DNA from: Natronorubrum texcoconense
GTDB taxonomy: Archaea > Halobacteriota > Halobacteria > Halobacteriales > Natrialbaceae
DNA length: 64,000 nucleotides
Assembly: GCF_900100335.1 (NCBI RefSeq)
Contig: NZ_FNFE01000001.1
Span: 868,001 to 932,000 of the forward strand
Direction: 5' to 3'
Shown here: one piece after another, positions 1 to 64,000 of the stretch
How the letters are laid out: the number at the start of each line of letters is the position of its first letter
How positions within the stretch are numbered: position 1 is the stretch's first letter
The notes under the pieces: model-generated
What the model was told of the DNA's origin: nothing
Seen by the model: the letters and a program-made list of their open reading frames with translations, nothing else
Database searches by the model: none
Made by a program: the position numbers and the translations under genes

Positions 1-1
1 G

Positions 2-55
2 ACCAACGAGGACGAGCGAATTCGGCTCGAACGCGACGACCGCGATACCGTGTGA
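2..55 (+). CDS. C-terminal end of an unidentified protein
   Basis: An open frame enters from the left edge and stops with TGA at 53-55. The visible tail is TNEDERIRLERDDRDTV, acidic and charged as in haloarchaeal proteins. It is too short to identify. A TATA box and the S8e gene follow on the same strand, so it is probably a separate transcription unit. The frame assignment rests only on composition and the absence of stops. Confidence 0.35.
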   Translation, partial: TNEDERIRLERDDRDTV

Positions 56-100
56 GCACGGCGCACGGCTGTCGTTCATCGCCGGCGTCCATCCCGTTGC

Positions 101-110
101 ATATAAATAT
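101..110 (+). promoter_or_regulatory. TATA box of rps8e
   Basis: ATATAAATAT lies with its centre about 27 nt before the ATG at 132. This is the spacing of a leaderless archaeal transcript and supports 132, not the in-frame codon at 120, as the start. Confidence 0.7.
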
Positions 111-131
111 CCGCCGAGATTGTTTGCGGGT

Positions 132-503
132 ATGCAAGACCAGGGTAGCTCTACGCGCAAGCGAACCGGTGGCCGACTGAAGAACGTCCGCAAACGCCGA
201 AAGGACGAACTCGGTCGCCTGCCGACCGAGACGCAGGTCGGCGAACAGCGATTCCGAACCGTCGACGTCCGTGGAAACGGAACGAAGACGCGCGCACTCG
301 CAACGAACGTCGCGAGCGTCAACAAGGGCGACGAGACCGTCTCGGCCGACATCGAAGACGTCGTCGAGAACGACGCCAACCCGAACTACGTCCGCCGAAA
401 CATCATCACGAAGGGCGCCGTCATCGACACTTCGGAAGGACAGGCCCGCGTCACGTCCCGACCCGGCCAGACCGGTCAGGTCAACGCCGTTCTCCTCGAG
501 TAA
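132..503 (+). CDS. rps8e: 30S ribosomal protein S8e
   Basis: This 123-residue protein is a structural component of the archaeal small ribosomal subunit. It starts MQDQGSSTRKRTGGR and carries the conserved S8e features: the basic TGGR segment near the N-terminus, NPNYVRRNIITKGAVI in the second half and the C-terminal VTSRPGQTGQVNAVL tail. Length matches haloarchaeal S8e. The start at 132 is chosen because a TATA box lies 27 nt upstream and because family members begin with MQDQG. It is a monocistronic + strand gene. The convergent phosphate regulator ends at 641. Confidence 0.97.
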   Translation: MQDQGSSTRKRTGGRLKNVRKRRKDELGRLPTETQVGEQRFRTVDVRGNGTKTRALATNVASVNKGDETVSADIEDVVENDANPNYVRRNIITKGAVIDTSEGQARVTSRPGQTGQVNAVLLE

Positions 504-640
504 CGTCTCGATTATCGGTTCGTCCGGCGGAGTCGGACGACACTCGTACCGTTCGTTCGACCGCGAGTGACGACGCTCTCGAGCGCGGCGTCGCGGTGAC
601 GGGAGAGACAAAGAGTTGGGTTTCCAGCCGAATACCGGGC

Positions 641-1636
641 TCAGGGCCGCGGCGCGGCCTTTTGCAGCGCCGTCTCCGCGATGTTGCCGCCGTAGTCGGC
701 GCTTCGTGAGAGCGAGTCGACGATCAAGCCGAGCGACTGGGCCTGGACGGGGTCTAAGTCGCGCAGCATGTCGTCGATCCGCCGGGTGTGTTCGTCGATC
801 TCGAGGACGGACTCGAGGGCGGCGTGGCCCAGTCGCGTGGCCTCCTCGGACTCCTCGGCGACCAGCGCGTCCATCGCCTTCTCGAGGATGTCGGAGGCGT
901 CCCCGTGGAGTTCGACGAGCGCGTCGGCGACGTCCTCGGGGATCTCATCGAGCTTGAACGCGAGATTGGAGATCTTGGCCGCGTGATCGGCCACTCGTTC
1001 GAGTTGGCGCGCGCTCGAGTGGTAGTCGAAACAGTCCTCGCGGGGAACGCCGAGTTCCTCCGCGGCGCGGGGCGAGCGCAGCGTGGCGCGGAAGATTCGG
1101 GAGACGACGAGCCAGAGCCGGTCGACGTCGTCGTCGCGCTCGATAACGTCCTGTGCGATGTCGTCGTCGTTCTCGACGAGCGCAGTGACGGCGTCCTCGA
1201 GCATCGATCGGGCGATCAGGCGCATTCGGCTCACCGCGTTGACGATCGAGAGCTCCGCGGAGTCGAGGAGGTCCTGAATGACGACGCTGTCGGTCGTCTC
1301 CTCTAACACTTCGACTCCGACGAGACTCTGGGTCGCACTCCTGATCGCGCTGCGCTGGTCGGTCGTGATTCGGCCCGCCTCGAGTCGGATGATGTCGAAC
1401 CCGCTGACGTACATCGTCATGACGGCCCGCGTGAGTCGTTCGCCCTCGAGGTCGGTGATTTCGAGGGTCCCCTCCTGACGGTCGGTCTCGCTCTGGGGCG
1501 TCAACAGGAGCGAATCGTTCTCGGGGTAGAATTCGACCGTCGTTCCTGCGCTGACGCCGTTGTCGGTCGCCCAGGATTTCGGCAGTGAGACGGTGTACGT
1601 CGAACCGCCCGTTACCTGCACTTTGCGCGTCTCCAT
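641..1636 (-). CDS. AbrB-PhoU fusion, phosphate uptake regulator
   Basis: The protein has 331 residues. The first ~45 residues (METRKVQVTGGSTYTVSLPKSW) form a SpoVT/AbrB-type swapped-hairpin DNA-binding domain. Residues ~100-325 contain two PhoU helical-bundle repeats with metal-ligand-like E/D-rich segments such as ERVADHAAKI and SADYGGNIAETAL. PhoU proteins repress phosphate signalling and uptake; the AbrB fusion is a known haloarchaeal architecture thought to bind DNA directly. It diverges from pstS, with the shared 200-bp intergenic region carrying promoters for both. It very likely controls the pst genes; that role is inferred from family and position. Confidence 0.93.
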   Translation of the reverse strand: METRKVQVTGGSTYTVSLPKSWATDNGVSAGTTVEFYPENDSLLLTPQSETDRQEGTLEITDLEGERLTRAVMTMYVSGFDIIRLEAGRITTDQRSAIRSATQSLVGVEVLEETTDSVVIQDLLDSAELSIVNAVSRMRLIARSMLEDAVTALVENDDDIAQDVIERDDDVDRLWLVVSRIFRATLRSPRAAEELGVPREDCFDYHSSARQLERVADHAAKISNLAFKLDEIPEDVADALVELHGDASDILEKAMDALVAEESEEATRLGHAALESVLEIDEHTRRIDDMLRDLDPVQAQSLGLIVDSLSRSADYGGNIAETALQKAAPRP

Positions 1637-1660
1637 GCGAGACGCTTTCGGGAGGGTACG

Positions 1661-1668
1661 TATAAATT
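1661..1668 (-). promoter_or_regulatory. TATA box of the AbrB-PhoU gene
   Basis: On the minus strand this reads AATTTATA, centred about 29 nt upstream of the ATG at 1636, consistent with a leaderless transcript. Confidence 0.6.
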
Positions 1669-1783
1669 CACTCCTCTCTATAGATGTCGTCTCTCGGATC
1701 AGGGGGACAACGTGGCGATAATCCGACGTATGTAACCGTTCTACGGCAGGAACTCGCTCCTGTTACTCCGTGTCGAACATAGA

Positions 1784-1813
1784 GATATATAGATAACATA
1801 GTAGGGTATTTAG
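1784..1813 (+). promoter_or_regulatory. Two TATA-like boxes upstream of pstS
   Basis: GATATATAG at 1784-1792 and TATTTAGA at 1807-1814 both precede pstS. The second lies ~28 nt before the ATG at 1839 and would give a leaderless message; the first would give a ~20 nt leader. Tandem TATA elements in front of a pst operon suggest separately regulated basal and phosphate-starvation transcripts. That regulation is an inference. Confidence 0.5.
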
Positions 1814-1838
1814 ACTGGACGTGCGCTATACCTACTCG

Positions 1839-2810
1839 ATGGGTACCGAGCCGATGTCCGGTGCGGACGGCGTCTCTCGTCGTCGCGTTTTACTCGGTGT
1901 CGCAGGATCGAGTCTGATGGGACTGTCGGGGTGTATCGTTCACGGCGAAGATAGCGGTCTCGAGGGCGAGATCGTTATCGACGGATCGAACACGTTGTTG
2001 CCCAACAGCGCCCTCGTCGCCGAGCAGTTCAACTGGGAGAACAATCAGGTACAGATTCCAGTCAGAGGGTCGGGAACGGGAGCCGGTTTTCAGCAGTTCT
2101 GTCGCGGCGAAACCGATTTACAGAACGCGAGCCGCGATATCGCCGACGACGAGCAGGATCTGTGCGACAGCAACGACGTCGACTGGATTCAACTCGAGGT
2201 CGTGACGGACGGACTCGCGATCATGAAACACCCGGAGAACGACTGGTGTGACTGTTTGACGACCGACGAACTCCGCGAACTGTGGGAGAGCGGGTCGGAC
2301 GTCGAAACGTGGCAGGATCTCGACGACGAGTGGCCCGACGAGGAGATCTCGTTCTACGGCCGGGATACGGCGTCGGGAACGTTCGATTACTTCACGGAGA
2401 CGATCAACGGAGACGTCGGAAACATTCGCAGCGACTACAGCGGAACGCCGGACACGAACGCGATCATCCGCGGCGTCAGAGGGAATCGCAACGCGATCGG
2501 GTTCGGCGGCGCCGGCTACTACTACGAGAACGAGGACGACCTCGATCTGATCGCCGTCGACGACGGCGACGGCTGTATCTACCCCGAACCGGACACGATC
2601 GAAGAGGGCACGTATACGCCGCTTTCACGGCCGATGTACCTCTACGTACGCGAGCAAGCGCTGGAACGGGAGGTCGTCCGGGTGTTCCTCCGGTACTATC
2701 TCGACAACACCCAACAGACGGCCCGAGACGTCGGCTTCTACGCGGTTCCGGACGAGACGATCGACGCGCAGCACGAGAAACTCGACGAACTATTCGAGGA
2801 GTACGAATGA
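1839..2810 (+). CDS. pstS: Phosphate ABC transporter substrate-binding lipoprotein
   Basis: This 323-residue binding protein captures phosphate outside the cell for the PstCAB importer. The N-terminus has a twin-arginine signal (SRRRVLLGVAGSSLMGLSGC) ending in a lipobox cysteine, so it is expected to be Tat-exported and lipid-anchored. PstS signatures are visible: the DGSNTLLP strand, VRGSGTGAGFQQF (phosphate-binding S/G loop) and YGRDTASGTFDYF. ATG 1839 is preferred over the GTG at 1821 because a TATA-like box lies 28 nt before it. It heads the operon with pstC and pstA. Confidence 0.95.
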   Translation: MGTEPMSGADGVSRRRVLLGVAGSSLMGLSGCIVHGEDSGLEGEIVIDGSNTLLPNSALVAEQFNWENNQVQIPVRGSGTGAGFQQFCRGETDLQNASRDIADDEQDLCDSNDVDWIQLEVVTDGLAIMKHPENDWCDCLTTDELRELWESGSDVETWQDLDDEWPDEEISFYGRDTASGTFDYFTETINGDVGNIRSDYSGTPDTNAIIRGVRGNRNAIGFGGAGYYYENEDDLDLIAVDDGDGCIYPEPDTIEEGTYTPLSRPMYLYVREQALEREVVRVFLRYYLDNTQQTARDVGFYAVPDETIDAQHEKLDELFEEYE

Positions 2811-2868
2811 ACACCGCTATCGACGGCACTGAGCCGCACACTGATCGACGAGGAATTGGGGGGAGACG

Positions 2869-3792
2869 ATGAGCACTGAGCCGATCGATCTCAGCCGTGA
2901 AGACAACAACGTCGGATCGCTCGTCGACAGGGCCGCGAAGTGGATCTTTTTCTCGTGTGCGCTCGTAACCGTACTGACGACGCTGGCGATCATCGTCGTC
3001 CTTCTCGACGGGGCGATCGACTTCTTCGCGGAGGTATCGGTTGTCGAGTACCTCACGGGGACTACCTGGAATCCGCGGGACGCAACCGATCCGAGTTACG
3101 GGGTTCTCCCGCTCGTCTGGGGGACGCTCGTGGTGACGATCGGCTCGGCGCTCATCGCGCTCCCGGTCGGCACGCTGACGGCGATCTACCTCTCGGAGTA
3201 CGCCGACGAGCGAGTTCGTCGCACCGTCAAGCCGACCCTCGAGATTCTGGCCGGGATCCCGACGATCGTCTACGGCTTTTTCGCACTCTCGTTTATCACG
3301 CCGATCATCCAGTACTTCTACGCGGACGTGGGGACGTTCAACGTGCTCTCCGGGGCGATCGTCGTCGGGATCATGATCATCCCGATGGTCTCGTCGATCT
3401 CCGAAGACGCGATGAGTTCGGTGCCGGATTCGCTTCGAAACGCTGCTTACGGTCTCGGTGCGACGAAGTTCGAGGTCTCGACGCAGGTCGTCCTCCCGGC
3501 GTCGCTGTCGGGGATTCTGGCCGCGTACATTCTCGCGATCTCTCGAGCGATCGGCGAGACGATGGCGGTCACGCTCGCCGTCGGAATGCTCCCACAGATC
3601 ACGATGAGCCCGTTCGCCGAGATGCAGACGATGACGGCGTACATGGTCGAAATTGGGACCGGTGACGCCTCCGTCGGCTCGATCGGCTACATGAGCCTGT
3701 TCGCGATCGGGCTGACGCTTTTCGTGATGACCTTCCTGATGAACGTCGGTAGCATGTGGATCCGCTCGCGCTACCGGGAGGAGTACCAATGA
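2869..3792 (+). CDS. pstC: Phosphate ABC transporter permease PstC
   Basis: This 307-residue inner-membrane permease subunit has about six hydrophobic segments (first at residues ~27-47). The binding-protein-dependent transport EAA loop lies near ~185-205 ([24 protein letters not shown]), the contact site for the ATPase. TAIYLSEYA and [12 protein letters not shown] are typical PstC/PstA motifs. It follows pstS by 58 nt and overlaps pstA by four bases (ATGA), so translation is probably coupled. Confidence 0.95.
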
Positions 3793-4724
3793 GCGCGCCG
3801 ACCGAAACCGACGCGTTCGAGGTGGACGACTCCTCGATCCGTCGGATGCGGTTCTACGGGCGGATTTTCCTCGGCGCCTGCCTGCTGGCGACGATGGTCG
3901 GCATCGTCGCGCTGATCGCGCTCGTCTTCGACGTCGTCAACGAGGCCTGGGGCTGGCTCACCTGGGAGTTCCTGACGCACCCGCCGTCCTACCTGGCCGA
4001 ACACTACGATCCCGCGAACTACGGCGACCTGCCGACCGGGCCTGGCGGCATCTATCCGGCGCTCGTCGGTTCGATCTACCTCATCGCGATGACCGCCGTC
4101 TTCACGCTGATCCTCGGCGTCGGCGCCGCGATCTACCTCGAGGAGTACGCCGGCGACAACCTCCTGACGCGGTTCATCGAGGCGAACATCTCGAATCTCG
4201 CGGGCGTTCCGTCGATCGTCTACGGACTGCTCGGACTGGCGCTGTTCGTCAGAGCGGTCGGCGCGGGCTCGAGCCTGCTCGCGGGTGCGCTGACGCTGAC
4301 GCTGTTGATCCTTCCGATCGTCATCGTCCAGACGCAGGAGGCGCTGCGCGCGGTGCCGGACTCGATGCGCCGGGCGTCGTACGGCACCGGTGCGACGAAG
4401 TGGCAGACGATCCGCAACGTCGTCCTCCCCGAGGCCATCCCGGGAATCATGACGGGGATCATCCTCTCGCTCTCTCGAGCGATCGGCGAAACGGCACCGA
4501 TCATCATGGTCGGCGCGGCCACCTCGATGTTCGCTCCGCCGAACCTGACCGATCCGACCGGCTCGTTCGCCGCGATGCCGATGCAGATCTTCACGTGGGC
4601 GAAAGAGCCCGAAGGTGACTTCCAGCACATCGCGGCCGCCGGTATTATCGTCCTCCTGACAGTTCTGTTGCTGATGAACGCGGTCGCGATCTACATCCGG
4701 AACAAGTACGATCGGCGGAAGTAG
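3789..4724 (+). CDS. pstA: Phosphate ABC transporter permease PstA
   Basis: This 311-residue partner permease of PstC has six predicted membrane spans, an ATPase-contact loop around residues ~205-225 ([24 protein letters not shown]) and the [15 protein letters not shown] motif typical of PstA. The ATG at 3789 overlaps the pstC stop codon in an ATGA, which fixes the start and excludes the in-frame codon 33 nt upstream. The ATPase gene is not next; a sensor kinase gene intervenes before pstB. Confidence 0.95.
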
Positions 4725-4893
4725 CGTCCACACGCCGGACGATCGCATCGAGCCCGCGGACCGTTCCAGTTCCTGCTGTTCGGTTTCGGACCGATCAAAC
4801 ACGTTAGTACCTGGCCCAAATGACAGTGAATTAAGGCTATGGCCACAAGAATAATGCGTTCGTTATCTGTATCGTGTATCGATACATGCTCGC

Positions 4894-6555
4894 ATGAGGC
4901 TCGTGCATCGGTTCGGAATCGTGTTTTTGGTCGTCGTTCTCGTCGCGGGAGCCGTGCTCGTGGTCACGTTCGACGCCCACCGAACCGACGTCGAGGAGCA
5001 GGCGAACACGTCGGTCGCCGACCGAGCGACGCTCTCGGCGTCGATCCTCGACGACCGCCTCGAGGAACAGCGGCGAACCGTCGCAGTCGGAGGGATCAAC
5101 CCCGATCTCGCCGCCCACGGAGCGGATCGGCAGGGGGAGGCGCTCGAGCGGTTCGTCGCGTCGACCGCGTTCGACGGGGCGTCAGTAGTCGACGAGGATG
5201 GAACGGTCCAGTCGTTCGAGACAACGTCACTCGGGTTCGAATCCGAAGCGATCGTCGGTGACGACTTCAGCGACCGCACCTACGTCCAGCGGGCGCTTGC
5301 CGGCGAGCAACACGTCAGCGACCCGTTTCGGGCACAGACCGGCAACACGGTCGTCGTGATCAGCGCGCCGCTCGTCGTCGACGGCGAGGTCGTCGGCTCG
5401 ATCAACGGCGGCTCCCAACTCGAGGAGACGGGTCTGTTCGACGGGCTAAGCGGTGACGACGAGCGAGAGGCCGTCACGGTCGCGACTGAGACCGAGACGC
5501 TGTACACGACTGCCGATCGCTTCGACCAGACCGTCGCCCACAGCGCCGACCTCGAGACCGTCGATTGGACGGTTACGGCCCACCGTGATCGAGCGGCGGT
5601 CGACGCTCGAATCAACCGGCTCGCCGTCTTTCAGGCCGTCTCCGGCATCGCCCTGCTCGGCTCGATCATCGTCTTCGGCGGCTGGGTGTACCGCTCGAAG
5701 ATCCGTCGGATCGGCCAGTTCGCAGACCGCGTCAGGGCCCTCGAACGACGGGAGTACGACGCGGGCCCGTCGTTCGAGGGGGCCGCCGAGTGGCGGCGCA
5801 TCGACGACGCGCTCGAGCGACTCGGGACCGCACTGGCCCGGCGCGAGCAGATGCTGCTCGTCCTCAATCGAATCCTGCGACACAACCTCCGAAACTCGCT
5901 CAACGTGGTCGCCGGTCGGGCCAGCGACCTCGAGGATCAACTGGACGGTCCCGAGCGGGAATCGGCCCGAGAGATCCGGCTGGTGACGGGTGAACTGCTC
6001 ACGTTAGCCGACCGAGCGCGGATGACCGAGGAGTTGCTCGACCCGGTCGGCGAGGAGTCGCCGCGGATCGATCTCGCGGCCGTCGTCCACGAACGCATCG
6101 TCCAGTTCGGGCTGTCGGGAGCCGACGACGCGAAACCGAACCTGACCGTGACGATGCCGGATCGAGCCGTCGCCGTCTGCGGACCAGAGATCGCCGTCGC
6201 GATCGACGAACTGCTCGCGAACATCGCCGACCACGCCGGCCCCGAGCCGACCGTCGACGTCACCGTCGAGACGGACGACGACGTCGTTCGGATTCTGGTC
6301 GCCGACGACGGGCCCGGCATTCCGGCGGACGAGGCCGCCGTCATCACCGGCAACCGGAAAATCTCGCAGGTCAGTCACACCGGCGGCATCGGGCTCTGGC
6401 TGGTCGACTGGATCGTGACTCAGTACGACGGACGGCTGCTGATCCCGGCGGCGGACTCGAGCACCGCGGCGATAGCCGACGGCACGACCGTCGTCCTCGA
6501 GTTCGCTCGAGCGCCGGACTCGACAGCGGACGCTGACGACGAGGAGCGGACCTGA
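4894..6555 (+). CDS. Membrane sensor histidine kinase between pstA and pstB
   Basis: This 553-residue two-component sensor has a membrane segment at residues ~7-27. An extracellular cache-like domain (~30-245) follows with GNTVVVISAPLV and GEVVGSINGG motifs. A second membrane segment lies at ~248-265, then a juxtamembrane helix. A HisKA-like dimerisation helix has LRHNLRNSLNVV (phospho-His in RHN, ~330), and the HATPase_c domain has N box ELLANIADHA, G1 DDGPGIP and G2 GGIGLWL. No response regulator is adjacent. Its position inside the pst gene set suggests it senses phosphate availability or transport state. That is inference. Confidence 0.88.
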   Translation: MRLVHRFGIVFLVVVLVAGAVLVVTFDAHRTDVEEQANTSVADRATLSASILDDRLEEQRRTVAVGGINPDLAAHGADRQGEALERFVASTAFDGASVVDEDGTVQSFETTSLGFESEAIVGDDFSDRTYVQRALAGEQHVSDPFRAQTGNTVVVISAPLVVDGEVVGSINGGSQLEETGLFDGLSGDDEREAVTVATETETLYTTADRFDQTVAHSADLETVDWTVTAHRDRAAVDARINRLAVFQAVSGIALLGSIIVFGGWVYRSKIRRIGQFADRVRALERREYDAGPSFEGAAEWRRIDDALERLGTALARREQMLLVLNRILRHNLRNSLNVVAGRASDLEDQLDGPERESAREIRLVTGELLTLADRARMTEELLDPVGEESPRIDLAAVVHERIVQFGLSGADDAKPNLTVTMPDRAVAVCGPEIAVAIDELLANIADHAGPEPTVDVTVETDDDVVRILVADDGPGIPADEAAVITGNRKISQVSHTGGIGLWLVDWIVTQYDGRLLIPAADSSTAAIADGTTVVLEFARAPDSTADADDEERT

Positions 6556-6963
6556 TACACTTCCGGCGCTATCGCCCCGATGTTCGGGCGGTCGATGGCC
6601 AGGGTTGACGGCGTTCGTGCCTCGACTACAGTTCCCTATATATCCCTCAGTAGCGGTATATGGGCGACAGCAGCCGAACGGAGTCGTCATAGCACACTAT
6701 TTATTCGATCGACTGATCGTGTCGGATATGACGACGGCGCCTCGAGTCGGACGATCCGAGAGATTGACCGACCGAACTCCACCAGATAGGACCCTCTGCC
6801 GGCCCATGTGGCCAGTTCGTCGGCCTCTCGAACCAGATTGCCGGTCCGCCGAGCCGAGTAACGGTCCCGTCGTGGCTCGAGCGAGTACCTGCGCGACACT
6901 GCCCGTAACGAAGCACATTTCGGAACAAGTAACTGCGTGAGTCCCAAGGATCAACCACCTCAT
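6556..6963 (+). other. Long pstB upstream region
   Basis: This is 408 bp without a convincing gene. It holds AT-rich promoter-like patches, CTATATAT at ~6636-6643 and CTATTTATTCG at ~6700-6710, far (about 250-320 bp) from the pstB start. Short open frames on both strands here have poor haloarchaeal composition. Either pstB has a long leader or a small RNA is made here; the sequence does not decide. Confidence 0.45.
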
Positions 6964-7827
6964 ATGACCGCGAATGGCGGCGGACCCAGAACCGTATCGA
7001 CGACAGAATCCGACGGCGCTCGGTCGGACGTGTCGATGGCCGACAACGCGCCGCTCGGCACCCCGCGCGTCGACGATGCCGTCATCGAATCCCGAGACCT
7101 CGACGTCTTCTACGGCGACGATCAGGCGCTTCACGGGATCGATATGGACATTCCCGAGAAGAAGGTGACCGCGCTCATCGGTCCCTCGGGCTGTGGGAAG
7201 TCGACGTTCCTGCGCTCGATCAACCGGATGAACGACCTCATCGACGTCGCTCGCGTCGAGGGCGACCTCTACTTCCACGGGAAGAACGTCTACGACGACG
7301 ACGTCGATCCCGTCGCCCTCCGGCGGAAGATCGGCATGGTCTTTCAGAAGCCGAACCCCTTCCCGAAGAGCATCTTCGACAACGTCGCCTACGGGCTGCG
7401 CGTCCAGGGCAAAGACGACGGCGACGTCGAGAAGCAGGTCCGGACCGCACTCGAGCGCGCGGCGTTGCTCGAAGAAGTCGAAGACCAGCTCGACTCATCG
7501 GGACTCGACCTCTCCGGCGGCCAGCAACAGCGACTCTGCATCGCTCGCGCCATCGCGCCCGACCCCGAGGTCATCCTGATGGACGAGCCGGCGTCGGCGC
7601 TGGACCCCGTCGCCACCTCGAAGATCGAGGATCTGGTCGAGGAGCTCGCCAAGGAGTACACGGTGGTCATCGTCACGCACAACATGCAGCAGGCGGCCCG
7701 TATCTCCGACAAAACGGCCGTGTTCCTCACCGGCGGCCACCTCGTCGAGTTCGACGACACGAACAAGATCTTCGAGAACCCCGAGAGCGATCGAGTCGAG
7801 GACTACATCACCGGAAAGTTCGGATAG
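6964..7827 (+). CDS. pstB: Phosphate ABC transporter ATP-binding protein
   Basis: This ~288-residue ABC ATPase energises PstSCA. It has Walker [11 protein letters not shown]-loop [14 protein letters not shown] (the PstB-specific form), signature [14 protein letters not shown], Walker [14 protein letters not shown] and the H-loop in [10 protein letters not shown]. The first ~35 residues are a nonconserved polar extension. ATG 6964 is preferred; the frame is open to a GTG at 6937, and the core could also start at Met33. It is separated from pstA by the kinase gene and a 400-bp spacer. Confidence 0.95.
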
Positions 7828-7888
7828 AAAACACGTTCGGTGAGGCTTTATACCACCCGGAAAACGGATAGTACATGGTGTCGCTCCG

Positions 7889-8728
7889 GTGAGCCTGATT
7901 ACGGTTGCCGAGAAGGAATTTCTCGATACCGTTCGTTCGAACGCACTGCTGGTGTCGACGCTGGCGTTCGTGCTCTGGGCAGGATTCCTCGCCGCGATCC
8001 AGCACGTCCCCAACATCCACGAGGGGAGCTATCTGCCGCGAAGTACCCTCGCGTTGATGAACAGCATGCAGCAGTCGGCGGTGTTTTTCGTCCCGTTGAT
8101 CGGACTCGGACTCGGCTACAACGCGATCGCCGGCGAGCGCGAGCGCGGGAGTCTCAAGTTTATGCTGGGGCTCCCGCATACTCGACTCGATATAGTGGTC
8201 GGCAAATTTCTCGGCAGAACAGCCGTTATTTGGGTTGCCATACTTTCCGGGTACACTACTGCTGCCGCTGTTGCGATACTTACCTACGACTCGTTCGCGC
8301 TCGGGATATTCGTTCGGTACACGCTCTTGACACTGCTGTACGGGTCGGTTTACGTCGCAATCGGAGTCGGCTTCTCGGCGTTCGTGAAATCCAGATCGAT
8401 GGCTTTCGGGGCTGCAACCGTTCTCTTCGTGGTGTTCTTGCTGCTCTGGGACGCGTTCTTGCTCTTCTTGCAGCTAGTCGCTGTTGGCTGGGAACTCCCC
8501 GAAAACGGCTTGCCGGAGTGGATACAGTTCGTCGGGGTACTCAACCCATCGACGGCGGTCGAGTACGCCTCGAGAGCGCTCGTCCCCGAGTTTCACGAAC
8601 TCACGGTGTTCAACGAGTCCGATGCGCTCTATCTGCAAAACTGGGTTGGACTCGTCGTGCTCGGCCTCTGGCTCGTCGGGCCGCTCGCGATCGGATACGC
8701 ACGGTTTAGACGAACGGATCTCCACTGA
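7889..8728 (+). CDS. ABC-2 type transporter permease, no adjacent ATPase
   Basis: The 279-residue membrane protein has about six hydrophobic spans: an N-terminal cytosolic stretch [15 protein letters not shown], the [14 protein letters not shown] loop that marks ABC-2/NosY-like permeases, then five further spans. The start is GTG at 7889. It lies 60 nt behind pstB, but PstB-type ATPases do not serve ABC-2 permeases, and no ATPase of the right class lies nearby. Substrate unknown. It probably works with an ATPase encoded elsewhere. Confidence 0.85.
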
Positions 8729-8754
8729 CCGTCGACACTTCCGATAGCGGAGGA

Positions 8755-9027
8755 TCACGTTTCGGTGTCGTAGGTCTGGCCTATTGCTGCGGATCGGTTT
8801 CGGAGCCGTCTCTCAGTCCGACTCGAGTGGCCCGGCGTCGCCGCCAGCGGTAAACGCTCGGGTTCGACATCGACCCCGACGGTCTCCGACAGATACTCCG
8901 AATGCACCTGAAGCGTGTTGTCGACATCGTAGGGGTGCTGGATCAGGGTGTCGACGTCGGTGTTCCCGTCGAGGCTGTAGAGTCGCCCGTCGAGAGTGAC
9001 AGCGCGGTCTCCTCCGCCGGCGGTCAC
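8755..9027 (-). CDS. Small acidic protein coupled to the FAD oxidoreductase gene
   Basis: A 90-residue frame starts with GTG at 9027. This codon overlaps the stop of the upstream oxidoreductase gene in a GTGA, the arrangement of translationally coupled haloarchaeal genes. The protein is acidic in its first 60 residues (LDGRLYSLDGNTDVDTLIQH) and basic-polar at the end. I recognise no family. The main support is the four-base overlap and haloarchaeal amino-acid composition; an artefact in GC-rich DNA cannot be excluded. Confidence 0.5.
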   Translation of the reverse strand: MTAGGGDRAVTLDGRLYSLDGNTDVDTLIQHPYDVDNTLQVHSEYLSETVGVDVEPERLPLAATPGHSSRTERRLRNRSAAIGQTYDTET

Positions 9028-10412
9028 GTCGCCGGCTCGATATTCTGGTTGACCCGGAAGAAGTTGTCGGGATCGTACTTCGATTTGACCTCTTGCAACC
9101 GGGCGTAGTTGTCCCCGTAGGTCGCTCGGATCCGCTCCTCGCCTTCGTCCATCATGAAGTTGATGTACGACGCGCCGGCCGAGTGCGGGTGCAACGCCGC
9201 CCAGTAGTCGCGAGCCCACTCGGTGATGCGATCGCGTTCGGCGGGGTCCGGATCGACGCCGACGATCACCATCGACCACGTGGCGTCGCGGTGGCTCCAC
9301 GCCGTCTCGTCCGCACCGACGCGGTGGACGGCCCCGTCGATCGGGTAGAGGTGCATCGTCGACTTAGGGGTCGGCACCTCCCCGAAGCGTCGATGCTCCT
9401 CGATGGCGTCGTCGGTCAACTCCGCCACGAAGTCTCCCTTCCAGTACCACTGGTCACCCGGCGGGTAGAGGTCGTCGAACATGCTCTGGAGCGTCGGATA
9501 CGGCATCGGCCCGACGTGTTCGAACAGGGGTTCAGCTACGTCGCGGGCCGGTTGGATCGCGGCCTCCGCCTCCGCTTCCGGGCCCGTGTAACACCACAGC
9601 AGCCCGCAGACCTTCTCGCCGTGTATCTCCGCCGGGAAGGGATCTCCCGGAACCTCGGCAGTGAGGTAGAACGCGTAGACGTCCTCCGGCGCTTCGGGCA
9701 GCCACTCGCGGTACCAGCGCATCGTCGTCTCGAGTTCCTCGATCGGCCAGAACATCGGGCCGGCGACCACCGTCTCGACCGGCTGTAACTGGAACTCGAA
9801 CGCGGTGACGACGCCGAAGTTACCGCCGCCGCCGCGCAGCGCCCAGAACAGATCGGCGTTCTCGTCCTCGCTGGCGTGGACCAAGCGGCCGTCGGCCAGC
9901 ACTACGTCAGCGCTCACGAGATTGTCGATGGCCAGTCCGTACTTTCGGCTCAGGTAGCCGTGGCCGCCGCCGAGCGTCAGTCCGCCGACGCCGGTCGTCG
10001 AGATGACGCCGCTGACGGTCGCCATCCCGAACGCGTGGGTGGCGTGGTCGACGTCGCCCCAGGTGCAGCCCGGTTCGACGCGGACCGTCTCCGCCTCGGG
10101 GTCGACTCGGATCCCGGTCATCTCGGAGAGATCGATGACCAGTCCGTCGTCGACGAGCGCCAGTCCCGGACCGCTGTGGCCCCCGCTTCGAATCGCCGTC
10201 TCGAGCCCGCGTTCGCGTCCGAACGTTACCGCTGCGATCACGTCCGCGACGTTCGCACACCGGACGATCAGCCCCGGGTGCTTGTCGATCATTCCGTTGT
10301 AAACGGTGCGCGCGTCGTCGAACGCCGGATCGGCGGGTCGAATCAGTTCACCTCGCAGCGTCGCCGACAGTTCCTCGATCGCCGCATCATCGTCTGTTGC
10401 TGTTGTTGCCAT
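9024..10412 (-). CDS. FAD-linked oxidoreductase, berberine-bridge-enzyme family
   Basis: The 462-residue flavoprotein has an FAD_binding_4 domain (residues ~30-200) with RSGGHSGPG, whose histidine is the usual covalent 8-alpha flavin attachment point. GVGGLTLGGGHGYLSRKYGL and ALRGGGGNFGVVTAFEF follow. The C-terminal BBE motif is DPDNFFRVNQNI. The second, cysteinyl flavin attachment seen in berberine bridge enzymes is not visible, so it is probably mono-covalent. The family oxidises alcohols, sugars or aromatic substrates with O2 or another acceptor; the substrate is unknown. A 20-nt palindrome lies just upstream and probably controls it. Confidence 0.9.
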   Translation of the reverse strand: MATTATDDDAAIEELSATLRGELIRPADPAFDDARTVYNGMIDKHPGLIVRCANVADVIAAVTFGRERGLETAIRSGGHSGPGLALVDDGLVIDLSEMTGIRVDPEAETVRVEPGCTWGDVDHATHAFGMATVSGVISTTGVGGLTLGGGHGYLSRKYGLAIDNLVSADVVLADGRLVHASEDENADLFWALRGGGGNFGVVTAFEFQLQPVETVVAGPMFWPIEELETTMRWYREWLPEAPEDVYAFYLTAEVPGDPFPAEIHGEKVCGLLWCYTGPEAEAEAAIQPARDVAEPLFEHVGPMPYPTLQSMFDDLYPPGDQWYWKGDFVAELTDDAIEEHRRFGEVPTPKSTMHLYPIDGAVHRVGADETAWSHRDATWSMVIVGVDPDPAERDRITEWARDYWAALHPHSAGASYINFMMDEGEERIRATYGDNYARLQEVKSKYDPDNFFRVNQNIEPAT

Positions 10413-10454
10413 ACTATCTCCCCCGTCCGACTCGCGACGAACGGGTATCGCCCC

Positions 10455-10474
10455 GGTAATAGCGTGCTATTACC
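10455..10474. promoter_or_regulatory. 20-nt palindromic operator upstream of the FAD oxidoreductase
   Basis: GGTAATAGC-GT-GCTATTACC is a perfect 9-bp inverted repeat with a two-base centre, 43-62 nt upstream of the start at 10412. It overlaps the only AT-rich promoter-like sequence there, as expected for a repressor site. No regulator gene is adjacent. Confidence 0.6.
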
Positions 10475-10616
10475 AAGCACGCATCTAGGGACTACCGAGA
10501 GCGTGATGAACGTAGTGAGTGCCGATCCGGCAGTCACTGGGCTCCGTGCGACCGCTGCGTCGCGGTCACCGGCTGCAGGACCGAAAGCAGGCGTAGGGAA
10601 GGTCTGTACACGACGT

Positions 10617-11351
10617 TCACAGCGAGACGACGAGCATCAGGAGGACGTACCCTATCGCGGCGAGCATCGCCCAGCGGATCCCGGCGTGGTTGACGGCGAA
10701 CCGGAGCGGCGTGTCGTCGACCAGTCGTTCGCGAGCGGTCCGGGGCTCCCGACGAATCGCGACCTGGGGCGACGCGAACACGCTGGGACGAACCGGGGCG
10801 TTCGCTCGTCGCGACGCGAGTTCGTGCGTCGAGAACCGGTGATTGGCGGAGAGCGAGCCTCGAGTACAGTTCGGCTCGCGCTCGAGTACCAGTCCGGCAC
10901 ACGGTTTGCAGAGGATCAGGTGGTCGGTCTCCCGCCCGTCTGCCGGTGTCGGCACGTCGGTCCAGGCGACCAGTTCCGTCGGGTCGTCGCGCTGGGCTCC
11001 GCACCGACTACAGCACTGATCGTCCGGGGTCCGCATCCGGGCGACGGGAGCGGGCGCGGTGCGGTCGGGAAAGAGCGGCGCGTCGTCGCGAACGTCGTCG
11101 AACGCGCCGTTGGACCGGTGGATCACGCCGTGGCACGGACGACAGACCGTGAGTAAGTTCTCGAGGTCGTCCGGTCCGCCGGCCGATCTCGGGACGACGT
11201 GGTGGGCCTGGAGCGTCCGATCGTCGGCCCCGCAGCGCGTACAGGCGTACCCGTCCCGACGCAGCGTTTGTTGGCGAAGTTCCTCCCAGCCCTCGCCGTA
11301 GCCGTGATCGTCGGGTCGGTCGCCGGTCTCCCGTTCGCTCCGATTCCCCAT
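10617..11351 (-). CDS. HNH endonuclease-like protein with second zinc ribbon and C-terminal membrane helix
   Basis: The 244-residue protein starts at ATG 11351; the longer open frame upstream is arginine-rich shadow. Residues ~20-70 are an HNH domain: LRRDGYACTRCG, HHVVPRSAGGPDDLENL and CRPCHGVIH supply the metal-finger cysteines, catalytic His and Asn. A second CxxC pair group (CCSRCG and LCKPC) forms another ribbon at ~110-160. The last 20 residues (AMLAAIGYVLLMLVVSL) are a hydrophobic helix, unusual for HNH nucleases and suggesting membrane anchoring. Neighbouring genes give no functional hint. Confidence 0.8.
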   Translation of the reverse strand: MGNRSERETGDRPDDHGYGEGWEELRQQTLRRDGYACTRCGADDRTLQAHHVVPRSAGGPDDLENLLTVCRPCHGVIHRSNGAFDDVRDDAPLFPDRTAPAPVARMRTPDDQCCSRCGAQRDDPTELVAWTDVPTPADGRETDHLILCKPCAGLVLEREPNCTRGSLSANHRFSTHELASRRANAPVRPSVFASPQVAIRREPRTARERLVDDTPLRFAVNHAGIRWAMLAAIGYVLLMLVVSL

Positions 11352-11518
11352 CGGTTTCGAGACCGTACGACTCGTGGTCTCAAAGGACCATCGGCGGACT
11401 CGAGACGACCCCGGCACGCTGACGATTCCGGTCACGCAGAGAACTCGGCACTCGGACGACCATCGTTCGGACGAAAGCGGTGAACACAGCGGTCCCACCG
11501 AGAGCACTGGGGCGACGA

Positions 11519-11968
11519 TCAGGCCGCGTCGATACTTCCGTCCGGTCGAACCGTCACGACCGGGACGGGTGCCGTTCGCACGACTTTGTCGGTGACGCTG
11601 CCGAGAATCCGTTTTTCCAGACCGGTCCGGCCGGCCGTTCCGATCACGATCATCTCGGCGTCTAGCTCCGCCGCGTACGCTGCGATCTCCTCTGCGGGGA
11701 CGCCGGTTTTGACGACGGTCTCCGTCTCGAGACCGCGTTCTTCGGCCGCCGCCGCGAGATCGTCGGCCCACTCGGCGGCGACGTCGGTGACGTCCTGTTT
11801 GCTCTGGGGCGGCGCGCCGCCGATCGACGAAATCTCCGAGATAGTGACATCGCCGACGGCGAGCGCGTGGACCGTCGCATCGAGCTTTTCGGCGAAATTG
11901 AATCCGATTTCGGCTGCTTTTTCGGCGTACTCGCTCCCATCTGTTGGTATTATAATGTCGTTTGCCAT
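11519..11968 (-). CDS. Universal stress protein, UspA family
   Basis: The 149-residue single Usp domain begins ANDIIIPTDGSEYAEKA and ends with the ATP-binding pattern GTAGRTGLEKRILGSVTDKVV (G-2x-G-9x-G-S/T) and VPVVTVR. Such proteins bind ATP and dimerise in the cytoplasm, with general stress-related roles. It is a stand-alone gene on the minus strand between the HNH gene and phoU, which lies on the other strand. Confidence 0.93.
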   Translation of the reverse strand: MANDIIIPTDGSEYAEKAAEIGFNFAEKLDATVHALAVGDVTISEISSIGGAPPQSKQDVTDVAAEWADDLAAAAEERGLETETVVKTGVPAEEIAAYAAELDAEMIVIGTAGRTGLEKRILGSVTDKVVRTAPVPVVTVRPDGSIDAA

Positions 11969-12174
11969 CGAACGTACTCTATTTCAGGTGTTTAGAGGAC
12001 GTTCGTATAGTGTTTTCCAATCGAGCAACGTTAGCGATGGGGTCGGCTCTTCGGGTGTTGTCCCGTCCGGTCCGCCTCTGACACCCGCCAGCTGACTCCG
12101 TCTGGTTACTGGACGCCGCGATCACCGTCGAAATGAGCGCAAGCTATATCTTCGCCCGGAAAGGTGCGTGAATC

Positions 12175-12846
12175 ATGGCTCGGAAATCGTATCAGGAGCA
12201 GCTCGCGGAACTCCGCGAGGATATCCTCTACATGAGTGAGGTCGTCATGGAGCGACTTCGGATGGGGCTCGACGCGCTGGAGCAGAAAGACGACGAGCTC
12301 GCTTACCAGGTGATCGAGGGCGACGGCGAGATCAACCGAATGTACCTCAATCTCGAGCAGGACTGTATCGATCTGCTGGCCCTGCAGCAACCGGTCGCGA
12401 GCGACCTCCGCTTTATCGCCGCCTCGTTCAAGATCATCACCGACTTAGAGCGAATCGCCGACCTCGCGGTCAACCTCGGCGAGTACACCTTGGACGCCGA
12501 GGAGAACCTCTTCCCCGACGTCGACGTCCAGGAGATGGGCGATCTCACCCTCGAGATGATCGAGGATGCGATGGTCGCCTACGACGTCGAGGACACCGAG
12601 GCCTGCCGGGAGCTGGCCTCTCGCGACGACGATCTCGATCACTTCGCCGAGCGAGCGAGCGAGATCGTCGTCCGAGACCTCATCGAACGCGAACTCGACT
12701 CCCCCTCGGAGGTCGAACTCCTCTTGCAGGACGTCTCCCGGCTACTGTTGACGATTCGTGACCTCGAGCGCGTCGGCGATCACGCGGTCAACATCGCCGC
12801 ACGGACGCTGTACATGGTCGAGAACGACGACGAACTGATCTACTAG
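12175..12846 (+). CDS. phoU: Phosphate signalling protein PhoU
   Basis: This 223-residue protein consists of two PhoU three-helix repeats (residues ~10-110 and ~115-215). Each carries the acidic metal-binding signature: IITDLERIADLAVNL in the first and TIRDLERVGDHAVNIA in the second. PhoU links the Pst transporter to phosphate signalling and prevents excess uptake. A TATA-like GCTATATC sits ~30 nt upstream. It is four genes away from pstB, although in many haloarchaea the two adjoin, so the locus seems to have been interrupted. Confidence 0.95.
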   Translation: MARKSYQEQLAELREDILYMSEVVMERLRMGLDALEQKDDELAYQVIEGDGEINRMYLNLEQDCIDLLALQQPVASDLRFIAASFKIITDLERIADLAVNLGEYTLDAEENLFPDVDVQEMGDLTLEMIEDAMVAYDVEDTEACRELASRDDDLDHFAERASEIVVRDLIERELDSPSEVELLLQDVSRLLLTIRDLERVGDHAVNIAARTLYMVENDDELIY

Positions 12847-12871
12847 CGGCATCTCCGAGTCCCGGCGCGCG

Positions 12872-13246
12872 TCAGCAGCGCTCTCGCGGTGGCGTTCCGG
12901 TCAACAACTGGCCGACGTCGTCGACGTTTCGCGTCTGGACGAGCAGTTCCGCGGCTTCTCGGACCGTAAAATCGGCGTCGAACGCGACTCCGTAGCAGCG
13001 AGTGTAGCACTCGAGCCACCGGTTCATCGCTCGTTCCAGAGCCTCGAGTTCGGCCGGCGAAAACGGGACCAAGCGACCGCCGGTTCGGGCTTCGACGTAG
13101 AGCCAGATCGCCTGCCCCGCGCCCTCGCGGAGATACGTCGAGGCCTTCTCTGGCTCGAGAACGGTCTTGTCGTCGACTGCAACGGCAGCCCGATCGCGTT
13201 CCGCGCGGCGCTCGAGGGCCGCGATCCGCGGGCCGTATCGGCTCAC
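12872..13246 (-). CDS. Conserved small protein of the Fix operon
   Basis: This 124-residue protein has its GTG start at 13246, two bases after the TAG stop of the fixC-type gene, so it is the fourth gene of that operon. It has no recognisable domain. It is helical and Glu/Arg-rich, with YLREGAGQAIWLYVEARTGG, two cysteines near WLECYTRCYGV, and a C-terminal LLTGTPPRERC. The position suggests an accessory or assembly role for the electron-transfer complex. The start is fixed by spacing; the open frame reading through from further upstream is a shadow of fixC. Confidence 0.75.
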   Translation of the reverse strand: MSRYGPRIAALERRAERDRAAVAVDDKTVLEPEKASTYLREGAGQAIWLYVEARTGGRLVPFSPAELEALERAMNRWLECYTRCYGVAFDADFTVREAAELLVQTRNVDDVGQLLTGTPPRERC

Positions 13247-13248
13247 GG

Positions 13249-14940
13249 CTATCCCTCGCGGTACTCGACGCCCTTGCCGCCCCGCGGGTGTTCCCACTCG
13301 GTGTCGGCGACGATCGCACAGGTCCCACACTCGATGCAGGGCTGGGTGTCGAGGCTGACCAGGGTCTCCTCCGTACCGTTCGTCTTCACCGTCTCGGAGC
13401 GGTAACAGCCGCCGCCGAAGTCCTCGGCGCTGACCGGGCAGGCGTGGACGGCCGCCCCGCTGGCCTCGGCGGACTCGTCTCTGAGTTCGATGTGGGGGTT
13501 TCCGACGTCCGTATCGTAGGTGAGGTCGCCGATGCGTTCCTCGAGCGTCGGCGGCTCGATCTCGCTGCCCCAGTGGATGGTCCGCCCGTGTTGCTCGCCG
13601 ATGACCGTCGGGAGCGTGACGTACCCCGTGCTCGTGTCGGGCAACATCGACACCAGAAACGGCGAGTTGTAGGCTCGCTTCAGCAGCCCGTTCGCGATCG
13701 GGTTGCCGACCGCGAGCGAACCGACTCGGGACTCGAGCACTCGATCGACCGCGCTCTCGACCAGGTCGTGCTCGCCGACGCCCCGGCTGAGTTCGTAGCG
13801 TCGGGGCCGGAGCTTGTCCATCGTGCCGGATTTCTCGAGCATCTGTGCGTACCGTCGACCGGCGGCCTCGGATTCTGCATCGTCGCGGGTGACCACGAAG
13901 GCGTCGGCCGCGAGCGCGCCGGCGGTGACGGCGTGGTTCATGCCCTTGATGATCGGACCCTGGGCCTGCATCTGACCGGCGGCGTCGCCGACGAGTACCA
14001 GTCGGTCCTGGTAGGGCTCGGGGTGGGCAACCTTCTTCGAGTCGGGGACGAGTTTCGCCGAGTACTCGCGCTCGTCGTAGTCGTCGCGGAGCCACTGGGC
14101 CAGCAACGGATGGGTGAGCAACGCGTCGAGCAGTTCGTGTGGCTCGGCGTTCTCTTCGACGAGGCTGTCGAGGTGGAAGACGGTCCCGATCGACAGCGAG
14201 TCCTCGTTGGTATACAGGAAGCCGCCGCCGCGAACGTCCTCGAAGAGGTCGCCCGAGAACAGGTGGGCGACGCCCTCGTCGTCGTCGATCCCGAAGCGGT
14301 CGTTGACCACGTCCGGCTCCATGTCGACGACGGCTTTGACGCCCTGGAACCACTCGTCGGGCTCCTCCCAGTCCATCAGCCCGGCGTCGCGGGCGAGTTC
14401 GGAGTTGACGCCGTCCGCGCCGACGATCAGGTCGGCTTTGATGGGATCGAGTTCGTCGCAGGTGACGCCGACGATCTCTCCGTTTTCGCGGAGCAGGCCG
14501 TTCACGCGGACGTCCGTCAACACGCCGCCGCCCGTCTCGCTGGTCTTCTCGTGGACGCGCCGCTCGAGCCAGGAGTCCATCTGCCGGCGGAGCACCGCGT
14601 CACACCAGTCGGTGTCGTGCTCGTGCAGGTCGGTTAGCTCGTAGCTCTTGACCTTGTTCCCCGCGATGTTGTGGATGTGGTAGTCCGTGACCGGCCGTTC
14701 TGCGGCCGCCTCGCGGAAGCCGTCGAAGAGGTCGTCGATCGTGTAGGCGGCCGACTCCTCGGCGTAGATCAGTCCGCCGGAGACGTTCTTCGATCCCGCT
14801 TCAGTGCCGCGCTCTAAGACGAGCGTCTCGACGCCGTGATCCGCCAGTCGCGCGGCGGCCGCGGCCCCGCCGGGGCCACAGCCGACGACGACGGCCTCGT
14901 AGTGTTCGTACTCGCCCGTGTCGTCGCTTTCAGTACTCAT
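13249..14940 (-). CDS. fixC: ETF-quinone oxidoreductase FixC with fused FixX ferredoxin domain
   Basis: This 563-residue flavoprotein accepts electrons from the FixAB electron-transfer flavoprotein and passes them to quinone. The N-terminal FAD Rossmann motif is VVVGCGPGGAAAAARLADHG. A GG-containing second FAD motif lies near GLIVGADGVNSELAR-like residues ~170-185, and LVLVGDAAGQMQAQGPIIKG near ~300 matches FixC. Residues ~465-563 form the FixX-like ferredoxin (HACPVSAEDF and QPCIECGTCAIV), separate in many bacteria but fused here. The ATG shares one base with the fixB stop (TGATG). Confidence 0.92.
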   Translation of the reverse strand: MSTESDDTGEYEHYEAVVVGCGPGGAAAAARLADHGVETLVLERGTEAGSKNVSGGLIYAEESAAYTIDDLFDGFREAAAERPVTDYHIHNIAGNKVKSYELTDLHEHDTDWCDAVLRRQMDSWLERRVHEKTSETGGGVLTDVRVNGLLRENGEIVGVTCDELDPIKADLIVGADGVNSELARDAGLMDWEEPDEWFQGVKAVVDMEPDVVNDRFGIDDDEGVAHLFSGDLFEDVRGGGFLYTNEDSLSIGTVFHLDSLVEENAEPHELLDALLTHPLLAQWLRDDYDEREYSAKLVPDSKKVAHPEPYQDRLVLVGDAAGQMQAQGPIIKGMNHAVTAGALAADAFVVTRDDAESEAAGRRYAQMLEKSGTMDKLRPRRYELSRGVGEHDLVESAVDRVLESRVGSLAVGNPIANGLLKRAYNSPFLVSMLPDTSTGYVTLPTVIGEQHGRTIHWGSEIEPPTLEERIGDLTYDTDVGNPHIELRDESAEASGAAVHACPVSAEDFGGGCYRSETVKTNGTEETLVSLDTQPCIECGTCAIVADTEWEHPRGGKGVEYREG

Positions 14941-16520
14941 CAGTCGTCACCTCCGCTCCCGTCCGCCATCGCCTCGAGTTCGATCTCGCCCGATTCGACC
15001 GCCCGCGTCAGCCGCGGCAACACCTCGAACAGATCGCCCTCGACGAAGTAGTCCGAGAAGTCACGGATTCGGGCGTCGGTATCCGTGTTGATCGAGACGA
15101 TGGTGTCCGACTCGTCCATCCCGACCTTGTGCTGAACCGCGCCGGACACTCCGGCAGCAATGTACAGCTCGGGCGCGACGACCTGTCCCGTCTCGCCGAT
15201 CTGGCGTTCCTCTTTCGAGTACTCCTCGACGTGGCCCTCGAACTGGTAGGACGAGGTGACGATTCCCCGAGTGATGCCGAGTTCGGCGTCCTCGAAGGCG
15301 TCGGCCAGATCGAGTCCGAGCTCCATCCCCTGGGTGGGATCGTCCGCGATGCCGCGCCCGAGACAGACGACGACCTCGTGGCCGGTGAGGTCGATTCCGG
15401 CCTCGAGCTGGTCGTGCTCGGTGATCTCGACGCGGAACCAGTCCGCCTCGAGGTCCATGTCGTGTTCGATCACGAGCCCCTCCCGGTCGGAGTCACGTTC
15501 GATCGGATCGAAGCTGCCGGGGATGATCGACGCCCCCTGCGGGTGGAACTCCCGTCCCGGATTGTCGAGACAGAGGATCGTCGAGTACTCGAAGCCCGAG
15601 AAGTCCGGCCGCTTCATATGTAAGACCTTCTCGAAAGTCTTCTTGACGCCGGGCTCGCCCGTCTTGACCGGGTTCGAGACCTCGTTCTCCTCGATGTAGA
15701 GGTCCGAACAGTCGGAGGCCAGCCCGGAGTCGAGTTCCGCCTGCACCTTCGCCGAGAGGTCGCGACCGTTGTTGGTCGCCGGGAACAGGATGTACCGTGG
15801 CTTGTCGTACTCGCGCCAGTCGGTGCTCTCGACGGTCCCCTCGCCGCGGGCCATGTGGGACGTAATTTCGGTGTAGGGTTTGTGGAGGAATCGCTCGAGC
15901 CGTTCGTCGTCGTGGTACACCGCGACGTCCGCACCGTAGGCGATGCACTCCTCGGCGAGCCCCTCGCAGTCGTCGCCCATGAGGAACGCGACGACGCGTT
16001 CCTCGTCGTTGTAGTCCTCCTCGAATTGGTCCATTAGTTCGCGGGCCTTGCCGAGCATCTCGAGCGAGACGTCGAGCAACTCGCCGCCCTGGGTCTCGCA
16101 GAACACCCACATGTCGGCGTACTCGCCGTCGGCGAGCGCGCGGACGTGTCGCTTGTCGCGCGTTGGGTGTGAGAGGCCGTCGTCTTCCTCGACGTCGGCT
16201 TCGTCCGGTTCGGTCTCCTCGTCCTCGACCGCTTCATCGACCTCCTCGCCCTCGGCTTCTTCGCCGACGTCCTCTTTCGTCCCCTCGTACTCGCCTTCGG
16301 TCTCGGTTCCCTCCTCGACGCCGTCGCTGGCTTCCGACTCGTCGGCGTCGAGTTCGCCGATGTCCTCGAGGCGCTTGTGGACCGCTTCGCGAGCGGTCGC
16401 CCGATCCTGTCCGGTCTGTTCGGCCTCGAGGATCGTCTGCAGTTCGTCCGCGTCGTCGATCGTCTCGAGTTCCTCGGTCAGTTCGTCGACCGTGTGTTCG
16501 TTGGGGTCTACGTCGGTCAT
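14940..16520 (-). CDS. fixB: Electron transfer flavoprotein alpha subunit FixB with acidic N-terminal extension
   Basis: This 526-residue protein is much longer than the usual ~320. Residues ~135-520 are the ETF alpha region, ending in the FAD-binding domain with [29 protein letters not shown] and [12 protein letters not shown]. Residues 1-135 start with a short helical domain ([19 protein letters not shown]) followed by ~70 residues of almost pure acidic linker. The ATG at 16520 lies one base after the fixA stop (TGAGATG). Together with FixA and FixCX it should form an FixABCX complex that oxidises NADH or acyl-CoA-derived electrons into the quinone pool. Confidence 0.92.
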   Translation of the reverse strand: [526 protein letters not shown]

Positions 16521-16521
16521 C

Positions 16522-17391
16522 TCAATCACCCGCTCCTGTCGCGTACGGTTGCATCTCCTCGAGCATCTCGCTCATCTCGTCTTCGTCGCCGGGATCGATC
16601 ATCGTCGCCTCCCGTTCCGAGGGCGCTTTGGGGATCGGATCGACCGACGAGACGATCGTCGGCGAGCCGTCGAGCCCGATGTAGTCGGGATCGAGGTTCA
16701 GATCCTCGTGGTTCCACGTCGTCAGGTGCTCCTCGTGGTCGGCCGCTCGTTCCTCGGTTTCAGCCCTGAGTTGCTTGTGCGTCAGCCGGTGTGAGGCCTT
16801 TCGGTAGGTCGGCTCGAACTCGGGATCGGTGACGACGAAGCAGGGAAGCGGCACCTCCACGGTCTCGATCTCGTCGATATCGCCCTCGACGAGCCGTTTC
16901 GCTCGGAGCACTCGCTCGTCGGGATCGATGTCGAGCGCGAGGACGTGCGTGACGATCGGCCAGTCCATCGCCCACGCGGTCTGGGGGCCGGTCTGGCCCG
17001 TCTCCCCGTCGGCCGATTTGAAGCCGGCGAAGACGATATCGATGTCGCCGACCTCCTCCTGATAGGTCTCGAGACCGGCACAGAGCGTGATCGCCGTCGC
17101 CCACGTGTCCGACGCGGCGAGTTCCCGGTCGGAGAGCAGGTAATTGTCGTCGGTGTAGACCGTCTCCATGGCCTCCTTCAGGACGTCGGCGTAGCCCGGC
17201 GGGCCCATACTCATCCCGCTAACGTGCCCGCCGTGGCGAACCCGCGTTTGTAGCGCGGCCTGGACGGCGAACTTGTCGTTCGGATTCATCACCGTCGGCG
17301 TCTTTCCGCGCTCGAGGTGGCCGTCCTCGTCGAACGAGACGGCCCCTTCTGAAAAGTCCGGGACCCCTTTCGTCAGTACGATCGATCGCAT
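16522..17391 (-). CDS. fixA: Electron transfer flavoprotein beta subunit FixA
   Basis: This 289-residue subunit starts MRSIVLTKGVPDFSE. Visible ETF-beta features are the NPNDKFAVQAAL segment, SMGPPGYADVLKEAME, the DTWATAITL region and DIVFAGFKSADGETGQTGPQTAWAM (the beta-subunit signature). The start at 17391 is the first in-frame ATG with family similarity; the open frame upstream is not conserved-looking. An AT-rich region at ~17,440-17,480 holds the operon promoter. Gene order fixA-fixB-fixCX-small protein is compact, with overlaps or gaps of 0-2 nt. Confidence 0.93.
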   Translation of the reverse strand: MRSIVLTKGVPDFSEGAVSFDEDGHLERGKTPTVMNPNDKFAVQAALQTRVRHGGHVSGMSMGPPGYADVLKEAMETVYTDDNYLLSDRELAASDTWATAITLCAGLETYQEEVGDIDIVFAGFKSADGETGQTGPQTAWAMDWPIVTHVLALDIDPDERVLRAKRLVEGDIDEIETVEVPLPCFVVTDPEFEPTYRKASHRLTHKQLRAETEERAADHEEHLTTWNHEDLNLDPDYIGLDGSPTIVSSVDPIPKAPSEREATMIDPGDEDEMSEMLEEMQPYATGAGD

Positions 17392-17643
17392 CGCACCCTC
17401 CGTTTCGGTTGTGTGATTGTCACTCCCATGCCTGTCAACCCCTATCGTAATTATCGGTATTAAGAATAGGGGTAAAAATCGCCACGAGAAGCCGTCGGTC
17501 CGCTCGCTACTCGTTCGACCGGCGACACTTTCGGCTCGAGGCGGGCAGCGAATCCACGACAAGGGATCTCTCGGCGGACGTGACGAACTGACCGTCGGAT
17601 AGACGATCACGGATGCAACCGACTGTTAGCGATTCGGTCGTGC

Positions 17644-18504
17644 TCACTCGGGATCGCGTTCGGTCGTCCCCATCGTAATTTCGCCGTCCGCGCGGATCGT
17701 GCCGTCGATTTCGGCTTCGGGGCCGAGTTCGAGGTCGTTGCACGAGACGTCGCCGAGGATGCGAGCGGTCGGTTCGATCGTGACGTCGCCGTCGCGGGTC
17801 GTCAGATCGCCGTGAATTCGCGTTCCCTCGCCGACGGTGACGTCGCCTCGAGCGCGGAGGCTGCCGAAGATCGTCGTATCGGTGCCGACGTCGATCGTCT
17901 CGGCGCGGACGTTGCCGTGAAGCCGGCAGTCGTCGCCGATCGTCGCGGGCGTCGAGACCCGCCAGGCGTCGTCGCTGACGGTCGCGTTCCGGGGGATCAC
18001 GAGCGGTTCGACGTCGGGTTGGGCGTCTCCCTCTTCGTCGACGAGTTCGGAGACGAGCCGCTGGGCGGTGTCCTCTTCGCCGACGAGCAGGAGATGTTTG
18101 AGGTAAACGAAAAGCAGGACGATGGTCGGCATCGGGTTGCGGATGACGATCCAGCCGTTGGCCTCGAACCCCTCCTCGATCTCGACGTCGTCGCCGATGT
18201 CCAGATCGCCGGCGACTTTCATCTCGCCCGCGACGTGGACTCGCTCGCCGATGTAGGCGTCCTGCCCGACCAGCACGTTCTCGGCGACGTCACACCACAT
18301 GTCGAGTCGGCAGTCGCCCTCGGCTTCGATGGCACCGCCGAACTCGACGCTCTCGCCGGCGAGGACGTTTCGGCCGCGGACGCCGAAGTCGATCGTCGAC
18401 CGGGCGCCGACGAGGACGTCTCCGTCGGTCACGAGGTCGACTTCCTTGGCTTCCGTCCCGTCGGGAACGACGAGTTCGTCGAGCGGATCCCTGCTAAATG
18501 CCAC
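17644..18504 (-). CDS. Bactofilin-like polymer-forming protein
   Basis: This 286-residue protein is built from hexapeptide-like beta-helix repeats: DGDVLVGARSTIDFGVRG, NVLVGQDAYIGERVHVAGEM and, after the middle, TTIFGSLRARGDVTVGEG and RILGDVSCNDLELGPEAEIDG. Such repeats form polymerising bactofilin-type scaffolds. A hydrophobic stretch in the centre (MPTIVLLFVYLKHLLLVGEE, ~125-145) separates two repeat blocks and may be a membrane-associated helix. The start is GTG 18504, with a TATA-like AATTTATTACC-type sequence ~30 nt upstream. It is monocistronic. Confidence 0.82.
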   Translation of the reverse strand: MAFSRDPLDELVVPDGTEAKEVDLVTDGDVLVGARSTIDFGVRGRNVLAGESVEFGGAIEAEGDCRLDMWCDVAENVLVGQDAYIGERVHVAGEMKVAGDLDIGDDVEIEEGFEANGWIVIRNPMPTIVLLFVYLKHLLLVGEEDTAQRLVSELVDEEGDAQPDVEPLVIPRNATVSDDAWRVSTPATIGDDCRLHGNVRAETIDVGTDTTIFGSLRARGDVTVGEGTRIHGDLTTRDGDVTIEPTARILGDVSCNDLELGPEAEIDGTIRADGEITMGTTERDPE

Positions 18505-18630
18505 GTTTCAGGCCAAAGGAGTTATCCGGTAATAAATCTCGCGCGTCGTCCGCCGTCCGTCTGACGCGCGTCTCACGCCTGTCGGATGCAGTCGCCTCGC
18601 TTTTATGGCCCCCACCGCGTACACTCGCAC

Positions 18631-18828
18631 ATGACTACACTTGCGTTCGACGACGAGGGCGTCGACGTCGTCTACGAAGGAACCGAATTTCGCCTCGAGA
18701 AGGAACTCATCGAAGAGGCCACGGAGAAGTCCTACTACGACGTGACTGACCACGAAGTGCTCAAGATCGTCGCCGAACAGCCGAACCTGCAGGGCGAACC
18801 GCGGCGCGTCGGCGATATTCTCGACTGA
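18631..18828 (+). CDS. DUF5800 family small protein
   Basis: This 65-residue haloarchaeal protein begins MTTLAFDDEGVDVVYEG and ends EPRRVGDILD. It is acidic, with a single predicted alpha/beta fold. The ATG at 18631 lies ~28 nt after CTTTTATGG, a TATA-like box, so it is probably leaderless. Function is unknown; the family is widespread in Halobacteria. Confidence 0.85.
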   Translation: MTTLAFDDEGVDVVYEGTEFRLEKELIEEATEKSYYDVTDHEVLKIVAEQPNLQGEPRRVGDILD

Positions 18829-18890
18829 GCGTCAGATCTCGGGCGCGCGCTCTCGACGCTACCACTTTCGGTCGAACAGAACCGCAACAG

Positions 18891-19841
18891 TCAGTCGATC
18901 GTCGGCACCGGCACCGACTCGAGGACGCGCTCGACGATCCGCCCCTTGTCGGCGTCGTTGACCGTCGCGTCGGGCGTCAGCACCAGTCGATGCGCCAGCA
19001 CCGGCTTCGCGACGCGCTTGATGTCGTCGGGGGTGACGTACTCCCGGCCCGTGACGACGGCGTACGCGCGGGCCGCCTCGAACAGCCGTTGGGTTCCGCG
19101 CGGGGAGACGCCGGTCTCGACGCGACCGTCGGTTCTGGTCTCTCGCGACAGCGTCGCGATGTACTCGAGCAGATCCTCGTCCACCCGAACCGTTTCGGGT
19201 ACCTGTCGTAACTGCGAAACCTGCTCGGGCTCGAGGACGGGATCGACCGACGGACTGCCGGTCTCGCGACTTGCCCGGCGGCGGAGCAGTTCGACCTCGC
19301 CGTCCGCGTCGGGATACCCCATCGCCGTCTTCACGAGGAAGCGGTCGACCTGGGCTTCCGGCAGGGGGAACGTCCCCTCCTGCTCGACGGGGTTCTGCGT
19401 TGCGATGACGAAGAACGGATCCGGGAGCGGGCGGGTCTCGCCGTCGACGGTTACCTGTCCCTCCTCCATGGCCTCGAGCAGCGCGGCCTGCGTTTTCGGC
19501 GGCGCGCGGTTGATCTCGTCGGCCAGCACGATGTTGGCGAAGATCGGGCCCGCCGAGAACTCGAACTCGCGGTCCTGTTCGTTGAAGATGTGCGTGCCGG
19601 TGACGTCCGACGGGAGCAGATCGGGCGTGAACTGGATCCGCGAAAACGAGAGCCCCAGCGCGCTCGCGACGGTTCGGGCCGTCAGCGTCTTCCCCGTTCC
19701 TGGTACGTCCTCGACGAGCACGTGGCCGCGGCCGACGACGCCGAGCAGGATCTCCTCGAGAAAGGCGCGGTCACAGATGACGGCGTCGCCGATCGCCTCG
19801 AGGACGGCCTCGCAGTCGGCGGTCGCCTGAGTTCCGTTCAT
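18891..19841 (-). CDS. MoxR family AAA+ ATPase
   Basis: This 316-residue AAA_3 ATPase has Walker A EDVPGTGKT (~45), Walker B NIVLADEINRAPPKTQAALL (~110-130), sensor 1 FVIATQNPVEQEGTFPLPEAQ and a C-terminal lid with VSPRGTQRLFEAARAYA. MoxR proteins act as chaperone-like ATPases assembling metal or peptide complexes and are usually followed by a DUF58/VWA gene. None is present: the next genes are a tRNA on one side and DUF5800 on the other. Confidence 0.92.
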   Translation of the reverse strand: MNGTQATADCEAVLEAIGDAVICDRAFLEEILLGVVGRGHVLVEDVPGTGKTLTARTVASALGLSFSRIQFTPDLLPSDVTGTHIFNEQDREFEFSAGPIFANIVLADEINRAPPKTQAALLEAMEEGQVTVDGETRPLPDPFFVIATQNPVEQEGTFPLPEAQVDRFLVKTAMGYPDADGEVELLRRRASRETGSPSVDPVLEPEQVSQLRQVPETVRVDEDLLEYIATLSRETRTDGRVETGVSPRGTQRLFEAARAYAVVTGREYVTPDDIKRVAKPVLAHRLVLTPDATVNDADKGRIVERVLESVPVPTID

Positions 19842-19958
19842 GGTTTACGAGTCGCAGACTCGTGTCAAATGGATTTCGCTCTCGAGGGACGAGAGCGACT
19901 CACATTCAGGCGGAAAAATCGAAACGGGTAAAAACGTCTCCCGGGTAAGTAAGGATGA

Positions 19959-20043
19959 GCCGAGATAGCCTAGCCCGGCCAAGGCGGTAGATTCGAAATC
20001 TACTGTCCTCACGGACTCGGGAGTTCAAATCTCCCTCTCGGCG
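19959..20043 (+). tRNA. tRNA-Ser(CGA)
   Basis: The 85-nt cloverleaf has acceptor stem GCCGAGA/TCTCGGC and discriminator G. The D-arm starts TAGCCTAGCCCGG. The anticodon stem-loop is GTAGA-TTCGAAA-TCTAC with anticodon CGA. The long class II variable arm is typical of serine tRNA, and the T-arm contains GTTCAAAT. The CCA end is not encoded. It reads UCG codons. The last 20 nt are duplicated at 20161-20180. Confidence 0.95.
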
Positions 20044-20102
20044 TTTTCAGCAGCACAATACGGCGAGCGGAGCGAGCCGTTCGTGCTGCTGGAAACTCGC
20101 AC

Positions 20103-20180
20103 AGGGAGTTTGAACGAGAGAAGACGCAGCGCGACCGACGGGAGCGACCGTCTTCGCGTTGTTCAAATCTCCCTCTCGGC
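20103..20180 (+). repeat. Duplicated tRNA-Ser 3' end in a hairpin unit
   Basis: The last 20 nt of the tRNA-Ser (20023-20042) recur exactly at 20161-20180. The second copy is preceded by an inverted partner, AGGGAGTTTGAAC at 20103-20115, which pairs with GTTCAAATCTCCCT with one bulge. An inner AGACG/CGTCT stem closes a loop containing GAGCG-type sequence. The intervening 20044-20102 holds a second hairpin (CAGCAGCAC and GTGCTGCTG). It looks like an attachment-site duplication or a small repeat derived from the tRNA T-arm. Confidence 0.75.
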
Positions 20181-20313
20181 AGATTCACAGAACGGTGTAG
20201 CGATCACGATCCGAAGCGCTCGAGAATCACGATTCGGCCCTCGAGTCCGATGACAACGCGACGCGTCCCGTTCTCGCGAGTTCTATCCGCCCGCTCGAGG
20301 GACCCCCGCCCGA

Positions 20314-20724
20314 TCACCCATCCTCCTGACCGGCGTAGATGGCTTCCCACGTCACGTCCGCCGATTGCTGAACGGGCTCCAGGTAAATTCGACCCCACTG
20401 AATGCGGTCTCCGGAGATTCCCTTGATGACGACCCCGCGAACGTCCAGTTCCTCGTCCGTCTGTGTACCGTGCATTCGCAGCTCTATCCAGGCAGTGTCG
20501 TCGTCGATCATCGTTCGCGAAAACTCGACCGCCAGATCGGGGGTGGTCTCGAACAGCTGTACCCAGTTCGCCCGAACCTGCGCGCGCCCGGTGAACGATC
20601 GTTCGGGATGGGCGGGCGTTTCGCTCCGATAGTCCTCGTGGAAACACGAGATCAGTTCGTCGAGGTCGTGATCGTTCATCGCCCGCAGGAACCGATCCAC
20701 GACGTGTTTGGTACTTTGTGACAC
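20314..20724 (-). CDS. NTF2/SnoaL-like protein
   Basis: This 136-residue protein has the cone-shaped NTF2-like pattern: an N-terminal helix region (HVVDRFLRAMNDHDLDELIS), CFHEDYRSETPAH, FTGRAQVRANW, then curved beta strands with TAWIELRMHGTQ and GVVIKGISGDRIQWGRIYLEP. These folds serve as small-molecule isomerases, cyclases or ligand-binding proteins; the substrate cannot be inferred here. It is preceded on the same strand by a histidine kinase gene 75 nt away. Confidence 0.85.
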   Translation of the reverse strand: MSQSTKHVVDRFLRAMNDHDLDELISCFHEDYRSETPAHPERSFTGRAQVRANWVQLFETTPDLAVEFSRTMIDDDTAWIELRMHGTQTDEELDVRGVVIKGISGDRIQWGRIYLEPVQQSADVTWEAIYAGQEDG

Positions 20725-20799
20725 GGAGACTCTCCACCGGCGGCGGTGATAAACCCGAGGTGGCGAACAGTGAGTGAGTCGTGAGACGCGGTACGAGTT

Positions 20800-21894
20800 T
20801 CAATCGGTAGGTTCGTCTGCGGCGGGGAGCGTGAACGAGAACGTCGATCCGCCGTTCGGACCGGAGTCGATCCAAATCTCGCCGCCGTGTCGTTCGACGA
20901 TCCGTTTACAGAGCGCGAGTCCGATCCCCGTTCCAGGGTGTTCCTCCCGGCTGTGCAGCCGCTGGAACACCTCGAACACCCGATCTTCGTCTTCGGAGTC
21001 GATCCCGATTCCCTCGTCGTTGACCGAGACGGTCCACTCGTCTTCGTCGCGCGTGGCCGAAATCGTCACTCGAGGCGGCCCCTCGCCTCGGTACTCGATG
21101 GCGTTGTCCAGCAGGTTCTGGAACAGCTGGCGGAGCTGGCTGGCGTCGCCCGCGACGATCGGTAACGGCTCGCTGGTGATCTCCGCGTCGGTGTCCTCGA
21201 TTCGTCTCTCGAGATCCATCAGGACGTCCTCGAGCACGGCGTCGAGGTCGACCGGGTCGAAGGAGTCGCCCCTCGTATCGATTCGCGAGTACTCGAGGAG
21301 CCCGTCGATCATCGCTCTCATCCGCTCGGCTCCGTCGACGGCGTACTCGATGAACTCGTCGGCGTCCTCGTCGAGTTCGTCGGCGTATCGGCGCTCGAGG
21401 AGCCCGAGGTAGCTCGTGACCATTCGCAACGGCTCCTGGAGGTCGTGAGAGACGGCGTACGCGAACTGCTCCAAGCGCTCGTTGGACGCCTCCAGTTGAC
21501 GCTGATACTCGTGGCGCTCGGTGATATCGAAGTGGGCGACGGCGACGTATCGTTGCCCGCCGTCGGTAAAGGGTGCTGCCCGCATGAGGAACCACCGTCG
21601 CTCGTCGGGAGAGTGACACGGGTACTCGAACTCGAACAGGTCCCGTTCGCCCGCGAGGATTTCGGATAAGCCCGCGGCAACCGCCCGTGCGGTCTCCGTC
21701 TCCGCTTGCGCGGTGACCTCGAGATAGTTCGTCCCGATCGCGTCCGCCGAGAGTTCGAGATCGTTCGCGTCGCCGAACTCCCGCCACGCGCGGTTCGTAT
21801 GCAGGATCGTTCCCTCGTCGTCGAGAATCGCGAAGTTGATCGGGAGGGTATCAACTGCCGCAGGAACGAGAGCCTCCGGCTCTCGAGAGTGCAT
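20800..21894 (-). CDS. PAS-domain histidine kinase, soluble
   Basis: The ~364-residue sensor has a PAS domain at ~10-130 (FAILDDEGTILHTNRAWREFG to YVAVAHFDITERHEYQ). HisKA follows, with phospho-His in YAVSHDLQEPLRMV. HATPase_c has N box QNLLDNAIEY, G1 VNDEGIGID and G2 HPGTGIGLAL. There are no membrane segments, so it senses a cytoplasmic cue. The start is uncertain: ATG 21894 is used, and an in-frame GTG at 21951 would add 19 residues. No response regulator is adjacent. Confidence 0.85.
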   Translation of the reverse strand: MHSREPEALVPAAVDTLPINFAILDDEGTILHTNRAWREFGDANDLELSADAIGTNYLEVTAQAETETARAVAAGLSEILAGERDLFEFEYPCHSPDERRWFLMRAAPFTDGGQRYVAVAHFDITERHEYQRQLEASNERLEQFAYAVSHDLQEPLRMVTSYLGLLERRYADELDEDADEFIEYAVDGAERMRAMIDGLLEYSRIDTRGDSFDPVDLDAVLEDVLMDLERRIEDTDAEITSEPLPIVAGDASQLRQLFQNLLDNAIEYRGEGPPRVTISATRDEDEWTVSVNDEGIGIDSEDEDRVFEVFQRLHSREEHPGTGIGLALCKRIVERHGGEIWIDSGPNGGSTFSFTLPAADEPTD

Positions 21895-22109
21895 AGACGG
21901 GTCCAGTCGACCGACGGAAATAACGTTGTTCCCGGCAGGTTGTGGTGGCACGATTTCGGATACCGTGGCTCGCTACAGGTACCACTGTCGGCCGTCGACC
22001 AGTATCTGACTGCAACCCTGGTGATCGGCGACAGTGGAGAGATGCATGTCAGTCGCAAGCATCCCGTTTATCGATATCTGCCTGTTAGCTACAGTGTCAG
22101 TATCTAACA

Positions 22110-22163
22110 ATGGACACGGACCGCATCTACCGCGCCGCTCGTCGGGGCGAGGTGGCGCGATGA
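22110..22163 (+). CDS. 17-codon leader ORF upstream of the iron-sulfur gene
   Basis: ATG 22110 opens MDTDRIYRAARRGEVAR, and its TGA overlaps the ATG of the next gene (ATGA at 22160-22163). The peptide is basic and does not resemble a signal peptide. It may be a translated leader that delivers ribosomes to the downstream start, or the remnant of a longer gene. The only support is the exact four-base overlap. Confidence 0.4.
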   Translation: MDTDRIYRAARRGEVAR

Positions 22164-23803
22164 GTTTCGACGACAGCGATGAGCGCGACGAGGAGGAGCC
22201 GTTCCATCCACTCGGAGAATCGTGGCAGGACGGCCTCGAGGACGCACTCGAGGACACCGAGTACGACGCGGAGCTGGGGATGGAGATGGCGAAAGACGCC
22301 ATGCGCGTCACGGAGGGGGAGCTCTCTGAGGAAGAATTCTACGATCGGTACCACGACGACGTCGTCGAGGAGTTCGGCGAGGATAGCCGGCCGATGGCCG
22401 ACGAGATCGAGGCCGCTCGGGAGGAGGACGGGCGGTTCGAGGAGACGCTCTCGCGGTTCGGCGTCGGCGAGGACTCCCGACGAAACGTGATGAAGAAAAT
22501 GGGGGGTGTCGGGGCCGTGGGGCTCGGAGCGTGGGGCGCAACCAACAGCGGCGGCACCGATTCCGCATTCCTCCAAGACGAGGACCAGGAGGCGGACGAG
22601 CCGGACGATACGAACGGCGAGGGCGTTCAGTGGGGGATGGCGCTGGACCTCGAGCACTGCGACGGCTGTCTCTCCTGTGTCGTCGCCTGCGCTGAAGAGC
22701 ACGACTGGGATCAGGGGGCGAACTGGATGTACGTCCTCGCGTACGAGGACGACACCGTCTCGTCGCCCGACGCCGACGACTTCGAGTCGACGGAGGACTT
22801 CGAGTATCTGATCCGACCCTGTCAACACTGTACCGACGCTCCCTGCGAGAAGGTGTGCCCGACGACGGCTCGTCACACCCGCGACTCGGACGGCCTCGTC
22901 CTGACCGACTACGACGTCTGTATCGGCTGTCGCTACTGTCAGGTTGCCTGCCCGTACGGGGTCAACTACTTCCAGTGGGAGAATCCGGAGGTCGGCGACG
23001 ACGAACTCGACGAGGACCACGTCTACGACGAACGCGACCGTCCCGTCAGCGCCCGCGGCCCGCGCGGCGTCATGGAGAAGTGTACGTTCTGTCCGACCCG
23101 ACAGGACGGCAACCTGGGCGACGAGATGGTCGGGACGACCGCCTGCGAGGACGCCTGTCCGCCCGAAGTGATCCAGTTCGGCAACATGAACGATCCGAAC
23201 AGCGACCCGCAACGCTACATCGAAAACACCGCCAAGAGCCGAACCCTCGTCCGCACCGCCGGCGACCTGCCCAGCCCGGAGGACCTCGAGGAAGCACTCG
23301 ACGGCGAGGACGACGACCTCGAGTCCATCGTCGACGCTGTCGAGGATCTCGACGAGGAGATGATCGGGAACCTGCTGGCGATCGCGATACTGAGCGACGA
23401 GGAGCAACTCGAAACCGAGGAGAACAGTAGTCTCGTCGAACAGGAAGCCGACGCACTCGAACTGGTCGAAGTGTTGGTGGATCACGGCCTCGACCTCGAG
23501 GACGAGGAACTCCTGATCGAACTCGATTTCGCCGAGGAGCCGGACGATGACGAGGAGTTCGAGGGAGCAAGCGAGGCGCTCGCACAGGAGCGACTCGACA
23601 CGTTCGCCGGCGACCCCGACTCGAAGTTCAAGTTGCTCGAGGGAATCGGGACGGATCCGAACGTCGTCTATCTCGGCAACGAGCCGGGACCGAACGCTCA
23701 CCAGGTCGAGGGACCGGTGAGCTACGCCGACGTCGGTCAGACGGACGACCGAAAGGACGTCCTCGACGAGGGAACCGTCGGCATCGACGGCCCGTCGCTC
23801 TGA
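22160..23803 (+). CDS. Four-cluster iron-sulfur subunit, DmsB/NrfC type, with long acidic insertions
   Basis: This 547-residue electron-transfer subunit has four ferredoxin cysteine sets: CDGCLSCVVAC (~167), CQHCTDAPCEKVCP, CIGCRYCQVACPYG and CTFCPTR with CEDACPP. This is the DMSO-reductase beta pattern holding four [4Fe-4S] clusters. A twin-arginine-like motif, SRRNVMKKMGGVGAVGLG, lies about 105 residues into the protein, behind a long acidic N-terminal domain. A ~130-residue acidic stretch separates the fourth cluster from FKLLEGIGTDPNVVYLG, which in relatives follows closely. No molybdopterin or membrane partner gene is next to it. Confidence 0.88.
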   Translation: MSFDDSDERDEEEPFHPLGESWQDGLEDALEDTEYDAELGMEMAKDAMRVTEGELSEEEFYDRYHDDVVEEFGEDSRPMADEIEAAREEDGRFEETLSRFGVGEDSRRNVMKKMGGVGAVGLGAWGATNSGGTDSAFLQDEDQEADEPDDTNGEGVQWGMALDLEHCDGCLSCVVACAEEHDWDQGANWMYVLAYEDDTVSSPDADDFESTEDFEYLIRPCQHCTDAPCEKVCPTTARHTRDSDGLVLTDYDVCIGCRYCQVACPYGVNYFQWENPEVGDDELDEDHVYDERDRPVSARGPRGVMEKCTFCPTRQDGNLGDEMVGTTACEDACPPEVIQFGNMNDPNSDPQRYIENTAKSRTLVRTAGDLPSPEDLEEALDGEDDDLESIVDAVEDLDEEMIGNLLAIAILSDEEQLETEENSSLVEQEADALELVEVLVDHGLDLEDEELLIELDFAEEPDDDEEFEGASEALAQERLDTFAGDPDSKFKLLEGIGTDPNVVYLGNEPGPNAHQVEGPVSYADVGQTDDRKDVLDEGTVGIDGPSL

Positions 23804-23858
23804 TCGATCCGGCGACTCGACTCGCCGGCTTCATTACGACTGGCTCGAACGTCCACGT

Positions 23859-24062
23859 ATGAACGTTCGTCAGCGGGTGATCGTCGGCAGCCTCTGGATC
23901 GGGGTCGCGGCGTTGATGGCGATCACGCTCGAGCCGGGGATTCCGTCGACGGTCGACGGGTTCGCACGGCTGTTCGTCGTGATCGTCGCACTGTTTCTCG
24001 CCGTCGTCTACCTGTTCGATCCCTGGAACATCCACGGGCGGCTGATGCCTAACCAAGAGTAA
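23859..24062 (+). CDS. Small membrane protein
   Basis: The 67-residue protein has two hydrophobic helices (residues ~8-24 and ~37-54: VIVGSLWIGVAALMAITL and LFVVIVALFLAVVYLF) and the C-terminal DPWNIHGRLMPNQE. It follows the iron-sulfur gene by 55 nt on the same strand. It may be a membrane companion of that protein, but I recognise no family. Confidence 0.65.
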   Translation: MNVRQRVIVGSLWIGVAALMAITLEPGIPSTVDGFARLFVVIVALFLAVVYLFDPWNIHGRLMPNQE

Positions 24063-24121
24063 TCAGCGGGAAGCGTCAGTCATCCCGAAAACGCCGATCG
24101 CGTCGAATCGCTCGCCGCTCG

Positions 24122-25648
24122 TCAGTCGTCCGCCGGTGTAAGCGGCTGCGGATCGGCTGCGAGGAGTCGATCGAGTGCGTCGACCATCGCCTCCACACTC
24201 GCCCGCGTGATGTCGGCCTCGCTGCGAGCGACGGTGACCGAGCGATCGTTGCGAACCATCGTCACCTCGACCGTGACGACGGCGTCGGTGCCGCCCGTCA
24301 CGGCGTCGACGTGGTAGGAGTCGAGTTCGGCGTCGGCCATCGAGCCGAGCGCCTCGCGAACGGCGGAGACGGCGGCGTCGACCGGACCGGAGCCGGTGCC
24401 GCTGGCGACGCGCTCCTCGCCGCCGACGGCGAGTCGGATGCTCGCGGTCGGAACGGCCCCGCCGCTCGTCGCGGTGAGGTCGAGCAGTTCGACCACGCGT
24501 TCGCGGTCGTCGCCCGTGACGTCCTCCGCGATGGCGAGCAGATCGGCGTCCGTCACCCGTCGGCCGCGGTCGCCGAGTTCGGTGACGCGGGTCGCTATTT
24601 CGGCGACGGCGTCGTCGTCGGCCTCGACGCCGTGTTCTTCGAGCGTCGCCTGAACGCCGGCACGCCCGGTGTGTTTGCCGAGTGCGAGCCGTCGTTCCCG
24701 CCCGACCGTCTCGGGCGCGTAGGGCTCGTACATCTTGTCGTCCTTGAGCGTGCCGTCGGTGTGGATCCCGCTCTCGTGGGTGAAGGCGTTCTCGCCGATG
24801 ACGGCCTTGTTCGGCGCCAGTTGAATTCCCGTCGCTCGGGAGACGGTCTGTGCGAGACCGTACAGCTCCTCGAGCTCGAGCGTCTCGACGTCGTAGACGT
24901 GAGAGAGTGCGATCGCGACCTCCTCTAAGGCGACGTTGCCGGCGCGCTCGCCGAGGCCGTTGACGGTGCAGTGAACGAGGTCGGCGCCGGCGGAGACGGC
25001 CGACAGGGCGTTCGCGACGCCCAGTCCCAGATCGTCGTGGGTGTGGGCGCTGACCGGCCCCAGTTCGGCGAGTCGGGAGACTGCCTCGGCGGTTCGTTCG
25101 GGACCCGTGTGGCCGACGGTGTCGGCGAAACAGACCCGGTCCGCTCCGGCGTCGAGGGAGGTTCCCATGAGCTCCTCGAGGTAGTCGAGGTCGGCCCGGG
25201 AGCCGTCTTCGCCGATGACCTCGACCCAGAGGTCGTGGCCGGCGGCGTACTCGACGAGCTCGGCGGTCTTCGCGAGGTTGTCCTCGCGGGAGGTGCCGAC
25301 CTTCCCCTCGACGTGACGGTCGCTCGAGGGGACGACGAGGTGGATGCCGTCGACGTCGCAGTCGAGCGCGAGGTCGATGTCGGTCCGGATCCCGCGACAG
25401 AAACTGGTGACGCGGGCGTCGAGGCCGAGGTCAGTGACGCGGGAAATAGCCTGACGCTCGCCCGCCCCGGTACAGGCGCTGCCGGCCTCGATGACCGACA
25501 CGCCGGCGCGCTCGAGTGCACGCGCGATTTCGACTTTCTCGTCGGGCGAAAGCGAGACGCCCGGCGCTTGCTCGCCGTCGCGAAGCGTCGTGTCGAGAAG
25601 GCGGACGGTACGGTCCGGAGAGATCGTCTGCTCGGCGGAGTGAGTCAC
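24122..25648 (-). CDS. leuA: 2-isopropylmalate synthase / (R)-citramalate synthase family
   Basis: The ~508-residue protein is a DRE-TIM metallolyase that condenses acetyl-CoA with a 2-oxo acid in leucine or isoleucine synthesis. Catalytic features are RLLDTTLRDGEQAPG near the N-terminus, the SAHTHDDLGLGVANAL metal-binding HxH region, NGLGERAGNVALEE and THESGIHTDG. Residues ~385-500 form the regulatory LeuA dimer domain (SIRLAVGGEERVASGTGSGPVDAA). Start GTG 25648 is preferred from family starts; an upstream in-frame GTG at 25690 exists. I cannot decide the keto-acid specificity from sequence. Confidence 0.88.
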   Translation of the reverse strand: MTHSAEQTISPDRTVRLLDTTLRDGEQAPGVSLSPDEKVEIARALERAGVSVIEAGSACTGAGERQAISRVTDLGLDARVTSFCRGIRTDIDLALDCDVDGIHLVVPSSDRHVEGKVGTSREDNLAKTAELVEYAAGHDLWVEVIGEDGSRADLDYLEELMGTSLDAGADRVCFADTVGHTGPERTAEAVSRLAELGPVSAHTHDDLGLGVANALSAVSAGADLVHCTVNGLGERAGNVALEEVAIALSHVYDVETLELEELYGLAQTVSRATGIQLAPNKAVIGENAFTHESGIHTDGTLKDDKMYEPYAPETVGRERRLALGKHTGRAGVQATLEEHGVEADDDAVAEIATRVTELGDRGRRVTDADLLAIAEDVTGDDRERVVELLDLTATSGGAVPTASIRLAVGGEERVASGTGSGPVDAAVSAVREALGSMADAELDSYHVDAVTGGTDAVVTVEVTMVRNDRSVTVARSEADITRASVEAMVDALDRLLAADPQPLTPADD

Positions 25649-25893
25649 AGGTAGGAGTGAAGAGTGGTGGCTTTCATCGCTGAATTTCACGCCCAGCCGG
25701 GTTGCCCCGACTTCCTCTATCCTCGGACTCCGGCGTTGAGAAGGTATCTCGTGCCATTGTATCTCCCCCTATCGAATCACGGCGACTTAACTCCGCCGGT
25801 CACGGTACAACCTGCGAGCGGGTCGTCCACGGAGTCGAGACGTAACGCCGACCCGAACACCCATCCACCTCCCCGTCGTACCCCCACTCGAGT

Positions 25894-26454
25894 ATGGATT
25901 CAACTCTGGAGCCGCTCGCGCGCTCGCTTCGCGAGGCCCCGGTCGTCGACAGAGACGGCTACGAATACTTCGTCCACGGCGTCACCGACGGCGTCCCGCC
26001 GGTCGACCCGTCGGTGTTGCGGGCGATCGCCGAGGGCATCCGCGAGCGTGTCGACCTCGAGTCCGTCGACACGCTCGTCGCGCCGGAAGCGATGGGCATT
26101 CACCACGGGACGGCGCTCTCGCTCGCGACCGACGTCCCCCTGGTCGTCGTCCGCAAGCGCTCCTACGGCTTCCCCGACGAGGTCGCCGTCCACCAGGAGA
26201 CCAGTTACGGCGAGGATGAACTCTTCTTGAACGGCGTCGACGCTGGCGATCGCGTGGTCGTCGTCGACGACGTGCTCTCCTCCGGCGGAACGATCGACGC
26301 CGTCTGCGGGGCGCTCGAGTCCGTGGGTGCCGAAATCGTCGACGTCGTGACCGTTCTTCGACGGATCGACGTCGACCACGAGGACGTCTCGCGCGACGTG
26401 ACGAGCCTGCTCGACGTCCGGGTTCGGGACGGAGCAGTCGAGATCGTCGACTGA
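25894..26454 (+). CDS. hpt: Purine phosphoribosyltransferase, hypoxanthine/adenine PRT-like
   Basis: This 186-residue type I phosphoribosyltransferase has the PRPP-binding motif VVVVDDVLSSGGTID at ~125-140. The dimer/PP loop region is TLVAPEAMGIHHGTALS, and VVVRKRSYGFPDE is a flexible-loop segment typical of the archaeal HGPTase-like family. It salvages a purine base to its nucleotide using PRPP. The haloarchaeal family is annotated both as hypoxanthine and as adenine PRT; sequence alone does not settle the base. Confidence 0.85.
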   Translation: MDSTLEPLARSLREAPVVDRDGYEYFVHGVTDGVPPVDPSVLRAIAEGIRERVDLESVDTLVAPEAMGIHHGTALSLATDVPLVVVRKRSYGFPDEVAVHQETSYGEDELFLNGVDAGDRVVVVDDVLSSGGTIDAVCGALESVGAEIVDVVTVLRRIDVDHEDVSRDVTSLLDVRVRDGAVEIVD

Positions 26455-26467
26455 ACACCGGTCGAGA

Positions 26468-26860
26468 TCACTGTTCGGCGAGAACGAGTTTGTCACCAGC
26501 CTCGACGTTCGCCGCGGCTCCGGCTGGGAGTTCGACGAGCAGGTCGCACTGCTCGCGGGCGAAGCTCCGCCACGGCCGCAGTCGCTCGACGCGTTGGACG
26601 ACGTCGTCGACGACCCAGACGGCGTCGATGGGGAAGAAGACGAACAGCATGTGCACGTCGCGCGTCTTGGCCGTGTCGAACCGGAACACGAGCGCGGAGT
26701 CGTCCGGAAAGGATCGACGAAACATCAGCCCGCGGGTCTGGCTCACGATCGATTCCGCGAGTTCGACGTCCGTCGCCAGCACGTCCTCGTGGCTCACGGG
26801 GTCGGTCTCCGCCTCCAAATCGTCACCGCGTCCGACTGTCGAGTGGTGAACCAGCTGCAC
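26468..26860 (-). CDS. DUF192 family protein
   Basis: This 130-residue protein has the DUF192 core: VELAESIVSQTRGLMFRRS, ALVFRFDTAKTRDVHMLFVFFPIDAVWVV and VVELPAGAAANVEAGDKL-like C-terminus. GTG 26860 is chosen because family members begin at this point (MQLVHH) and a TATA-like TTTTTGCTATT lies ~26 nt upstream. The 27-nt longer frame would start from TTG. The family is beta-rich, of unknown function, and often extracellular in other organisms, but no signal peptide is seen here. Confidence 0.85.
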   Translation of the reverse strand: MQLVHHSTVGRGDDLEAETDPVSHEDVLATDVELAESIVSQTRGLMFRRSFPDDSALVFRFDTAKTRDVHMLFVFFPIDAVWVVDDVVQRVERLRPWRSFAREQCDLLVELPAGAAANVEAGDKLVLAEQ

Positions 26861-26946
26861 GCTCTCGGCTCCGGGGGCGAATAGCAAAAATCTTCTCGCT
26901 GGCGTCGAACGCGGACCGATTCGCCGACGCTCGCTCAGCCGTCGAG

Positions 26947-29475
26947 CTACTCGTCGAACGAGAAGGAGTCGTCCTCGGCCGACTCCTCGGACGCGTTCGC
27001 GTCCGTCTCAACCGTCTCCTCGCCGAACGAGAAGGTGTCCTCACCGGCGTCTTCGTCGCGTTCGACAGCGTCTCCATCCGGAGTCGGAGCGTCGCCGACG
27101 ACGGCAGCGCCGGTGGCGGTCTCGAGGGACTCGAGTTCGATACCCGAGGCGCTGCCGTCGGTATCGGTTTCGAACCGGTCGAGCGCCTCCGAGAGCGTCA
27201 CCGCCTGTTGGGAGAGATCGTCGGCCGATTCGGAGACCTCCGATAGCGCGGACGTCTGTTCCTCGGCGGACGCGGCGACGTTCTCGGCTTCGGCGGTGGT
27301 CTCCTCGGAGATCGTCGCCACCTCGTCGACCATCGCGACGACCTCCTGGGTCGATGCGGCCTGCTCCTCGGTTGCCGCCGAGATCGACTGCACGCCGTCG
27401 TTCGTCTTCTGTGCGTACTCCGCGATCTCCTCGAGTGCGGAGCCGGCGTTCGTCACGAGTTCGTTGACCTCCTCGATCTCCTCGCTGGTCTGGTCGACCT
27501 CCTCGGCCGACCGCTCGGTCTGGTCCTGGATCTCCTCGAGTCGGGCGCTGATCTCGTCGGTGGCCGTCTTGACGTCCTGGGAGAGCTCCTTGACTTCGGC
27601 TGCGACCGCTGCGAACCCGCCGTCGTCGCCCGCGGCGGATCTGGAGGCCTCGATGTTGGCGTTGAGCGCGAGCATGTTCGTCTGCTCGGCGATCTCGGCG
27701 ATCCGGTCGATCAACTCGTCGACCGTCGCGACCTCGTCACGGAGTTGGTCGAACTCCTCGACGACGGCGTCGCGATCCCGCTCGAGTTCCTCACAGGCCT
27801 CGATGGCGTCGTCGAGTTTCTTTCGCCCGTCGCGGCCGGTCTGGGCGGTTCGCTCGGCGACGTCCGCGACCTCGTTCGAGGAGGCGGCGATCTCTTCGGT
27901 CGTCGTCGAGAGGTTGTTCATCTCCGCGTCGACCGACCGTAGCGACTCGTACTGCTGGTCCGCGCCGTCGGAGATCTCCTGAACCGACGCGCTGACCTGT
28001 TCGCTCGCGGATCTGACCTCCTCGCTCGAGGCCGTGACCTGCTCGCTGGCGGTCGCGACGTCGGTCGCGAACCGGTTGAGGTGCTCGACGGTCGCTTCGA
28101 TCTCGGTGAGCATCTCGTTGAAGTCGACCGCGATCGCTTCCATGGTCTCGTTATCCGAGGCGTTCGGATCCATCCGAACGGTGAGGTCGCCGTCCGCAGC
28201 GTCTTCCATCACCCCGCAGTACGTCGTCGCTGCCTGCTTGAGATCGTCGTTGATCCGCTCGACGCGTTCGCGTTCGCGCTCGGCGTCGGCCCTCGCGTCC
28301 TCGGCTTCCGTGATCTGCAGTTTCAGTTCGTCGCGCATCGAGCCGAAGCCGTCGTAGAGTCGGCCGATATTGTCGATCCGCTTGGTCTCGAACTCGACAT
28401 CGAGATCACCCTCCTCCATCTGACCGACCTTGTCGGTCAGTCGGTCGATCGACGTCGCCGTACTGCGGCCGATCACGGCACCGACGAGACCGATCAGGAG
28501 GACGCCACCCAGCGTGGCCATCGTTCCGTACTGGTTGACCGAGTTAACGAAGCCGTAGGCCTCCTCAGTCGACGTGTGAGAGAGTACGACCCATCCCGTT
28601 TCGGTCCCGTGGTACGCCGCAACGTAGCCGTCCGGATCGAAGTCGTGTGGCGAGGACTGAAGCGCACTGACTGGTGGCTCGTCGAACGTCATCGACCCCG
28701 AGTGAGTCGCGTTCTCACCGGCCAGCGCCTCGTCCAAAAGTGGGTGCTCGTCCGCGTAGGCGGTCTGGAATCCGGAGTCGACGAACCCATCCTGTAATCC
28801 GTCCGCGCCGCTTCCGGTGAGTCTGTCGTCGAGAATGATCTGTCCCTCGCGATCGACGACGACCGTCGATCGTTCGCCCTCGACCGTCGCACCGAGATCC
28901 GTCATCACGTGCTCGAGTTCGAACGACACGACGATCGCCGTGTCGTCCTGGCCACCCGTGCTGATATAGTACGAGACGACCGGCGTGTCGTCGACGGCGT
29001 ACGGCTCCGTTCGTTCGACGTTCGACGCCGAAATTTCCGAATCGATTCGGTGTGGCTCGGGGAACTCGACATCTTCGAGCGTCGCCGCATCACTCGTCGT
29101 CGTCGCTAACAGTTCGTGGCTCTCCTGGTCGACGTAGTGGATCGCTTCGACCTGTCCCGATAACTCGAGTTGGAGGTCGTAGAGATAGGACTGGATCGCT
29201 TCTTCGTCACCCGATTCGACGACGGGTGTATCGGACGTACTGGCAGTCCGTCGTTCGTTCTCCTCGTCCCAGTTGTCGATCGTGTTCGCCTCCTGAGCGG
29301 CGAGCGACTGTTGGTCTTCCAGCGCGTTCTCTTCGACGCTGTCGGTGATCTGGGCCGTCGCGACGAATCCGATCGCGCCGACGGAGAGGCCGAGTAGTAA
29401 CAGGGCGATACCGAACTTCAGTGCGTAACTTCGTCGAATCGTCGATGGGACGATCCGTCGTATCGAATCGAGCAT
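26947..29475 (-). CDS. Methyl-accepting chemotaxis (halobacterial transducer) protein
   Basis: The 842-residue chemoreceptor has membrane helices at ~20-42 and ~310-332. An extracellular dCache-type sensing domain lies between them, with DDTAIVVSFELEHV and GTETGWVVLSHTS. HAMP repeats follow (~335-440). The cytoplasmic signalling hairpin has the conserved tip IAEQTNMLALNANIEASRSAA, and the C-terminus is acidic with repeated FSFxE motifs. ATG 29475 is preceded by a TATA-like sequence at ~29,500-29,510, which covers the alternative TTG start, so 29475 is the real start. The ligand is unknown; no che genes are nearby. Confidence 0.95.
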   Translation of the reverse strand: MLDSIRRIVPSTIRRSYALKFGIALLLLGLSVGAIGFVATAQITDSVEENALEDQQSLAAQEANTIDNWDEENERRTASTSDTPVVESGDEEAIQSYLYDLQLELSGQVEAIHYVDQESHELLATTTSDAATLEDVEFPEPHRIDSEISASNVERTEPYAVDDTPVVSYYISTGGQDDTAIVVSFELEHVMTDLGATVEGERSTVVVDREGQIILDDRLTGSGADGLQDGFVDSGFQTAYADEHPLLDEALAGENATHSGSMTFDEPPVSALQSSPHDFDPDGYVAAYHGTETGWVVLSHTSTEEAYGFVNSVNQYGTMATLGGVLLIGLVGAVIGRSTATSIDRLTDKVGQMEEGDLDVEFETKRIDNIGRLYDGFGSMRDELKLQITEAEDARADAERERERVERINDDLKQAATTYCGVMEDAADGDLTVRMDPNASDNETMEAIAVDFNEMLTEIEATVEHLNRFATDVATASEQVTASSEEVRSASEQVSASVQEISDGADQQYESLRSVDAEMNNLSTTTEEIAASSNEVADVAERTAQTGRDGRKKLDDAIEACEELERDRDAVVEEFDQLRDEVATVDELIDRIAEIAEQTNMLALNANIEASRSAAGDDGGFAAVAAEVKELSQDVKTATDEISARLEEIQDQTERSAEEVDQTSEEIEEVNELVTNAGSALEEIAEYAQKTNDGVQSISAATEEQAASTQEVVAMVDEVATISEETTAEAENVAASAEEQTSALSEVSESADDLSQQAVTLSEALDRFETDTDGSASGIELESLETATGAAVVGDAPTPDGDAVERDEDAGEDTFSFGEETVETDANASEESAEDDSFSFDE

Positions 29476-29649
29476 TGAGATAGAACAGTTATCATTATTC
29501 AAAAAACCTTCCTGTTTGACCTAGTATCTCGCCAGCCTACAGGAACGGAGTGAAAAATGTTATGGCCAAATAGGGTGTGCCGTTGACAGTTGTGTCGAAC
29601 CCCGCTCGGTGCATTCAAACCGATTCGTTCCCTACCGTTGACTCGAGGC

Positions 29650-30189
29650 ATGGAGAAAACGCCCCAGGGTACGTCCGTCGGCGTCGACGACCCGTACGAG
29701 TTCGCAGGCGTCTGTGACTATCTTACCGGCGAGGGGCGGTGTCGCTACGCGTTCGACCACTACGAACACGATCCGGAGTTCGCCCGTGAACGCGCGGCCG
29801 ACGACTACGCCTGTCCCGTCGTCGATCCCGAAACCGACGAGACGTGGGCCGACTGCCCGCACTTTCGCTCTCGAAACCACGATCGGGAGTGCGTCCGCTG
29901 TGGACTCGAGGAAAAGCGCATGGCCCACGACGACGAGCGCCCGCTGCTCGAGGAACACCACCTCTCGTACGTCCGCAACGGCGAGGAGCTGACCCACGAG
30001 ATCACGATCTACCTCTGTCGGTGGTGCCACTCGAAGGTCCACAACTCGTGGGCCCGGATCACCGACGACGCCGCGCCGGAGCCGGACGCGATCGCCGCGC
30101 TCGAACAGCGCCGGGGGCGCGAGTACGACGAACTGGGCTTCGAGTCGGCTGCAGAACGGTACGGTGACGATAAAGATGGCACCGATTGA
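29650..30189 (+). CDS. HNH-like zinc protein, haloarchaeal DUF7097-type
   Basis: The 179-residue protein carries an HNH-like cysteine/histidine set: RECVRCGLEEKRMAHDDERPL, LEEHHLSYVRNGEEL, and IYLCRWCHSKVHNSW. The CxxC pairs and HH-to-H spacing match the beta-beta-alpha metal fold. N-terminal residues include CDYLTGEGRCRYA and CPVVDPETDETWADCPHF, probably another zinc site. ATG 29650 is used (MEKTPQG). Nuclease activity is possible but not shown; the neighbours are unrelated. Confidence 0.75.
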   Translation: MEKTPQGTSVGVDDPYEFAGVCDYLTGEGRCRYAFDHYEHDPEFARERAADDYACPVVDPETDETWADCPHFRSRNHDRECVRCGLEEKRMAHDDERPLLEEHHLSYVRNGEELTHEITIYLCRWCHSKVHNSWARITDDAAPEPDAIAALEQRRGREYDELGFESAAERYGDDKDGTD

Positions 30190-30213
30190 GAGAAGCGGCC
30201 ACCGGACGGCTCG

Positions 30214-32904
30214 CTATCCGGTGTTCTTCATCCCGGCCGCGATCCCCTTGACCGTCAGCCGAAGCGTTCGTTCTTCGATGTCGGTTCGGTGAGTTCGATC
30301 GAGGAGGTACACCTGCAGCAGGTTCAGCGGATCGACGTAGGGGTTGCGCCGCGCCAGGTTCTCGCCGAGCCAGTCGCGGGTGTGGAGGGTCTCCCGTTGA
30401 CCGATAGTGGTGATCAACTCGGTCGCTCGCTCGTACTCGCCGGTCACTCGCGGGAAGAACCGACTCCGAAGGTCGTCGTTCGCCAGGTCGGCGTACTGTT
30501 CGGCGATTTCGAGTTCGGTCCGGGACAGCGAGAGCGCGGCGTTGTCGAGCGTGGTTCGGAAGAACGACCACTCCTCGTACATCTCCTGGAGGGTGTCTAT
30601 CGAGCCGCCATCGTCCAGGTAGGCGTCGAGGCCCGTCGCGAGCGCGTACCAGCCCGGCAGGATACAGCGAGACTGCGTCCAGGAGAACACCCACGGGATC
30701 GCCCGCAGGTCCTCGACCGTTCGTTCGCCGCTGCGCGAGGCGGGGCGCGATCCCAGGTCGAGATCCTCGATGACCGTGATCGGCGTCGCCTGCTCGAAGT
30801 ACCGGACGAAGCCGTCGCTCTCGAGGAGGTCGCGGTACTCGCGACGGGCGGCGTCGGCCATGGTCTCCATCGCCTCGACCCACTCGTCGCGCACCTCCTC
30901 TTCGGGCTGCTCTTTGGCGTACAGCCGCGCGCGAAGCTGTGCGTTGACCATCTGTTCGATGTTGCGCTCGGCGATGCGCGGGTTGGCGTACTTTTCGGCG
31001 ATCGCCTCGCCCTGCTCGGTGAACTTGACCTGTCCTGTGACCGTGCTGTTCGGCAGCGCCAGCAGCGCCTCGTTCATCGGACCGCCGCCGCGGGAGATGG
31101 AGCCGCCGCGGCCGTGGAACAGCCGCATCGTCACGTCGTGATCGTCGCAGATCTCGCCCAGTCGGCGCTGGTTCTTGTACAGCGACCAGTTCGCCGCGAG
31201 GAAGCCGTTCTCCTTGTTCGAGTCGGAGTAGCCCAGCATGATCTCCTGCGTGTGCCCCCGTGCCTCGAGGGCCTGTGCGTAGGCCTCGTTCTCGAAGAGG
31301 GTCCCCATGATCCGGCGAGCGCCGGAGAGGGCGTACTCCGTCTCGAGCAGCGGCACGATGTCGAGTCCGCAGTGTTCGGGCAGGGAGACCACGCCGGCCT
31401 GGTCGGCGAGGAAGAGTACCTCGAGGACGTGGCTGGGTTCGTCGGTCATCGAGATGGCGTAGGTGTCGATGGCGTGGACGCCGTACTCGGTCTGCCAGTC
31501 CCCGAGGTTGGCGAACAGGTCGAGGACCTTCGTCGACGATTCCGAGAGCCCCTCGGTTTCGGAGAGGTCGACGACGGGTTCGTCCTGGAGAATCGCCTCG
31601 GTCAGCAGGTCGGCACGCTCTTCCTCGTCCATAGCGTGGTAGTCGATCCCCTCGCGATCGAGGGCCTCCGCGATGGCGTCGGTGTGGTTCTGCTGGTGTT
31701 CGCGAAGATCCAGACTGGCGAGCGAGAAGCCGAAGGTGGCGACCTGTCGCCGGATCGGGTCCACGTGCGCCTCGGCGACGCTCTCCGCGCCGTTGTTCCG
31801 GAGGCTCCGGGCGATGATCTCGAGGTCGTCGAGCAGGTCGTCGACCTCGTCGTAGCCGCCTGGGCGTACGTCGCCGACGCGCTGGAGCCGCTCGCGCATC
31901 AGCTTGAGCTTCTGTCGGTACGGCTCGTCGGGGTAGCGCTCCTCAGCGGTTCGGGCGCTGCCGGGCAGTCGCTCCCGATCGTCCTCGAGCGTGACCAGGA
32001 AGTCGGAGCCGGGGTCGATCCGGCTCCCGTCCTGACTGAGGACGCCCGACAACCGTTTGAGCTCCTCGCGATACTTTTCGAGGATCACCGAGCGCTGGCG
32101 TTCCAGCGTGTTCGCGGTCACCTCCGGGGTGACGTAGGGGTTTCCGTCCCGGTCGCTGCCCGCCCACGATCGGAACTCGAACAGCTTGGGGATCTCGAGG
32201 TCGCCTTCGACTTCGTCGTCGATCGCGTCCGCCAGTTCGTCGTACACTTCGCCGACGACGTCGAACAGCGTGTTCTCGAGGTACCACTGGACGTTTCGAG
32301 CCTCGTCCTCGGGCTCGGGCTGGCGGTTCCGGACCTGCGGCGTCTGCCAGAGACTCGTCACTTCGGCGTCGATATCCCGCCAGATCTGGCCCTCCTCCTT
32401 CTCGGTCAGCAGCCGCTCGTCGAGCGTCTCGAGTTCGGTCGAGATCGTTCGCAGCTTCGATTTGACCGTCTTGCGTCGGGCTTCCGTCGGGTGGGCCGTA
32501 AACGTCGGTTCGATCAGCACGTCGTCCAAGACCTGTCTGACGGTGTCGACGTCGCTGTTACCCAGCTCTTCGGCCGCGGTCTCGAGGCTGTCCTCGAGGG
32601 TCCCCTCGTGGGACTCCGTTCGAATCGTCCGCACCCGCTCGCGCTCTTCGGCGAGGTTGATCAGTTCGAAGTAGGTTGTGAACCCCCGAGCGACGACTCG
32701 CTGGTGGTGTGGCGACAGTCCGCGGAGGTCCGCGATGAGCGTATCGCGCGAGTCGAGCTCGCCCGATCGGTAATCGATCGCGGCCTGCCGACACGATTCG
32801 ACCGTTTCGAACGCTCGTCGAGAGGTCTGGTCCTCCAAGACGTCGCCGAGCAACGCACCGAGCTCCCGGACGTCCTGTCGGATCTCCCTGTTGTGAAGTC
32901 GCAT
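30214..32904 (-). CDS. ppc: Phosphoenolpyruvate carboxylase
   Basis: This 896-residue enzyme carboxylates PEP to oxaloacetate, an anaplerotic step. Catalytic motifs are FTAHPTEARRKTV (His ~138), GSDRDGNPYVTPEV, GYSDSNKENGFLAANW, FHGRGGSISRGGGP and the C-terminal MKNTG that contributes to the active site. Length matches the bacterial-type enzyme. It starts at ATG 32904 with a TATA-like TTTTGAGG ~25 nt upstream. The opposite strand carries an 899-codon open frame that is only a codon-bias shadow. Confidence 0.97.
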   Translation of the reverse strand: MRLHNREIRQDVRELGALLGDVLEDQTSRRAFETVESCRQAAIDYRSGELDSRDTLIADLRGLSPHHQRVVARGFTTYFELINLAEERERVRTIRTESHEGTLEDSLETAAEELGNSDVDTVRQVLDDVLIEPTFTAHPTEARRKTVKSKLRTISTELETLDERLLTEKEEGQIWRDIDAEVTSLWQTPQVRNRQPEPEDEARNVQWYLENTLFDVVGEVYDELADAIDDEVEGDLEIPKLFEFRSWAGSDRDGNPYVTPEVTANTLERQRSVILEKYREELKRLSGVLSQDGSRIDPGSDFLVTLEDDRERLPGSARTAEERYPDEPYRQKLKLMRERLQRVGDVRPGGYDEVDDLLDDLEIIARSLRNNGAESVAEAHVDPIRRQVATFGFSLASLDLREHQQNHTDAIAEALDREGIDYHAMDEEERADLLTEAILQDEPVVDLSETEGLSESSTKVLDLFANLGDWQTEYGVHAIDTYAISMTDEPSHVLEVLFLADQAGVVSLPEHCGLDIVPLLETEYALSGARRIMGTLFENEAYAQALEARGHTQEIMLGYSDSNKENGFLAANWSLYKNQRRLGEICDDHDVTMRLFHGRGGSISRGGGPMNEALLALPNSTVTGQVKFTEQGEAIAEKYANPRIAERNIEQMVNAQLRARLYAKEQPEEEVRDEWVEAMETMADAARREYRDLLESDGFVRYFEQATPITVIEDLDLGSRPASRSGERTVEDLRAIPWVFSWTQSRCILPGWYALATGLDAYLDDGGSIDTLQEMYEEWSFFRTTLDNAALSLSRTELEIAEQYADLANDDLRSRFFPRVTGEYERATELITTIGQRETLHTRDWLGENLARRNPYVDPLNLLQVYLLDRTHRTDIEERTLRLTVKGIAAGMKNTG

Positions 32905-33286
32905 ACCAAGAGCGTACGGCTTCTACCTCAAAAACCCCCGTGGAGGCTCGCTATCTCCCATTTCATCCTTTTCCGTGATAGTTACTGACGGTGACTGATT
33001 GGAGTGAAATCGGTCGATCACCGAGTCGAGAATCTGTCACGTACTCACACCTCGGTGTAGACCGGTCAGTAGCGTTTCATGTGAGAATTAGCAACTCGGA
33101 TTCGAGTACTTTTATCGGGTCCGACAGTAGCCCACGGCGAGACCGTCATTCAATTATTTTGATCGATGATGATAGACATTCCGACGAAATTGATGAGATC
33201 GAACTGGCGCGCGCACTCCTCGCGGGCGAATATCAGTTTCCTATTTGACGTATTGACGAGGTCGATCTCGTTCCGTGTCGACCGCG
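32905..33286. other. Intergenic region with a weak small ORF
   Basis: 382 bp with no firm gene. A + strand frame from GTG 32991 to a stop at 33248 (85 codons) has an acidic, haloarchaeal-like end (DEIDEIELARALLAGEYQFPI is 21 residues; its core is IDEIELARALL), while its first half is not protein-like. A TATA-like ACTTTTATC at ~33,108 could drive a short version. I treat it as unproven. Confidence 0.35.
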
Positions 33287-33532
33287 TCAGCCACCGCGTT
33301 TTCGATACCAGACTCGAGCTCCGACCGGCGACTCGTCTGCCTTGAGCTCCAGTCTGCGCAACACTAACGCCTGGATGGCGGGCGTGACGACGAGTTCGAC
33401 CGTCCCTCCACTGTCGGCCTGCAGTTCGAAGACGCAGTGTCCGTCCCGCTCGTCGATGCGTTCGATCGTCCCGACCGACCACCGATCGACGTCGTGGGTC
33501 GGTTCTCGAGCGTGGATTCGATCGTGGTTCAT
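33287..33532 (-). CDS. Small conserved haloarchaeal protein
   Basis: The 81-residue protein starts at ATG 33532 (MNHDRIHAREPTHDVDRW) and shows a beta-barrel-like pattern: GTIERIDERDGHCVFELQ, GGTVELVVTPAIQ, then LKADESPVGARVWYRKRGG. It resembles short DUF7861-like proteins. It lies just downstream of the ABC-2 exporter genes on the same strand. No function is known. Confidence 0.7.
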   Translation of the reverse strand: MNHDRIHAREPTHDVDRWSVGTIERIDERDGHCVFELQADSGGTVELVVTPAIQALVLRRLELKADESPVGARVWYRKRGG

Positions 33533-33600
33533 AGACGCATGGAGGTCGAGCAAACGGTTGAAGCCACGGTGCCGACGGTGCGAGTTTGCCCCATCGTCCG

Positions 33601-34413
33601 TCAGTAATCGCCGAGCACGCCGAGCCGCCTCGCTCTGCGGGTCGCGTACTGAAAGACCGCGTAGCCCACAACCACGTAGCCGCCAGCGACCGCGACCAGG
33701 AGGCCGAGGTCGGTCGGCGAGAACTCCCAGAGACGAACGCCGTCGACCATCGCCCGCTGGAGGAGTGCGCTCCCGTGAGCGAGGGGGAGAAATCGCATCC
33801 ACCCGAGTTCGAACGCGGGTGCCGAAATCAGGACGATGAATCCGAACTGGAGGAGATTCAGCCAGTTTCCGACCTGTTTGTAGAGCACCGTGACGCCGCC
33901 GGCCGCCAGACCGAGTCCGAGCACCGACACGATGCTGAGCGTCGCGACGACGACGATCGTAAACAGGTTCAGTTCGAGCGTCGTCCCGGTGATCAGGATC
34001 ATCGCGACCAGAATCACCGTCGAGGTGATGAACGTCCGAACGATCTTCGCGACCCCTTTCAGCATCGCGACGGGTGCGAACCCGAACGGCGTCATCACGT
34101 GGCGCTCGAGGGTGCCCCACTGCACTTCGCTTCCGATATCGTTCGAGATGGAGGAGTACGCACCCACCGACAGCGTCCACAGGAAGTAGCCGACGATGAT
34201 CCCTTCGATCGAGTCGGTGAGCGCCTGCCCGGCGATCATCTGTCCGCCGTAAAAGAGCACCCCGAAAAAGAACAGGGAGATGACGATGCCCCCGATAGCG
34301 TTCGCCGGATAGCGCACGAAAATCAGAAACTCGCGGTAGAGCACGGCCCGTGCGAGGTGATAGTAGCCGGCTGGTTGCGGCGTTACGTCCTCCTCGCGCA
34401 GCCGTTGGCTCAT
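33601..34413 (-). CDS. ABC-2 type exporter permease
   Basis: The 270-residue permease has six hydrophobic spans (~40-60, ~68-90, ~115-140, ~150-170, ~180-200, ~240-258). After a cytosolic N-terminus it has the VQWGTLERHVMTPFGF loop typical of ABC-2 permeases. The ATG overlaps the stop codon of the ATPase gene (ATGA at 34410-34413), so the two are translationally coupled and form one exporter. Substrate unknown; such exporters carry drugs, lipids or polysaccharides. Confidence 0.88.
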   Translation of the reverse strand: MSQRLREEDVTPQPAGYYHLARAVLYREFLIFVRYPANAIGGIVISLFFFGVLFYGGQMIAGQALTDSIEGIIVGYFLWTLSVGAYSSISNDIGSEVQWGTLERHVMTPFGFAPVAMLKGVAKIVRTFITSTVILVAMILITGTTLELNLFTIVVVATLSIVSVLGLGLAAGGVTVLYKQVGNWLNLLQFGFIVLISAPAFELGWMRFLPLAHGSALLQRAMVDGVRLWEFSPTDLGLLVAVAGGYVVVGYAVFQYATRRARRLGVLGDY

Positions 34414-35528
34414 CGTTCCCCCCGATCGACCGCCGTCAAATCGACGAACACGTCCTCGAGGTCGGGTTCGATCGTCCGCACTCGCTCGAGCGTCACGCCC
34501 GCGGCGCGGAGCGTGTCAAACAACTCGTAGAACCCGTCGCTGTCCGTCGTCAGTTCGATCACGTTGCCACGGTCGTACGGCTCGACGCGAATTCCGGCGA
34601 ATCGGTCCTCGAGACGCGACACGATCGCCGCGTCGAGGTCGCGGCTCGCGATCTGCACGCGGTGGCGATCCGTCCCGTCCAGCAGCGCCGCCACGGTGTC
34701 GTCGGCGATGATCGCTCCGTCGGACATGATGAGGACGCGGTCACAGACCGTCTCGACGACGTCCATGTCGTGGCTGCTGAGGATAACGGTGAGATTCTCT
34801 TCCTCGACGAGCCGTCGCAACTCCCGCTGGAGGGTTCGAGAGCTCTCGATGTCCAGCCCCAGCGTCGGTTCGTCGAGAAAGACGACTTCCGCACCTCCCG
34901 CCAGAACGCTCGCTAACGATACTTTCTGCTTCATCCCGCGCGATAGCTCGCGGACGGGAACGTCCGCCTTCGCTTCGAGTCCCAACTGCGTCAGGAGCCG
35001 ATCGTGACGGTCGCGCACCGAATCCGGATCGACGCCGCTGATCGTCGCGAAGTATCGAAGGTTCTCCCGAACGGTGAGCCGCCAGTAGTCGTTTCGCGCC
35101 CCCTCGAGCATCGCGTCGACGTACGCGTACGCCTCTCGAGGTCGATCGTAGACGTCGATCCCCCGTATTCGAACGGTCCCCGCGTCCGGCAACACCATTC
35201 CGAGAATCGACTTGATGAGCGTCGTCTTCCCGGCCCCGTTCGGGCCGAGCAATCCCACTATCGAGCCGGTTTCGATCTCGAAGGAGACGTCGTCTACGGC
35301 GGTCACCGCCGTCGGACCGTCACCGAATCGCTTGCTGAGGCCGGTCACGGAAACGGCGACGTCGTGACGGTTCGTTGTCGCGGTCTCGGTCCCGGCAGCG
35401 ACGTCGCCCCCGGTGAGTGGAGCGGCATCGGCCGACGGAGATCCAGCGGATTCCACAGCGACTCCTCCACTGGGCCGGGAGCCAGCGACTTCCTCATTCG
35501 ACGATCCGTCGTTGTCTCGCGCGGTCAC
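34410..35528 (-). CDS. ABC exporter ATP-binding protein
   Basis: The 372-residue ABC ATPase has Walker A LLGPNGAGKTTLIKSI, signature ELSRGMKQKVSLASVLAG, Walker B VVFLDEPTLGLD and H-loop VILSSHDMDVVE. The DrrA-like C-terminal domain is at ~285-370. The first ~55 residues are a low-complexity Ser/Ala/Gly-rich extension; GTG 35528 is the annotated start, but initiation at a codon nearer VAVSVTGLSKRFG would be possible. It pairs with the overlapping ABC-2 permease gene. Confidence 0.9.
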   Translation of the reverse strand: MTARDNDGSSNEEVAGSRPSGGVAVESAGSPSADAAPLTGGDVAAGTETATTNRHDVAVSVTGLSKRFGDGPTAVTAVDDVSFEIETGSIVGLLGPNGAGKTTLIKSILGMVLPDAGTVRIRGIDVYDRPREAYAYVDAMLEGARNDYWRLTVRENLRYFATISGVDPDSVRDRHDRLLTQLGLEAKADVPVRELSRGMKQKVSLASVLAGGAEVVFLDEPTLGLDIESSRTLQRELRRLVEEENLTVILSSHDMDVVETVCDRVLIMSDGAIIADDTVAALLDGTDRHRVQIASRDLDAAIVSRLEDRFAGIRVEPYDRGNVIELTTDSDGFYELFDTLRAAGVTLERVRTIEPDLEDVFVDLTAVDRGER

Positions 35529-35712
35529 TGTGGCGATTTAAGCGTGGTAGCTACAAAAGCGCGCGGCCAACGGGAGTTCGATACCGATCCGAGACTGCAA
35601 CGGTTCCACTCGACAGCCACAGAACTCCGCGACACCGCGGGAACGGAGTGACCTGCAGCACATCCGCCGATCCAGCGCCACGTTTTTACGAACTAGTCGT
35701 GTCGATGGCACC

Positions 35713-36039
35713 GTGGGACGCTATCAACCTGGGCAACACGATTCGTTTATTAGCTGTAATACGCCTCGTTGCGGGGCAAGCAACGCTCCTGAAGGATCTC
35801 CGGAGTACGATACCGACTGCTGGCGGTGTGGGGAACCGCTCGGTGGAAAGCCCGAACCAGGTGATACCGTTCACGTCGACATCGTCGACGAGAAAGCCGA
35901 CGGGACGCTCGTCTGCAAAACGGAAAGCGGGTTCGTCCTCTTTCTCGAGGCGGATATCGCGGCGATCGAAGCGACGGTTCGAGTAACCTCCGTCGACGAG
36001 ACGTACGGCGAAGCAGAACTCGTCGAAACGGGCTCGTAG
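35713..36039 (+). CDS. Zinc-ribbon/TRAM-domain protein
   Basis: The 108-residue protein has an N-terminal zinc ribbon (CNTPRC to CWRC) and a C-terminal TRAM-like OB fold (GDTVHVDIVDEKADGTLV to VRVTSVDETYGEAELVE). TRAM domains bind RNA, and small archaeal TRAM proteins act as RNA chaperones. GTG 35713 lies ~29 nt after the TATA-like GTTTTTA at ~35,681, consistent with a leaderless message. Confidence 0.75.
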   Translation: MGRYQPGQHDSFISCNTPRCGASNAPEGSPEYDTDCWRCGEPLGGKPEPGDTVHVDIVDEKADGTLVCKTESGFVLFLEADIAAIEATVRVTSVDETYGEAELVETGS

Positions 36040-36077
36040 CTGGGGCGGCGTTACGATCTGTCTCGGTTGCGAAGGGG

Positions 36078-36310
36078 TGCTTCGGTAGGGACTCGAATTA
36101 TGCGAAACGCTCATTACTGCTCGTGATTCTCTACTTCAAGTCTCCGATCATACACTTTTTGTCAGCTACGTTCGCAAAAATGCTCCGTCAGGGATTTGAA
36201 CTACGCGAAACACTCGCTACGCTCACGTTTCTCTAATTCAAATCCAGGGTCGCATTTTCGGCTCACGAGGTTGTTCGCCGAGAAGTGCTCCGTCAGGGAT
36301 TTGAACCCTA
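36078..36310 (-). repeat. Three tandem ~104-bp units carrying tRNA-Glu 3' ends
   Basis: Copies begin at 36078, 36181 and 36286. The last two share an exact 21-nt match (36181-36201 and 36286-36306) that is the reverse complement of a tRNA-Glu T-arm/acceptor end; the first is diverged. In each of the first two units the tail is followed by its inverted partner (GGATTTGAA at 36192-36200 with TTCAAATCC at 36237-36245) around a GAAAC/GTTTC stem. The architecture matches the unit downstream of tRNA-Ser at 20103-20180. Confidence 0.75.
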
Positions 36311-36320
36311 GTCATTGCCG
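36286..36320 (-). pseudogene. 3' fragment of tRNA-Glu
   Basis: On the minus strand this reads ...GACTAGGGTTCAAAT-CCCTGACGGAGCA, i.e. variable loop, T-arm and the 3' acceptor strand of haloarchaeal tRNA-Glu. The matching 5' strand GCTCCGT and the anticodon arm are absent in the flanking 300 bp. Such a lone tRNA tail is what the distal attachment site of an integrated element looks like; the intact tRNA-Glu should lie outside the window. Confidence 0.6.
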
Positions 36321-36670
36321 TGAGAGTCCGCTCTGATTGAAAGACCGTTCAGACGACTCTCAATCCCCCGAAATCGCCGACGACCGTGATTTCGGCCCGT
36401 TCAGTCACAACTGACGGTCGCTTCCTATATAAAAACCCGCGAGTTTGCCCCTCGGGCAAAGCCGACTCGCATAGCCCCGTTGTTATGCGAACCGGATCGA
36501 CTTCCAACGGCAGCGCGACCCGAATAGCGCTAAGGCTAGGTTTGTCATGACTCAGTGGCCTGTGTCGAAGCCCTCAGACCAAGGTGTTTCTCCCTCCAGT
36601 GATCAAGCCGTAGCTTAGAAGCGTGGGTGGCATCCCACTACTTACCTATCTGGCGACCCGCGGGTATACA
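36311..36670. other. Gene-poor boundary with hairpins, TATA box and micro-ORFs
   Basis: This 360-bp stretch holds several hairpins: TGAGAGTC/GACTCTCA arms at ~36,320-36,360, CCGAAATC/GATTTCGG at 36369-36396, and TTTGCCC/GGGCAAA at ~36,444-36,460. It also has a TATA-like CTATATAAAA at 36425-36434 and two micro-ORFs of 21 and 23 codons (36485-36550 and 36547-36618) that overlap in an ATGA. The second frame is open back to 36475 and may be the tail of a decayed gene. I see no intact gene. Confidence 0.5.
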
Positions 36671-37093
36671 ATGGCAGTACCAGATGTCCAACAGCCCCTG
36701 TCGGCTATTGGATGTGATGCGTGCCAGTCTGCCGTCCAATCTGGCGGGCAGCAGGAGTTGTCGTTTCTTCTCTTGGACCAGCTCACGATTCCCGTCCTCA
36801 GCTGTGACGAGCACCTTGAACAGTTCTCTTCGGTCTGTGGATTGACATCCGAAGACACGGTCGATCTCCTGCATCATCTACCGGCCGGCGGATTGTCGTG
36901 TCCCAGCTGCCGTCTTGTCCCGTACAATTCGCCGCATCCACTAGTCCGAGTCCAAGACGGCGCCATCATTCCGTTGGCGTGTCCGGAGCACCAAACCGAG
37001 ATCGTCCAACGGTTCCAGACGGGAATCCAGACACAGCACCAGCTGACGGTCGGCCTCGATACTAGCACAGGTCCATCCCTGAAGGATCCGTAA
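36671..37093 (+). CDS. Unrecognised cysteine-rich protein
   Basis: The 140-residue protein begins MAVPDVQQPLSAIGCDACQS. Metal-binding-like pairs are visible: CDAC, later CDEHLEQF, LSCPSCRLVPYN and LACPEHQTEI, so two CxxC...CxxH-type sites are likely. ATG 36671 is used; the open frame extends 48 nt upstream to a GTG without added support. It lies directly right of the tRNA-Glu fragments. Composition is less GC-rich than the core. I do not recognise a family. Confidence 0.6.
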   Translation: MAVPDVQQPLSAIGCDACQSAVQSGGQQELSFLLLDQLTIPVLSCDEHLEQFSSVCGLTSEDTVDLLHHLPAGGLSCPSCRLVPYNSPHPLVRVQDGAIIPLACPEHQTEIVQRFQTGIQTQHQLTVGLDTSTGPSLKDP

Positions 37094-37109
37094 TCCCGTT
37101 AATTTCGGG

Positions 37110-37772
37110 TCATTCTTGTTCGAGTTCGATACGCTCAAATTGGCCTCTTCCAGTTCGTTTGTGACTATCTGCTAACGCCGACGACAACAACGTACGTTCC
37201 GCTTTTCGGAGATGCTCGTGCAGTGTTGCCCGGCTGATCTCTAACTCTATCGCGAGGTCTTCGTTCGTAATCTTTCGGGGCCAGTCGTAGTACCCCCGCG
37301 CGAGCGCTTCGGTGACAACTTCTCGCTGTCGCTCAGTTAATGGCGAGTCGGTGGTCGCTCTGAACTCCTCGAGTTTGCCGAGTGTGACCGTTCCGAACCC
37401 CTCTAAATCGTCGATAATGTTTTTGAGATCTTCACGCTGGAATACGAGAACGTTGTACTCGCGTTGACGGCCCGAAACCGTATTTGACCGGCGCAGTGTG
37501 CCGTGGTTCTGATAGATGGCCGTATACGCACCGCACGAGGGTTTGGTTATGAGTAGATTCTCGTCATCGAGACGCTTGACGTGATTAACGTGATCCGCAT
37601 GCTCGAGGTCCGATTGAAAGGAATCTGCATGAGGGCCGGCGTGAAGAACGAAGGTGACGAACCCGTTTTGGATCTCCTCGATTTCGATCGGAATCGGCGC
37701 ATCGATATCCGCCGTAAGTTCTCTGAGAATGCACTCTCGGTGCTGTGTGAAATGGAGTGTGGCGGTAAACAT
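37110..37772 (-). CDS. HTH_10 (bat-type) transcriptional regulator
   Basis: The 220-residue regulator has a ligand-sensing N-terminal region (residues 1-155: ATLHFTQHRECILRELTADI and following) and the C-terminal HTH_10 domain. That domain begins SPLTERQREVVTEALARGYYDWPRKITNEDLA and continues SRATLHEHLRKAERTLL. It diverges from hyuA across a 150-bp region that carries two inverted repeats, so it most likely controls the hydantoinase operon and its own expression. ATG 37772 is used; a GTG at 37814 is an alternative. Confidence 0.88.
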   Translation of the reverse strand: MFTATLHFTQHRECILRELTADIDAPIPIEIEEIQNGFVTFVLHAGPHADSFQSDLEHADHVNHVKRLDDENLLITKPSCGAYTAIYQNHGTLRRSNTVSGRQREYNVLVFQREDLKNIIDDLEGFGTVTLGKLEEFRATTDSPLTERQREVVTEALARGYYDWPRKITNEDLAIELEISRATLHEHLRKAERTLLSSALADSHKRTGRGQFERIELEQE

Positions 37773-37860
37773 CGCTTCGCTACTGTGCCAATACCTCCCA
37801 AGGTGAAAAAGCACTCGATGAGGTCAGAATACCGTGAGTGGCTAACCAGTATTTAATCAG

Positions 37861-37893
37861 CCAACAGCTGTTGGGGAAATTCTTACTCCCCAA
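37861..37893. promoter_or_regulatory. Overlapping inverted repeats between regulator and hyuA
   Basis: CCAACAGCTGTTGG at 37861-37874 is a perfect 14-bp palindrome. It shares its right arm with a second inverted repeat, TTGGGGA (37871-37877) and TCCCCAA (37887-37893). They lie between a minus-strand TATA-like ATTAAATAC and the hyuA start at 37924, an ideal operator position for the divergent HTH_10 regulator. Confidence 0.6.
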
Positions 37894-37923
37894 CACGGTG
37901 TCTACCACACTGTACGATAACAT

Positions 37924-39987
37924 ATGACACATAATCTCGGCGTTGACGTGGGTGGTACGTTTACGGACGTTATCGTCTTCGACGAAACGACCCACGAAAT
38001 CACGATAGACAAGGTTCTCTCGACGCCCAGTAATCCATCGGAGGGCGTGGTTCACGGGATCGAGGAGGCAACGGCAAAAGCGAACACATCGGTATCCGAA
38101 CTTGACCTCCTGTTTCACGGTACGACAGTCGTGACGAACATGCTCTTGGAGGAGACGGGGGCGCGCGTCGGACTCATTACGACTGCTGGGCACGAAGACA
38201 TCCTCCACTTGGCACGAGCGTGGACGCCCGGCCCACTCTATGGCTGGATGGACATGGAGAAACCGGATCCGCTCGCTGACCTCGTGGATACCCGAGGTAT
38301 AGCTGGTACGATCAGTTCACCAGATGGGAACGAGACCGAATCGCTCGACGAAGAAGAAATCAGAGATGCCGTCAAGGAACTCGAGGCAGCTGGCGTCGAG
38401 TCGCTGACCGTTGCGTTGTTGAACGCGTACCTCAATCCCGAACACGAAGAACGCGTCCGCGAAATTATCGCCGAAGAGGCACCGGAGCTTCCGGTATCGA
38501 TTTCCTCCGAGATCGTCCCGGAGTACGGTGAGTACGAACGGACGCTGACGACCGTCATCAACGACTACGCACGGCCAACGGTCATCGAGTATCTCGAGGA
38601 TCTCGACGACTCGCTCGCAGACGGTGATTCGACGGCCACGATGAACGTCGTTCGGTCCGACGGTGGGCTCATGAGTTCGAAAGCCGCCAAGGAGCGGCCG
38701 GTCGAACTCGCGCTGTCGGGACCCAGTGGTGGCGTCGTCGGTGCGGCGACCATCGCGTCGAAGAAGGGCGTTCCCGACGTATTGACGCTCGATATGGGTG
38801 GGACGTCGACTGACGTGTCACTCGTCGAAGACGGAACCCCTGAGACGACCCGCCAGACGAAGGTCGGCTATCGAGAATTCAAATCTCGATCGGTCGATGT
38901 GAACACGGTCGGAGCCGGCGGAGGCTCGATCGCCCGCGTGCAACTGAGCGGATCGTTACAGGTTGGCCCGGAGAGTTCCGGTGCCGACCCCGGGCCGGCG
39001 TGTTATGGCTTGGGCGGAGACGAACCGACTGTGACGGACGCGAACGTCGTCCTCGGTCGGATTCCGCCGAGTGTCCAACTCGGCGGCCGGATGGAACTCG
39101 ATAGAGAGGCAGCCCACGATGCTGTGGCGACAGTCGCCGACGAGCGTGGGACTTCGGTCGAGGAGGCCGCTCAAGCGATCCTCGACATCGTCAACGAGAA
39201 CATGCACAGCGCACTCCGCGTCGTGTCCGTCGAACAGGGCTACGATCCCCGAGAGTTCGGACTCGTTGCCTTCGGCGGTGCCGGGCCGATGCACGCTAAC
39301 GCGCTTGCAGATATCATGGACGCCTACCCCCTGATCATCCCACCGGGACCGGGCGTTATGTCGGCGTTTGGTTTCTTGACCTCCGACATCCAAAACGAGT
39401 TCTCGGAGACGTATCTGGAGACCGAGGAAGATGTCGACGGCGGGGATGTCTACGAAAAACTGCGGGATCTCGAGGCCGAAGCGACTGACTGGCTTGTCTC
39501 CGAAGGCGTCGACGAAACCGACCACGAGTTCGAGTACTTCGCCGAATGTCGCTACTTCCGCCAGGACATCCAGATGTCGATCCCGGTGACGATTGAGAAC
39601 CTCCGTGGCGAGACAGGGCTCGCAGAAATCAAAGGCGATTTCGAGAGCCGTCACGACCGCCAGTTCGGATTCTCGCTCGATGCACCGCTCGAGATTGCGA
39701 ATCTCCGCGTCATCGGCAAAGGAACGCTGCAGGGTGTTACTATCGAGGAACAGGAGCTGACAGATGCCGATCCGAGTGCCGCTGAGATCGACGACAACGA
39801 CGTGTACTTCAGCGGTGACACCTACGAGACGCCGATCTACGATCGCACCGAGTTGCGTCCGGGCAACGAGATCGACGGGCCAGCGATCGTCACCGACGAC
39901 GATTCGACAGTCGTCCTGCAGCCGGATCACAGTGCGACTATCGACCGCTACGGAAACATCGAGATTAACAGAGGTGAGGGTCAGTGA
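37924..39987 (+). CDS. hyuA: ATP-dependent hydantoinase subunit A
   Basis: This 687-residue protein has an ASKHA ATPase fold: phosphate-1 loop GVDVGGTFTDVIVFDE at the N-terminus, FHGTTVVTNMLLEE, and the second nucleotide loop TLDMGGTSTDVSLV near ~285. GPGVMSAFGFLTSDIQ and the C-terminal GPAIVTDDDSTVVLQP are typical of N-methylhydantoinase/5-oxoprolinase A subunits. With HyuB it hydrolyses a cyclic amide coupled to ATP. The stop overlaps the hyuB start in a GTGA. Confidence 0.93.
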   Translation: MTHNLGVDVGGTFTDVIVFDETTHEITIDKVLSTPSNPSEGVVHGIEEATAKANTSVSELDLLFHGTTVVTNMLLEETGARVGLITTAGHEDILHLARAWTPGPLYGWMDMEKPDPLADLVDTRGIAGTISSPDGNETESLDEEEIRDAVKELEAAGVESLTVALLNAYLNPEHEERVREIIAEEAPELPVSISSEIVPEYGEYERTLTTVINDYARPTVIEYLEDLDDSLADGDSTATMNVVRSDGGLMSSKAAKERPVELALSGPSGGVVGAATIASKKGVPDVLTLDMGGTSTDVSLVEDGTPETTRQTKVGYREFKSRSVDVNTVGAGGGSIARVQLSGSLQVGPESSGADPGPACYGLGGDEPTVTDANVVLGRIPPSVQLGGRMELDREAAHDAVATVADERGTSVEEAAQAILDIVNENMHSALRVVSVEQGYDPREFGLVAFGGAGPMHANALADIMDAYPLIIPPGPGVMSAFGFLTSDIQNEFSETYLETEEDVDGGDVYEKLRDLEAEATDWLVSEGVDETDHEFEYFAECRYFRQDIQMSIPVTIENLRGETGLAEIKGDFESRHDRQFGFSLDAPLEIANLRVIGKGTLQGVTIEEQELTDADPSAAEIDDNDVYFSGDTYETPIYDRTELRPGNEIDGPAIVTDDDSTVVLQPDHSATIDRYGNIEINRGEGQ

Positions 39988-41840
39988 GCAATTCAACACC
40001 AGCGTTCGTCGGCGAGCACGATGTCGATCAGACGACGCTCGATATTATCGAGAGTACGCTTTCGAATACCCGCGAGGAGATGGATCGGGTCGTCGAAACG
40101 ACGGCGATCAGTCCAGTCATCCGCGAACAGTCCGACCAGTTCCCGCTCATCGCAGATGCGGAGGGACGAATGGTCATGGGCCAGTTCGGTTCGGCGATTG
40201 ACACCATCCTCGAGAACTCGCCGTTCGAGCGCGAGGACCTCGAGGACGGCGACGTGATCGCGACCAACGATCCCTACATGTGTGCCGGTGCCGTCTCGCA
40301 CACGCCGGACATGCTCCTGTTGCGCCCGATCTTCTACGAGGACGACCTCGTGGGCTTCTCGAGCCAGTGGGGCAACCTGATGGACGTCGGCGGGAAGACC
40401 CCCGGCAGCATGCCCGTACAGGCGAGTACGATCTTCGAAGAGGGGATGCGACTGCCGCCGGTCAAACTCTACAAGCAAGGTGAGATCGACAGCGAACTGC
40501 TCCGCTCGTTCGCCCACAACACGCGGCTCCCCGAGCACGCAGAAGCCGACATCAAAGCGTTAGCTGCAGGGACGAAGGCCGCGGAGACTCGCGTTCACGA
40601 ACTCTGTGATCGCTTCGGCAAGGAAACGTACGTGGAAGCCTGCGATGCTATCCTCGACCGCACCCGGGACGGGATGGTCGACCTCATTCACGAGTTCATT
40701 CCTGAGGGCGAACGCTACACCTTCGAAGATTACGTCGACGACGACGGGATGGGCAACGGCCCGATCAAACTCCACCTCGAGATCTACCGGGAGGGAGAAA
40801 CGGTCTATCTCGACTGGACCGGTACGGACGAGCAGGTGCCGGGCACGGTGAACTTCCTACTGAACGAGAAGATGTTCAAAATGTTCACCGGGGTCTTCCT
40901 CATCATGGCGTTTGACCCGTTGCTCACGTTCAACGACGGCTACTACGATCTCTTCGAAGTGACCCTGCCCGAAGGGTCGGTTATCCAGCCGGAGTTCCCA
41001 GCACCGCTGGGGAATCGCCTGCCGCTTATGGCCCGGCAGTTCGACGTTCTGCAGGCGACCTTCTCGAAACTCATCGACGGATTTTCCGTGGCGGGCAGCT
41101 ACGGGACGTCGCCGAATCTCGTTTACGCAGGAACGGACTCGGACGGAAACGAATTCCAGATGCTCGAAATTCTCTACGGCGGTATTCCGGCCCGGCCGGG
41201 CGGTGACGGACTCGACGGTCACTCGTGGTGGCCGCTGTTCCGGACGGTCCCCGCCGAGTATCAGGAAGCCTACTACCCGCTAACGATCGACGAGTACAGC
41301 ACCCGCGCTGATACTGGCGGTGCCGGCGAGTTCCGCGGCGGTCACGGGATTACGAAGGTATACACTTTCGAGGAAGACGGTGCGATCACGTTCCAAGACG
41401 ACCGTGCACACACGTATCCGTGGGGCGTCGATGGCGGCAAGCACGCCCAAACGAGCGAGAAGAAACTGATTCGGGCCGATGGGACCGAAGCAGAGCTCCC
41501 ATCGAAAGTCGAAAACGTGGTCGTAGCGGCAGGTGACAAACTCGTCTTCAGCACCGCTGGTGGCGGTGGACTCGGAGATCCGCTCGAGCGCGAGGCTGCC
41601 GTCGTCGCCGAAGAAGTCGAACGCGGACTTCTCACCGAAACGGCTGCCCGATCGGACTTCGGCGTTGTCCTCACCGAGGACGGCACCGTCGACGAGGCAG
41701 CCACTGACGACCAACGCGATGAGATTCGGGCGAACCGTGACGGTCTCCAGAAGTTCGATTACGGTCCGTTACCGGACGACGAAACGCTCGAAGCACGTAT
41801 CGCCGACGAGCGCCGGGCGTTCGAGAATCGAAACAACTGA
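39984..41840 (+). CDS. hyuB: ATP-dependent hydantoinase subunit B
   Basis: This 618-residue hydantoinase B subunit has the conserved DVIATNDPYMCAGAVSHTPDM metal-site segment, GKTPGSMPVQASTIFEEGMRLPPVKL, the RADTGGAGEFRGGHGI loop and the C-terminal GGGGLGDPLERE. Start GTG 39984 overlaps the hyuA stop by four bases. The pair resembles N-methylhydantoin amidohydrolase and acetone/acetophenone-carboxylase-like enzymes; with an amidohydrolase next, hydantoin opening is the better guess. Confidence 0.93.
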   Translation: MSNSTPAFVGEHDVDQTTLDIIESTLSNTREEMDRVVETTAISPVIREQSDQFPLIADAEGRMVMGQFGSAIDTILENSPFEREDLEDGDVIATNDPYMCAGAVSHTPDMLLLRPIFYEDDLVGFSSQWGNLMDVGGKTPGSMPVQASTIFEEGMRLPPVKLYKQGEIDSELLRSFAHNTRLPEHAEADIKALAAGTKAAETRVHELCDRFGKETYVEACDAILDRTRDGMVDLIHEFIPEGERYTFEDYVDDDGMGNGPIKLHLEIYREGETVYLDWTGTDEQVPGTVNFLLNEKMFKMFTGVFLIMAFDPLLTFNDGYYDLFEVTLPEGSVIQPEFPAPLGNRLPLMARQFDVLQATFSKLIDGFSVAGSYGTSPNLVYAGTDSDGNEFQMLEILYGGIPARPGGDGLDGHSWWPLFRTVPAEYQEAYYPLTIDEYSTRADTGGAGEFRGGHGITKVYTFEEDGAITFQDDRAHTYPWGVDGGKHAQTSEKKLIRADGTEAELPSKVENVVVAAGDKLVFSTAGGGGLGDPLEREAAVVAEEVERGLLTETAARSDFGVVLTEDGTVDEAATDDQRDEIRANRDGLQKFDYGPLPDDETLEARIADERRAFENRNN

Positions 41841-41872
41841 GCAACGGACGAATACGATCAACCTACCACATC

Positions 41873-42508
41873 ATGGATTGGCCAACCGACATTGACGCCG
41901 GCTACGACGAGGACGACTTCGGGAAGAGCGTCGGCCTCGGCGACCGGCCCGCACTACTAGTTATCGATCTGATAAACGCCTTCACCGATCCCGATACCAG
42001 TCTCGGATCGGATGTTACCGACGTGCTCGAACAGACCGACCGCCTGCTCGAGTGCTTCCGGGAGCACGATCTGCCCCGGTATTTCACGACCGTAGCGTTC
42101 GAAGAGTCCTACGGCGATGCCGGACGATTCATCGAGAAGGTACCCGCATTGCGAGAGTTGCAACTCGGAACCGAGGCGGTCGAAGTGGACGATCGGATTG
42201 CACCCGTAGGTGACGAGCGAGTCATCCTGAAAAAGTACGCGAGTGCATTCTTCGGAACGGATCTGCAAACGGAGCTAACGACACAGGGTGTAGATACGCT
42301 CGTTCTCGCTGGCGTTACGACGAGTGGCTGTATCCGAGCAACGGCCGTCGATAGTCTCCAGCACGGCTACCGCACCATCGTTCCGGCCGACGCGGTCGGT
42401 GACCGCGCTGACGGACCACACCTAGCGAATCTCTACGATATCGACGCGAAATACGGTGACGTCGTGACAACTGATAGCGTACTCGAACACCTCTCAACCA
42501 ATGCATAA
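41873..42508 (+). CDS. Isochorismatase-fold amidohydrolase, N-carbamoylsarcosine amidase-like
   Basis: The 211-residue cysteine hydrolase has catalytic Asp in LLVIDLINAFTDP, Lys in VILKKYASAFFGTDL and the nucleophile Cys in AGVTTSGCIRATAVDSLQHGY. Family members include N-carbamoylsarcosine amidase, which removes the carbamoyl group formed when N-methylhydantoin is opened. It lies 32 nt after hyuB, supporting a sequential pathway: cyclic amide, then carbamoyl amino acid, then amino acid plus CO2 and NH3. Exact substrate is inferred from context. Confidence 0.85.
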   Translation: MDWPTDIDAGYDEDDFGKSVGLGDRPALLVIDLINAFTDPDTSLGSDVTDVLEQTDRLLECFREHDLPRYFTTVAFEESYGDAGRFIEKVPALRELQLGTEAVEVDDRIAPVGDERVILKKYASAFFGTDLQTELTTQGVDTLVLAGVTTSGCIRATAVDSLQHGYRTIVPADAVGDRADGPHLANLYDIDAKYGDVVTTDSVLEHLSTNA

Positions 42509-42571
42509 CCACGCCGACAACGACCGATCTCCATCGACACCGACTTCCACGGCTGCGCCGAGTGATTCGCT

Positions 42572-43519
42572 ATGACTGACGCCGGTGCAACACTGCGAGA
42601 GCGCCTCGAGCGTGACGAACTACTGACCTGTCCCGGTGTCCACGACCCGCTCACGGCCGGCGTTGCCGACGCCATAGGCTTCGACGCCATCTACATGACC
42701 GGATACGGGACATCACTCTCGAAAACCGGCTATCCCGATGCCGGTTTCATCACGATGCCGGAGATGATCGACAACGCCGCGAACATTCAGGAGCGGATCG
42801 ATGTCCCACTCATCGCCGATTCAGACAACGGGTACGGCAACGCGACGAACGTCGTCCGAACCGTTCGGGAGTACATCAAAGCTGGCGTTGGCGCCATCCA
42901 CATCGAAGACCAAACGTTCCCGAAGCGGTGTGGGCATACAAAAGGACGACAGGTCATCCCACGAGAGGAAGCAGTCGGAAAGATCGAAGCCGCCGCCGAC
43001 GTCCGAGACGACCGTGCTGAGGACTTCGTTCTCATCGCCCGGACTGATGCCCGTGGCACCGGTGATGGCTCGCTCGACGAGGCGATCAGTCGTGTGAACG
43101 ATTTCCTTGAAGTTGGCGCTGATATTGCGTTCGTCGAGGGGCCAACCGACGAGTCAGAACTCGAGCGCATCGGCCGTGAAGTCGACGGACCAATCATCTA
43201 CAACTTCGTCGGCGATCTTGGCTCCTCGCCGTACGTCGATCTCTCGTCGCTTGAGGAGTGGGGGTTCGACCTCGTTATATTCCCTATTGCCGCAACACTA
43301 TCGACCATCGCAAACGTCCACGCCGACCTAAGCGCTTTCGCCGAGGATCCAGTGGCGGCGATGCGGGATATCGATGACGAGTTCAACGAACAACCGGTCG
43401 GAAGCCTCCACGAGTTCGCCGGATTCCCTGAAGTCATTGAATGGGAGCGACGGTATCTTCCTGATGACGAGCAGAACAAATACGACGGCTCGTTAGGTGA
43501 TGACCCGGAGACTGAGTGA
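42572..43519 (+). CDS. Isocitrate lyase/PEP mutase superfamily enzyme
   Basis: This 315-residue TIM-barrel lyase has the superfamily metal site DSDNGYGNATNVVRTV and the catalytic-loop signature PKRCGHTKGRQVIP. IARTDARG and an IYNFVGDLGSSPYVDLSSLEEWGFDLVIFP-type region follow. It is related to 2-methylisocitrate lyase, oxaloacetate decarboxylase and carboxyvinyl-carboxyphosphonate mutase; the exact reaction is not readable. As last gene of the hyu cluster it may process the carbon skeleton. The 63-nt gap to the amidohydrolase allows one operon. Confidence 0.85.
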   Translation: MTDAGATLRERLERDELLTCPGVHDPLTAGVADAIGFDAIYMTGYGTSLSKTGYPDAGFITMPEMIDNAANIQERIDVPLIADSDNGYGNATNVVRTVREYIKAGVGAIHIEDQTFPKRCGHTKGRQVIPREEAVGKIEAAADVRDDRAEDFVLIARTDARGTGDGSLDEAISRVNDFLEVGADIAFVEGPTDESELERIGREVDGPIIYNFVGDLGSSPYVDLSSLEEWGFDLVIFPIAATLSTIANVHADLSAFAEDPVAAMRDIDDEFNEQPVGSLHEFAGFPEVIEWERRYLPDDEQNKYDGSLGDDPETE

Positions 43520-43629
43520 GAGTTATCACTCAACAGGGTTCTCTATCAGTTGACAATGCCTTTTTCACCCAGAGTGAAATATGGAATCTGCGTTTGGGCC
43601 ACAATTAGTATGGCCGTTCTCACAGAAAT

Positions 43630-43668
43630 GTAAGGAGGAAGCCCACGACTTCAGTCGTGAGAGGAATC
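43630..43668 (+). mobile_element. Orphan IS200/IS605 (IS1341)-type right-end hairpin
   Basis: The sequence GGAAGCCCACGACTTCAGTC and onward contains a 7-bp hairpin, CACGACT-TC-AGTCGTG (43644-43659), flanked by AGGAGGAAGC and GAGAGGAATCC. This is the familiar right end of haloarchaeal IS200/IS605 elements that carry tnpB. No tnpB or tnpA is present upstream, where the lyase gene ends 110 nt away, so it is a leftover end or a minimal non-autonomous copy. Confidence 0.6.
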
Positions 43669-43746
43669 CGACAAGGCCCGATTGTACTCCTCTACAGGTA
43701 GTACTTCCTGGACATCAATACATTCACTATCAAAGTGGTTGTTCAT
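43651..43746 (-). CDS. 31-codon ORF antisense to the IS right end
   Basis: ATG 43746 opens a peptide beginning MNNHFDSECIDVQEVLPVEE and ending SDSSHD; its stop lies inside the right-end hairpin at 43651-43653. Composition is acidic and protein-like, and the phrase VQEVLPVEEYNRAL looks like a short antitoxin-like or IS-linked peptide. Low certainty; no family recognised. Confidence 0.35.
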   Translation of the reverse strand: MNNHFDSECIDVQEVLPVEEYNRALSDSSHD

Positions 43747-43809
43747 AGTTAGTGGTTGATTCTTCAAAAACGACGACGAGAATAGCGATACTATTGGTTA
43801 GGTAGTGAG

Positions 43810-44262
43810 CTAGCTCGCGCTACTATACATAACCTCCTCGAGGTCGTCGAAGACGAGATACTTCTGTTCGTCACTACGTGCTGTGAGTAGCAGGTCGGTG
43901 TCGTACTCCTCACCCTCGAGGGTGGCACTATCGACAGTCGCACTGACGACTATCTGATGATAGTCGTTTTCGAGATTGACGCTGACACACTCATTTTCGT
44001 AGTGATATTGGTGATAGAGTGACATCACAGTGTACTCCGCCATCGGCACCGACGCTTCGTCGTCAGTTCCAGCGGTATCTCTACGCCAGAGGAATGCGAG
44101 GATTTGGTCGCCCTCTGTGATTGGCGTCTCTCGGTCGTATTCAGCTGATCCGCCTCGTAGCATGGATAGATGAACACACCGATCGCATGTCTTCTCTCCG
44201 TGATCAGTGACTACCGGTTCGCCTGAGATCTGTTGCTCCGCTCGCTCGAGTTCAGTACTCAT
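43810..44262 (-). CDS. Unrecognised acidic protein
   Basis: The 150-residue protein starts MSTELERAEQQISGEP, has a CDRC zinc-knuckle-like pair near residue 27, and then a beta-rich acidic body (ILAFLWRRDTAG, MAEYTVMSLYHQYHYENECVSV, ATLEGEEYDTDLLLTARS). Its ATG overlaps the end of the gene at 44252-44422 by 11 nt, so the two are probably co-expressed. I do not recognise the family. It lies in a decayed region beside an IS fragment. Confidence 0.6.
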   Translation of the reverse strand: MSTELERAEQQISGEPVVTDHGEKTCDRCVHLSMLRGGSAEYDRETPITEGDQILAFLWRRDTAGTDDEASVPMAEYTVMSLYHQYHYENECVSVNLENDYHQIVVSATVDSATLEGEEYDTDLLLTARSDEQKYLVFDDLEEVMYSSAS

Positions 44263-44422
44263 GATTCCACCGACCCGCTTTCTGGGTCCAGTTCTTCGTT
44301 GTGTTCAGAAGTCGTTTCCTCTCGGCTTTCGCCGTCTTTATGCGATCAACGGTGATTAGGTGATTTTGTGCGGTCATGATATCGACTCGGCATTGCCCTT
44401 GATGTCCGCACGGTGAGGTCAT
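44252..44422 (-). CDS. Small basic protein upstream of the acidic protein
   Basis: The 56-residue frame starts at ATG 44422 (MTSPCGHQGQCRVDIMTAQ). It has a CGHQGQC zinc-ligand-like motif and a basic helix, IKTAKAERKRLLNTTKNW, suggesting nucleic-acid binding. The stop overlaps the next gene's start by 11 nt. An in-frame start 78 nt upstream exists (44500). No family assignment. Confidence 0.45.
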   Translation of the reverse strand: MTSPCGHQGQCRVDIMTAQNHLITVDRIKTAKAERKRLLNTTKNWTQKAGRWNHEY

Positions 44423-44760
44423 GATCACCGTTTTAGGGACGGTGATCAGCCCCTCGCAACTTTTCGGAGTCGACCTCCGCATAGCCGCGGCATCGACCAA
44501 GGGTAGTTCGATTCGGTTAGGGCTCGAACATAAAGATTCCCCATACCCCCACGTGGGTTCCGACGTCTCGAAGGTCCCCTACCCACTCCCAATTATCTGG
44601 CAAGAACACCAGATTAGATCGCGACTGTCACCTCTATGTGAATACCCGCCTCTAAATCATCCAGATAGGAACGGATTCCAATCCACGGAACTGTCTCATA
44701 TGAAGTTGGTCACAGCTTCTATTGGATTGTGTTGGAGAGTAACCCTGTGTGCTGATTAGT
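44423..44760. other. Intergenic region without a recognisable gene
   Basis: 338 bp between two minus-strand genes. It contains a CCCACGTGGG palindrome at ~44,550 and moderately AT-rich sequence; the short open frames on both strands lack protein-like composition. I see nothing else in it. Confidence 0.4.
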
Positions 44761-45555
44761 CTATTCAGAAATGAGTTGATTCTCACTCCGATAGACCATT
44801 TGCATCGGTAGCCCCTTCGCATCGGTCTGTGGATCTGATGGGAGTCGGTGAAACTCCCTATTTGGCGCACAGGCTGTGAGTGCAAGCGCACATGCATCCA
44901 GCACGTCATCGAGACCGACTCTGTGGCCCTCTCGTCCAAGTTCTTGAGCCACTGTCCGCCAGTCTCCCTGCGTATATTCAGGTACGTCCCTGAGTACAGC
45001 CAATCGTTCTGCAACTCCGGATGCGGTATGTTTGCTGTGTTCAAGCGGCGTGCCTTTCAGTGCACGAAAACACACTTCTGGATGCCCTTCAATCAGAACC
45101 TCTCGGTCGCCATCGCCTAAGAGTAGGTTTTCCACCTCCACAATTCCTTCTGAGATACCGGCTGCCTGTTGCGTTAGCCGTTTTCCAGTCAGTTCTTCGT
45201 TCGTATCGCCTATTTCGCTATGATCAGCACCAGCTGCAGCTAACTTCGAAGCCTCTCGTGCCGGCGCAGTAAACACCGACCTGTATTGCGACCCGATGAC
45301 CTTCCTAGCGAGGGCGTCACAGTGCCGAGAAAGTTCTCCGTCTTCTTCGACGCACGAACACGCATCTGATTCGAGCGACTCACAGAGTCCGATTGGGACA
45401 TCGACAACGATCCGGCATGCAGATGTACCGTAGTGATCCCAAACACCCGTGATCTCCTCGAATACCTCTACCGATGGGGGGTCCGACCCGTCTGTATATG
45501 CTATAGAAACCCACTCGCCGGACGACCAGTCAACCCCAACGTACTGTGTACACAT
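44761..45555 (-). CDS. DUF429 domain protein
   Basis: This 264-residue protein starts MCTQYVGVDWSSGEWVSIAY, the DUF429 opening strand of a predicted RNase H-like fold. VVDVPIGL then carries the conserved DxPIG motif. GHPEVCFRALKGTPLEHSKHTASGVAERL and the C-terminal VGLDDVLDACALALTA complete the family pattern. Such proteins are proposed nucleases by fold; activity is unproven. ATG 45555 is preferred over the 16-codon longer frame. It is a single gene in a decayed region. Confidence 0.85.
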   Translation of the reverse strand: MCTQYVGVDWSSGEWVSIAYTDGSDPPSVEVFEEITGVWDHYGTSACRIVVDVPIGLCESLESDACSCVEEDGELSRHCDALARKVIGSQYRSVFTAPAREASKLAAAGADHSEIGDTNEELTGKRLTQQAAGISEGIVEVENLLLGDGDREVLIEGHPEVCFRALKGTPLEHSKHTASGVAERLAVLRDVPEYTQGDWRTVAQELGREGHRVGLDDVLDACALALTACAPNREFHRLPSDPQTDAKGLPMQMVYRSENQLISE

Positions 45556-45713
45556 CTGTGACTCGACTTTATGGCTAACTGACTTGTATCTATGGTAGCG
45601 CAACCAAGCTCATCCGTCTCATTACGGATCCGGATTAGAACCCACTGCGAAGGCGGCGGGACATAGTTCCAAGCATTAGTCTCTCTGCAAATATTTCCCG
45701 TCACGTTACATAT

Positions 45714-46187
45714 TCAAGGCGTTGAAGTCTGGATCATCAGGTACGGTGTTCCCGGTCGAGGTGTGTAGAACGAGATTGTTCCGAATTGAATCGGCAGAGA
45801 CCCAAACGAGACCCAGTCGTTCGATGCCTCGAAAATCCCCTGCTGGATGACCATCAACTCAAGCGGTGGCGCGATCAACGCGGTCATAGCGCCCAATTCA
45901 GCTGTAACCTCTCCCATGAGCAATACGGCCATCCCAGCCCACACGAGGACACCAGAAACAACCACTGAGGGTCGAGCGGTCAGCACCCATATCGCAGCAA
46001 GAATCAGGAGCGCTCCGAGTCCTCCGCCATTGAAACACGCTGTCAAGGCGTCTTCGAAACGGTCGATGAGATTGAGACCACCGATCAAAAACAAGCGATT
46101 GACGAGCTTATCAACCGGGCTGAGAACGCTATCGACACTGGTGACGCCGTCTACCTCGAGGCCGATTCTAACGTCGCCTAACAGCAC
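45714..46187 (-). CDS. Possible membrane protein, start uncertain
   Basis: A 157-codon frame contains two or three strong hydrophobic stretches (LGALLILAAIWVLTA, VVVSGVLVWAGMAVLLMG, MTALIAPPLELMVI) and a beta-like tail, FGTISFYTPRPGTPYLM. Its first ~55 residues lie opposite a + strand sequence that itself looks like decayed coding DNA, so the real start may be further inside. It may be a genuine short membrane protein or a remnant. Confidence 0.4.
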   Translation of the reverse strand: MLLGDVRIGLEVDGVTSVDSVLSPVDKLVNRLFLIGGLNLIDRFEDALTACFNGGGLGALLILAAIWVLTARPSVVVSGVLVWAGMAVLLMGEVTAELGAMTALIAPPLELMVIQQGIFEASNDWVSFGSLPIQFGTISFYTPRPGTPYLMIQTSTP

Positions 46188-46262
46188 TACGAAGAAGCAC
46201 TGGAAGCGTTGGAAGCGGCCAGAGTAGTAGCAACCGAATTGGATTTTGCTCGTCGGTCAATT
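46020..46262 (+). pseudogene. Decayed + strand gene remnant
   Basis: Reading from 46023 gives protein-like, acidic helical sequence (VFETVDEIETTDQKQAIDEL, then NRAENAIDTGDAVYLEADSN) up to a TAA at 46179. It continues after the stop in the same frame with HYEEALEALEAARVVATELD. The pattern resembles haloarchaeal TPR-like helices interrupted by a nonsense codon. There is no start codon or promoter. It overlaps the minus-strand membrane frame, so only one of the two is real sequence. Confidence 0.4.
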
Positions 46263-46577
46263 CGCACGTGTAGTGTGTGGTACATTCATACAAGGAATTA
46301 TATAAATAAGAGTGTTTCAACAGAGTCAATATTTTATGCAACTAACCGGTATTCACTCCTGCCTCAAACTGTACCGTATTTGCTGGTTTTATTCACGCTA
46401 TAGTTATTAGGGTAATGAGATTTGAGGAAACGCAATCACAGAGATACTGACTGTACCGAAGCTCAAATCCGACGTCAAAACAGGTGGTATAGATTACTAT
46501 AAAAGAAAATAGCAGTTCAGAAATCGCTGAACCACCGTCAATTATATACAAGTACACCAACGATCAGGTGTAAGAGC
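46263..46577. promoter_or_regulatory. AT-rich region with promoter of the dpd-like operon
   Basis: 315 bp, the sharpest AT-rich stretch before the island genes. ATTATATACA at 46541-46550 lies ~30 nt upstream of the ATG at 46578 and is the likely TATA box. The remainder holds no open frame of note. Confidence 0.6.
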
Positions 46578-47039
46578 ATGTCGACACTACTTGTTCAATC
46601 CTGCTCGAAATCCAAAAAACAGACGCCTGAACCCATTTCTGCACTCGATTTGTACTCAGGCTACTTCTTCAAAATTATAAAAAAGTCGAGAAGAGAGGGG
46701 ACAGTGAACTCTGATATAGATATAGGAATTTTGTCTGCAAAATATGGATTCGTCAAAGCTAATGAAAAAATATCGGCATATGACCGCAAAATGGATACTC
46801 AGCGTGCGACAGAACTTGGGCCGACAATGAGGCAGCAGCTACACCAATATATATCTAACATGGGATATGAACGGGTCGTAATCAATGCTGGTAAAGAATA
46901 TCGTAAAGCGATTGACGGGTTCGACAATGATCTATCTGTCAATACGTACCACGTATGTGGTGATGGACTTGGCCTAAAAGGGCAATCATTGAAACAATTC
47001 CTGAGAGGAAATGAATCGGGTATCAAGAGAGCAAACTAA
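46578..47039 (+). CDS. DUF6884-like protein linked to the TGT paralogue
   Basis: The 153-residue protein starts MSTLLVQSCSKSKKQTPEPI. The pattern CSKSK, an aromatic helix, then IGILSAKYGFVKANEKISAYD matches DUF6884. It also recalls the core of archaeosine synthase ArcS, which has CSxSKPYS and a downstream LG(L/F)V...YD strand. ArcS acts on the preQ0 nitrile in tRNA, so a role in processing a preQ0-type base is plausible (inference). It is the first gene of a three-gene operon; its TAA shares a base with the next ATG (TAATG). Confidence 0.7.
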   Translation: MSTLLVQSCSKSKKQTPEPISALDLYSGYFFKIIKKSRREGTVNSDIDIGILSAKYGFVKANEKISAYDRKMDTQRATELGPTMRQQLHQYISNMGYERVVINAGKEYRKAIDGFDNDLSVNTYHVCGDGLGLKGQSLKQFLRGNESGIKRAN

Positions 47040-48277
47040 TGTCTAAGTCAATTATATCACCTGTCGATTTCGAAGTGACGTCGACAGCTGGCGATGCTCG
47101 AGCAGGGTTACTCTCGGTTGGAGAGACGGTTATTCAGACGCCAAATCTATTTCCTGTATTGAATTTTTACGGTGGTGGCACAATAAACAGCAACTACGGT
47201 GGTGGAATTCACCGAACTATCAAAGAGTTCCTGATAGGTCACAGCCGAGTTGACGGTGGTGATTACTCGAGGTTCTTTGATGGGGTGATGACGTCCGTTT
47301 CGTCGCTGACTGACTACAATATTACTCGAGAACGGTATGACGACTATGTTTCCCAGCCTGTCAAAGAACGCGACCTCTTCTCACCTTTTTCTGGAGCCTT
47401 ATTTATCGATTCTGGAGGATTCAAATTCCTCAGTAGCAAGGAACTCGACGGGAGCAATTTCCAAATCGAGATTGATCAAAAGAAGGTCTACGAGATTCAG
47501 CAGAAGATGGGTGCAGATATAATTGTCAACCTTGACCGACCGATTGCACCCGATGATACGCACAAACAACGTATCGAGAAAGCTCAGCAAACCGGGGCGA
47601 ACATCGCAAAGTTCCTCGAATTATCGTCTGACTTCCACGGTGCCCGATATCTAACACTTCATGGTTACAACTATTCCATGATGGATGAGTTTCTCACTGA
47701 GATCACCCGCTATACGAGCGCTGAAACGCTTCGGTCAGCTTTTGATGGAATTGCCTTAGGGAGTCTCGTTCCGAAAAAAGATGACCGGAACGCACTCATT
47801 GACGCCGTTATCGACTGTCGTGCTGTTCTCAAAGATTGGGGGTTCAAGGAACTACCGCTCCACGTTCTTGGAATCTCGAGCCGGGCGATCCCGCTTCTCG
47901 TCGCACTTGGAGTGGATACCTTCGACTCATCAACATACCTCCAAACCGCCATAAACGGTGGATATTGTACGTCATTGATGGAGACGGTAGACGTTTCCGA
48001 GGCAAATCCCGAACAGTGTGACTGTCCTGTCTGCTCATCAGAGCATCTGAAAGAGTGGATGAGAGGAAATGCACCCTATCAGAAAGACATGCTAGGGGCG
48101 GTTGCGATGCACAACTTAATAGTTCAAAAGCGAGCAATCTTTGAAATACGTGACCGAGTCAGACGTGGTGAAACTGAACCGCTAATTGAATACATCGAAT
48201 CAACCGTGGCGCAGGATAAACCAACGCGAGACCACGCGCACCGTGTTGTCAACCACTCACTTGGAGGGTACTTCTAA
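47039..48277 (+). CDS. dpdA: DNA-type tRNA-guanine transglycosylase paralogue, DpdA-like
   Basis: The 412-residue TIM-barrel transglycosylase has catalytic Asp124 in FIDSGGF and nucleophile Asp296 in GVDTFDSSTYL. The zinc site is Cys327, Cys329, Cys332 and His358 (CDCPVC, then MHNL); IQQKMGADIIVNLD and ALGSLVP are further TGT motifs. It lacks the C-terminal PUA domain of archaeal tRNA TGT and is shorter. Genes of this type (DpdA) insert preQ0 into DNA in bacterial Dpd clusters. Here it sits between a DUF6884 gene and a GHKL ATPase gene, with TAATG overlaps on both sides, and near dpdJ/dpdK-like genes. DNA, not tRNA, is therefore the likely substrate. Confidence 0.85.
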   Translation: MSKSIISPVDFEVTSTAGDARAGLLSVGETVIQTPNLFPVLNFYGGGTINSNYGGGIHRTIKEFLIGHSRVDGGDYSRFFDGVMTSVSSLTDYNITRERYDDYVSQPVKERDLFSPFSGALFIDSGGFKFLSSKELDGSNFQIEIDQKKVYEIQQKMGADIIVNLDRPIAPDDTHKQRIEKAQQTGANIAKFLELSSDFHGARYLTLHGYNYSMMDEFLTEITRYTSAETLRSAFDGIALGSLVPKKDDRNALIDAVIDCRAVLKDWGFKELPLHVLGISSRAIPLLVALGVDTFDSSTYLQTAINGGYCTSLMETVDVSEANPEQCDCPVCSSEHLKEWMRGNAPYQKDMLGAVAMHNLIVQKRAIFEIRDRVRRGETEPLIEYIESTVAQDKPTRDHAHRVVNHSLGGYF

Positions 48278-49842
48278 TGAAAAAGAATCCGAAAGTTAAC
48301 GAGGTTAATGAATTTCTCGAGATTGCCAGCGACTTCGAAGACCCACTCGAGGTGATCCGGGAATCACTATCGAACGCTTACGACGCGAATGCATCAACCA
48401 TCGAAATTGAAATCAGAAGCCGTGAAATGGGCTCTGATATCATCATCGACGACGATGGCGACGGAATGACCTTGCGTGATCTCGAGTCGTTTTTTGATTT
48501 AGGGAACTCACGAAAGACGGATTCGATCGGGTACAAGGGCCACGGTACGAAGATATTCTACAAGAGCGATCGCATCGTTGTTAATACTGCTTCTGATGAG
48601 GCGAATCTCCGCGCAGAGATGGACGAACCTTGGAAGAAGCTCAACCAAAGAGAGCTTCCACAGTATGAGGTGACCGAAACACCAGTTAGGAAAGGGAACT
48701 CCGGGACGAGGATTCGAATCCGAAACTTTCGATCCGGACAAGGGTTCGATCCGGAATCGCTCACCTATAACAAAATTGAACATTATCTGAAGTGGAAAAC
48801 GATCGCCGGATCAACGGCGTATCTGTTCGATGACGAGGACCGGGAGATGAACATCACAGTAAAGTTGGGTGACGAAATCGACGATTCCAGATCCAAACTA
48901 GAAACGACGACTCGGTTCGAATTCCCCGAGGAACAACTTGACCCCGACACGTCTTCGGAATTCCCAGCCGAGAGGATGTGTAAGCACTACGAGCCGACCG
49001 AAGTTGAGGTGGAACACGATGGTGGCACAGCGACATTACAGATAGTCGGCATGGTTGGTGGGAAGGCCGCCCGAAACGAACTGCCGACTTACGGTAAGCA
49101 CTCCGCACAGTTTGGTGTCTGGCTGGCGAAAGATCACATCAAGGTCGAGCGCCTGAATGAAGCGATTTCACACGACAACGAGTTCCTTCATTTCTTCTTC
49201 GTTGTCAACTGTCAGGATATCGAACTCTCAGCAAACCGGGAGTCGATTCGGAACAAATCCAGTTCTGTGTACCAGCGGCTCACAGAGGAGGCCGAATACT
49301 ATCTTTCGAAGGTTACCCAGGATCCGTGGTTCAAAGAGTACCTCGAGGTTCGTCGAGATGCCGAAATCAAGCGTCGTGCCCGAAACCGCCGGAGTTCATT
49401 GAAGGAACGTCGAGAACGCGTCGAATCAGGGCAATCGCTCGACCCAACCAATCGAACGGAGGTCCTGCTCGCACTCGAGCGCTTCAACGGTAAATCGGAT
49501 GCTTCGACGATTATTGTCGAGGATTTCGAACCCAGCGCCGATGTTCATGCAATAGTGAGACAAGGTGGTAAACTCAGAAACGCAGCTGTACATCATTCTC
49601 TAACGGATCACTTTGAGGATGATCTCACATTCGAAGAAGTTAATCTCATCATCTGCTGGGAGTATGGCGACCCCACAACGCTGCGTGAATATGAACGAAC
49701 GGGTTATCTTGGTGGCGAGATTGAATTTCAACTCGAAAGTAACGGGCTCGTTTACGAAGACGACGGACAGTCTTTCATCGAAATCCTCTGTCTGAATCAG
49801 GAGTCCGATGAAGTGACGCGGCAAGCGGTCATCAGCGACTGA
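48277..49842 (+). CDS. GHKL (HSP90-like) ATPase of the dpd-like operon
   Basis: This 521-residue protein has an N-terminal Bergerat-fold ATPase: N box RESLSNAYDANA (Glu29, Asn33), G1 IIIDDDGDGMT, and G2 GYKGHGTKIFY (~85-95). A transducer-like second domain (~220-310: HIKVERLNEAISHDNEFLHFF, VNCQDIELSANRESIRN) follows, as in HSP90/MORC/MutL-type proteins. Residues ~345-390 are a basic helix. The C-terminus (~400-521) is a restriction-endonuclease-like alpha/beta region with IICWEYGD. It may couple ATP to recognition of modified or unmodified DNA. I cannot match it to a lettered bacterial Dpd protein. Confidence 0.8.
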   Translation: MKKNPKVNEVNEFLEIASDFEDPLEVIRESLSNAYDANASTIEIEIRSREMGSDIIIDDDGDGMTLRDLESFFDLGNSRKTDSIGYKGHGTKIFYKSDRIVVNTASDEANLRAEMDEPWKKLNQRELPQYEVTETPVRKGNSGTRIRIRNFRSGQGFDPESLTYNKIEHYLKWKTIAGSTAYLFDDEDREMNITVKLGDEIDDSRSKLETTTRFEFPEEQLDPDTSSEFPAERMCKHYEPTEVEVEHDGGTATLQIVGMVGGKAARNELPTYGKHSAQFGVWLAKDHIKVERLNEAISHDNEFLHFFFVVNCQDIELSANRESIRNKSSSVYQRLTEEAEYYLSKVTQDPWFKEYLEVRRDAEIKRRARNRRSSLKERRERVESGQSLDPTNRTEVLLALERFNGKSDASTIIVEDFEPSADVHAIVRQGGKLRNAAVHHSLTDHFEDDLTFEEVNLIICWEYGDPTTLREYERTGYLGGEIEFQLESNGLVYEDDGQSFIEILCLNQESDEVTRQAVISD

Positions 49843-49943
49843 GTCGACAAATAAATTCGTTCGAGAACTCTTATGCGGGTACAGCGAAGTAGACGCACTC
49901 TACTCCCGATCATGACGGAACAAGAAACCGCGCCGCTTTCTGT

Positions 49944-50396
49944 TTAGAAATCAGAACAGTGGATGTCGAGCTCTGTTTCAAGATACGCTTCGATACTTTC
50001 GTATTCGTTCTCGATGATCTCACAGAGTTCGCGGTTGAGAGAGAAGCCTCCTCGAGTGATGTTTGCAGACCCCATGTACACGTATTCGTTACAGATCACG
50101 GCTTTCGCATGGAGGTCGTCGAGTTCGATGAGGGTAATATGATCAGGCAGTCTGCGACGAAGATAGTTGTTGTGTGATTCACCCTTCTTAACGATGATCA
50201 TCACCTCCGTTTCTGGTAGCTGGTGGAGTGCCTTGGATAGACGAAGCGTACGGTCTTCGAGAGCGTTCGTCACCGGGAACTTGAGTTCAACATCGCTCAT
50301 CCACGGCGAAACGATTGCGACCCGTCGGGCATGGACGAGCGTGTACCCGATGAAATACGCGAGGCTGTTAGAAGTCAATGAAAACGCTTGTACCAT
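49944..50396 (-). CDS. dpdK: Phospholipase-D-fold protein, DpdK-like
   Basis: The 150-residue protein has one HKD-type motif: HAKAVICN (His96, Lys98), followed by GSANITRGGF. The expected aspartate of HxKx4D is Asn103 here. The N-terminal strand VAIVSPWMSD and VMIIVKKG complete the PLD core. DpdK in bacterial Dpd clusters is a PLD-fold protein of the restriction module. The gene starts inside the end of the dpdJ-like gene (29-nt overlap), so the two are co-translated. The Asn substitution may lower or alter nuclease activity. Confidence 0.75.
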   Translation of the reverse strand: MVQAFSLTSNSLAYFIGYTLVHARRVAIVSPWMSDVELKFPVTNALEDRTLRLSKALHQLPETEVMIIVKKGESHNNYLRRRLPDHITLIELDDLHAKAVICNEYVYMGSANITRGGFSLNRELCEIIENEYESIEAYLETELDIHCSDF

Positions 50397-53300
50397 CTAT
50401 CTCACCTGCGGGCGGAAGCTCTCGGTCGAACATAGCGCTGGTAGCGTTTTCAGAGGGGACTGTAGTAAGGATGAAATCACGGAGTGCCTCGAGCACCACA
50501 TAGCTTAACGAGTCATTCTGATCGTGCCCGGAAATACATTCCGAGAGATGGAGGTTCTCGACGCAGCCATCGATGTCCGGCGAATAGAACATCGTCTCGA
50601 CGCGATCGAGGTCATCGATATCAATCTTAAGTGCCGATACTTCACCCTCTGGGAATTCGTCTGCACCGTCAACCTGCTCACGAGCGACGACGTGTTTAGT
50701 TCGGATTGCTTCGTCCAGCGTTACACCTTCATCAGTCTTGAACTGACGACAGCGATCGACGGTCGAAATGATTTCCTCCTCGACGCGGTCGATGACGTCG
50801 TCGTAGAGTACTTCGAGGTGAGATTCGATTAGGCCCCGTATCCGATCGTCCGCAGTACTTTCAGCGAGAACTTCGTCGACGAAGTCTTCATCTGCCCATA
50901 GCCGCTCGGCGATCACCTGTTCGTTGTACGTGAGCCGGGCAATTGCCTCGAGGACGGAACCGGGATCGGTCCGTAGTTCTTCATACACTAAATCAACAAT
51001 CCCTTGGCCGCCTTCCGATCGTTCAAAGACGTAGACCTCGCCTTTCTCTTCGTCGAAGCCGTAGAGCAGCATTGTGGTATTGACGCTGCTCACGTCTGCA
51101 GTCAGCTGTAAGAAGAAGTGAGCGGCCGTGTGATAGAGCAGGTGGTGGTAATCAACTTCGGCGAGATCCTTGTACTGTGCCACCTCAGCGCGAAGATTGT
51201 CCTCGATACTCGCGAGGAACGGTTGGATGTCGAAGACGAGGCCTCTCGTTTCGAGTTGGAAGCCAAGTGGTGTGTCCGGGCTCGAGATTTCACGTTGGAA
51301 GCGGTCTCTCGAACTATCGAAATGATAGCCGATGTCCGGACCCATCGGCTTTGCAGGTTTGATATCCAGTGTTACTCCAGCGAGTTCGATCGCGGCCGTG
51401 AAATCTGCGAGCGTCAACGTGCCCGTGGACTCCTCTGTAATCCGTTCCGTGACTCGAGTGTTGACGTTTGCGGTCGAGTGGATCTTTCCGTATGCGCGAT
51501 CGTCGTGGCGGAGACACGAATCGAGGTCAGTGAGGATCTGGAGGCACTCGGGACAGTACCGGACGATGTTGAGTGCTCGATCGCCCGTGAGATCAGTGAT
51601 TTCGCTCGTCCGTATCGTCTCCGGAACAAGCATTCCGTCCCGCTCTTCTCCCGAAATATCTTTCTTGAATTCAAATTCTACCCCATCTTCGGTCACCCTC
51701 GTTCGTGGCAAGAACGCTTGCATTACACCTGAGTCAGACTGGTACTCGCTTCTGTACGGAGCATGCGTGCTTACCAGCTGGTCAATTGACTCTTCAGTCC
51801 CTTCACGGTCGTTCTCTCCACGGAAGACGGTAACGTAGCGTCCAGTGTCGCCATAGTAATTGGGTGGAACGTACCAGACGTCCCTGGCGAGTCGATCCCC
51901 ATCGACTCGTAGATAACGGTCGACGTAGTACGCTGCCCTCAACAGATGTTTTACTGCGAATACACTGAGATACGGTGTGTAGTAGTCGACGTACTCCTCG
52001 AGTTCACTCAGCGCGGATTGTAGGTAATAGACACGCCGCTGAGTGCGGTAGAATTCAGCTAGCCTGTCATCGGTGGTGAGCGCGTCGAGTTGATCGACTG
52101 CCTGCTGAACCGCCTGCAGTTCATCCATATTCACCGTCGGCACCGATCGATCAGTCGCAGCGTTAGCAGCGGTCCGGAGATGGATGAGGTCACCGGTACA
52201 ACGGAAGATATCCGCAAGAAGAACGGAAAAGTGTTCTACCCGATCTGAAGGCGGTCCTTCGGCCGACGAGGCTTGCTTACGGATGTTTTCGAGTGTGTTC
52301 CGTAGTTCGCGAGCGTTCTCTTCGTAATTAGAATCCCCTGCTTCACGAAGTACTGATTCATACCCTCCGGTTTGACCCAGGAAGGCCTTTACTAGCGTCA
52401 GTATCTCCTCTTGAACATCGTCGAGATGTGAATTGATAGCGTCGGATCCCCGGACAATCTCGCCACCATTGACGTCAAAGTAGCCTTCGATATCCTCGAA
52501 CTCATCTTCAATCTCTCGAACATGTCTCGCGAGGTCCTTGCGAACCTCTTGGACGATTTCTTCCGATAACAGTGATTCACTCGTGACCTCAATATCGAAC
52601 GCTTCTTCGAAGAAGGCGCTCGGCTCATCGATCATGTGGTAGACGCGATCGAAGCCGAGATCGTCGACGAGATACCCATCGAGAAACGCGAGATGGGACT
52701 CACGCTGTGTGATGTACTGGTGACGGTTTTCCCTGACCTCTGAGGCCCGATTGTAGTACTTGCGAAGGCACTCGTGGATCCACTCGACGACGCTATTATC
52801 CGTTTTCAGGGGAGTTCGAATCTCGGATCCAAGGAACCGATCGGCTCGATAGAACATGTTGGCATCCCCGGTGAGATTTGAGAGGAAGACGGCGATGTGT
52901 GCGTCCATTCCCGGTTCCCTCGCTGCTCTGCCTGCTCGCTGGAGGAACGACGAGAGGTTCCACGGAGTCCGGTACTGGGTGACGATTTTGATCTCCCCGA
53001 CGTCGATCCCGACCTCCAAGAACGACGTCGATAGAAGGACATCGCTCTCCGATGCCGACTCGGAGTCGAAACCTGCGTCCGAATAGACTGGCATGAACGA
53101 CAACGGTTCGTCGATGTACGCGTGGTTCATCTGGTCAGCGAGCCATGGCCAGTCGTCGGTCGCTTCTCGATCGGTGTGATACCGCCAGAGTTCGCGATCT
53201 CCGTCGGCGTCCTCGAGCTGGATCCGTTTCTGGTTCACCTGCGAGATACTGTCGATGAACCCTAGGAGCTTGCTTCGATCGCCGTTCTCGTCCTCGAGAA

Positions 53301-54456
53301 GACTGTGGCCCAGCATCATGTGCTGCTGGATGGACATCGGAGCCGCACCGGGGCCATCAGAGTCAGCGAGCAGGAAGTAGTAGTGCTCGCGGTCGTCGTG
53401 ATCCTCATCGAAGTCGGATGCTGGCGGCTCTTCCGTTACGATGTCGTCGGACGAAACGTCGAACAGACGCTTCCCGAACCGGTTCGCGTTATCGATCGTT
53501 GCACTCGATCCCAGCCACAGGATTGGATCGTTGGAAGCGTCGTTTACGTTCTTGATTACATTGGCTGCGTGCGATCCCCGTAGCTGGGTGTAGAGATGAA
53601 CCTCGTCGAGAACGATCGTGTCGATCAGGTCGACCAGCGGATAATTCGGCTTGAGAGCGAATCCTTCCAGGGACTCGAGGGTCGTGAGGATGATGTTCGG
53701 CTGGTTGTTCGAGACGAGTTCTTTTCGGGCGAGAGTTAGGTCTCGGTCAGTGAACGTATGCTCTTCAGGGTGTTGCTCACACCGCAGTTCGTAGGATCTG
53801 GAGGAGCCGTGGAATTCTAGTGCGTTCGATCCATCCCCACACCAGCAGTTCGTCAGTCTGAACCGCGGTGGGACCTGCGATTGATCGAAGAACCGTCCGT
53901 TTCCGGAAACATCACCGAGCTCGTATGGCTGTTGGCCGACGTAAACACCTGCCGATAGTTCGTCCCCAGTCTCTTCACGAATAGTATGGATGTGCTCGAG
54001 GATACGGCCGAGCTGGTCCTGAAGTAGTGCCCGGCTCGGGTAGACGATTGCAACGGAGTCCTGGCGTCCTTCACGAAGGAGTTGATAGAGTGGGCCGAGG
54101 AACGCCTCGGTCTTTCCGAAGCCAGTGGGTGCGGAGAAGATTGCGGCTTTGGTCCGACCGTCGTCTCGTTGGGCGCGCTCGAGTTCGTCGACCGTTTGCC
54201 AACTGTTCTTTTGGAAGTCTAGTGGATCGAAACCGAAAACCTCGATGATGTCTTTGACGAACTGATCGTTGCCGTCATAGGGAGATGTCTGGCGACGCTT
54301 CTGTTGCTGAGAAGCGTATTTGAGTGCGCCCGTGAGGAATGTAGCCTCATCTTGATCAGCATCGAAGAGCTGGCGATTATGGAGAAAAGACTGGATGAGC
54401 GGCCGGACTTCGGGATTTAAACGGTTGGGATCAGTATTCCGGTCAATGTGTTGCAT
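50368..54456 (-). CDS. dpdJ: Giant SF2 helicase, DpdJ-like
   Basis: The 1362-residue ATPase has Walker A SAPTGFGKTEAF (109-116), DEVH box TIVLDEVHLYTQ (284-287), motif III GSSATIDN and motif VI LQRAGRAAREPG (506-513). A cysteine cluster (NCWC and CEQH, ~204-226) is inserted between motifs Ia and II. A second zinc-like set, YCPECLQILTDLDSC, and a DUF1998/MZB-like region (HLLYHTAAHFFLQLTADVS to RSEGGQGIVDLVYEEL) follow. This is the layout of DpdJ, a helicase of the 7-deazaguanine restriction module. It faces the dpdA operon convergently and overlaps dpdK. Confidence 0.82.
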   Translation of the reverse strand: MQHIDRNTDPNRLNPEVRPLIQSFLHNRQLFDADQDEATFLTGALKYASQQQKRRQTSPYDGNDQFVKDIIEVFGFDPLDFQKNSWQTVDELERAQRDDGRTKAAIFSAPTGFGKTEAFLGPLYQLLREGRQDSVAIVYPSRALLQDQLGRILEHIHTIREETGDELSAGVYVGQQPYELGDVSGNGRFFDQSQVPPRFRLTNCWCGDGSNALEFHGSSRSYELRCEQHPEEHTFTDRDLTLARKELVSNNQPNIILTTLESLEGFALKPNYPLVDLIDTIVLDEVHLYTQLRGSHAANVIKNVNDASNDPILWLGSSATIDNANRFGKRLFDVSSDDIVTEEPPASDFDEDHDDREHYYFLLADSDGPGAAPMSIQQHMMLGHSLLEDENGDRSKLLGFIDSISQVNQKRIQLEDADGDRELWRYHTDREATDDWPWLADQMNHAYIDEPLSFMPVYSDAGFDSESASESDVLLSTSFLEVGIDVGEIKIVTQYRTPWNLSSFLQRAGRAAREPGMDAHIAVFLSNLTGDANMFYRADRFLGSEIRTPLKTDNSVVEWIHECLRKYYNRASEVRENRHQYITQRESHLAFLDGYLVDDLGFDRVYHMIDEPSAFFEEAFDIEVTSESLLSEEIVQEVRKDLARHVREIEDEFEDIEGYFDVNGGEIVRGSDAINSHLDDVQEEILTLVKAFLGQTGGYESVLREAGDSNYEENARELRNTLENIRKQASSAEGPPSDRVEHFSVLLADIFRCTGDLIHLRTAANAATDRSVPTVNMDELQAVQQAVDQLDALTTDDRLAEFYRTQRRVYYLQSALSELEEYVDYYTPYLSVFAVKHLLRAAYYVDRYLRVDGDRLARDVWYVPPNYYGDTGRYVTVFRGENDREGTEESIDQLVSTHAPYRSEYQSDSGVMQAFLPRTRVTEDGVEFEFKKDISGEERDGMLVPETIRTSEITDLTGDRALNIVRYCPECLQILTDLDSCLRHDDRAYGKIHSTANVNTRVTERITEESTGTLTLADFTAAIELAGVTLDIKPAKPMGPDIGYHFDSSRDRFQREISSPDTPLGFQLETRGLVFDIQPFLASIEDNLRAEVAQYKDLAEVDYHHLLYHTAAHFFLQLTADVSSVNTTMLLYGFDEEKGEVYVFERSEGGQGIVDLVYEELRTDPGSVLEAIARLTYNEQVIAERLWADEDFVDEVLAESTADDRIRGLIESHLEVLYDDVIDRVEEEIISTVDRCRQFKTDEGVTLDEAIRTKHVVAREQVDGADEFPEGEVSALKIDIDDLDRVETMFYSPDIDGCVENLHLSECISGHDQNDSLSYVVLEALRDFILTTVPSENATSAMFDRELPPAGEIDGTSVFIDF

Positions 54457-54611
54457 GTGGAAATGGGATTGTTATCTCGATGTGTTCAACGTGCATCCAT
54501 GAACGTTTCCCTCGCTAGCTAACGATGCTTACAATATAGGTGTAGTTTGCATTTTATTATCCGGTCTTATCAATCCGCAAGTTTCAGAACTACCCACAGA
54601 GATCAGTAAAT
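54457..54611. promoter_or_regulatory. Divergent promoter region
   Basis: 155 bp of AT-rich DNA between the dpdJ-like gene and the rightward genes. TTTTATTAT at ~54,551 could serve the + strand gene with a ~35-nt leader; the minus-strand box is not clear. Confidence 0.4.
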
Positions 54612-55082
54612 ATGGGAGAACTTGCAACCCGGTACCAATCATATCTGTGTAATCAGTTTTCTGAATTATATCCCTCATTAGATTGGAAAACAGAACATAG
54701 AATTGCAGGTACCCCAGTTGACATTGCTGGTGTTGGAGATGGGATACTCCTTGTTATCGAATTAGAATGGCGCCGTGCCGACCCAGCGGATAACTCTGCC
54801 AAGCTTTTCCGACATTTAAGCACTGGACAGGTTGATCAGAATCACGTCACTGTCATCCAAATCTTCACAGGATATTACGATTTGGAGACTGGTGGAGTCT
54901 CATCAAAGAGAAAGAATGCAGAGTTCATCGGTCACATTGCAGAGGACGCAATTGATGCACTTTCCTATTACTCCGTTGACTTTGACCCTGAACCGCCAAA
55001 GCGAGGTGGCGATTGGGAGGAAGACTGGAAAGCGAGCGCAAAAGAAACTGTGTCTGCCATTTCTGAAAAAATCCGAACGTAA
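54612..55082 (+). CDS. Putative PD-(D/E)XK-fold protein
   Basis: The 156-residue protein begins MGELATRYQSYLCNQFSELY and has the arrangement TPVDIAGVGDGILLVIELEW (Asp37, Glu50, Glu52). This resembles the PVD...hhhxE-x-K/E core of restriction-like nucleases, with glutamate where lysine is usual. NHVTVIQIFTGYYDLETGG and a basic Ser/Lys stretch follow. It stands between the dpdJ-like gene and a second helicase gene on the latter's strand. A small nuclease partner of that helicase is the best guess. Confidence 0.55.
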   Translation: MGELATRYQSYLCNQFSELYPSLDWKTEHRIAGTPVDIAGVGDGILLVIELEWRRADPADNSAKLFRHLSTGQVDQNHVTVIQIFTGYYDLETGGVSSKRKNAEFIGHIAEDAIDALSYYSVDFDPEPPKRGGDWEEDWKASAKETVSAISEKIRT

Positions 55083-55188
55083 ACAGCTAGTGACTACCTA
55101 GCGGCCGCCAGCTATTTACAATCTCAAATATGATATATTCTGAATAGTAGTTTAGAATTCGGTTGGATATTACAGTCGGTACTAATAG

Positions 55189-57696
55189 ATGAAAATCGGA
55201 GATATCGCAGACAACGTCACAGATCAATCAAGTCCCGGCGAGCTATTTCGAGACAACTGGTTAGGTTCGATTCCTGAGGCACAATGGCCCTCGTATATCG
55301 ACGAATCAGCTGATCTCCTTCAATACGGTATCGGAATAGGAGAAACTAACTTAACAAAGGCTGATTTTGCGAGTGAAACAGGTGAGTACTATCGAGAGGG
55401 CCTGGGAAAGTCGATGTCCGTAGACTACGAAGAGACGACGCTTCCCCTCGGCTACGTTTCCGGACGAAAAGTCGGACTCGTTGCGTGGATGTTGACGGAA
55501 CTTCAGCGCGAAATTCGTTCGTCAAAAACGACGAATTTTAAATCATCAAGTCGCGCTCTTGAAGCGATCGTGAACAAGGCTCTATTGCAGTCTTTCGAAG
55601 GCGATGACTCCCTCGACGCAAAAGGGATTGATCGTATTCGTCTGCCAAAAAGCGTTGCAGTCTCAGATCTCGTCTCTGAGATTTTCTGTCGGCCACGAAG
55701 TCCCCAGTACGTCGAGGCGATTGTCGAGGTTGCGACTGGGTACCGGCGTTCTACGAAAAGCCTCCTCGAGCTAGTCGAAGAGCCGCAAATGGTCACTCCA
55801 TTCTGGGAACACCAACGAAAGGCCCTCTCACGATGGCTCAAGAACGATTGCAGAGGATACGTGGATATGGCGACTGCAACTGGAAAGACTGTCCTCGGTC
55901 TCGGAGCAATCGCGCACCACTTCGGAAAATTACACCCCATTGATCGAGAACTCACCGAACCAAATTTGCAGCCGAGTGATCAACGAGGGACAGTTCTAGT
56001 CGTTGCTCATCGTACGGTAATACTCGAGCAGTGGAAACGCGAGTTCGACCATCGATTGAACATCCCGGAAGCGAGTACTACGACCGGCGGCGAAGAGACT
56101 GTCTCCTTCTCATGGGGGGATGTCCACTTCTGGACGCCGAAGCGCGTTCTCCAACGTGGCGTCCCTGACGCTGACCTCGTCGTACTCGACGAAACACATC
56201 ACTATCTGGGCGATAGTGGCTTTGGATCGATACTGAACGAGTTCGACGGCGACGTCGTCGCGTTGTCCGGCTCGATTGACGAAACGAATGCGCGGACACT
56301 AGAGCGTCGCAACATCGAGAAACTGCTTACCTTTACGCTGCGCGATGGACAGAGGGCAGGAATCGTCCCGCGCTGTGACTGGAAGGTACACCTCGTCCCC
56401 TACGAGGGACAGTCGGTTCTCACCGACGTGACTGAGCGTTGCCAGCAGGGTACCGAACGGTTCTCTGATGGCGGTCCCGAAGATGTAATGCAGGAGCTGG
56501 ATCGAGATCCATCCGAGGTCGCGTTCGAAACCCTCCACGAGGCTCGATCGGTGGTACAGTCTACAGCAGGCCGTGAGATCAAAAAGAAACATGACGGCTA
56601 TCGCGAGTTCTCATCGGCAGTGAAATCACGGAATTTGACGAAATACAATCTTTCTCCGGAGCTATCGGAGATTACGAACTTAGTCCTAGAGTCCGTTACA
56701 GATCACAAGTGCGTAGTGTTGCTCGAATCCGGGGATGAGATCGAAACCGTCGTATCGGGACTTCGCCGTGAACTCGGCGACGAGTTCGATGACTACATCC
56801 AAGTCGTTTGGGAGAGTGCGGACGATACGATCGAGGTCGTTCGTGAATTTGATGAAAACCAAAAGTCAGGGGCGATTATTGGGACGGCATCCGTTCTCGG
56901 AGAGGGTGTCGACATACAAACGGCGGACGTGGGGATCAATCGGGCCAGGGGTCGACTTAGTCGATCGTTAGTCCAACGCATGGGTCGTATCCTCCGAAAC
57001 CCAGATGGTGACAAGGAAGCGGAGTTCCACCACATCATGGGGATTCCCACCACAAGCACTGCTCTCCTCCCTCAGGAAGACGGGATCGAATTGCTCGAGA
57101 CGGCGAGTCAATTGTTAGCTTGGGGTTCATCGTTCGAGGCACAACCAACGTTCGAGACACGATCGGCGGATGTCGCCGAAACGATCTGGCAGCTCGAACG
57201 AGAGGGTGCAAACGCTATCGACGACCTAGCCCCGCACAATTATAGTTGGCCATCCGATCGTGAGGTTCGGTCACACCTCGAACAGCTGTGTGCGGACGCG
57301 ATTGACGCCGAATCGTCGGTTCTCTTGGCTCTCGAGGACACGAGCGAGTCTGTCTCTAGTTCTCCAGAAGAGAGCGCTCTAAACTTCGTCAGCGGTGTCG
57401 AGATGGAAGCAATCCCGATTGCCACGGATCTATGGAAGAAAGTATCGAGTACAGTCGCCGATAGCCGAAATTGGGACGATGAGCAAGAATTCGTCGCAGA
57501 GGCGATCAGGGAGCATCTTGACGAGATAGACACTCCCGATTTACCAGTGGTGGGCGAAGACGGGACCGAAGAGCCCAGATTTGTAGAACTGAATCCCGTT
57601 CTCTACGCAGTCGTTCAATCTAAAGTTGTAGATGGAGTCAATACCTCTACGATTGTCCGAGCGGCTGTAGAACGGGAATTAAGACTTGGGGAATGA
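55189..57696 (+). CDS. SF2 helicase/translocase of XPB/ResIII type
   Basis: The 835-residue ATPase has a ~200-residue nonconserved N-terminal domain, then FWEHQRKALSRWL (Q motif), Walker A ATATGKTVLGLG (GKT 232-234) and LVVAHRTVILEQWKREF. The DETH box is VVLDETHHYLG (334-337), and motif VI is SRSLVQRMGRILRNPDG (~625-640). The C-terminal 40 residues (LYAVVQSKVVDGVNTSTIVRAAV) look like a ribbon-helix-helix. Defence islands often contain such restriction-type translocases. It may power the small nuclease-like protein upstream or belong to the Dpd restriction set; no letter can be assigned. Confidence 0.8.
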   Translation: MKIGDIADNVTDQSSPGELFRDNWLGSIPEAQWPSYIDESADLLQYGIGIGETNLTKADFASETGEYYREGLGKSMSVDYEETTLPLGYVSGRKVGLVAWMLTELQREIRSSKTTNFKSSSRALEAIVNKALLQSFEGDDSLDAKGIDRIRLPKSVAVSDLVSEIFCRPRSPQYVEAIVEVATGYRRSTKSLLELVEEPQMVTPFWEHQRKALSRWLKNDCRGYVDMATATGKTVLGLGAIAHHFGKLHPIDRELTEPNLQPSDQRGTVLVVAHRTVILEQWKREFDHRLNIPEASTTTGGEETVSFSWGDVHFWTPKRVLQRGVPDADLVVLDETHHYLGDSGFGSILNEFDGDVVALSGSIDETNARTLERRNIEKLLTFTLRDGQRAGIVPRCDWKVHLVPYEGQSVLTDVTERCQQGTERFSDGGPEDVMQELDRDPSEVAFETLHEARSVVQSTAGREIKKKHDGYREFSSAVKSRNLTKYNLSPELSEITNLVLESVTDHKCVVLLESGDEIETVVSGLRRELGDEFDDYIQVVWESADDTIEVVREFDENQKSGAIIGTASVLGEGVDIQTADVGINRARGRLSRSLVQRMGRILRNPDGDKEAEFHHIMGIPTTSTALLPQEDGIELLETASQLLAWGSSFEAQPTFETRSADVAETIWQLEREGANAIDDLAPHNYSWPSDREVRSHLEQLCADAIDAESSVLLALEDTSESVSSSPEESALNFVSGVEMEAIPIATDLWKKVSSTVADSRNWDDEQEFVAEAIREHLDEIDTPDLPVVGEDGTEEPRFVELNPVLYAVVQSKVVDGVNTSTIVRAAVERELRLGE

Positions 57697-57725
57697 CAGA
57701 ATAGAACTTCTAACACAAGACAAAT

Positions 57726-60452
57726 ATGCAACAACAGATGGAAAAGAACCTTTCAGCAGCAAAAAAGTACCATACTATAGCAAATTTATCCCATTATGTA
57801 TTTTTGTTCATACTGTTCGTGACTATTACAAGTGTAGTTATACCCGGTACCCCTTGGTGGCCGTTTGCAGCCCTTTCGGTCGGGGTCTTCCTGATTAAAG
57901 GAAAACTTACTAGTTTGAGAGATACTCACGCTAACCGTCTCCTCGAAAGCTGTGTGTCGAACTGCAATGAATTGACCGATGATACCGCCAAAGCTATCGA
58001 CAAAGAAGATATAACCACTGCTCGCCAGCGAGCTCGAGAGTGCGCAGAGACGGCAAGTAGAGTCGAAAAGCAGGTCTCCCAATTCAAGAAAAAAGACGGC
58101 TCGGACGAACAACAGCTGCAAGAGCTACGACATCATCACAAACGATCTACCAATCTAGTCGAGTTCCTTGACGAAAATCTGGAGGGGATACAGCAAGCAG
58201 TACGCAACCTAGAGCGCGTAGAGAAAGGGGCCAAAGAGGCCTATCAATTGCTCGCAGACGGGGAACTGCAAGCCGCATCTAACACATTAGATCAGTATCA
58301 GGGTGCACTACGAGAATTGCACGACCGACCCCCGCTCGCTGATCAGAAGGAACTGCATGGTCTCGACTCACAGATTGAAATGTTGATCGAGACCTACGAA
58401 ACACTTGAGCAACGTCTCGAGTTTACGCCAGTCGTCAAGCGGCTAGAGGGCGTACTCGCGGAAACCGATATCATCCGAAACAAACAGGGAGACCGTGTCG
58501 ATACCGATACTCTCCAGAATGCGGTTGAGCAGTTAGAAATAATAGAAGACGCTATCGAAGAGCCTGACCACGCCTTCTTTCTAATCAAGCATACTGAATT
58601 ATCCCTTCCTGAATTAGACGACGTGTCAGGAATTGGAAAGGGGTATCGCGCACGCTTAGAGAAGCATGGAATCTCCACACCAGAGGAACTGCATCAATCA
58701 AATTCGTTGACCGGTATAGATAGTATTGGTCGAAACCGCGCCAAACAGTTTCAGGAGGCTGCAGGACAGGCAGCTATCGACTGTATTTCTGATCTTCGCT
58801 CAGATTTGGAAGAGCGGATTGAACGCCGTGAGCAAGCTAGCAACCAGCTTACGTATGCGGAACGTCGCTACCGGATTGCATGTGACCATCTGGACCGCCA
58901 GTACTTCTCCGATGTAGACCAAGAGCTTACGAAAGCAAAGGAAGCACTCGAGTCGGTTCCGGCCTCAGGATTACAACCTGAGGAGCGTACACAGTTCGAG
59001 AAACTAGAGGCAAACATCGAGAAAAAGCGGGCGGAACTCCGGACGGAGAGACTCCGAAAGGAGTTCGAAGATGCATTAGACGAAATTGACACGTATATCG
59101 CCGAGGGGCGTACCGCGCTAGAGAACGAGTCATTCGATGCCGCGACGGGAAAATTCGGTTACGCTACACAGTGTTGTAATAATGCGAAAGAGATCACTTC
59201 CAAAGTGGACGACGGGGAGCAGGCGATCTATTCTCGACGAGAAAAGGTCAACGACCTGCTCGAGGAAACACGCAATCGCCGTCAAAAGCACCGTGTCTTA
59301 GATTCGATGTCAACTGCTGAAACACAAATCAGTGATGGAAACTACCGCGTCACTGACGGTTCGTTCTCCGAGGCGATAGAGAACTACAATGAGGCGATCG
59401 ATTACCTACAGCGGGCGCGTCAAACTGCAGAAGAGAACGAGTTGAGCTATACATGGGAAATCACCGAGCGACTCGAGCAGGTAGAGCAGTATCGCCACCA
59501 CGCGGTTCAAGAACGCGAACGGCAGCATGAGGAGAGGAGGGAGGAAGCAGTATACAAACTCGACCGTGCCGAACAGCTCATCGAGAAGGGGCATCAGCAT
59601 CTGGAGGTCGACGACGTCGATGCGGCGGTCGAATCACAGCAAACAGCCGCCACCCTCGTAACCGAAGCGACCGCATTGTTTGAGGAAGTCGATATCCTGG
59701 AAACTACCGAGCATCGTGATAGAATCGATACTCTCGATCAATCCGTCTCTCGGCTGGATTCATCGATAGATCAAACTGCAGAAGAGGCGTTGCAGGCCGG
59801 AGGTCCTAGCCGACAACAACTCATCCAGTATCTTCAGGACCTCGCAGTGATGTTCGATGAATCGCCGAGTGAGGATTTCATGAGAGAGTATGGGAAATAT
59901 TCTATCGACGAATATTATGCTGCATTTGGTTCCTGGACGGATGCGCTCAGAGAGGCAAACCTCTCCCCGATTGATCAGGCAGCTCGGAACCGACGGAAAT
60001 ATTCTCGAGCGGACATTCTTGATGCAGTCGTCGAGTTAGCAGAACAGCTCGGCCACAATCCCTCCCTAATGGAAATGAATCGGAAGGGCTCAATTTCGGG
60101 TACCACAGTGGGTACCCGATTCGGAGATATGGATACAGCCATCGAACTTGCAGGCCTGAAGGATGTCACCCTAGAATACTCTGAAACAGACATCGAGGAA
60201 GATACCAACGAAGAGGAGGTGACTGCGACGGTTACCACTGAACGAACTACGACTACGGCGGAACCGTCGGAGGCTGATCTCGAGGAGCTAACGGAAGTCA
60301 GCGGTGTCTTCCAATCAGATGCGGCTGCCCTCGCAAAAGATGGATACACATCGAGAGAGAAACTCAAAGAAGCATCTGCAGAGGACCTTCAGGCAATCGA
60401 CGGGATCGACATTCAACTGGCATTGCGGATCAAAGCTGATATTGAGGATTAG
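57726..60452 (+). CDS. Membrane-anchored coiled-coil protein with HhH and homing-endonuclease-associated repeats
   Basis: The 908-residue protein has two membrane helices near the N-terminus (~20-38 and ~44-58). A long charged coiled coil with TPR-like helices fills ~60-690. A helix-hairpin-helix pair lies within it at ~296-350 (VSGIGKGYRARLEKHGI, GIDSIGRNRAKQF). Two homing-endonuclease-associated repeats (~695-820: AAFGSWTDALREANLSP and ADILDAVVELAEQLGHNP) follow, then a C-terminal HhH (~850-908). It starts 29 nt after the helicase gene. Shared C-terminal domains with the next gene show duplication. It looks like a DNA-binding protein tethered to the membrane; its role is unknown. Confidence 0.78.
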   Translation: MQQQMEKNLSAAKKYHTIANLSHYVFLFILFVTITSVVIPGTPWWPFAALSVGVFLIKGKLTSLRDTHANRLLESCVSNCNELTDDTAKAIDKEDITTARQRARECAETASRVEKQVSQFKKKDGSDEQQLQELRHHHKRSTNLVEFLDENLEGIQQAVRNLERVEKGAKEAYQLLADGELQAASNTLDQYQGALRELHDRPPLADQKELHGLDSQIEMLIETYETLEQRLEFTPVVKRLEGVLAETDIIRNKQGDRVDTDTLQNAVEQLEIIEDAIEEPDHAFFLIKHTELSLPELDDVSGIGKGYRARLEKHGISTPEELHQSNSLTGIDSIGRNRAKQFQEAAGQAAIDCISDLRSDLEERIERREQASNQLTYAERRYRIACDHLDRQYFSDVDQELTKAKEALESVPASGLQPEERTQFEKLEANIEKKRAELRTERLRKEFEDALDEIDTYIAEGRTALENESFDAATGKFGYATQCCNNAKEITSKVDDGEQAIYSRREKVNDLLEETRNRRQKHRVLDSMSTAETQISDGNYRVTDGSFSEAIENYNEAIDYLQRARQTAEENELSYTWEITERLEQVEQYRHHAVQERERQHEERREEAVYKLDRAEQLIEKGHQHLEVDDVDAAVESQQTAATLVTEATALFEEVDILETTEHRDRIDTLDQSVSRLDSSIDQTAEEALQAGGPSRQQLIQYLQDLAVMFDESPSEDFMREYGKYSIDEYYAAFGSWTDALREANLSPIDQAARNRRKYSRADILDAVVELAEQLGHNPSLMEMNRKGSISGTTVGTRFGDMDTAIELAGLKDVTLEYSETDIEEDTNEEEVTATVTTERTTTTAEPSEADLEELTEVSGVFQSDAAALAKDGYTSREKLKEASAEDLQAIDGIDIQLALRIKADIED

Positions 60453-60769
60453 AAGAGGATGTCGAACTTCACTTTCGGAGCCGATGTCCGATCACGGATG
60501 AATTTCGGGTACAGGAGGGAATATTTAACCGTTTCTGAGATAGACATCTACCGTAATCAAATTCAACTGTCTCCATGATAAGACCGCCGACTCTCATATT
60601 GTTGCATCTAACGAGTATCCGAAGCCAACCAAAGCGGGAGCTTTTCGGATCGACTTCGGCACGTCTACTAACGGATGGAGGGCATAAACTCACGGAACAA
60701 CAGGATGGAGAAGACGTAGAAGAAGTTGGTGGGTTCGTCTTTGGACAGGTAGAAGACAGAGCCAGTTTC
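60453..60769 (+). promoter_or_regulatory. Upstream region of the DUF5797-fusion gene
   Basis: 317 bp. GAATATTTAACC at ~60,518-60,529 is a good TATA box, predicting a transcript start near 60,548. A frame in phase with the next gene is open from ATG 60575, so the protein may have 65 more N-terminal residues than annotated, or the message has a ~220-nt leader. No other gene is seen. Confidence 0.45.
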
Positions 60770-62197
60770 ATGAGTGATCGCCCCTCAAAAGAAGAGACCA
60801 TTCGGAACGAGAGAGACGGTCTTTCAGAGGCAAACTTGAGCCGCTTAGCAGACATCGTCGAACTCCAGCCAACGAAAAATAAAGAGCTCCAAGAGAGATG
60901 GGAGTTCGATTCCGGGAGCGAAGTACACCAGTATCTCGAGTCGGAGCTCAAACAGTATTATTACCGTGATGAGAGTAGCCTCATCCGCGTGACTGATGAG
61001 GCGGAACAGCTTATGAACGAAAATGACCAATCTCGGGGATCAGCGGGCCAAGATACGTCCGGTGAGGTGTCCACTTCATCTGGTTCGAGACCTTCCACTA
61101 ACGAACCCGTTGACCTACAAGACCGTAATCTCATTATCGCACTAGTTGGTCTTGCTCAAGAGTTAGGTCGTCTTCCAACAGCAAGCGACGTCAACGAGCG
61201 GTGCGAGTACTCTCATCAACAGTATCGTGAAGTGTTTGGATCGCTTGTTGGTGCGTACAAGCGAGCCGGTCTCATTCCAGAAGACACCTCAGAAGCGGAA
61301 CTCACAGCACATACTACAGCACAATCGTCGAACGAGACCGAAAGAGAGAGGAAATCAGCTTCAGACAGTTCCCCATCTAGCTCTGTCTCTCCGGATCAAG
61401 AGGGAGGCAATAAAAGAGAAGGAAAAGTATCCCAACCCCCTGCTGCATCCGGCACACTCGAGGAACCGGCTACACAGGAGCAGACGAAGGATGACGATAC
61501 ACGCTCACTAGAAGTAACTCAAGGCGACCTCGTCCAGGAGATTCAGCGCTTTGCGGAGATTATCGATGAACCGCCAACTGAACCGTTGGTCACCGCTTAC
61601 GGCGAGTACGAACCGACGGCCTATGAAACGGTTTTTGACTCGTGGAATCAGGCACTCGAGGAAGCTGGCTTTGATCCTACAGATGTGCCGGATTGGAGCA
61701 ATCGAAAGTACACGAACACGGGAATCCTCGATGCGATTTCGAACTTGGCGGAGAAGCTTGGGCATCCACCGACGACAACTGAAATGAACGAGCACGGAGA
61801 CGTCACTGGTGGGATTGGCTCCCTTCGGTTCGGGTCGTGGGCTAACGCTATCAGATTTGCAGGTTTTGAGCCTAACGAGCGACCTTCAGTCCAAAAGGGC
61901 ACGGCTGCCAGCAGTGGTTCACATGATCGGTCTGGAAGTCCCACAGCTGATAGCGGGAGTTCTAATGAGGCGACGACTGCTACCTCAGTGTCTACGGACG
62001 CTAATACCGAGGTTGAATCGAGCCTAGAGGAACTAACAACGATCAGCGGTGTACTCGAATCAGATGCAGTCGCTCTCGCTGAGGCAGGGTATACCTCGAG
62101 AGAGGCATTAGTAGAAGCCTCTGTCAACGATCTCAAAGAGATAGATGGAATCAGCCTTCAGCTTGCGTTACGAATCAAAGCCGATGTTGAGGAATAG
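60770..62197 (+). CDS. DUF5797, homing-endonuclease-associated repeats and HhH fusion protein
   Basis: The 475-residue protein has DUF5797 at ~12-85 (LSRLADIVELQPTKNKELQE, SGSEVHQYLESEL). Repeat 1 is at ~121-175 (LAQELGRLPTASDVNER), repeat 2 at ~255-305 (FDSWNQALEEAGFDP) and repeat 3 at ~318-370 (ISNLAEKLGHPPTTTEMNEHG). The C-terminal HhH is at ~418-475. Linkers are Ser/Thr/Glu-rich. Repeats 2-3 plus the HhH are clearly related to the end of the 908-residue protein. Start ATG 60770 fits the usual DUF5797 start; an upstream in-frame ATG at 60575 is possible. DNA binding is likely. Confidence 0.75.
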   Translation: MSDRPSKEETIRNERDGLSEANLSRLADIVELQPTKNKELQERWEFDSGSEVHQYLESELKQYYYRDESSLIRVTDEAEQLMNENDQSRGSAGQDTSGEVSTSSGSRPSTNEPVDLQDRNLIIALVGLAQELGRLPTASDVNERCEYSHQQYREVFGSLVGAYKRAGLIPEDTSEAELTAHTTAQSSNETERERKSASDSSPSSSVSPDQEGGNKREGKVSQPPAASGTLEEPATQEQTKDDDTRSLEVTQGDLVQEIQRFAEIIDEPPTEPLVTAYGEYEPTAYETVFDSWNQALEEAGFDPTDVPDWSNRKYTNTGILDAISNLAEKLGHPPTTTEMNEHGDVTGGIGSLRFGSWANAIRFAGFEPNERPSVQKGTAASSGSHDRSGSPTADSGSSNEATTATSVSTDANTEVESSLEELTTISGVLESDAVALAEAGYTSREALVEASVNDLKEIDGISLQLALRIKADVEE

Positions 62198-62403
62198 TTC
62201 TTCTCCTCAAATTTATGGTTATCCACAGCCTGAGAACGGATACACCTCTCAAGAACGGACTGAAAGGCGGTGGCGAATACCTTCTCAGTCGAGATCTGCA
62301 CAATCGTCAAGACTTCCTCGCCCATCAGTGACTAAAAGTGTGTTTGATTGGTTCTAACGCTGTTACCTCAAGTAAGGTGACTGAAAATCTGATCCGTCGA
62401 TTG

Positions 62404-62964
62404 CTAGTTCGCATGGAGTAACCAGAGTTGCACGTCCTTGAGGCAACCGTCATCAAGCGAAATAATCCGATAGGTGGCCGAGTGACGCAACGTATGGAGA
62501 GTGACGTCCTTGAAATCGCCGATATCACCGCCGGCGACATGAGTGCGGACGTCGTCCTCGGTCGCAGGCTTTTCGACCAGGCGCTGGAGCGACCGAGTGG
62601 TGAGGCGGTCGCTCGAGCGGGTGGGAAAGAGGGCGTCGGTGTCTTTCCAGCGGTCGCGAAGGTATCGCCGGAGTAGTCGGACAGTGTCGTTCGCGAGGTA
62701 CACCGTCCCGGCCTCGAGTTCGACATGGTCGACGTCGAGGGCGCACACTTTGCCGACGCGAAGGCCGGCGTCATAGAGGAGCGCGACTATCGCCTCGTTT
62801 CTATCTTGAAAATACGTCGGGACGGAGCCGGATAGGCATATGTCCCGGAGCTGTTCGACCTGTTCGGGTTTCAACCAGGTACTGGCACGCCCGTCGCTAT
62901 CGGTGTGTTGAACGTCGGTATGTGTCGTCGATCGTTCACTGGACGGTGTAGCACACTCGGTGTA
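62404..62964 (-). pseudogene. Decayed tyrosine recombinase (integrase)
   Basis: The recognisable piece runs from a frame without a start (SERSTTHTDVQHTDSDGRAS, then WLKPEQVEQLRDICL) through the catalytic Arg region YDAGLRVGKVCALDVDHV to HTLRHSATYRIISLDDG and a stop after LWLLHAN. The C-terminal part with the nucleophilic Tyr is missing, and no in-frame ATG or GTG precedes the N-terminus. It matches haloarchaeal XerC/D-type integrases. It lies to the right of the dpd-like island, where an element's integrase would be expected. Confidence 0.7.
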
Positions 62965-63596
62965 TTACCAAGTTGCCATTTGCAGCAGGGTCGGTCATCG
63001 CGGTCGGGAGTTTGTCGTACTCAGCCTGTTCTAAACGATTGTCAGTTCTTCTCTAGTATTCTGAACCCTCCGAAGATTCTGAACCCACTTCATGTGTATA
63101 ATCTCAAAATAGCGTATTAGCTGGTTAACCTCTCTCCCTTGGAGTTATGACCAAGTTTTTACATAGGTATCGAAGAGACTTCCATTCACAGCCATATTTA
63201 GGATATTATAGTTGTATTCACTTTTCTTCTTCTCGTATTAACTCCGAGAATTTGTATACGTTCCTCCGAAGATTGTAATTATTGTACGCGGCAGAGGGAT
63301 TAGAATGTCTAGTGGGGAGGAGAATGTGCTTATTTGCCGTTTATGGTAGTTTGACAGTTGTAAATAGCGAATTCGCCCTACTGTAGCGAAGAGACAAAGA
63401 TTACACTCTAGACGCACCCATTCCAAAACCTGATTATTTGTTTACAGATGGCCAATCCTGTTCTCTTTGTGACGTATATGAACAAGCCATATCAAAATAA
63501 ACTTGACAGATCCCGCATCCGCGAAAACATCCTTTGTGGGGCCTCTACGGCCTATTATTCCGCCCCCATCCGCCGACATGTCTATAATGGCGAAAC
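62965..63596. other. AT-rich gene-free stretch
   Basis: About 630 bp of low-GC DNA (visibly the most AT-rich of the window) without a convincing frame on either strand. It has short direct repeats, e.g. ATTCTGAACCC twice at ~63,057-63,085, and CTCCGAAGATT at ~63,068 and ~63,266. It may be decayed mobile DNA between the integrase remnant and the next gene. Confidence 0.45.
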
Positions 63597-63790
63597 GTTT
63601 TTATGACAAACTGCCCTCTGTTCGAGTAGCTTCTGACATCGAGACGTTCGGTGTTAGAAGTGAGGGGCGTAAGCCCCTGAGCAAGTGAGTCCCTCGGACT
63701 GTCCTTGTCGGGGTCCGGTCCGAGGGGCACCCCGGAGGCGTGGACACCTCCTGAGGCTTAGGTGACTCTTTGTGTCCCAGCCTATCAAAG
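63597..63790 (+). ncRNA. Potentially structured leader or small RNA with four hairpins
   Basis: A TATA-like CGTTTTTATG at ~63,594-63,604 predicts a transcript from ~63,628. Hairpins follow in order. CTTCTGACATC/GGTGTTAGAAG (63630-63660) has 11 pairs including wobbles. AGGGGC-GTAA-GCCCCT (63663-63678) has a GNRA-like loop. GTCCCTCGGAC/GTCCGAGGGGC (63689-63728) has 11 pairs. GGAGG/CCTCC lies at 63734-63751. A short frame (ending KPLSK, stop at 63686-63688) overlaps the first two, so part could be coding. Confidence 0.5.
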
Positions 63791-63800
63791 CTATCGCCTC

Positions 63801-63850
63801 CGGTGAAGCTCGAATCCACAAATAAAGGAAACAACGTATGAGCTTCACCG
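63801..63850 (+). promoter_or_regulatory. Inverted repeat enclosing a start codon
   Basis: CGGTGAAGCT (63801-63810) is the exact reverse complement of AGCTTCACCG (63841-63850). The 30-nt loop holds AAAGGAAAC and the ATG at 63838. In RNA this hairpin would put the ribosome-binding region in the loop and the first codons in the stem, a possible translational switch. Confidence 0.55.
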
Positions 63851-64000
63851 CATCCGGATACCACCACGGTATCACGACGGACACAGTTAGCATCGGAACG
63901 CTGCTCGCGCGCGACCAGGTTTACAAGATGGTCGACAACCAGCGTCCTGTCGCCTGGGGCGCCGAGCAGATGCAAGAAAACTTCGACGACGTCGACGCCC
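63838..64000 (+). CDS. N-terminus of an unidentified protein running off the window
   Basis: ATG 63838 opens MSFTASGYHHGITTDTVSIG, continuing with LLARDQVYKMVDNQRPVAWG and an acidic NFDDVDA end at the window edge (54 residues visible). A GGAA sequence 8-11 nt upstream could serve as a ribosome-binding site, which is unusual where leaderless genes dominate. The GC-rich codons contrast with the AT-rich DNA just upstream. I do not recognise it. The long structured leader suggests a highly expressed or virus-derived gene, but this is speculation. Confidence 0.65.
   Translation, partial: MSFTASGYHHGITTDTVSIGTLLARDQVYKMVDNQRPVAWGAEQMQENFDDVDA

What the first reader, a model, noticed from the sequence alone, without database searches (positions are those of the whole stretch)
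46578..54456. Archaeal Dpd-like 7-deazaguanine DNA modification and restriction island
Seen: a TGT-fold protein with intact catalytic Asp124/Asp296 and CxCxxC...H zinc site but no PUA domain, in a TAATG-coupled operon with a DUF6884-like protein and a GHKL ATPase, facing a giant SF2 helicase gene that overlaps a PLD-fold gene. Known: in bacterial Dpd clusters DpdA is a TGT paralogue that puts preQ0-type bases into DNA, and DpdJ (helicase) and DpdK (PLD) belong to the restriction part. Inference: this is an archaeal, compact Dpd variant lacking recognisable DpdB, DpdC, DpdD, DpdG, DpdH and DpdI here, using archaeal preQ0 made for tRNA archaeosine.
Basis: partly seen in the sequence, partly recalled or inferred. 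Interest (0 to 1): 0.92.

Follow-up and report, generated by a model that had tools for sequence, protein, structure and literature searches.

The report
Haloarchaeal DNA-base-swapping defence island (BRIGADE)
A salt-loving archaeon carries a mobile DNA island that probably marks its own DNA with a tRNA-type modified guanine and attacks DNA lacking the mark; the kind was predicted in a 2025 preprint, but no case is proven, and this one comes with an unexpected ATPase partner and a second base-swapping enzyme.

Summary
A DUF6884 protein, a TGT-fold enzyme without PUA and an intact GHKL ATPase form a TAATG-coupled operon facing a DpdJ-type SF2 helicase and a DpdK-type PLD protein. The TGT does not group with tRNA TGTs, but it is not a Dpd DpdA equivalog either. 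This is not a compact, self-contained Dpd: the DUF6884 protein is itself the DpdC-type component. The missing parts (DpdH-like ATPase, second YprA helicase, a second TGT fused to an ArcS-type domain) lie 2-15 kb past the window end, on one 54-kb element integrated at tRNA-Glu. Together they match BRIGADE Type I, a haloarchaeal system predicted in a 2025 preprint. In 292 haloarchaeal genomes the TGT occurs in 30; the GHKL gene is in exactly those 30, directly downstream. The fused TGT is in 27 of 30, against 1 of 262 others; preQ0-synthesis genes sit beside 11. Most likely the TGT inserts preQ0 into DNA with the GHKL ATPase in the place of DpdB, DUF6884/ArcS-type domains convert the nitrile, and the helicase-nuclease part attacks unmarked DNA. 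No chemistry is shown; the modified base and the role of the GHKL protein are inferred.

The parts
46578..47039 (+). DUF6884 protein (153 aa), DpdC/YaaA/ArcS-type domain; predicted nitrile-processing enzyme acting on dPreQ0
   Evidence: Pfam DUF6884 1.4e-14; PADLOC DpdC 1.5e-5; hhalign to bacterial DpdC 76%; model pLDDT 93.8, nearest folds AF0587 (Z 11.0) and YaaA DUF328 (Z 10.3)
47039..48277 (+). TGT-fold base-exchange enzyme (412 aa), no PUA domain; predicted DNA guanine transglycosylase
   Evidence: Pfam TGT 5e-28; catalytic Asp and zinc ligands invariant; own clade apart from tRNA TGTs; hhalign to bacterial DpdA 91%
48277..49842 (+). GHKL ATPase (521 aa), MORC/MutL-like; predicted ATP-driven partner of the TGT
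   Evidence: HATPase_c_3 3.7e-12; N, G1 and G2 box residues invariant in 17 relatives; present in exactly the 30 of 292 genomes with the TGT, directly downstream; model fits MutL/SMCHD1/GyrB ATPase modules
49944..50396 (-). PLD-fold nuclease, DpdK-type (150 aa), single HxK...GSxN motif
   Evidence: NCBIfam DpdK 2.1e-13; hhalign DpdK 98.7%; motif conserved in relatives
50368..54456 (-). YprA-family SF2 helicase of the Dpd branch, DpdJ-type (1362 aa)
   Evidence: NCBIfam DpdJ 3.8e-40, PADLOC DpdJ best hit; hhalign DpdJ 100%, E 1e-38
54612..55082 (+). 156-aa protein, possible accessory nuclease (conserved TP[VI]D...ELEWRRADPADN), present in 6 of 31 relative neighbourhoods
   Evidence: no family hit
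55189..57696 (+). SF2 helicase of the DndR/PbeA type (835 aa), possible accessory restriction helicase
   Evidence: PADLOC PbeA 1.8e-24, NCBIfam dnd_restrict_1 2.6e-16, DpdE 8e-7; relatives in about a third of the neighbourhoods
36280..36326 (.). left copy of the perfect 47-bp direct repeat (attL-like); the right copy lies in the 3' half of tRNA-Glu(CTC) at contig C2:958677-958723, beyond the window, and bounds a 54.4-kb integrative element

Best explanation
The finding is the insertion half plus the DpdJ-DpdK pair of a BRIGADE Type I-like defence system carried by a tRNA-Glu-integrated mobile element. Proposed working: (1) the host preQ0 pathway (in other strains local queD-queE-folE-queC) supplies preQ0. 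(2) The PUA-less TGT swaps guanine for preQ0 in DNA, with the GHKL ATPase opening, clamping or scanning DNA in the role that the unrelated ATPase DpdB has in bacterial Dpd. (3) The nitrile is then processed by the DUF6884 protein (DpdC-like, to the amide) and/or by the second TGT fused to an ArcS-type DUF5591 domain (lysine adduct or archaeosine-type), which may also lock the base in. (4) Two YprA helicases, the DpdH-like ATPase and the PLD nuclease degrade incoming DNA without the mark. Shown here: homologies, intact catalytic residues, obligate gene linkage, island structure. Inferred: DNA as substrate, identity of the final base, role of the GHKL protein, restriction of unmarked DNA.
For: TGT clade separate from tRNA arcTGT and bacterial TGT (100/99), while the genome's own arcTGT falls inside arcTGT. 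Specific profile matches to bacterial Dpd proteins taken from annotated plasmid islands: helicase = DpdJ 100%, PLD = DpdK 98.7%, 973-aa = DpdH 98.2%, TGT ~ DpdA 91%, DUF6884 ~ DpdC 76%. Linkage in 292 genomes: GHKL 30/30 vs 0/262, TGT-DUF5591 fusion 27/30 vs 1/262, DpdH-like 19/30 vs 2/262. preQ0 operon beside 11 of 31 neighbourhoods, P about 3e-11 under a simple uniform model. DUF6884 domains fused to bacterial and haloarchaeal DpdA and DUF5591 fused to TGT with the ArcS motif PCSxxKPY in 27 of 27. A Haladaptatus plasmid has DpdJ-DpdK-DUF6884-TGT-GHKL collinear. Published BRIGADE definition.
Against: No chemical or genetic data. By profile the TGT scores far higher to tRNA arcTGT (111 bits) than to DpdA (21 bits), and to solved arcTGT (1.6e-28) than to the solved DNA transglycosylase 7UI4 (E 0.33), so DNA specificity is not read from homology. 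The two halves are about 12 kb apart in this genome and could be separate systems. Eleven of 30 genomes with the TGT lack the DpdH-like gene. The 278- and 232-aa proteins match DpdG and DpdI by position only (17.8% and 1.5%). The GHKL role rests on linkage alone.
Confidence: 0.72

Rival explanations
1. The GHKL ATPase belongs to the restriction side: like the paraMORC GHKL proteins of other R-M operons it loops DNA between recognition and cleavage sites, and the TGT needs no ATPase partner.
For: paraMORC GHKL proteins occur in R-M operons with SF2 helicases and nucleases and were proposed to loop DNA (PMC2292703); the P3 fold resembles MutL/SMCHD1/MORC modules.
Against: The GHKL gene follows the TGT in 30 of 30 genomes whether or not the restriction block is present (DpdH-like in only 19 of 30), and never occurs intact without the TGT. 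A second haloarchaeal TGT module has a different ATPase in the same operon position.
Confidence: 0.3
2. The TGT modifies RNA or protein rather than DNA, for instance as the TGT-like Cap10 found in CBASS loci may do, and the nearby helicase and nuclease are a separate system.
For: The closest profile by score is tRNA arcTGT; Cap10, a TGT-like protein of a defence system, matches at 3e-4; TGT chemistry is the same on RNA.
Against: No PUA domain; not in the tRNA clade; linked to DpdJ/DpdK/DpdH-type DNA restriction proteins; the genome already has its own arcTGT, ArcS and RaSEA; bacterial Dpd is the known precedent.
Confidence: 0.12
3. Two independent systems share the element: a small Dpd-like system (46.6-54.5 kb) and a separate BRIGADE block with its own fused TGT further downstream.
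For: They are about 12 kb apart with unrelated genes between; three genomes have the small module without the fused TGT; a Deinococcales MAG has DpdJ-DpdK with a fused TGT only.
Against: 27 of 30 genomes have both, most within a few kb, and a Haladaptatus plasmid has all parts contiguous.
Confidence: 0.17
4. The modification is an anti-restriction mark for the mobile element's own DNA, as in 7-deazaguanine phages, and the helicase and nuclease serve another purpose.
For: The locus lies on an integrative element, and viral 7-deazaguanine protects viral DNA from restriction enzymes (PMC6884629).
Against: Linked restriction genes of the Dpd type; no relative found in viral contigs and only three weak TGT hits of 22-24% identity in phage records.
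Confidence: 0.08

Closest known systems
BRIGADE Type I (Bell et al., bioRxiv 2025, PMC12458937), predicted, halophilic archaea only
   Same: 7-deazaguanine genes, PLD nuclease, one Dpd-branch and one ARMADA-like YprA helicase, haloarchaeal host
   Different: Nothing decisive. The main text that could be read does not mention the GHKL ATPase, the DUF6884 gene or the TGT-ArcS-type fusion; the supplement was not available. A MAG assigned to Deinococcales with DpdJ- and DpdK-type proteins and a fused TGT would lie outside the stated host range.
Dpd (bacterial dpdA-dpdK, preQ0/ADG in DNA)
   Same: DpdJ-, DpdK-, DpdH- and DpdC-type proteins; TGT-fold base inserter; partly the same gene order
   Different: No DpdB anywhere in the genome, no DpdD/F equivalents recognised, a GHKL ATPase instead, two TGTs of another lineage, an additional ARMADA-like helicase
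Archaeosine tRNA pathway (arcTGT, ArcS, RaSEA)
   Same: TGT chemistry; DUF5591 domain with the ArcS motif in the second TGT
   Different: No PUA domains; separate clade; linked to restriction genes; the host has its own tRNA set on contig C3
MORC/paraMORC GHKL ATPases of R-M systems (PMC2292703)
   Same: GHKL ATPase module in an operon with a DNA-modifying enzyme and near SF2 helicases
   Different: Here tied strictly to a TGT; no fused nuclease recognised

Membership tests
BRIGADE Type I | One YprA-family helicase of the Dpd branch plus one ARMADA-like | tested here: met
   1362-aa: DpdJ 146 bits vs DruE 39. 1576-aa just outside the window: DruE 155 bits vs DpdJ 96, with MZB/DUF1998. No ARMADA profile was available.
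BRIGADE Type I | PLD (or PD-(D/E)xK) nuclease in the neighbourhood | tested here: met
   DpdK-type PLD at 49944-50396
BRIGADE Type I | Predicted 7-deazaguanine biosynthetic cluster | tested here: met
   TGT, DUF6884 and TGT-DUF5591 on the element; que genes not local here (single clear QueC on another contig) but local in 11 of 31 relative neighbourhoods
BRIGADE Type I | BrxA-like insertion domain in the ARMADA-like helicase | not tested
   The 1576-aa helicase was not modelled (over the length limit, jobs spent)
Dpd | DpdA equivalog (NF041059, cut-off 200 bits) | tested here: not met
   21.1 bits; not nested with bacterial DpdA in the tree
Dpd | DpdB (DndB/DGQHR-type ATPase) | tested here: not met
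   No PF14072 match in the genome; GHKL vs DpdB hhalign 0.2%
Dpd | DpdC (DUF6884/DUF328-type) | tested here: inconclusive
   DUF6884 domain present, hhalign to DpdC 76% over 53 columns, PADLOC DpdC 1.5e-5
Dpd | DpdJ and DpdK equivalog cut-offs (800 and 100 bits) | tested here: not met
   137.5 and 50.2 bits: homologous, below equivalog level
tRNA arcTGT | PUA domain and membership in the tRNA TGT clade | tested here: not met
   No PUA; separate clade; TIGR00432 110.9 bits against a cut-off of 350
GHKL ATPases | Conserved N, G1 and G2 ATP-binding motifs | tested here: met
   RE(S/A)LSN, DxGxGM and GYKGHGTK conserved in all 17 sequences
DNA 7-deazaguanine system (function) | 7-deazaguanine present in DNA | not testable with these tools
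   Needs mass spectrometry

The most novel reading that the evidence does not exclude
A haloarchaeal chromosome carries an archaeosine-type base (preQ0, its amide, a lysine adduct or G+) in its own DNA, installed by two TGT-fold enzymes of a lineage separate from DpdA, with a GHKL clamp ATPase driving insertion in place of DpdB and an ArcS-type domain borrowed from tRNA modification locking the base in.
Probability: 0.35. Interest if true: 0.85.

Novelty: new member of a known kind. Interest (0 to 1): 0.6.

Why it matters
If true, archaea would use their tRNA hypermodification chemistry to mark their own genomes, a case found so far (in what I read) only in bacteria, phages and archaeal viruses. 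The obligate TGT-GHKL pair makes the question of how a TGT gets at double-stranded DNA directly testable, because DpdB, GHKL and a third, BREX-like ATPase appear as interchangeable partners. It would also help explain which host DNA chemistry haloarchaeal viruses with preQ0 pathways have to face.

Tried and rejected
(1) tRNA TGT paralogue: rejected by the trees and absent PUA. (2) DpdA proper: not met. (3) Search for the TGT in viral contigs: five pattern hits, no relative. (4) Phage records: three weak hits of 22-24% identity only. (5) A bacterial GHKL homologue on a Caballeronia plasmid: no TGT or DUF6884 beside it, so it adds no support. (6) DpdG and DpdI counterparts for the 278- and 232-aa proteins: 17.8% and 1.5%, position only. 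(7) The key earlier papers on DpdA/B/C (PMC10164549, PMC6207457, PMC4801273) were not held; what is said of DpdB and DpdC rests on PMC12839542 and PMC11888242. (8) The preprint supplement with BRIGADE gene maps could not be read. (10) One alignment call failed on wrong coordinates and one script on a file name; both were redone.
Full report
WHAT IS THERE. The + operon is coupled by TAATG at both junctions: a 153-aa DUF6884 protein (Pfam 1.4e-14), a 412-aa TGT-fold protein (5e-28, no PUA) and a 521-aa GHKL ATPase. Facing it, a 150-aa PLD protein and a 1362-aa SF2 helicase overlap by 29 bp; their best NCBIfam hits are DpdK (2e-13) and DpdJ (4e-40), both below the equivalog cut-offs. Catalytic aspartates, the aspartate D166 and the zinc ligands of the TGT are invariant in 18 aligned sequences, the relatives at 45-79% identity. 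The ATP-binding motifs of the GHKL protein are conserved in all 17 aligned.

THE REST OF THE SYSTEM LIES JUST OUTSIDE THE WINDOW. The window is contig C2:868001-932000 of a 4.64-Mb genome. About 2-15 kb past its end, on the minus strand, lie a 232-aa protein, a 973-aa ATPase (weak NCBIfam DpdH hit), 278- and 302-aa proteins, a 1576-aa YprA-family helicase with a MrfA zinc domain whose best PADLOC hits are Druantia DruE, and a 662-aa second TGT fused to a DUF5591 domain. DUF5591 is a domain of archaeosine synthase ArcS: the second TGT matches NCBIfam ArcS at 6e-34, best over its fused C-terminal part, and PCSxxKPY, found as PCSAAKPYSES in this genome's own ArcS, is present in 27 of 27 fusions.

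COMPARISON WITH BACTERIAL DPD. Annotated dpd islands were taken from plasmids of Enterobacter, Paenibacillus and Nostoc and compared by profile in an all-against-all matrix. Matches are specific: 1362-aa helicase to DpdJ 100% (1e-38), PLD to DpdK 98.7%, 973-aa to DpdH 98.2%, small TGT to DpdA 91% (1e-6), DUF6884 to DpdC 76%; the second helicase also matches DpdJ (99.2%). GHKL matches nothing (DpdB 0.2%). A paper that mined dpd islands gives DUF6884 as the Pfam domain of DpdC (PMC11888242). The DUF6884 profile also hits proteins annotated as DpdA or TGT in Paenibacillus sp. 37 (4e-11) and Halobaculum (2e-9), so TGT-DUF6884 fusions exist. The DUF6884 model (pLDDT 93.8) is nearest to AF0587 (Z 11.0) and E. 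coli YaaA of the DUF328 family (Z 10.3), above the unrelated rows (7.2 and less).

TREE. In a tree of 58 TGTs the small TGTs (100/100), the fused TGTs (96/96) and a third plasmid type lie together, separated from tRNA arcTGT plus bacterial TGT with 100/99; the genome's own arcTGT is inside arcTGT. With bacterial DpdA and phage DpdA added, the small TGTs are again their own clade and tRNA TGTs are together (94/97); long branches make the deeper order unsure. The TGT is thus neither a tRNA TGT nor a DpdA in the strict sense, though by score it is nearer to tRNA arcTGT than to the solved DNA transglycosylase 7UI4 (1.6e-28 against 0.33).

LINKAGE. Of 292 haloarchaeal genomes 30 have the small TGT. 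The GHKL gene is in exactly these 30, starting within 50 bp of the TGT, and in none of the other 262 apart from fragments in one. The fused TGT is in 27 of 30 against 1 of 262, the DpdH-like gene in 19 of 30 against 2 of 262. DUF6884 was called in 27 of the 30 neighbourhoods. Homologues of queD, queE, queC and sometimes folE lie within about 20 kb in 11 of 31 neighbourhoods. A plasmid of Haladaptatus sp. YSMS36 has everything together: 232-973-278-302-YprA block, then DpdJ-DpdK-DUF6884-TGT-GHKL in one direction, then two fused TGTs. Twenty named haloarchaea carry the operon; Natrinema salsiterrestre (91% identity) has the same local arrangement as the window.

KNOWN SYSTEM. This fits BRIGADE Type I as described in the main text of PMC12458937: Dpd-like systems of halophilic archaea with a 7-deazaguanine cluster, a PLD nuclease, one ARMADA-like and one Dpd-branch YprA helicase. 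I therefore file it as a new member of that predicted kind. The main text, as far as searched, does not mention a TGT or DUF6884 by name, nor a GHKL protein in the passages read; the supplement was not available, so I do not claim these as new.

MECHANISM. Shown: homology, intact active sites, linkage. Inferred: preQ0 from the host pathway (one clear QueC and a RaSEA gene elsewhere) is put into DNA by the TGT. In bacterial Dpd the unrelated ATPase DpdB is credited with ATP-dependent insertion (PMC12839542). No DndB-family gene exists in this genome, and the gene obligately tied to the TGT is an ATPase, so GHKL is the best candidate for that role. Two haloarchaeal plasmids carry a different TGT with a different, BREX-like ATPase in the same operon, which fits exchangeable ATPase partners. 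DUF6884 probably acts on the nitrile like DpdC. The fused ArcS-type domain may add lysine or make archaeosine: ArcS acts on bare preQ0 nucleoside and its product is no longer exchanged by arcTGT (PMC11298593), so it could lock the mark in. The rival that GHKL loops DNA for restriction, as proposed for paraMORCs (PMC2292703), is not excluded.

THE ISLAND. A perfect 47-bp direct repeat lies at window 36280-36326 and in the 3' half of a tRNA-Glu(CTC) gene at C2:958677-958723, next to a 367-aa tyrosine recombinase. Three same-genus genomes join the sequences that flank this region here (about window 33.0 kb and about C2:958.7-960.2 kb) with only about 0.9-4 kb between. The finding therefore sits on a 54.4-kb integrative element, in line with its low GC.

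Noticed in passing
window 36280-36326 and contig C2:958677-958723 (L007 tRNA-Glu 13682-13757): Perfect 47-bp direct repeat at the 3' half of tRNA-Glu(CTC) bounds a 54.4-kb integrative element with a 367-aa integrase at its right end; a 21-bp partial copy at 36181-36201 hints at a second event.
   Followed up: yes
L102 11992-15076 (Halobaculum marinum plasmid), L103 8381-15076 (Natronosalvus rutilus plasmid): A second haloarchaeal TGT module: TGT (344 aa), 300-aa protein and a BREX-like ATPase (385 aa), beside a larger DpdA-like TGT; in L102 with queC-folE-queE-queD, in L103 with a block of similar gene order to the BRIGADE restriction block.
   Followed up: partly
L163 3790-13811: A MAG assigned to Deinococcales has DpdJ-type helicase, DpdK-type PLD, a TGT of the fused type and queD-queE-queC homologues together: a BRIGADE-like set outside archaea, if the binning is right.
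   Followed up: partly
L141 9192-17046 (Paenibacillus sp. 37 plasmid): A dpd island with a 690-aa DpdA that carries a DUF6884-type domain, a second TGT-like protein and a 1055-aa P-loop NTPase that, like DpdH, matches the 973-aa ATPase of the window's island.
   Followed up: partly
window 63838-64000 and beyond (C2:931838-933643): GmrSD-type (DUF262/DUF1524) type IV restriction protein between the two halves of the system.
   Followed up: no
window 57726-60452 and 60575-62197: Two large proteins (the first with homing-endonuclease-associated repeats and helix-hairpin-helix ends) next to the system; the Haladaptatus plasmid also has a helix-hairpin-helix protein beside its restriction block (L101 1367-3544).
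   Followed up: no
window 62404-62874: Short integrase-like ORF, possibly a remnant, suggesting nested mobile elements.
   Followed up: no
G142, G028 and G290 neighbourhoods (L078, L082, L076/L077): A conserved 310-aa protein with no family match precedes the DUF6884-TGT-GHKL operon; two of these loci also have a second DUF6884 gene and none has the fused TGT.
   Followed up: no

What the first reader, a model, noticed from the sequence alone, without database searches (positions are those of the whole stretch)
46578..47039. DUF6884 protein as a possible preQ0-processing partner of DpdA
The protein carries CSKSK followed by GILSAKYGFV...YD, a pattern that recalls the ArcS core, which modifies the preQ0 nitrile in tRNA. 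It is fused by operon structure (TAATG) to the transglycosylase gene. It may convert DNA preQ0 to an amidine or similar base, taking the place of DpdC. The homology to ArcS is my impression from motifs.
Basis: inference. Interest (0 to 1): 0.7.

Follow-up and report, generated by a model that had tools for sequence, protein, structure and literature searches.

The report
Archaeal DpdC-like partner of DNA transglycosylase
A small archaeal protein, encoded directly before an enzyme that swaps guanine bases, has the fold of the enzyme that finishes the archaeal tRNA base archaeosine and probably finishes an unusual guanine mark on DNA in an antiviral gene island.

Summary
The ORF at 46578-47039 is real (28 of 28 orthologues keep C9, K13, S53, A54, G57, Y68 and D69) and overlaps a transglycosylase gene by TAATG. 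The best match is 2q07, which I show to be an ArcS core plus PUA protein, then YaaA; both stand clear of the rest. Profile comparison with ArcS cores gives E 1.3e-5, against 0.0053 for the best of 40 shuffles. 24 of 25 orthologues also hit PADLOC DpdC models. DUF6884 domains are fused to DpdA-type transglycosylases in Haloferax and Deinococcus and sit directly upstream of a bacterial-type DpdA in a phage. In 28 of 28 haloarchaeal loci the order is DUF6884-transglycosylase-GHKL ATPase. A second transglycosylase fused to a true ArcS core is present in 26 of those 28 genomes. I read it as a short DpdC-like enzyme that converts the preQ0 nitrile in DNA, within an archaeal variant of the Dpd modification-restriction system. 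The chemistry is untested; amide is likelier than amidine here, because an ArcS core is already present. New here is the two-transglycosylase, two-nitrile-domain layout.

The parts
46578..47039 (+). DUF6884 / short DpdC-like protein, 153 aa; C9-x3-K13, S53-A54-x2-G57, Y68-D69 invariant
47039..48277 (+). Transglycosylase (TGT family, 412 aa), DpdA by context; both catalytic Asp columns and the Cys3-His zinc columns kept
   Evidence: Pfam TGT 5.1e-28; catalytic columns 28 of 28; no PADLOC DpdA hit; nearest solved relative arcTGT 1iq8, 4.1e-18
48277..49842 (+). GHKL (HATPase_c_3) ATPase, 521 aa, third gene of the conserved trio; possible stand-in for the DpdB ATPase (inference)
   Evidence: Pfam 3.7e-12; 28 of 28 loci
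49944..50396 (-). PLD-type nuclease, DpdK-like
   Evidence: PADLOC DpdK 1.3e-11; Pfam PLDc_2 4.5e-8
50368..54456 (-). DEAD/DEAH helicase, DpdJ-like, 1362 aa
   Evidence: PADLOC DpdJ 3.5e-43
54612..55082 (+). 156-aa protein without a family match; recurs in 4 of 28 loci (window included)
55189..57696 (+). ResIII/DEAD-type helicase, PbeA-like; relatives in 4 of 28 loci (window included); membership in the system uncertain
   Evidence: PADLOC PbeA 1.8e-24

Best explanation
The 153-aa protein is a short, stand-alone member of the DpdC/YaaA/ArcS-core superfamily. It works after, or together with, the overlapping transglycosylase: the transglycosylase exchanges a guanine in DNA for preQ0, and the DUF6884 protein attacks the nitrile of that preQ0. 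By analogy the invariant Cys9 would form a covalent thioimidate, with Lys13 and Asp69/Tyr68 assisting, and water would then release the amide (dADG), as reported for DpdC. The GHKL ATPase would supply the ATP-driven step given to DpdB in bacteria. The mark labels the cell's own DNA, and the neighbouring DpdJ/DpdK-like proteins and the second helicase/ATPase module attack unmarked DNA. Shown: homology, fold, invariant residues, gene order, fusions. Inferred: DNA as substrate, the nitrile reaction, the amide product, the ATPase role, restriction.
For: Fold: AF2 model pLDDT 92.2, pTM 0.88; top PDB matches 2q07 (Z 10.9, 121 residues, 3.0 A) and YaaA 5caj (Z 9.8), next 6.9. 2q07 is ArcS core plus PUA. 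Sequence: hhalign to 20 ArcS cores E 1.3e-5 over 126 columns, against best 0.0053 in 40 column shuffles and best 0.011 in 9 unrelated families; to 2 bacterial DpdC E 2.5e-5; to DUF6884 domains of transglycosylase fusions E 5.7e-13. 24 of 25 orthologues hit PADLOC DpdC PDLC02818, 25 of 25 YaaA, 8 of 25 DUF5591. Context: DUF6884-TGT-GHKL in 28 of 28 loci and in 18 of 18 loci of a named-genome scan that overlaps the first set; TGT::ArcS-core fusion in 25 of the 27 orthologue genomes searched, and in 1 of the other 259, plus a 26th seen at L058. Independent pairings: bacterial-type DpdA (PADLOC 2.8e-74) fused to DUF6884 in a Haloferax plasmid; DUF6884 fused to TGT in a Deinococcus island with annotated dpdE, dpdF and dpdH; a phage DUF6884 gene 11 bases upstream of a DpdA 35% identical to the E. 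cloacae one. Host has QueC and arcTGT, hence a preQ0 source. ArcS transfers lysine to preQ0 nucleosides without needing tRNA structure (PMC11298593, title, abstract start and passages), so a core acting on DNA is chemically plausible.
Against: No activity or DNA base was measured. Most DUF6884 proteins are not near a transglycosylase: 75 of 80 viral loci had no TGT/QueC/QueD/QueE BLAST hit in the stretch held, and the genome's second DUF6884 has none in 18 kb. Pfam authors read the family as DNA-binding/repair (PMC11701544, passages). The protein has about half the length of DpdC and matches only 60-69 residues of its two best DpdC models. The partner transglycosylase matches no PADLOC DpdA model and lies on the archaeal arcTGT side of a tree with long branches. 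No DndB/DpdB-type protein was found in the genome.
Confidence: 0.6

Rival explanations
1. The DUF6884 protein is not an enzyme on preQ0 but a DNA-binding, base-flipping specificity subunit of the transglycosylase, as YaaA and YfjM bind DNA.
For: Fold match to YaaA (Z 9.8) and 25 of 25 orthologues hit the YaaA model; Pfam authors propose lesion or base recognition for DUF6884 (PMC11701544, passages); strict one-to-one pairing with the transglycosylase.
Against: Cys9 and Lys13 invariant in 28 of 28, as in ArcS cores (23 of 23 fusions keep PC-x3-K), and C-x3-K is present in both DpdC sequences, which looks catalytic.
Confidence: 0.2
2. It acts on the free base: it converts preQ0 to another 7-deazaguanine before the transglycosylase inserts it.
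For: In phage contigs L179, L181 and L182 the DUF6884 gene lies between queE and queC in a preQ0-synthesis cassette. For Gat-QueC it is unknown whether conversion precedes insertion (PMC6884629, passages).
Against: ArcS and, by the literature I saw, DpdC act on preQ0 already in the nucleic acid (PMC11298593 and PMC12839542, passages); fusion to transglycosylases fits either order.
Confidence: 0.13
3. The module modifies tRNA, as a second archaeosine-type pathway.
For: The transglycosylase is nearest in the PDB to arcTGT (4.1e-18) and groups with archaeal TGTs.
Against: The host already has arcTGT and ArcS. Neighbours are DpdJ/DpdK-like and other defence-type genes; patchy presence (42 of 391 genomes of the class at E <= 1.8e-45, none of 7 other same-genus genomes shown) and a low-GC island fit defence better.
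Confidence: 0.05

Closest known systems
DpdC (Dpd system; preQ0-to-ADG step)
   Same: Homologous core with C-x3-K, LY(x)G, SA(G)xG and a PY/YD region; placed next to the transglycosylase
   Different: Half the length (153 against about 316 aa here); no DpdB nearby; overlaps a transglycosylase outside the known DpdA models
ArcS core domain (DUF5591; 2q07/AF0587)
   Same: Fold (Z 10.9), C-x3-K, S-x2-YG, Y(D/E), YR helix
   Different: Lacks the PY-x2-S part of PC-x3-KPY-x2-S and the PUA domain; below the Pfam cut-off (14.9 against 26 bits)
YaaA (DUF328, 5caj)
   Same: Fold (Z 9.8) and profile match 2.5e-6
   Different: Just below cut-off (27.6 against 29.6 bits); the YaaA chain is longer (261 against 153 residues)
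DpdA::DUF6884 fusion of Haloferax alexandrinus plasmid pBNX82-4 and DUF6884::TGT of Deinococcus taeanensis
   Same: DUF6884 physically joined to a DNA-type transglycosylase
   Different: Different transglycosylase subfamily; fused rather than overlapping genes
BREX-related capture (BRC) systems with TGT (PMC12839542, passages)
   Same: TGT in archaeal and bacterial defence loci
   Different: The authors report no DpdB or DpdC homologue there; here a DpdC-like gene is present in every locus

Membership tests
DUF6884 (PF21818) | Pfam profile above gathering score | tested here: met
   54.9 bits, cut-off 30; 25 of 25 orthologues scanned match at E<=0.1
DpdC | Homologous N-terminal core with C-x3-K and SAGxG region | tested here: met
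   24 of 25 orthologues hit PDLC02818 at <=0.01, best 6e-8; hhalign 2.5e-5
DpdC | Full-length DpdC architecture (about 300 aa) | tested here: not met
   153 aa; its two best DpdC matches cover model positions 44-108 of 312-319 only
DpdC | Hydration of dPreQ0 to dADG in DNA | not testable with these tools
   needs biochemistry
ArcS core (DUF5591) | Shared fold | tested here: met
   2q07 top match, Z 10.9 over 121 residues; 2q07 identified as ArcS core
ArcS core (DUF5591) | Pfam DUF5591 above gathering score | tested here: not met
   14.9 bits, cut-off 26; 8 of 25 orthologues at E<=0.1, best 1.1e-5
ArcS | PC-x3-KPY-x2-S motif (as in the host ArcS and the fusions here) and PUA domain | tested here: not met
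   Only C-x3-K kept; no PUA match in 153 aa
YaaA/DUF328 | Pfam PF03883 above gathering score | tested here: not met
   27.6 bits, cut-off 29.6, E 2.5e-6
Dpd system | Transglycosylase with catalytic and zinc residues | tested here: met
   28 of 28 keep D, D, C, C, C, H columns; host ArcS keeps them too, so this is not proof of activity
Dpd system | Transglycosylase within known DpdA models | tested here: not met
   No PADLOC DpdA hit at 0.1
Dpd system | DpdB (DndB-like) partner | tested here: not met
   No PF14072 match in the genome; other DpdB models were not run on the genome
Dpd system | Restriction genes dpdD-K | tested here: inconclusive
   DpdJ 3.5e-43 and DpdK 1.3e-11 in the window; DpdJ plus PLD in 8 of 28 loci within the stretches held; no good match to the other dpdD-K genes in the proteins scanned
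Dpd system | 7-deazaguanine base in DNA | not testable with these tools
   needs mass spectrometry

The most novel reading that the evidence does not exclude
Haloarchaea use a two-transglycosylase DNA-marking machine with two different nitrile-processing domains. One transglycosylase is fused to an ArcS core, the other is translationally coupled to a DpdC-like DUF6884 protein, and a GHKL ATPase replaces DpdB. The pair would act as a heterodimer or in sequence to write archaeosine-type and amide-type (or mixed) 7-deazaguanines into host DNA, so that the tRNA archaeosine chemistry has been recruited for self/non-self marking.
Probability: 0.35. Interest if true: 0.82.

Novelty: new variant of a known kind. 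Interest (0 to 1): 0.66.

Why it matters
If true, haloarchaeal chromosomes carry 7-deazaguanine marks made with the archaeosine toolkit. A published survey of dpd islands, which required dpdAB, reports only bacterial phyla (PMC11888242, passages), so such islands would be missed. It would also give DUF6884, a large family read so far as DNA-binding, a testable reaction on preQ0, and it places DpdC, YaaA, DUF6884 and the ArcS core in one superfamily with a shared Cys-x3-Lys site in the first, third and fourth (YaaA residues were not examined).

Tried and rejected
Degenerate-partner idea (one transglycosylase dead, as in a QTRT1/QTRT2-like pair; that parallel is recalled): rejected at the level of the six tested columns, since 28 of 28 stand-alone and 23 of 23 fusion transglycosylases keep them. 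The test is weak, because host ArcS keeps them too.

Direct DpdC-to-ArcS-core comparison: no support (E 0.068; only two DpdC sequences). The DpdC-ArcS link runs through DUF6884.

DpdC hits as a specific sign of Dpd function: weakened. Of 4 DUF6884 controls not next to a transglycosylase hit, 2 also gave weak DpdC hits (best 2.1e-4 and 0.032). One of these two (L019:853-1302) lies 0.7 kb upstream of an orthologue's DUF6884-transglycosylase pair, so it is a weak control.

Second DUF6884 of the genome (C1:50002, L008:8655-9548): no transglycosylase seen in the 18 kb, next to a C5-methyltransferase-like gene.

GHKL ATPase structure: model poor (pLDDT 68, pTM 0.48), so no fold search was made with it. 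Solved-structure search with one DpdC: no hit; with P0001 alone: only 3hlz at E 1; with A1: 2q07 at E 0.24.

Viral search with the ArcS core found 1 partial relative. Window transglycosylase against phages: 3 weak hits.

Literature: the papers on DpdC and YaaA biochemistry are not held. Searches for an archaeal Dpd or a TGT-ArcS fusion acting on DNA showed none in their listings; most subscription papers are not in that library, so absence from print is not claimed.

Full report
What is there. The window lies in a 4.64 Mb haloarchaeal genome (G000:C2:868001-932000). ORF 46578-47039 encodes 153 aa with CSKSK, GILSAKYGFV and AYD; its stop overlaps the ATG of the 412-aa transglycosylase ORF as TAATG. 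Pfam calls DUF6884 (1.4e-14), then YaaA (2.5e-6, just under its cut-off) and the ArcS core DUF5591 (0.025); PADLOC calls DpdC models (1.5e-5 and 5.8e-5) and a candidate family PDC-M57A (4.3e-13). The region is 45-55% GC against 61-68% in the first 36 kb of the window, which suggests an acquired island.

Conservation. In 293 genomes of the order, 46 match at E <= 0.001 and 28 (own genome included) at E <= 2.6e-24. In 391 genomes of the class a profile search finds 42 at E <= 1.8e-45, then one at 4.3e-17; the 7 other same-genus genomes shown lack it. In all 28 loci examined (the window plus 27 fetched) the order is DUF6884, transglycosylase, GHKL ATPase on one strand, with -98 to +4 nt between the first two. 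A separate scan of named genomes gave 18 loci, 18 of 18 with the trio; several of these are the same genomes as in the first set. C9, S10, K13, Y26, S53, A54, G57, Y68, D69 and M72 are among 24 columns invariant in 28 of 28.

ArcS test. AlphaFold2 on 19 sequences gave pLDDT 92.2 and pTM 0.88. Foldseek ranks 2q07 (AF0587) first (6.4e-5) and E. coli YaaA 5caj second (2.4e-3); VIA gives Z 10.9 and 9.8, with the next match at 6.9. The PDB entry calls 2q07 a protein of unknown function. I find that it matches the host ArcS (L009:9432-11189) at 9.4e-43 over core and PUA, and the fusion ArcS cores at 9.5e-19, so it is an ArcS core plus PUA. Profile-profile comparison of 25 DUF6884 orthologues with 20 ArcS cores gives E 1.3e-5 over 126 columns, aligning C-x3-K, S-x2-YG, YD/YE and the YR helix. 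Forty column-shuffled controls reach 0.0053 at best and nine unrelated families 0.011. The homology impression was right, although the protein is not a DUF5591 member by Pfam's cut-off.

DpdC test. Of 25 orthologues, 24 match PADLOC DpdC PDLC02818 (best 6e-8) and 21 match PDLC02815. A gene directly upstream of dpdA in Enterobacter cloacae pPOL9A is DpdC by PADLOC (6.2e-142), and Pfam gives it a weak DUF6884 match (6.2e-5). A published survey also lists DUF6884 as the Pfam domain found for dpdC (PMC11888242, passages). So the protein does not replace DpdC with something unrelated: it is a short relative. Against over-reading, 2 of 4 DUF6884 controls also gave weak DpdC hits.

Independent associations. 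(a) A 964-aa protein on a Haloferax alexandrinus plasmid is a bacterial-type DpdA (PADLOC 2.8e-74) with a C-terminal DUF6884/DpdC domain, next to a 344-aa transglycosylase and near a QueD-type gene. (b) A 656-aa Deinococcus taeanensis protein is DUF6884 plus transglycosylase, followed by annotated dpdE, dpdF and dpdH. (c) A phage contig (L104) carries DUF6884 directly upstream of a DpdA 35% identical to that of E. cloacae (2.8e-71). (d) In three near-identical phage contigs (L179, L181, L182) DUF6884 lies between queE and queC. Against this, 75 of 80 viral DUF6884 loci (the best 80 of 208 found) show no TGT/QueC/QueD/QueE BLAST hit in the stretch held.

Second transglycosylase. About 29 kb downstream of the window's transglycosylase the same contig carries a 662-aa transglycosylase fused to a true ArcS core (TGT 8.3e-25, DUF5591 1.1e-21; PCSQKKPYSES). 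It lies beside a 1576-aa helicase, a 973-aa ATPase and smaller genes. In 286 genomes this fusion occurs in 26, and 25 of those carry the DUF6884 orthologue; of 27 orthologue genomes in that set 25 carry the fusion (my count from the rows; Fisher p 1.6e-32, which ignores relatedness). The two without are G055 and G208. In G003, G191 and G251 the fusion lies outside the 20-kb stretch fetched (G191 seen in L186). G292 was not in the 286 but its locus L058 shows the fusion, giving 26 of 28. The one genome with the fusion but no DUF6884 (G141) has a divergent 357-aa neighbour with a VDSGGY motif, and DpdJ. All 23 fusions examined and all 28 stand-alone enzymes keep the catalytic Asp and zinc columns, so neither looks dead by that test.

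Function. The published reactions of relatives are lysine addition to preQ0 (ArcS; PMC11298593, title, abstract start and passages) and hydrolysis of dPreQ0 to dADG (DpdC; PMC12839542, passages). Both attack the preQ0 nitrile. The shared invariant Cys-x3-Lys suggests a thioimidate intermediate (inference). Because an ArcS core is already present as a fusion, I favour amide formation by the DUF6884 protein. The host has QueC, arcTGT and ArcS, so preQ0 should be available. DpdJ and DpdK homologues in the window, and DpdJ plus PLD in 8 of 28 loci or a second helicase/ATPase module in 13 of the 29 stretches counted (28 plus L007), point to restriction. Eleven of the 28 loci showed neither by that count, within the stretches held.

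Limits. The transglycosylase is DpdA by context only: no PADLOC DpdA hit, nearest solved relative arcTGT, archaeal side of a tree with long branches. DNA as substrate, the product, the ATPase role and restriction are all inferred.

Noticed in passing
L007:12350-14338 (-), G000:C2:944353-946338: 662-aa transglycosylase fused to an ArcS core in the same island; Haladaptatus plasmid locus L073 carries two such fusions (26737-28701 and 29415-31436).
   Followed up: partly
L076:5799-9807, L072:5711-9762, L185:8802-11914: Recurring pairs of a transglycosylase fused to a nitrile-type domain with a second stand-alone transglycosylase or TGT-like protein (in L185 the second is TGT-like by motif only).
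   Followed up: partly
L008:8655-9548 (-): Second DUF6884 protein (298 aa) on a 60-kb contig, next to a C5-methyltransferase-like gene; no transglycosylase nearby.
   Followed up: partly
CP031298.1 29710-30452; NZ_CP101874.1 84926-85668: Natrinema thermotolerans plasmids carry a 76% identical DUF6884 followed by a match to only the first 94 residues of the transglycosylase: a possible decayed copy with DUF6884 kept.
   Followed up: no
plasmids listed: 2,921 plasmid records, mostly conjugative enterobacterial ones, encode a DpdC relative (about 39% identical over 72% of the query in most rows shown, mostly annotated DUF6884); whether a dpdA is nearby was not checked.
   Followed up: no
L182:1822-7116 (also L179, L181): Phage cassette queD-queE-DUF6884-queC-230-aa protein (amidotransferase-like by eye)-folE-460-aa protein with a DSGG motif; Pfam gave no family for the last and the 230-aa one.
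   Followed up: partly
window 37924-43519: Hydantoinase/oxoprolinase-like pair, isochorismatase-like and lyase-like genes (identified by eye) directly before the low-GC island.
   Followed up: no
L007:141-1643: GmrSD_C / Orf5-like protein (PADLOC 3.3e-58) between the two transglycosylase gene groups.
   Followed up: no
window 57726-60452 and 60575-62197: Two proteins with HNH-associated repeats and helix-hairpin-helix domains; relatives recur near several of the loci.
   Followed up: partly
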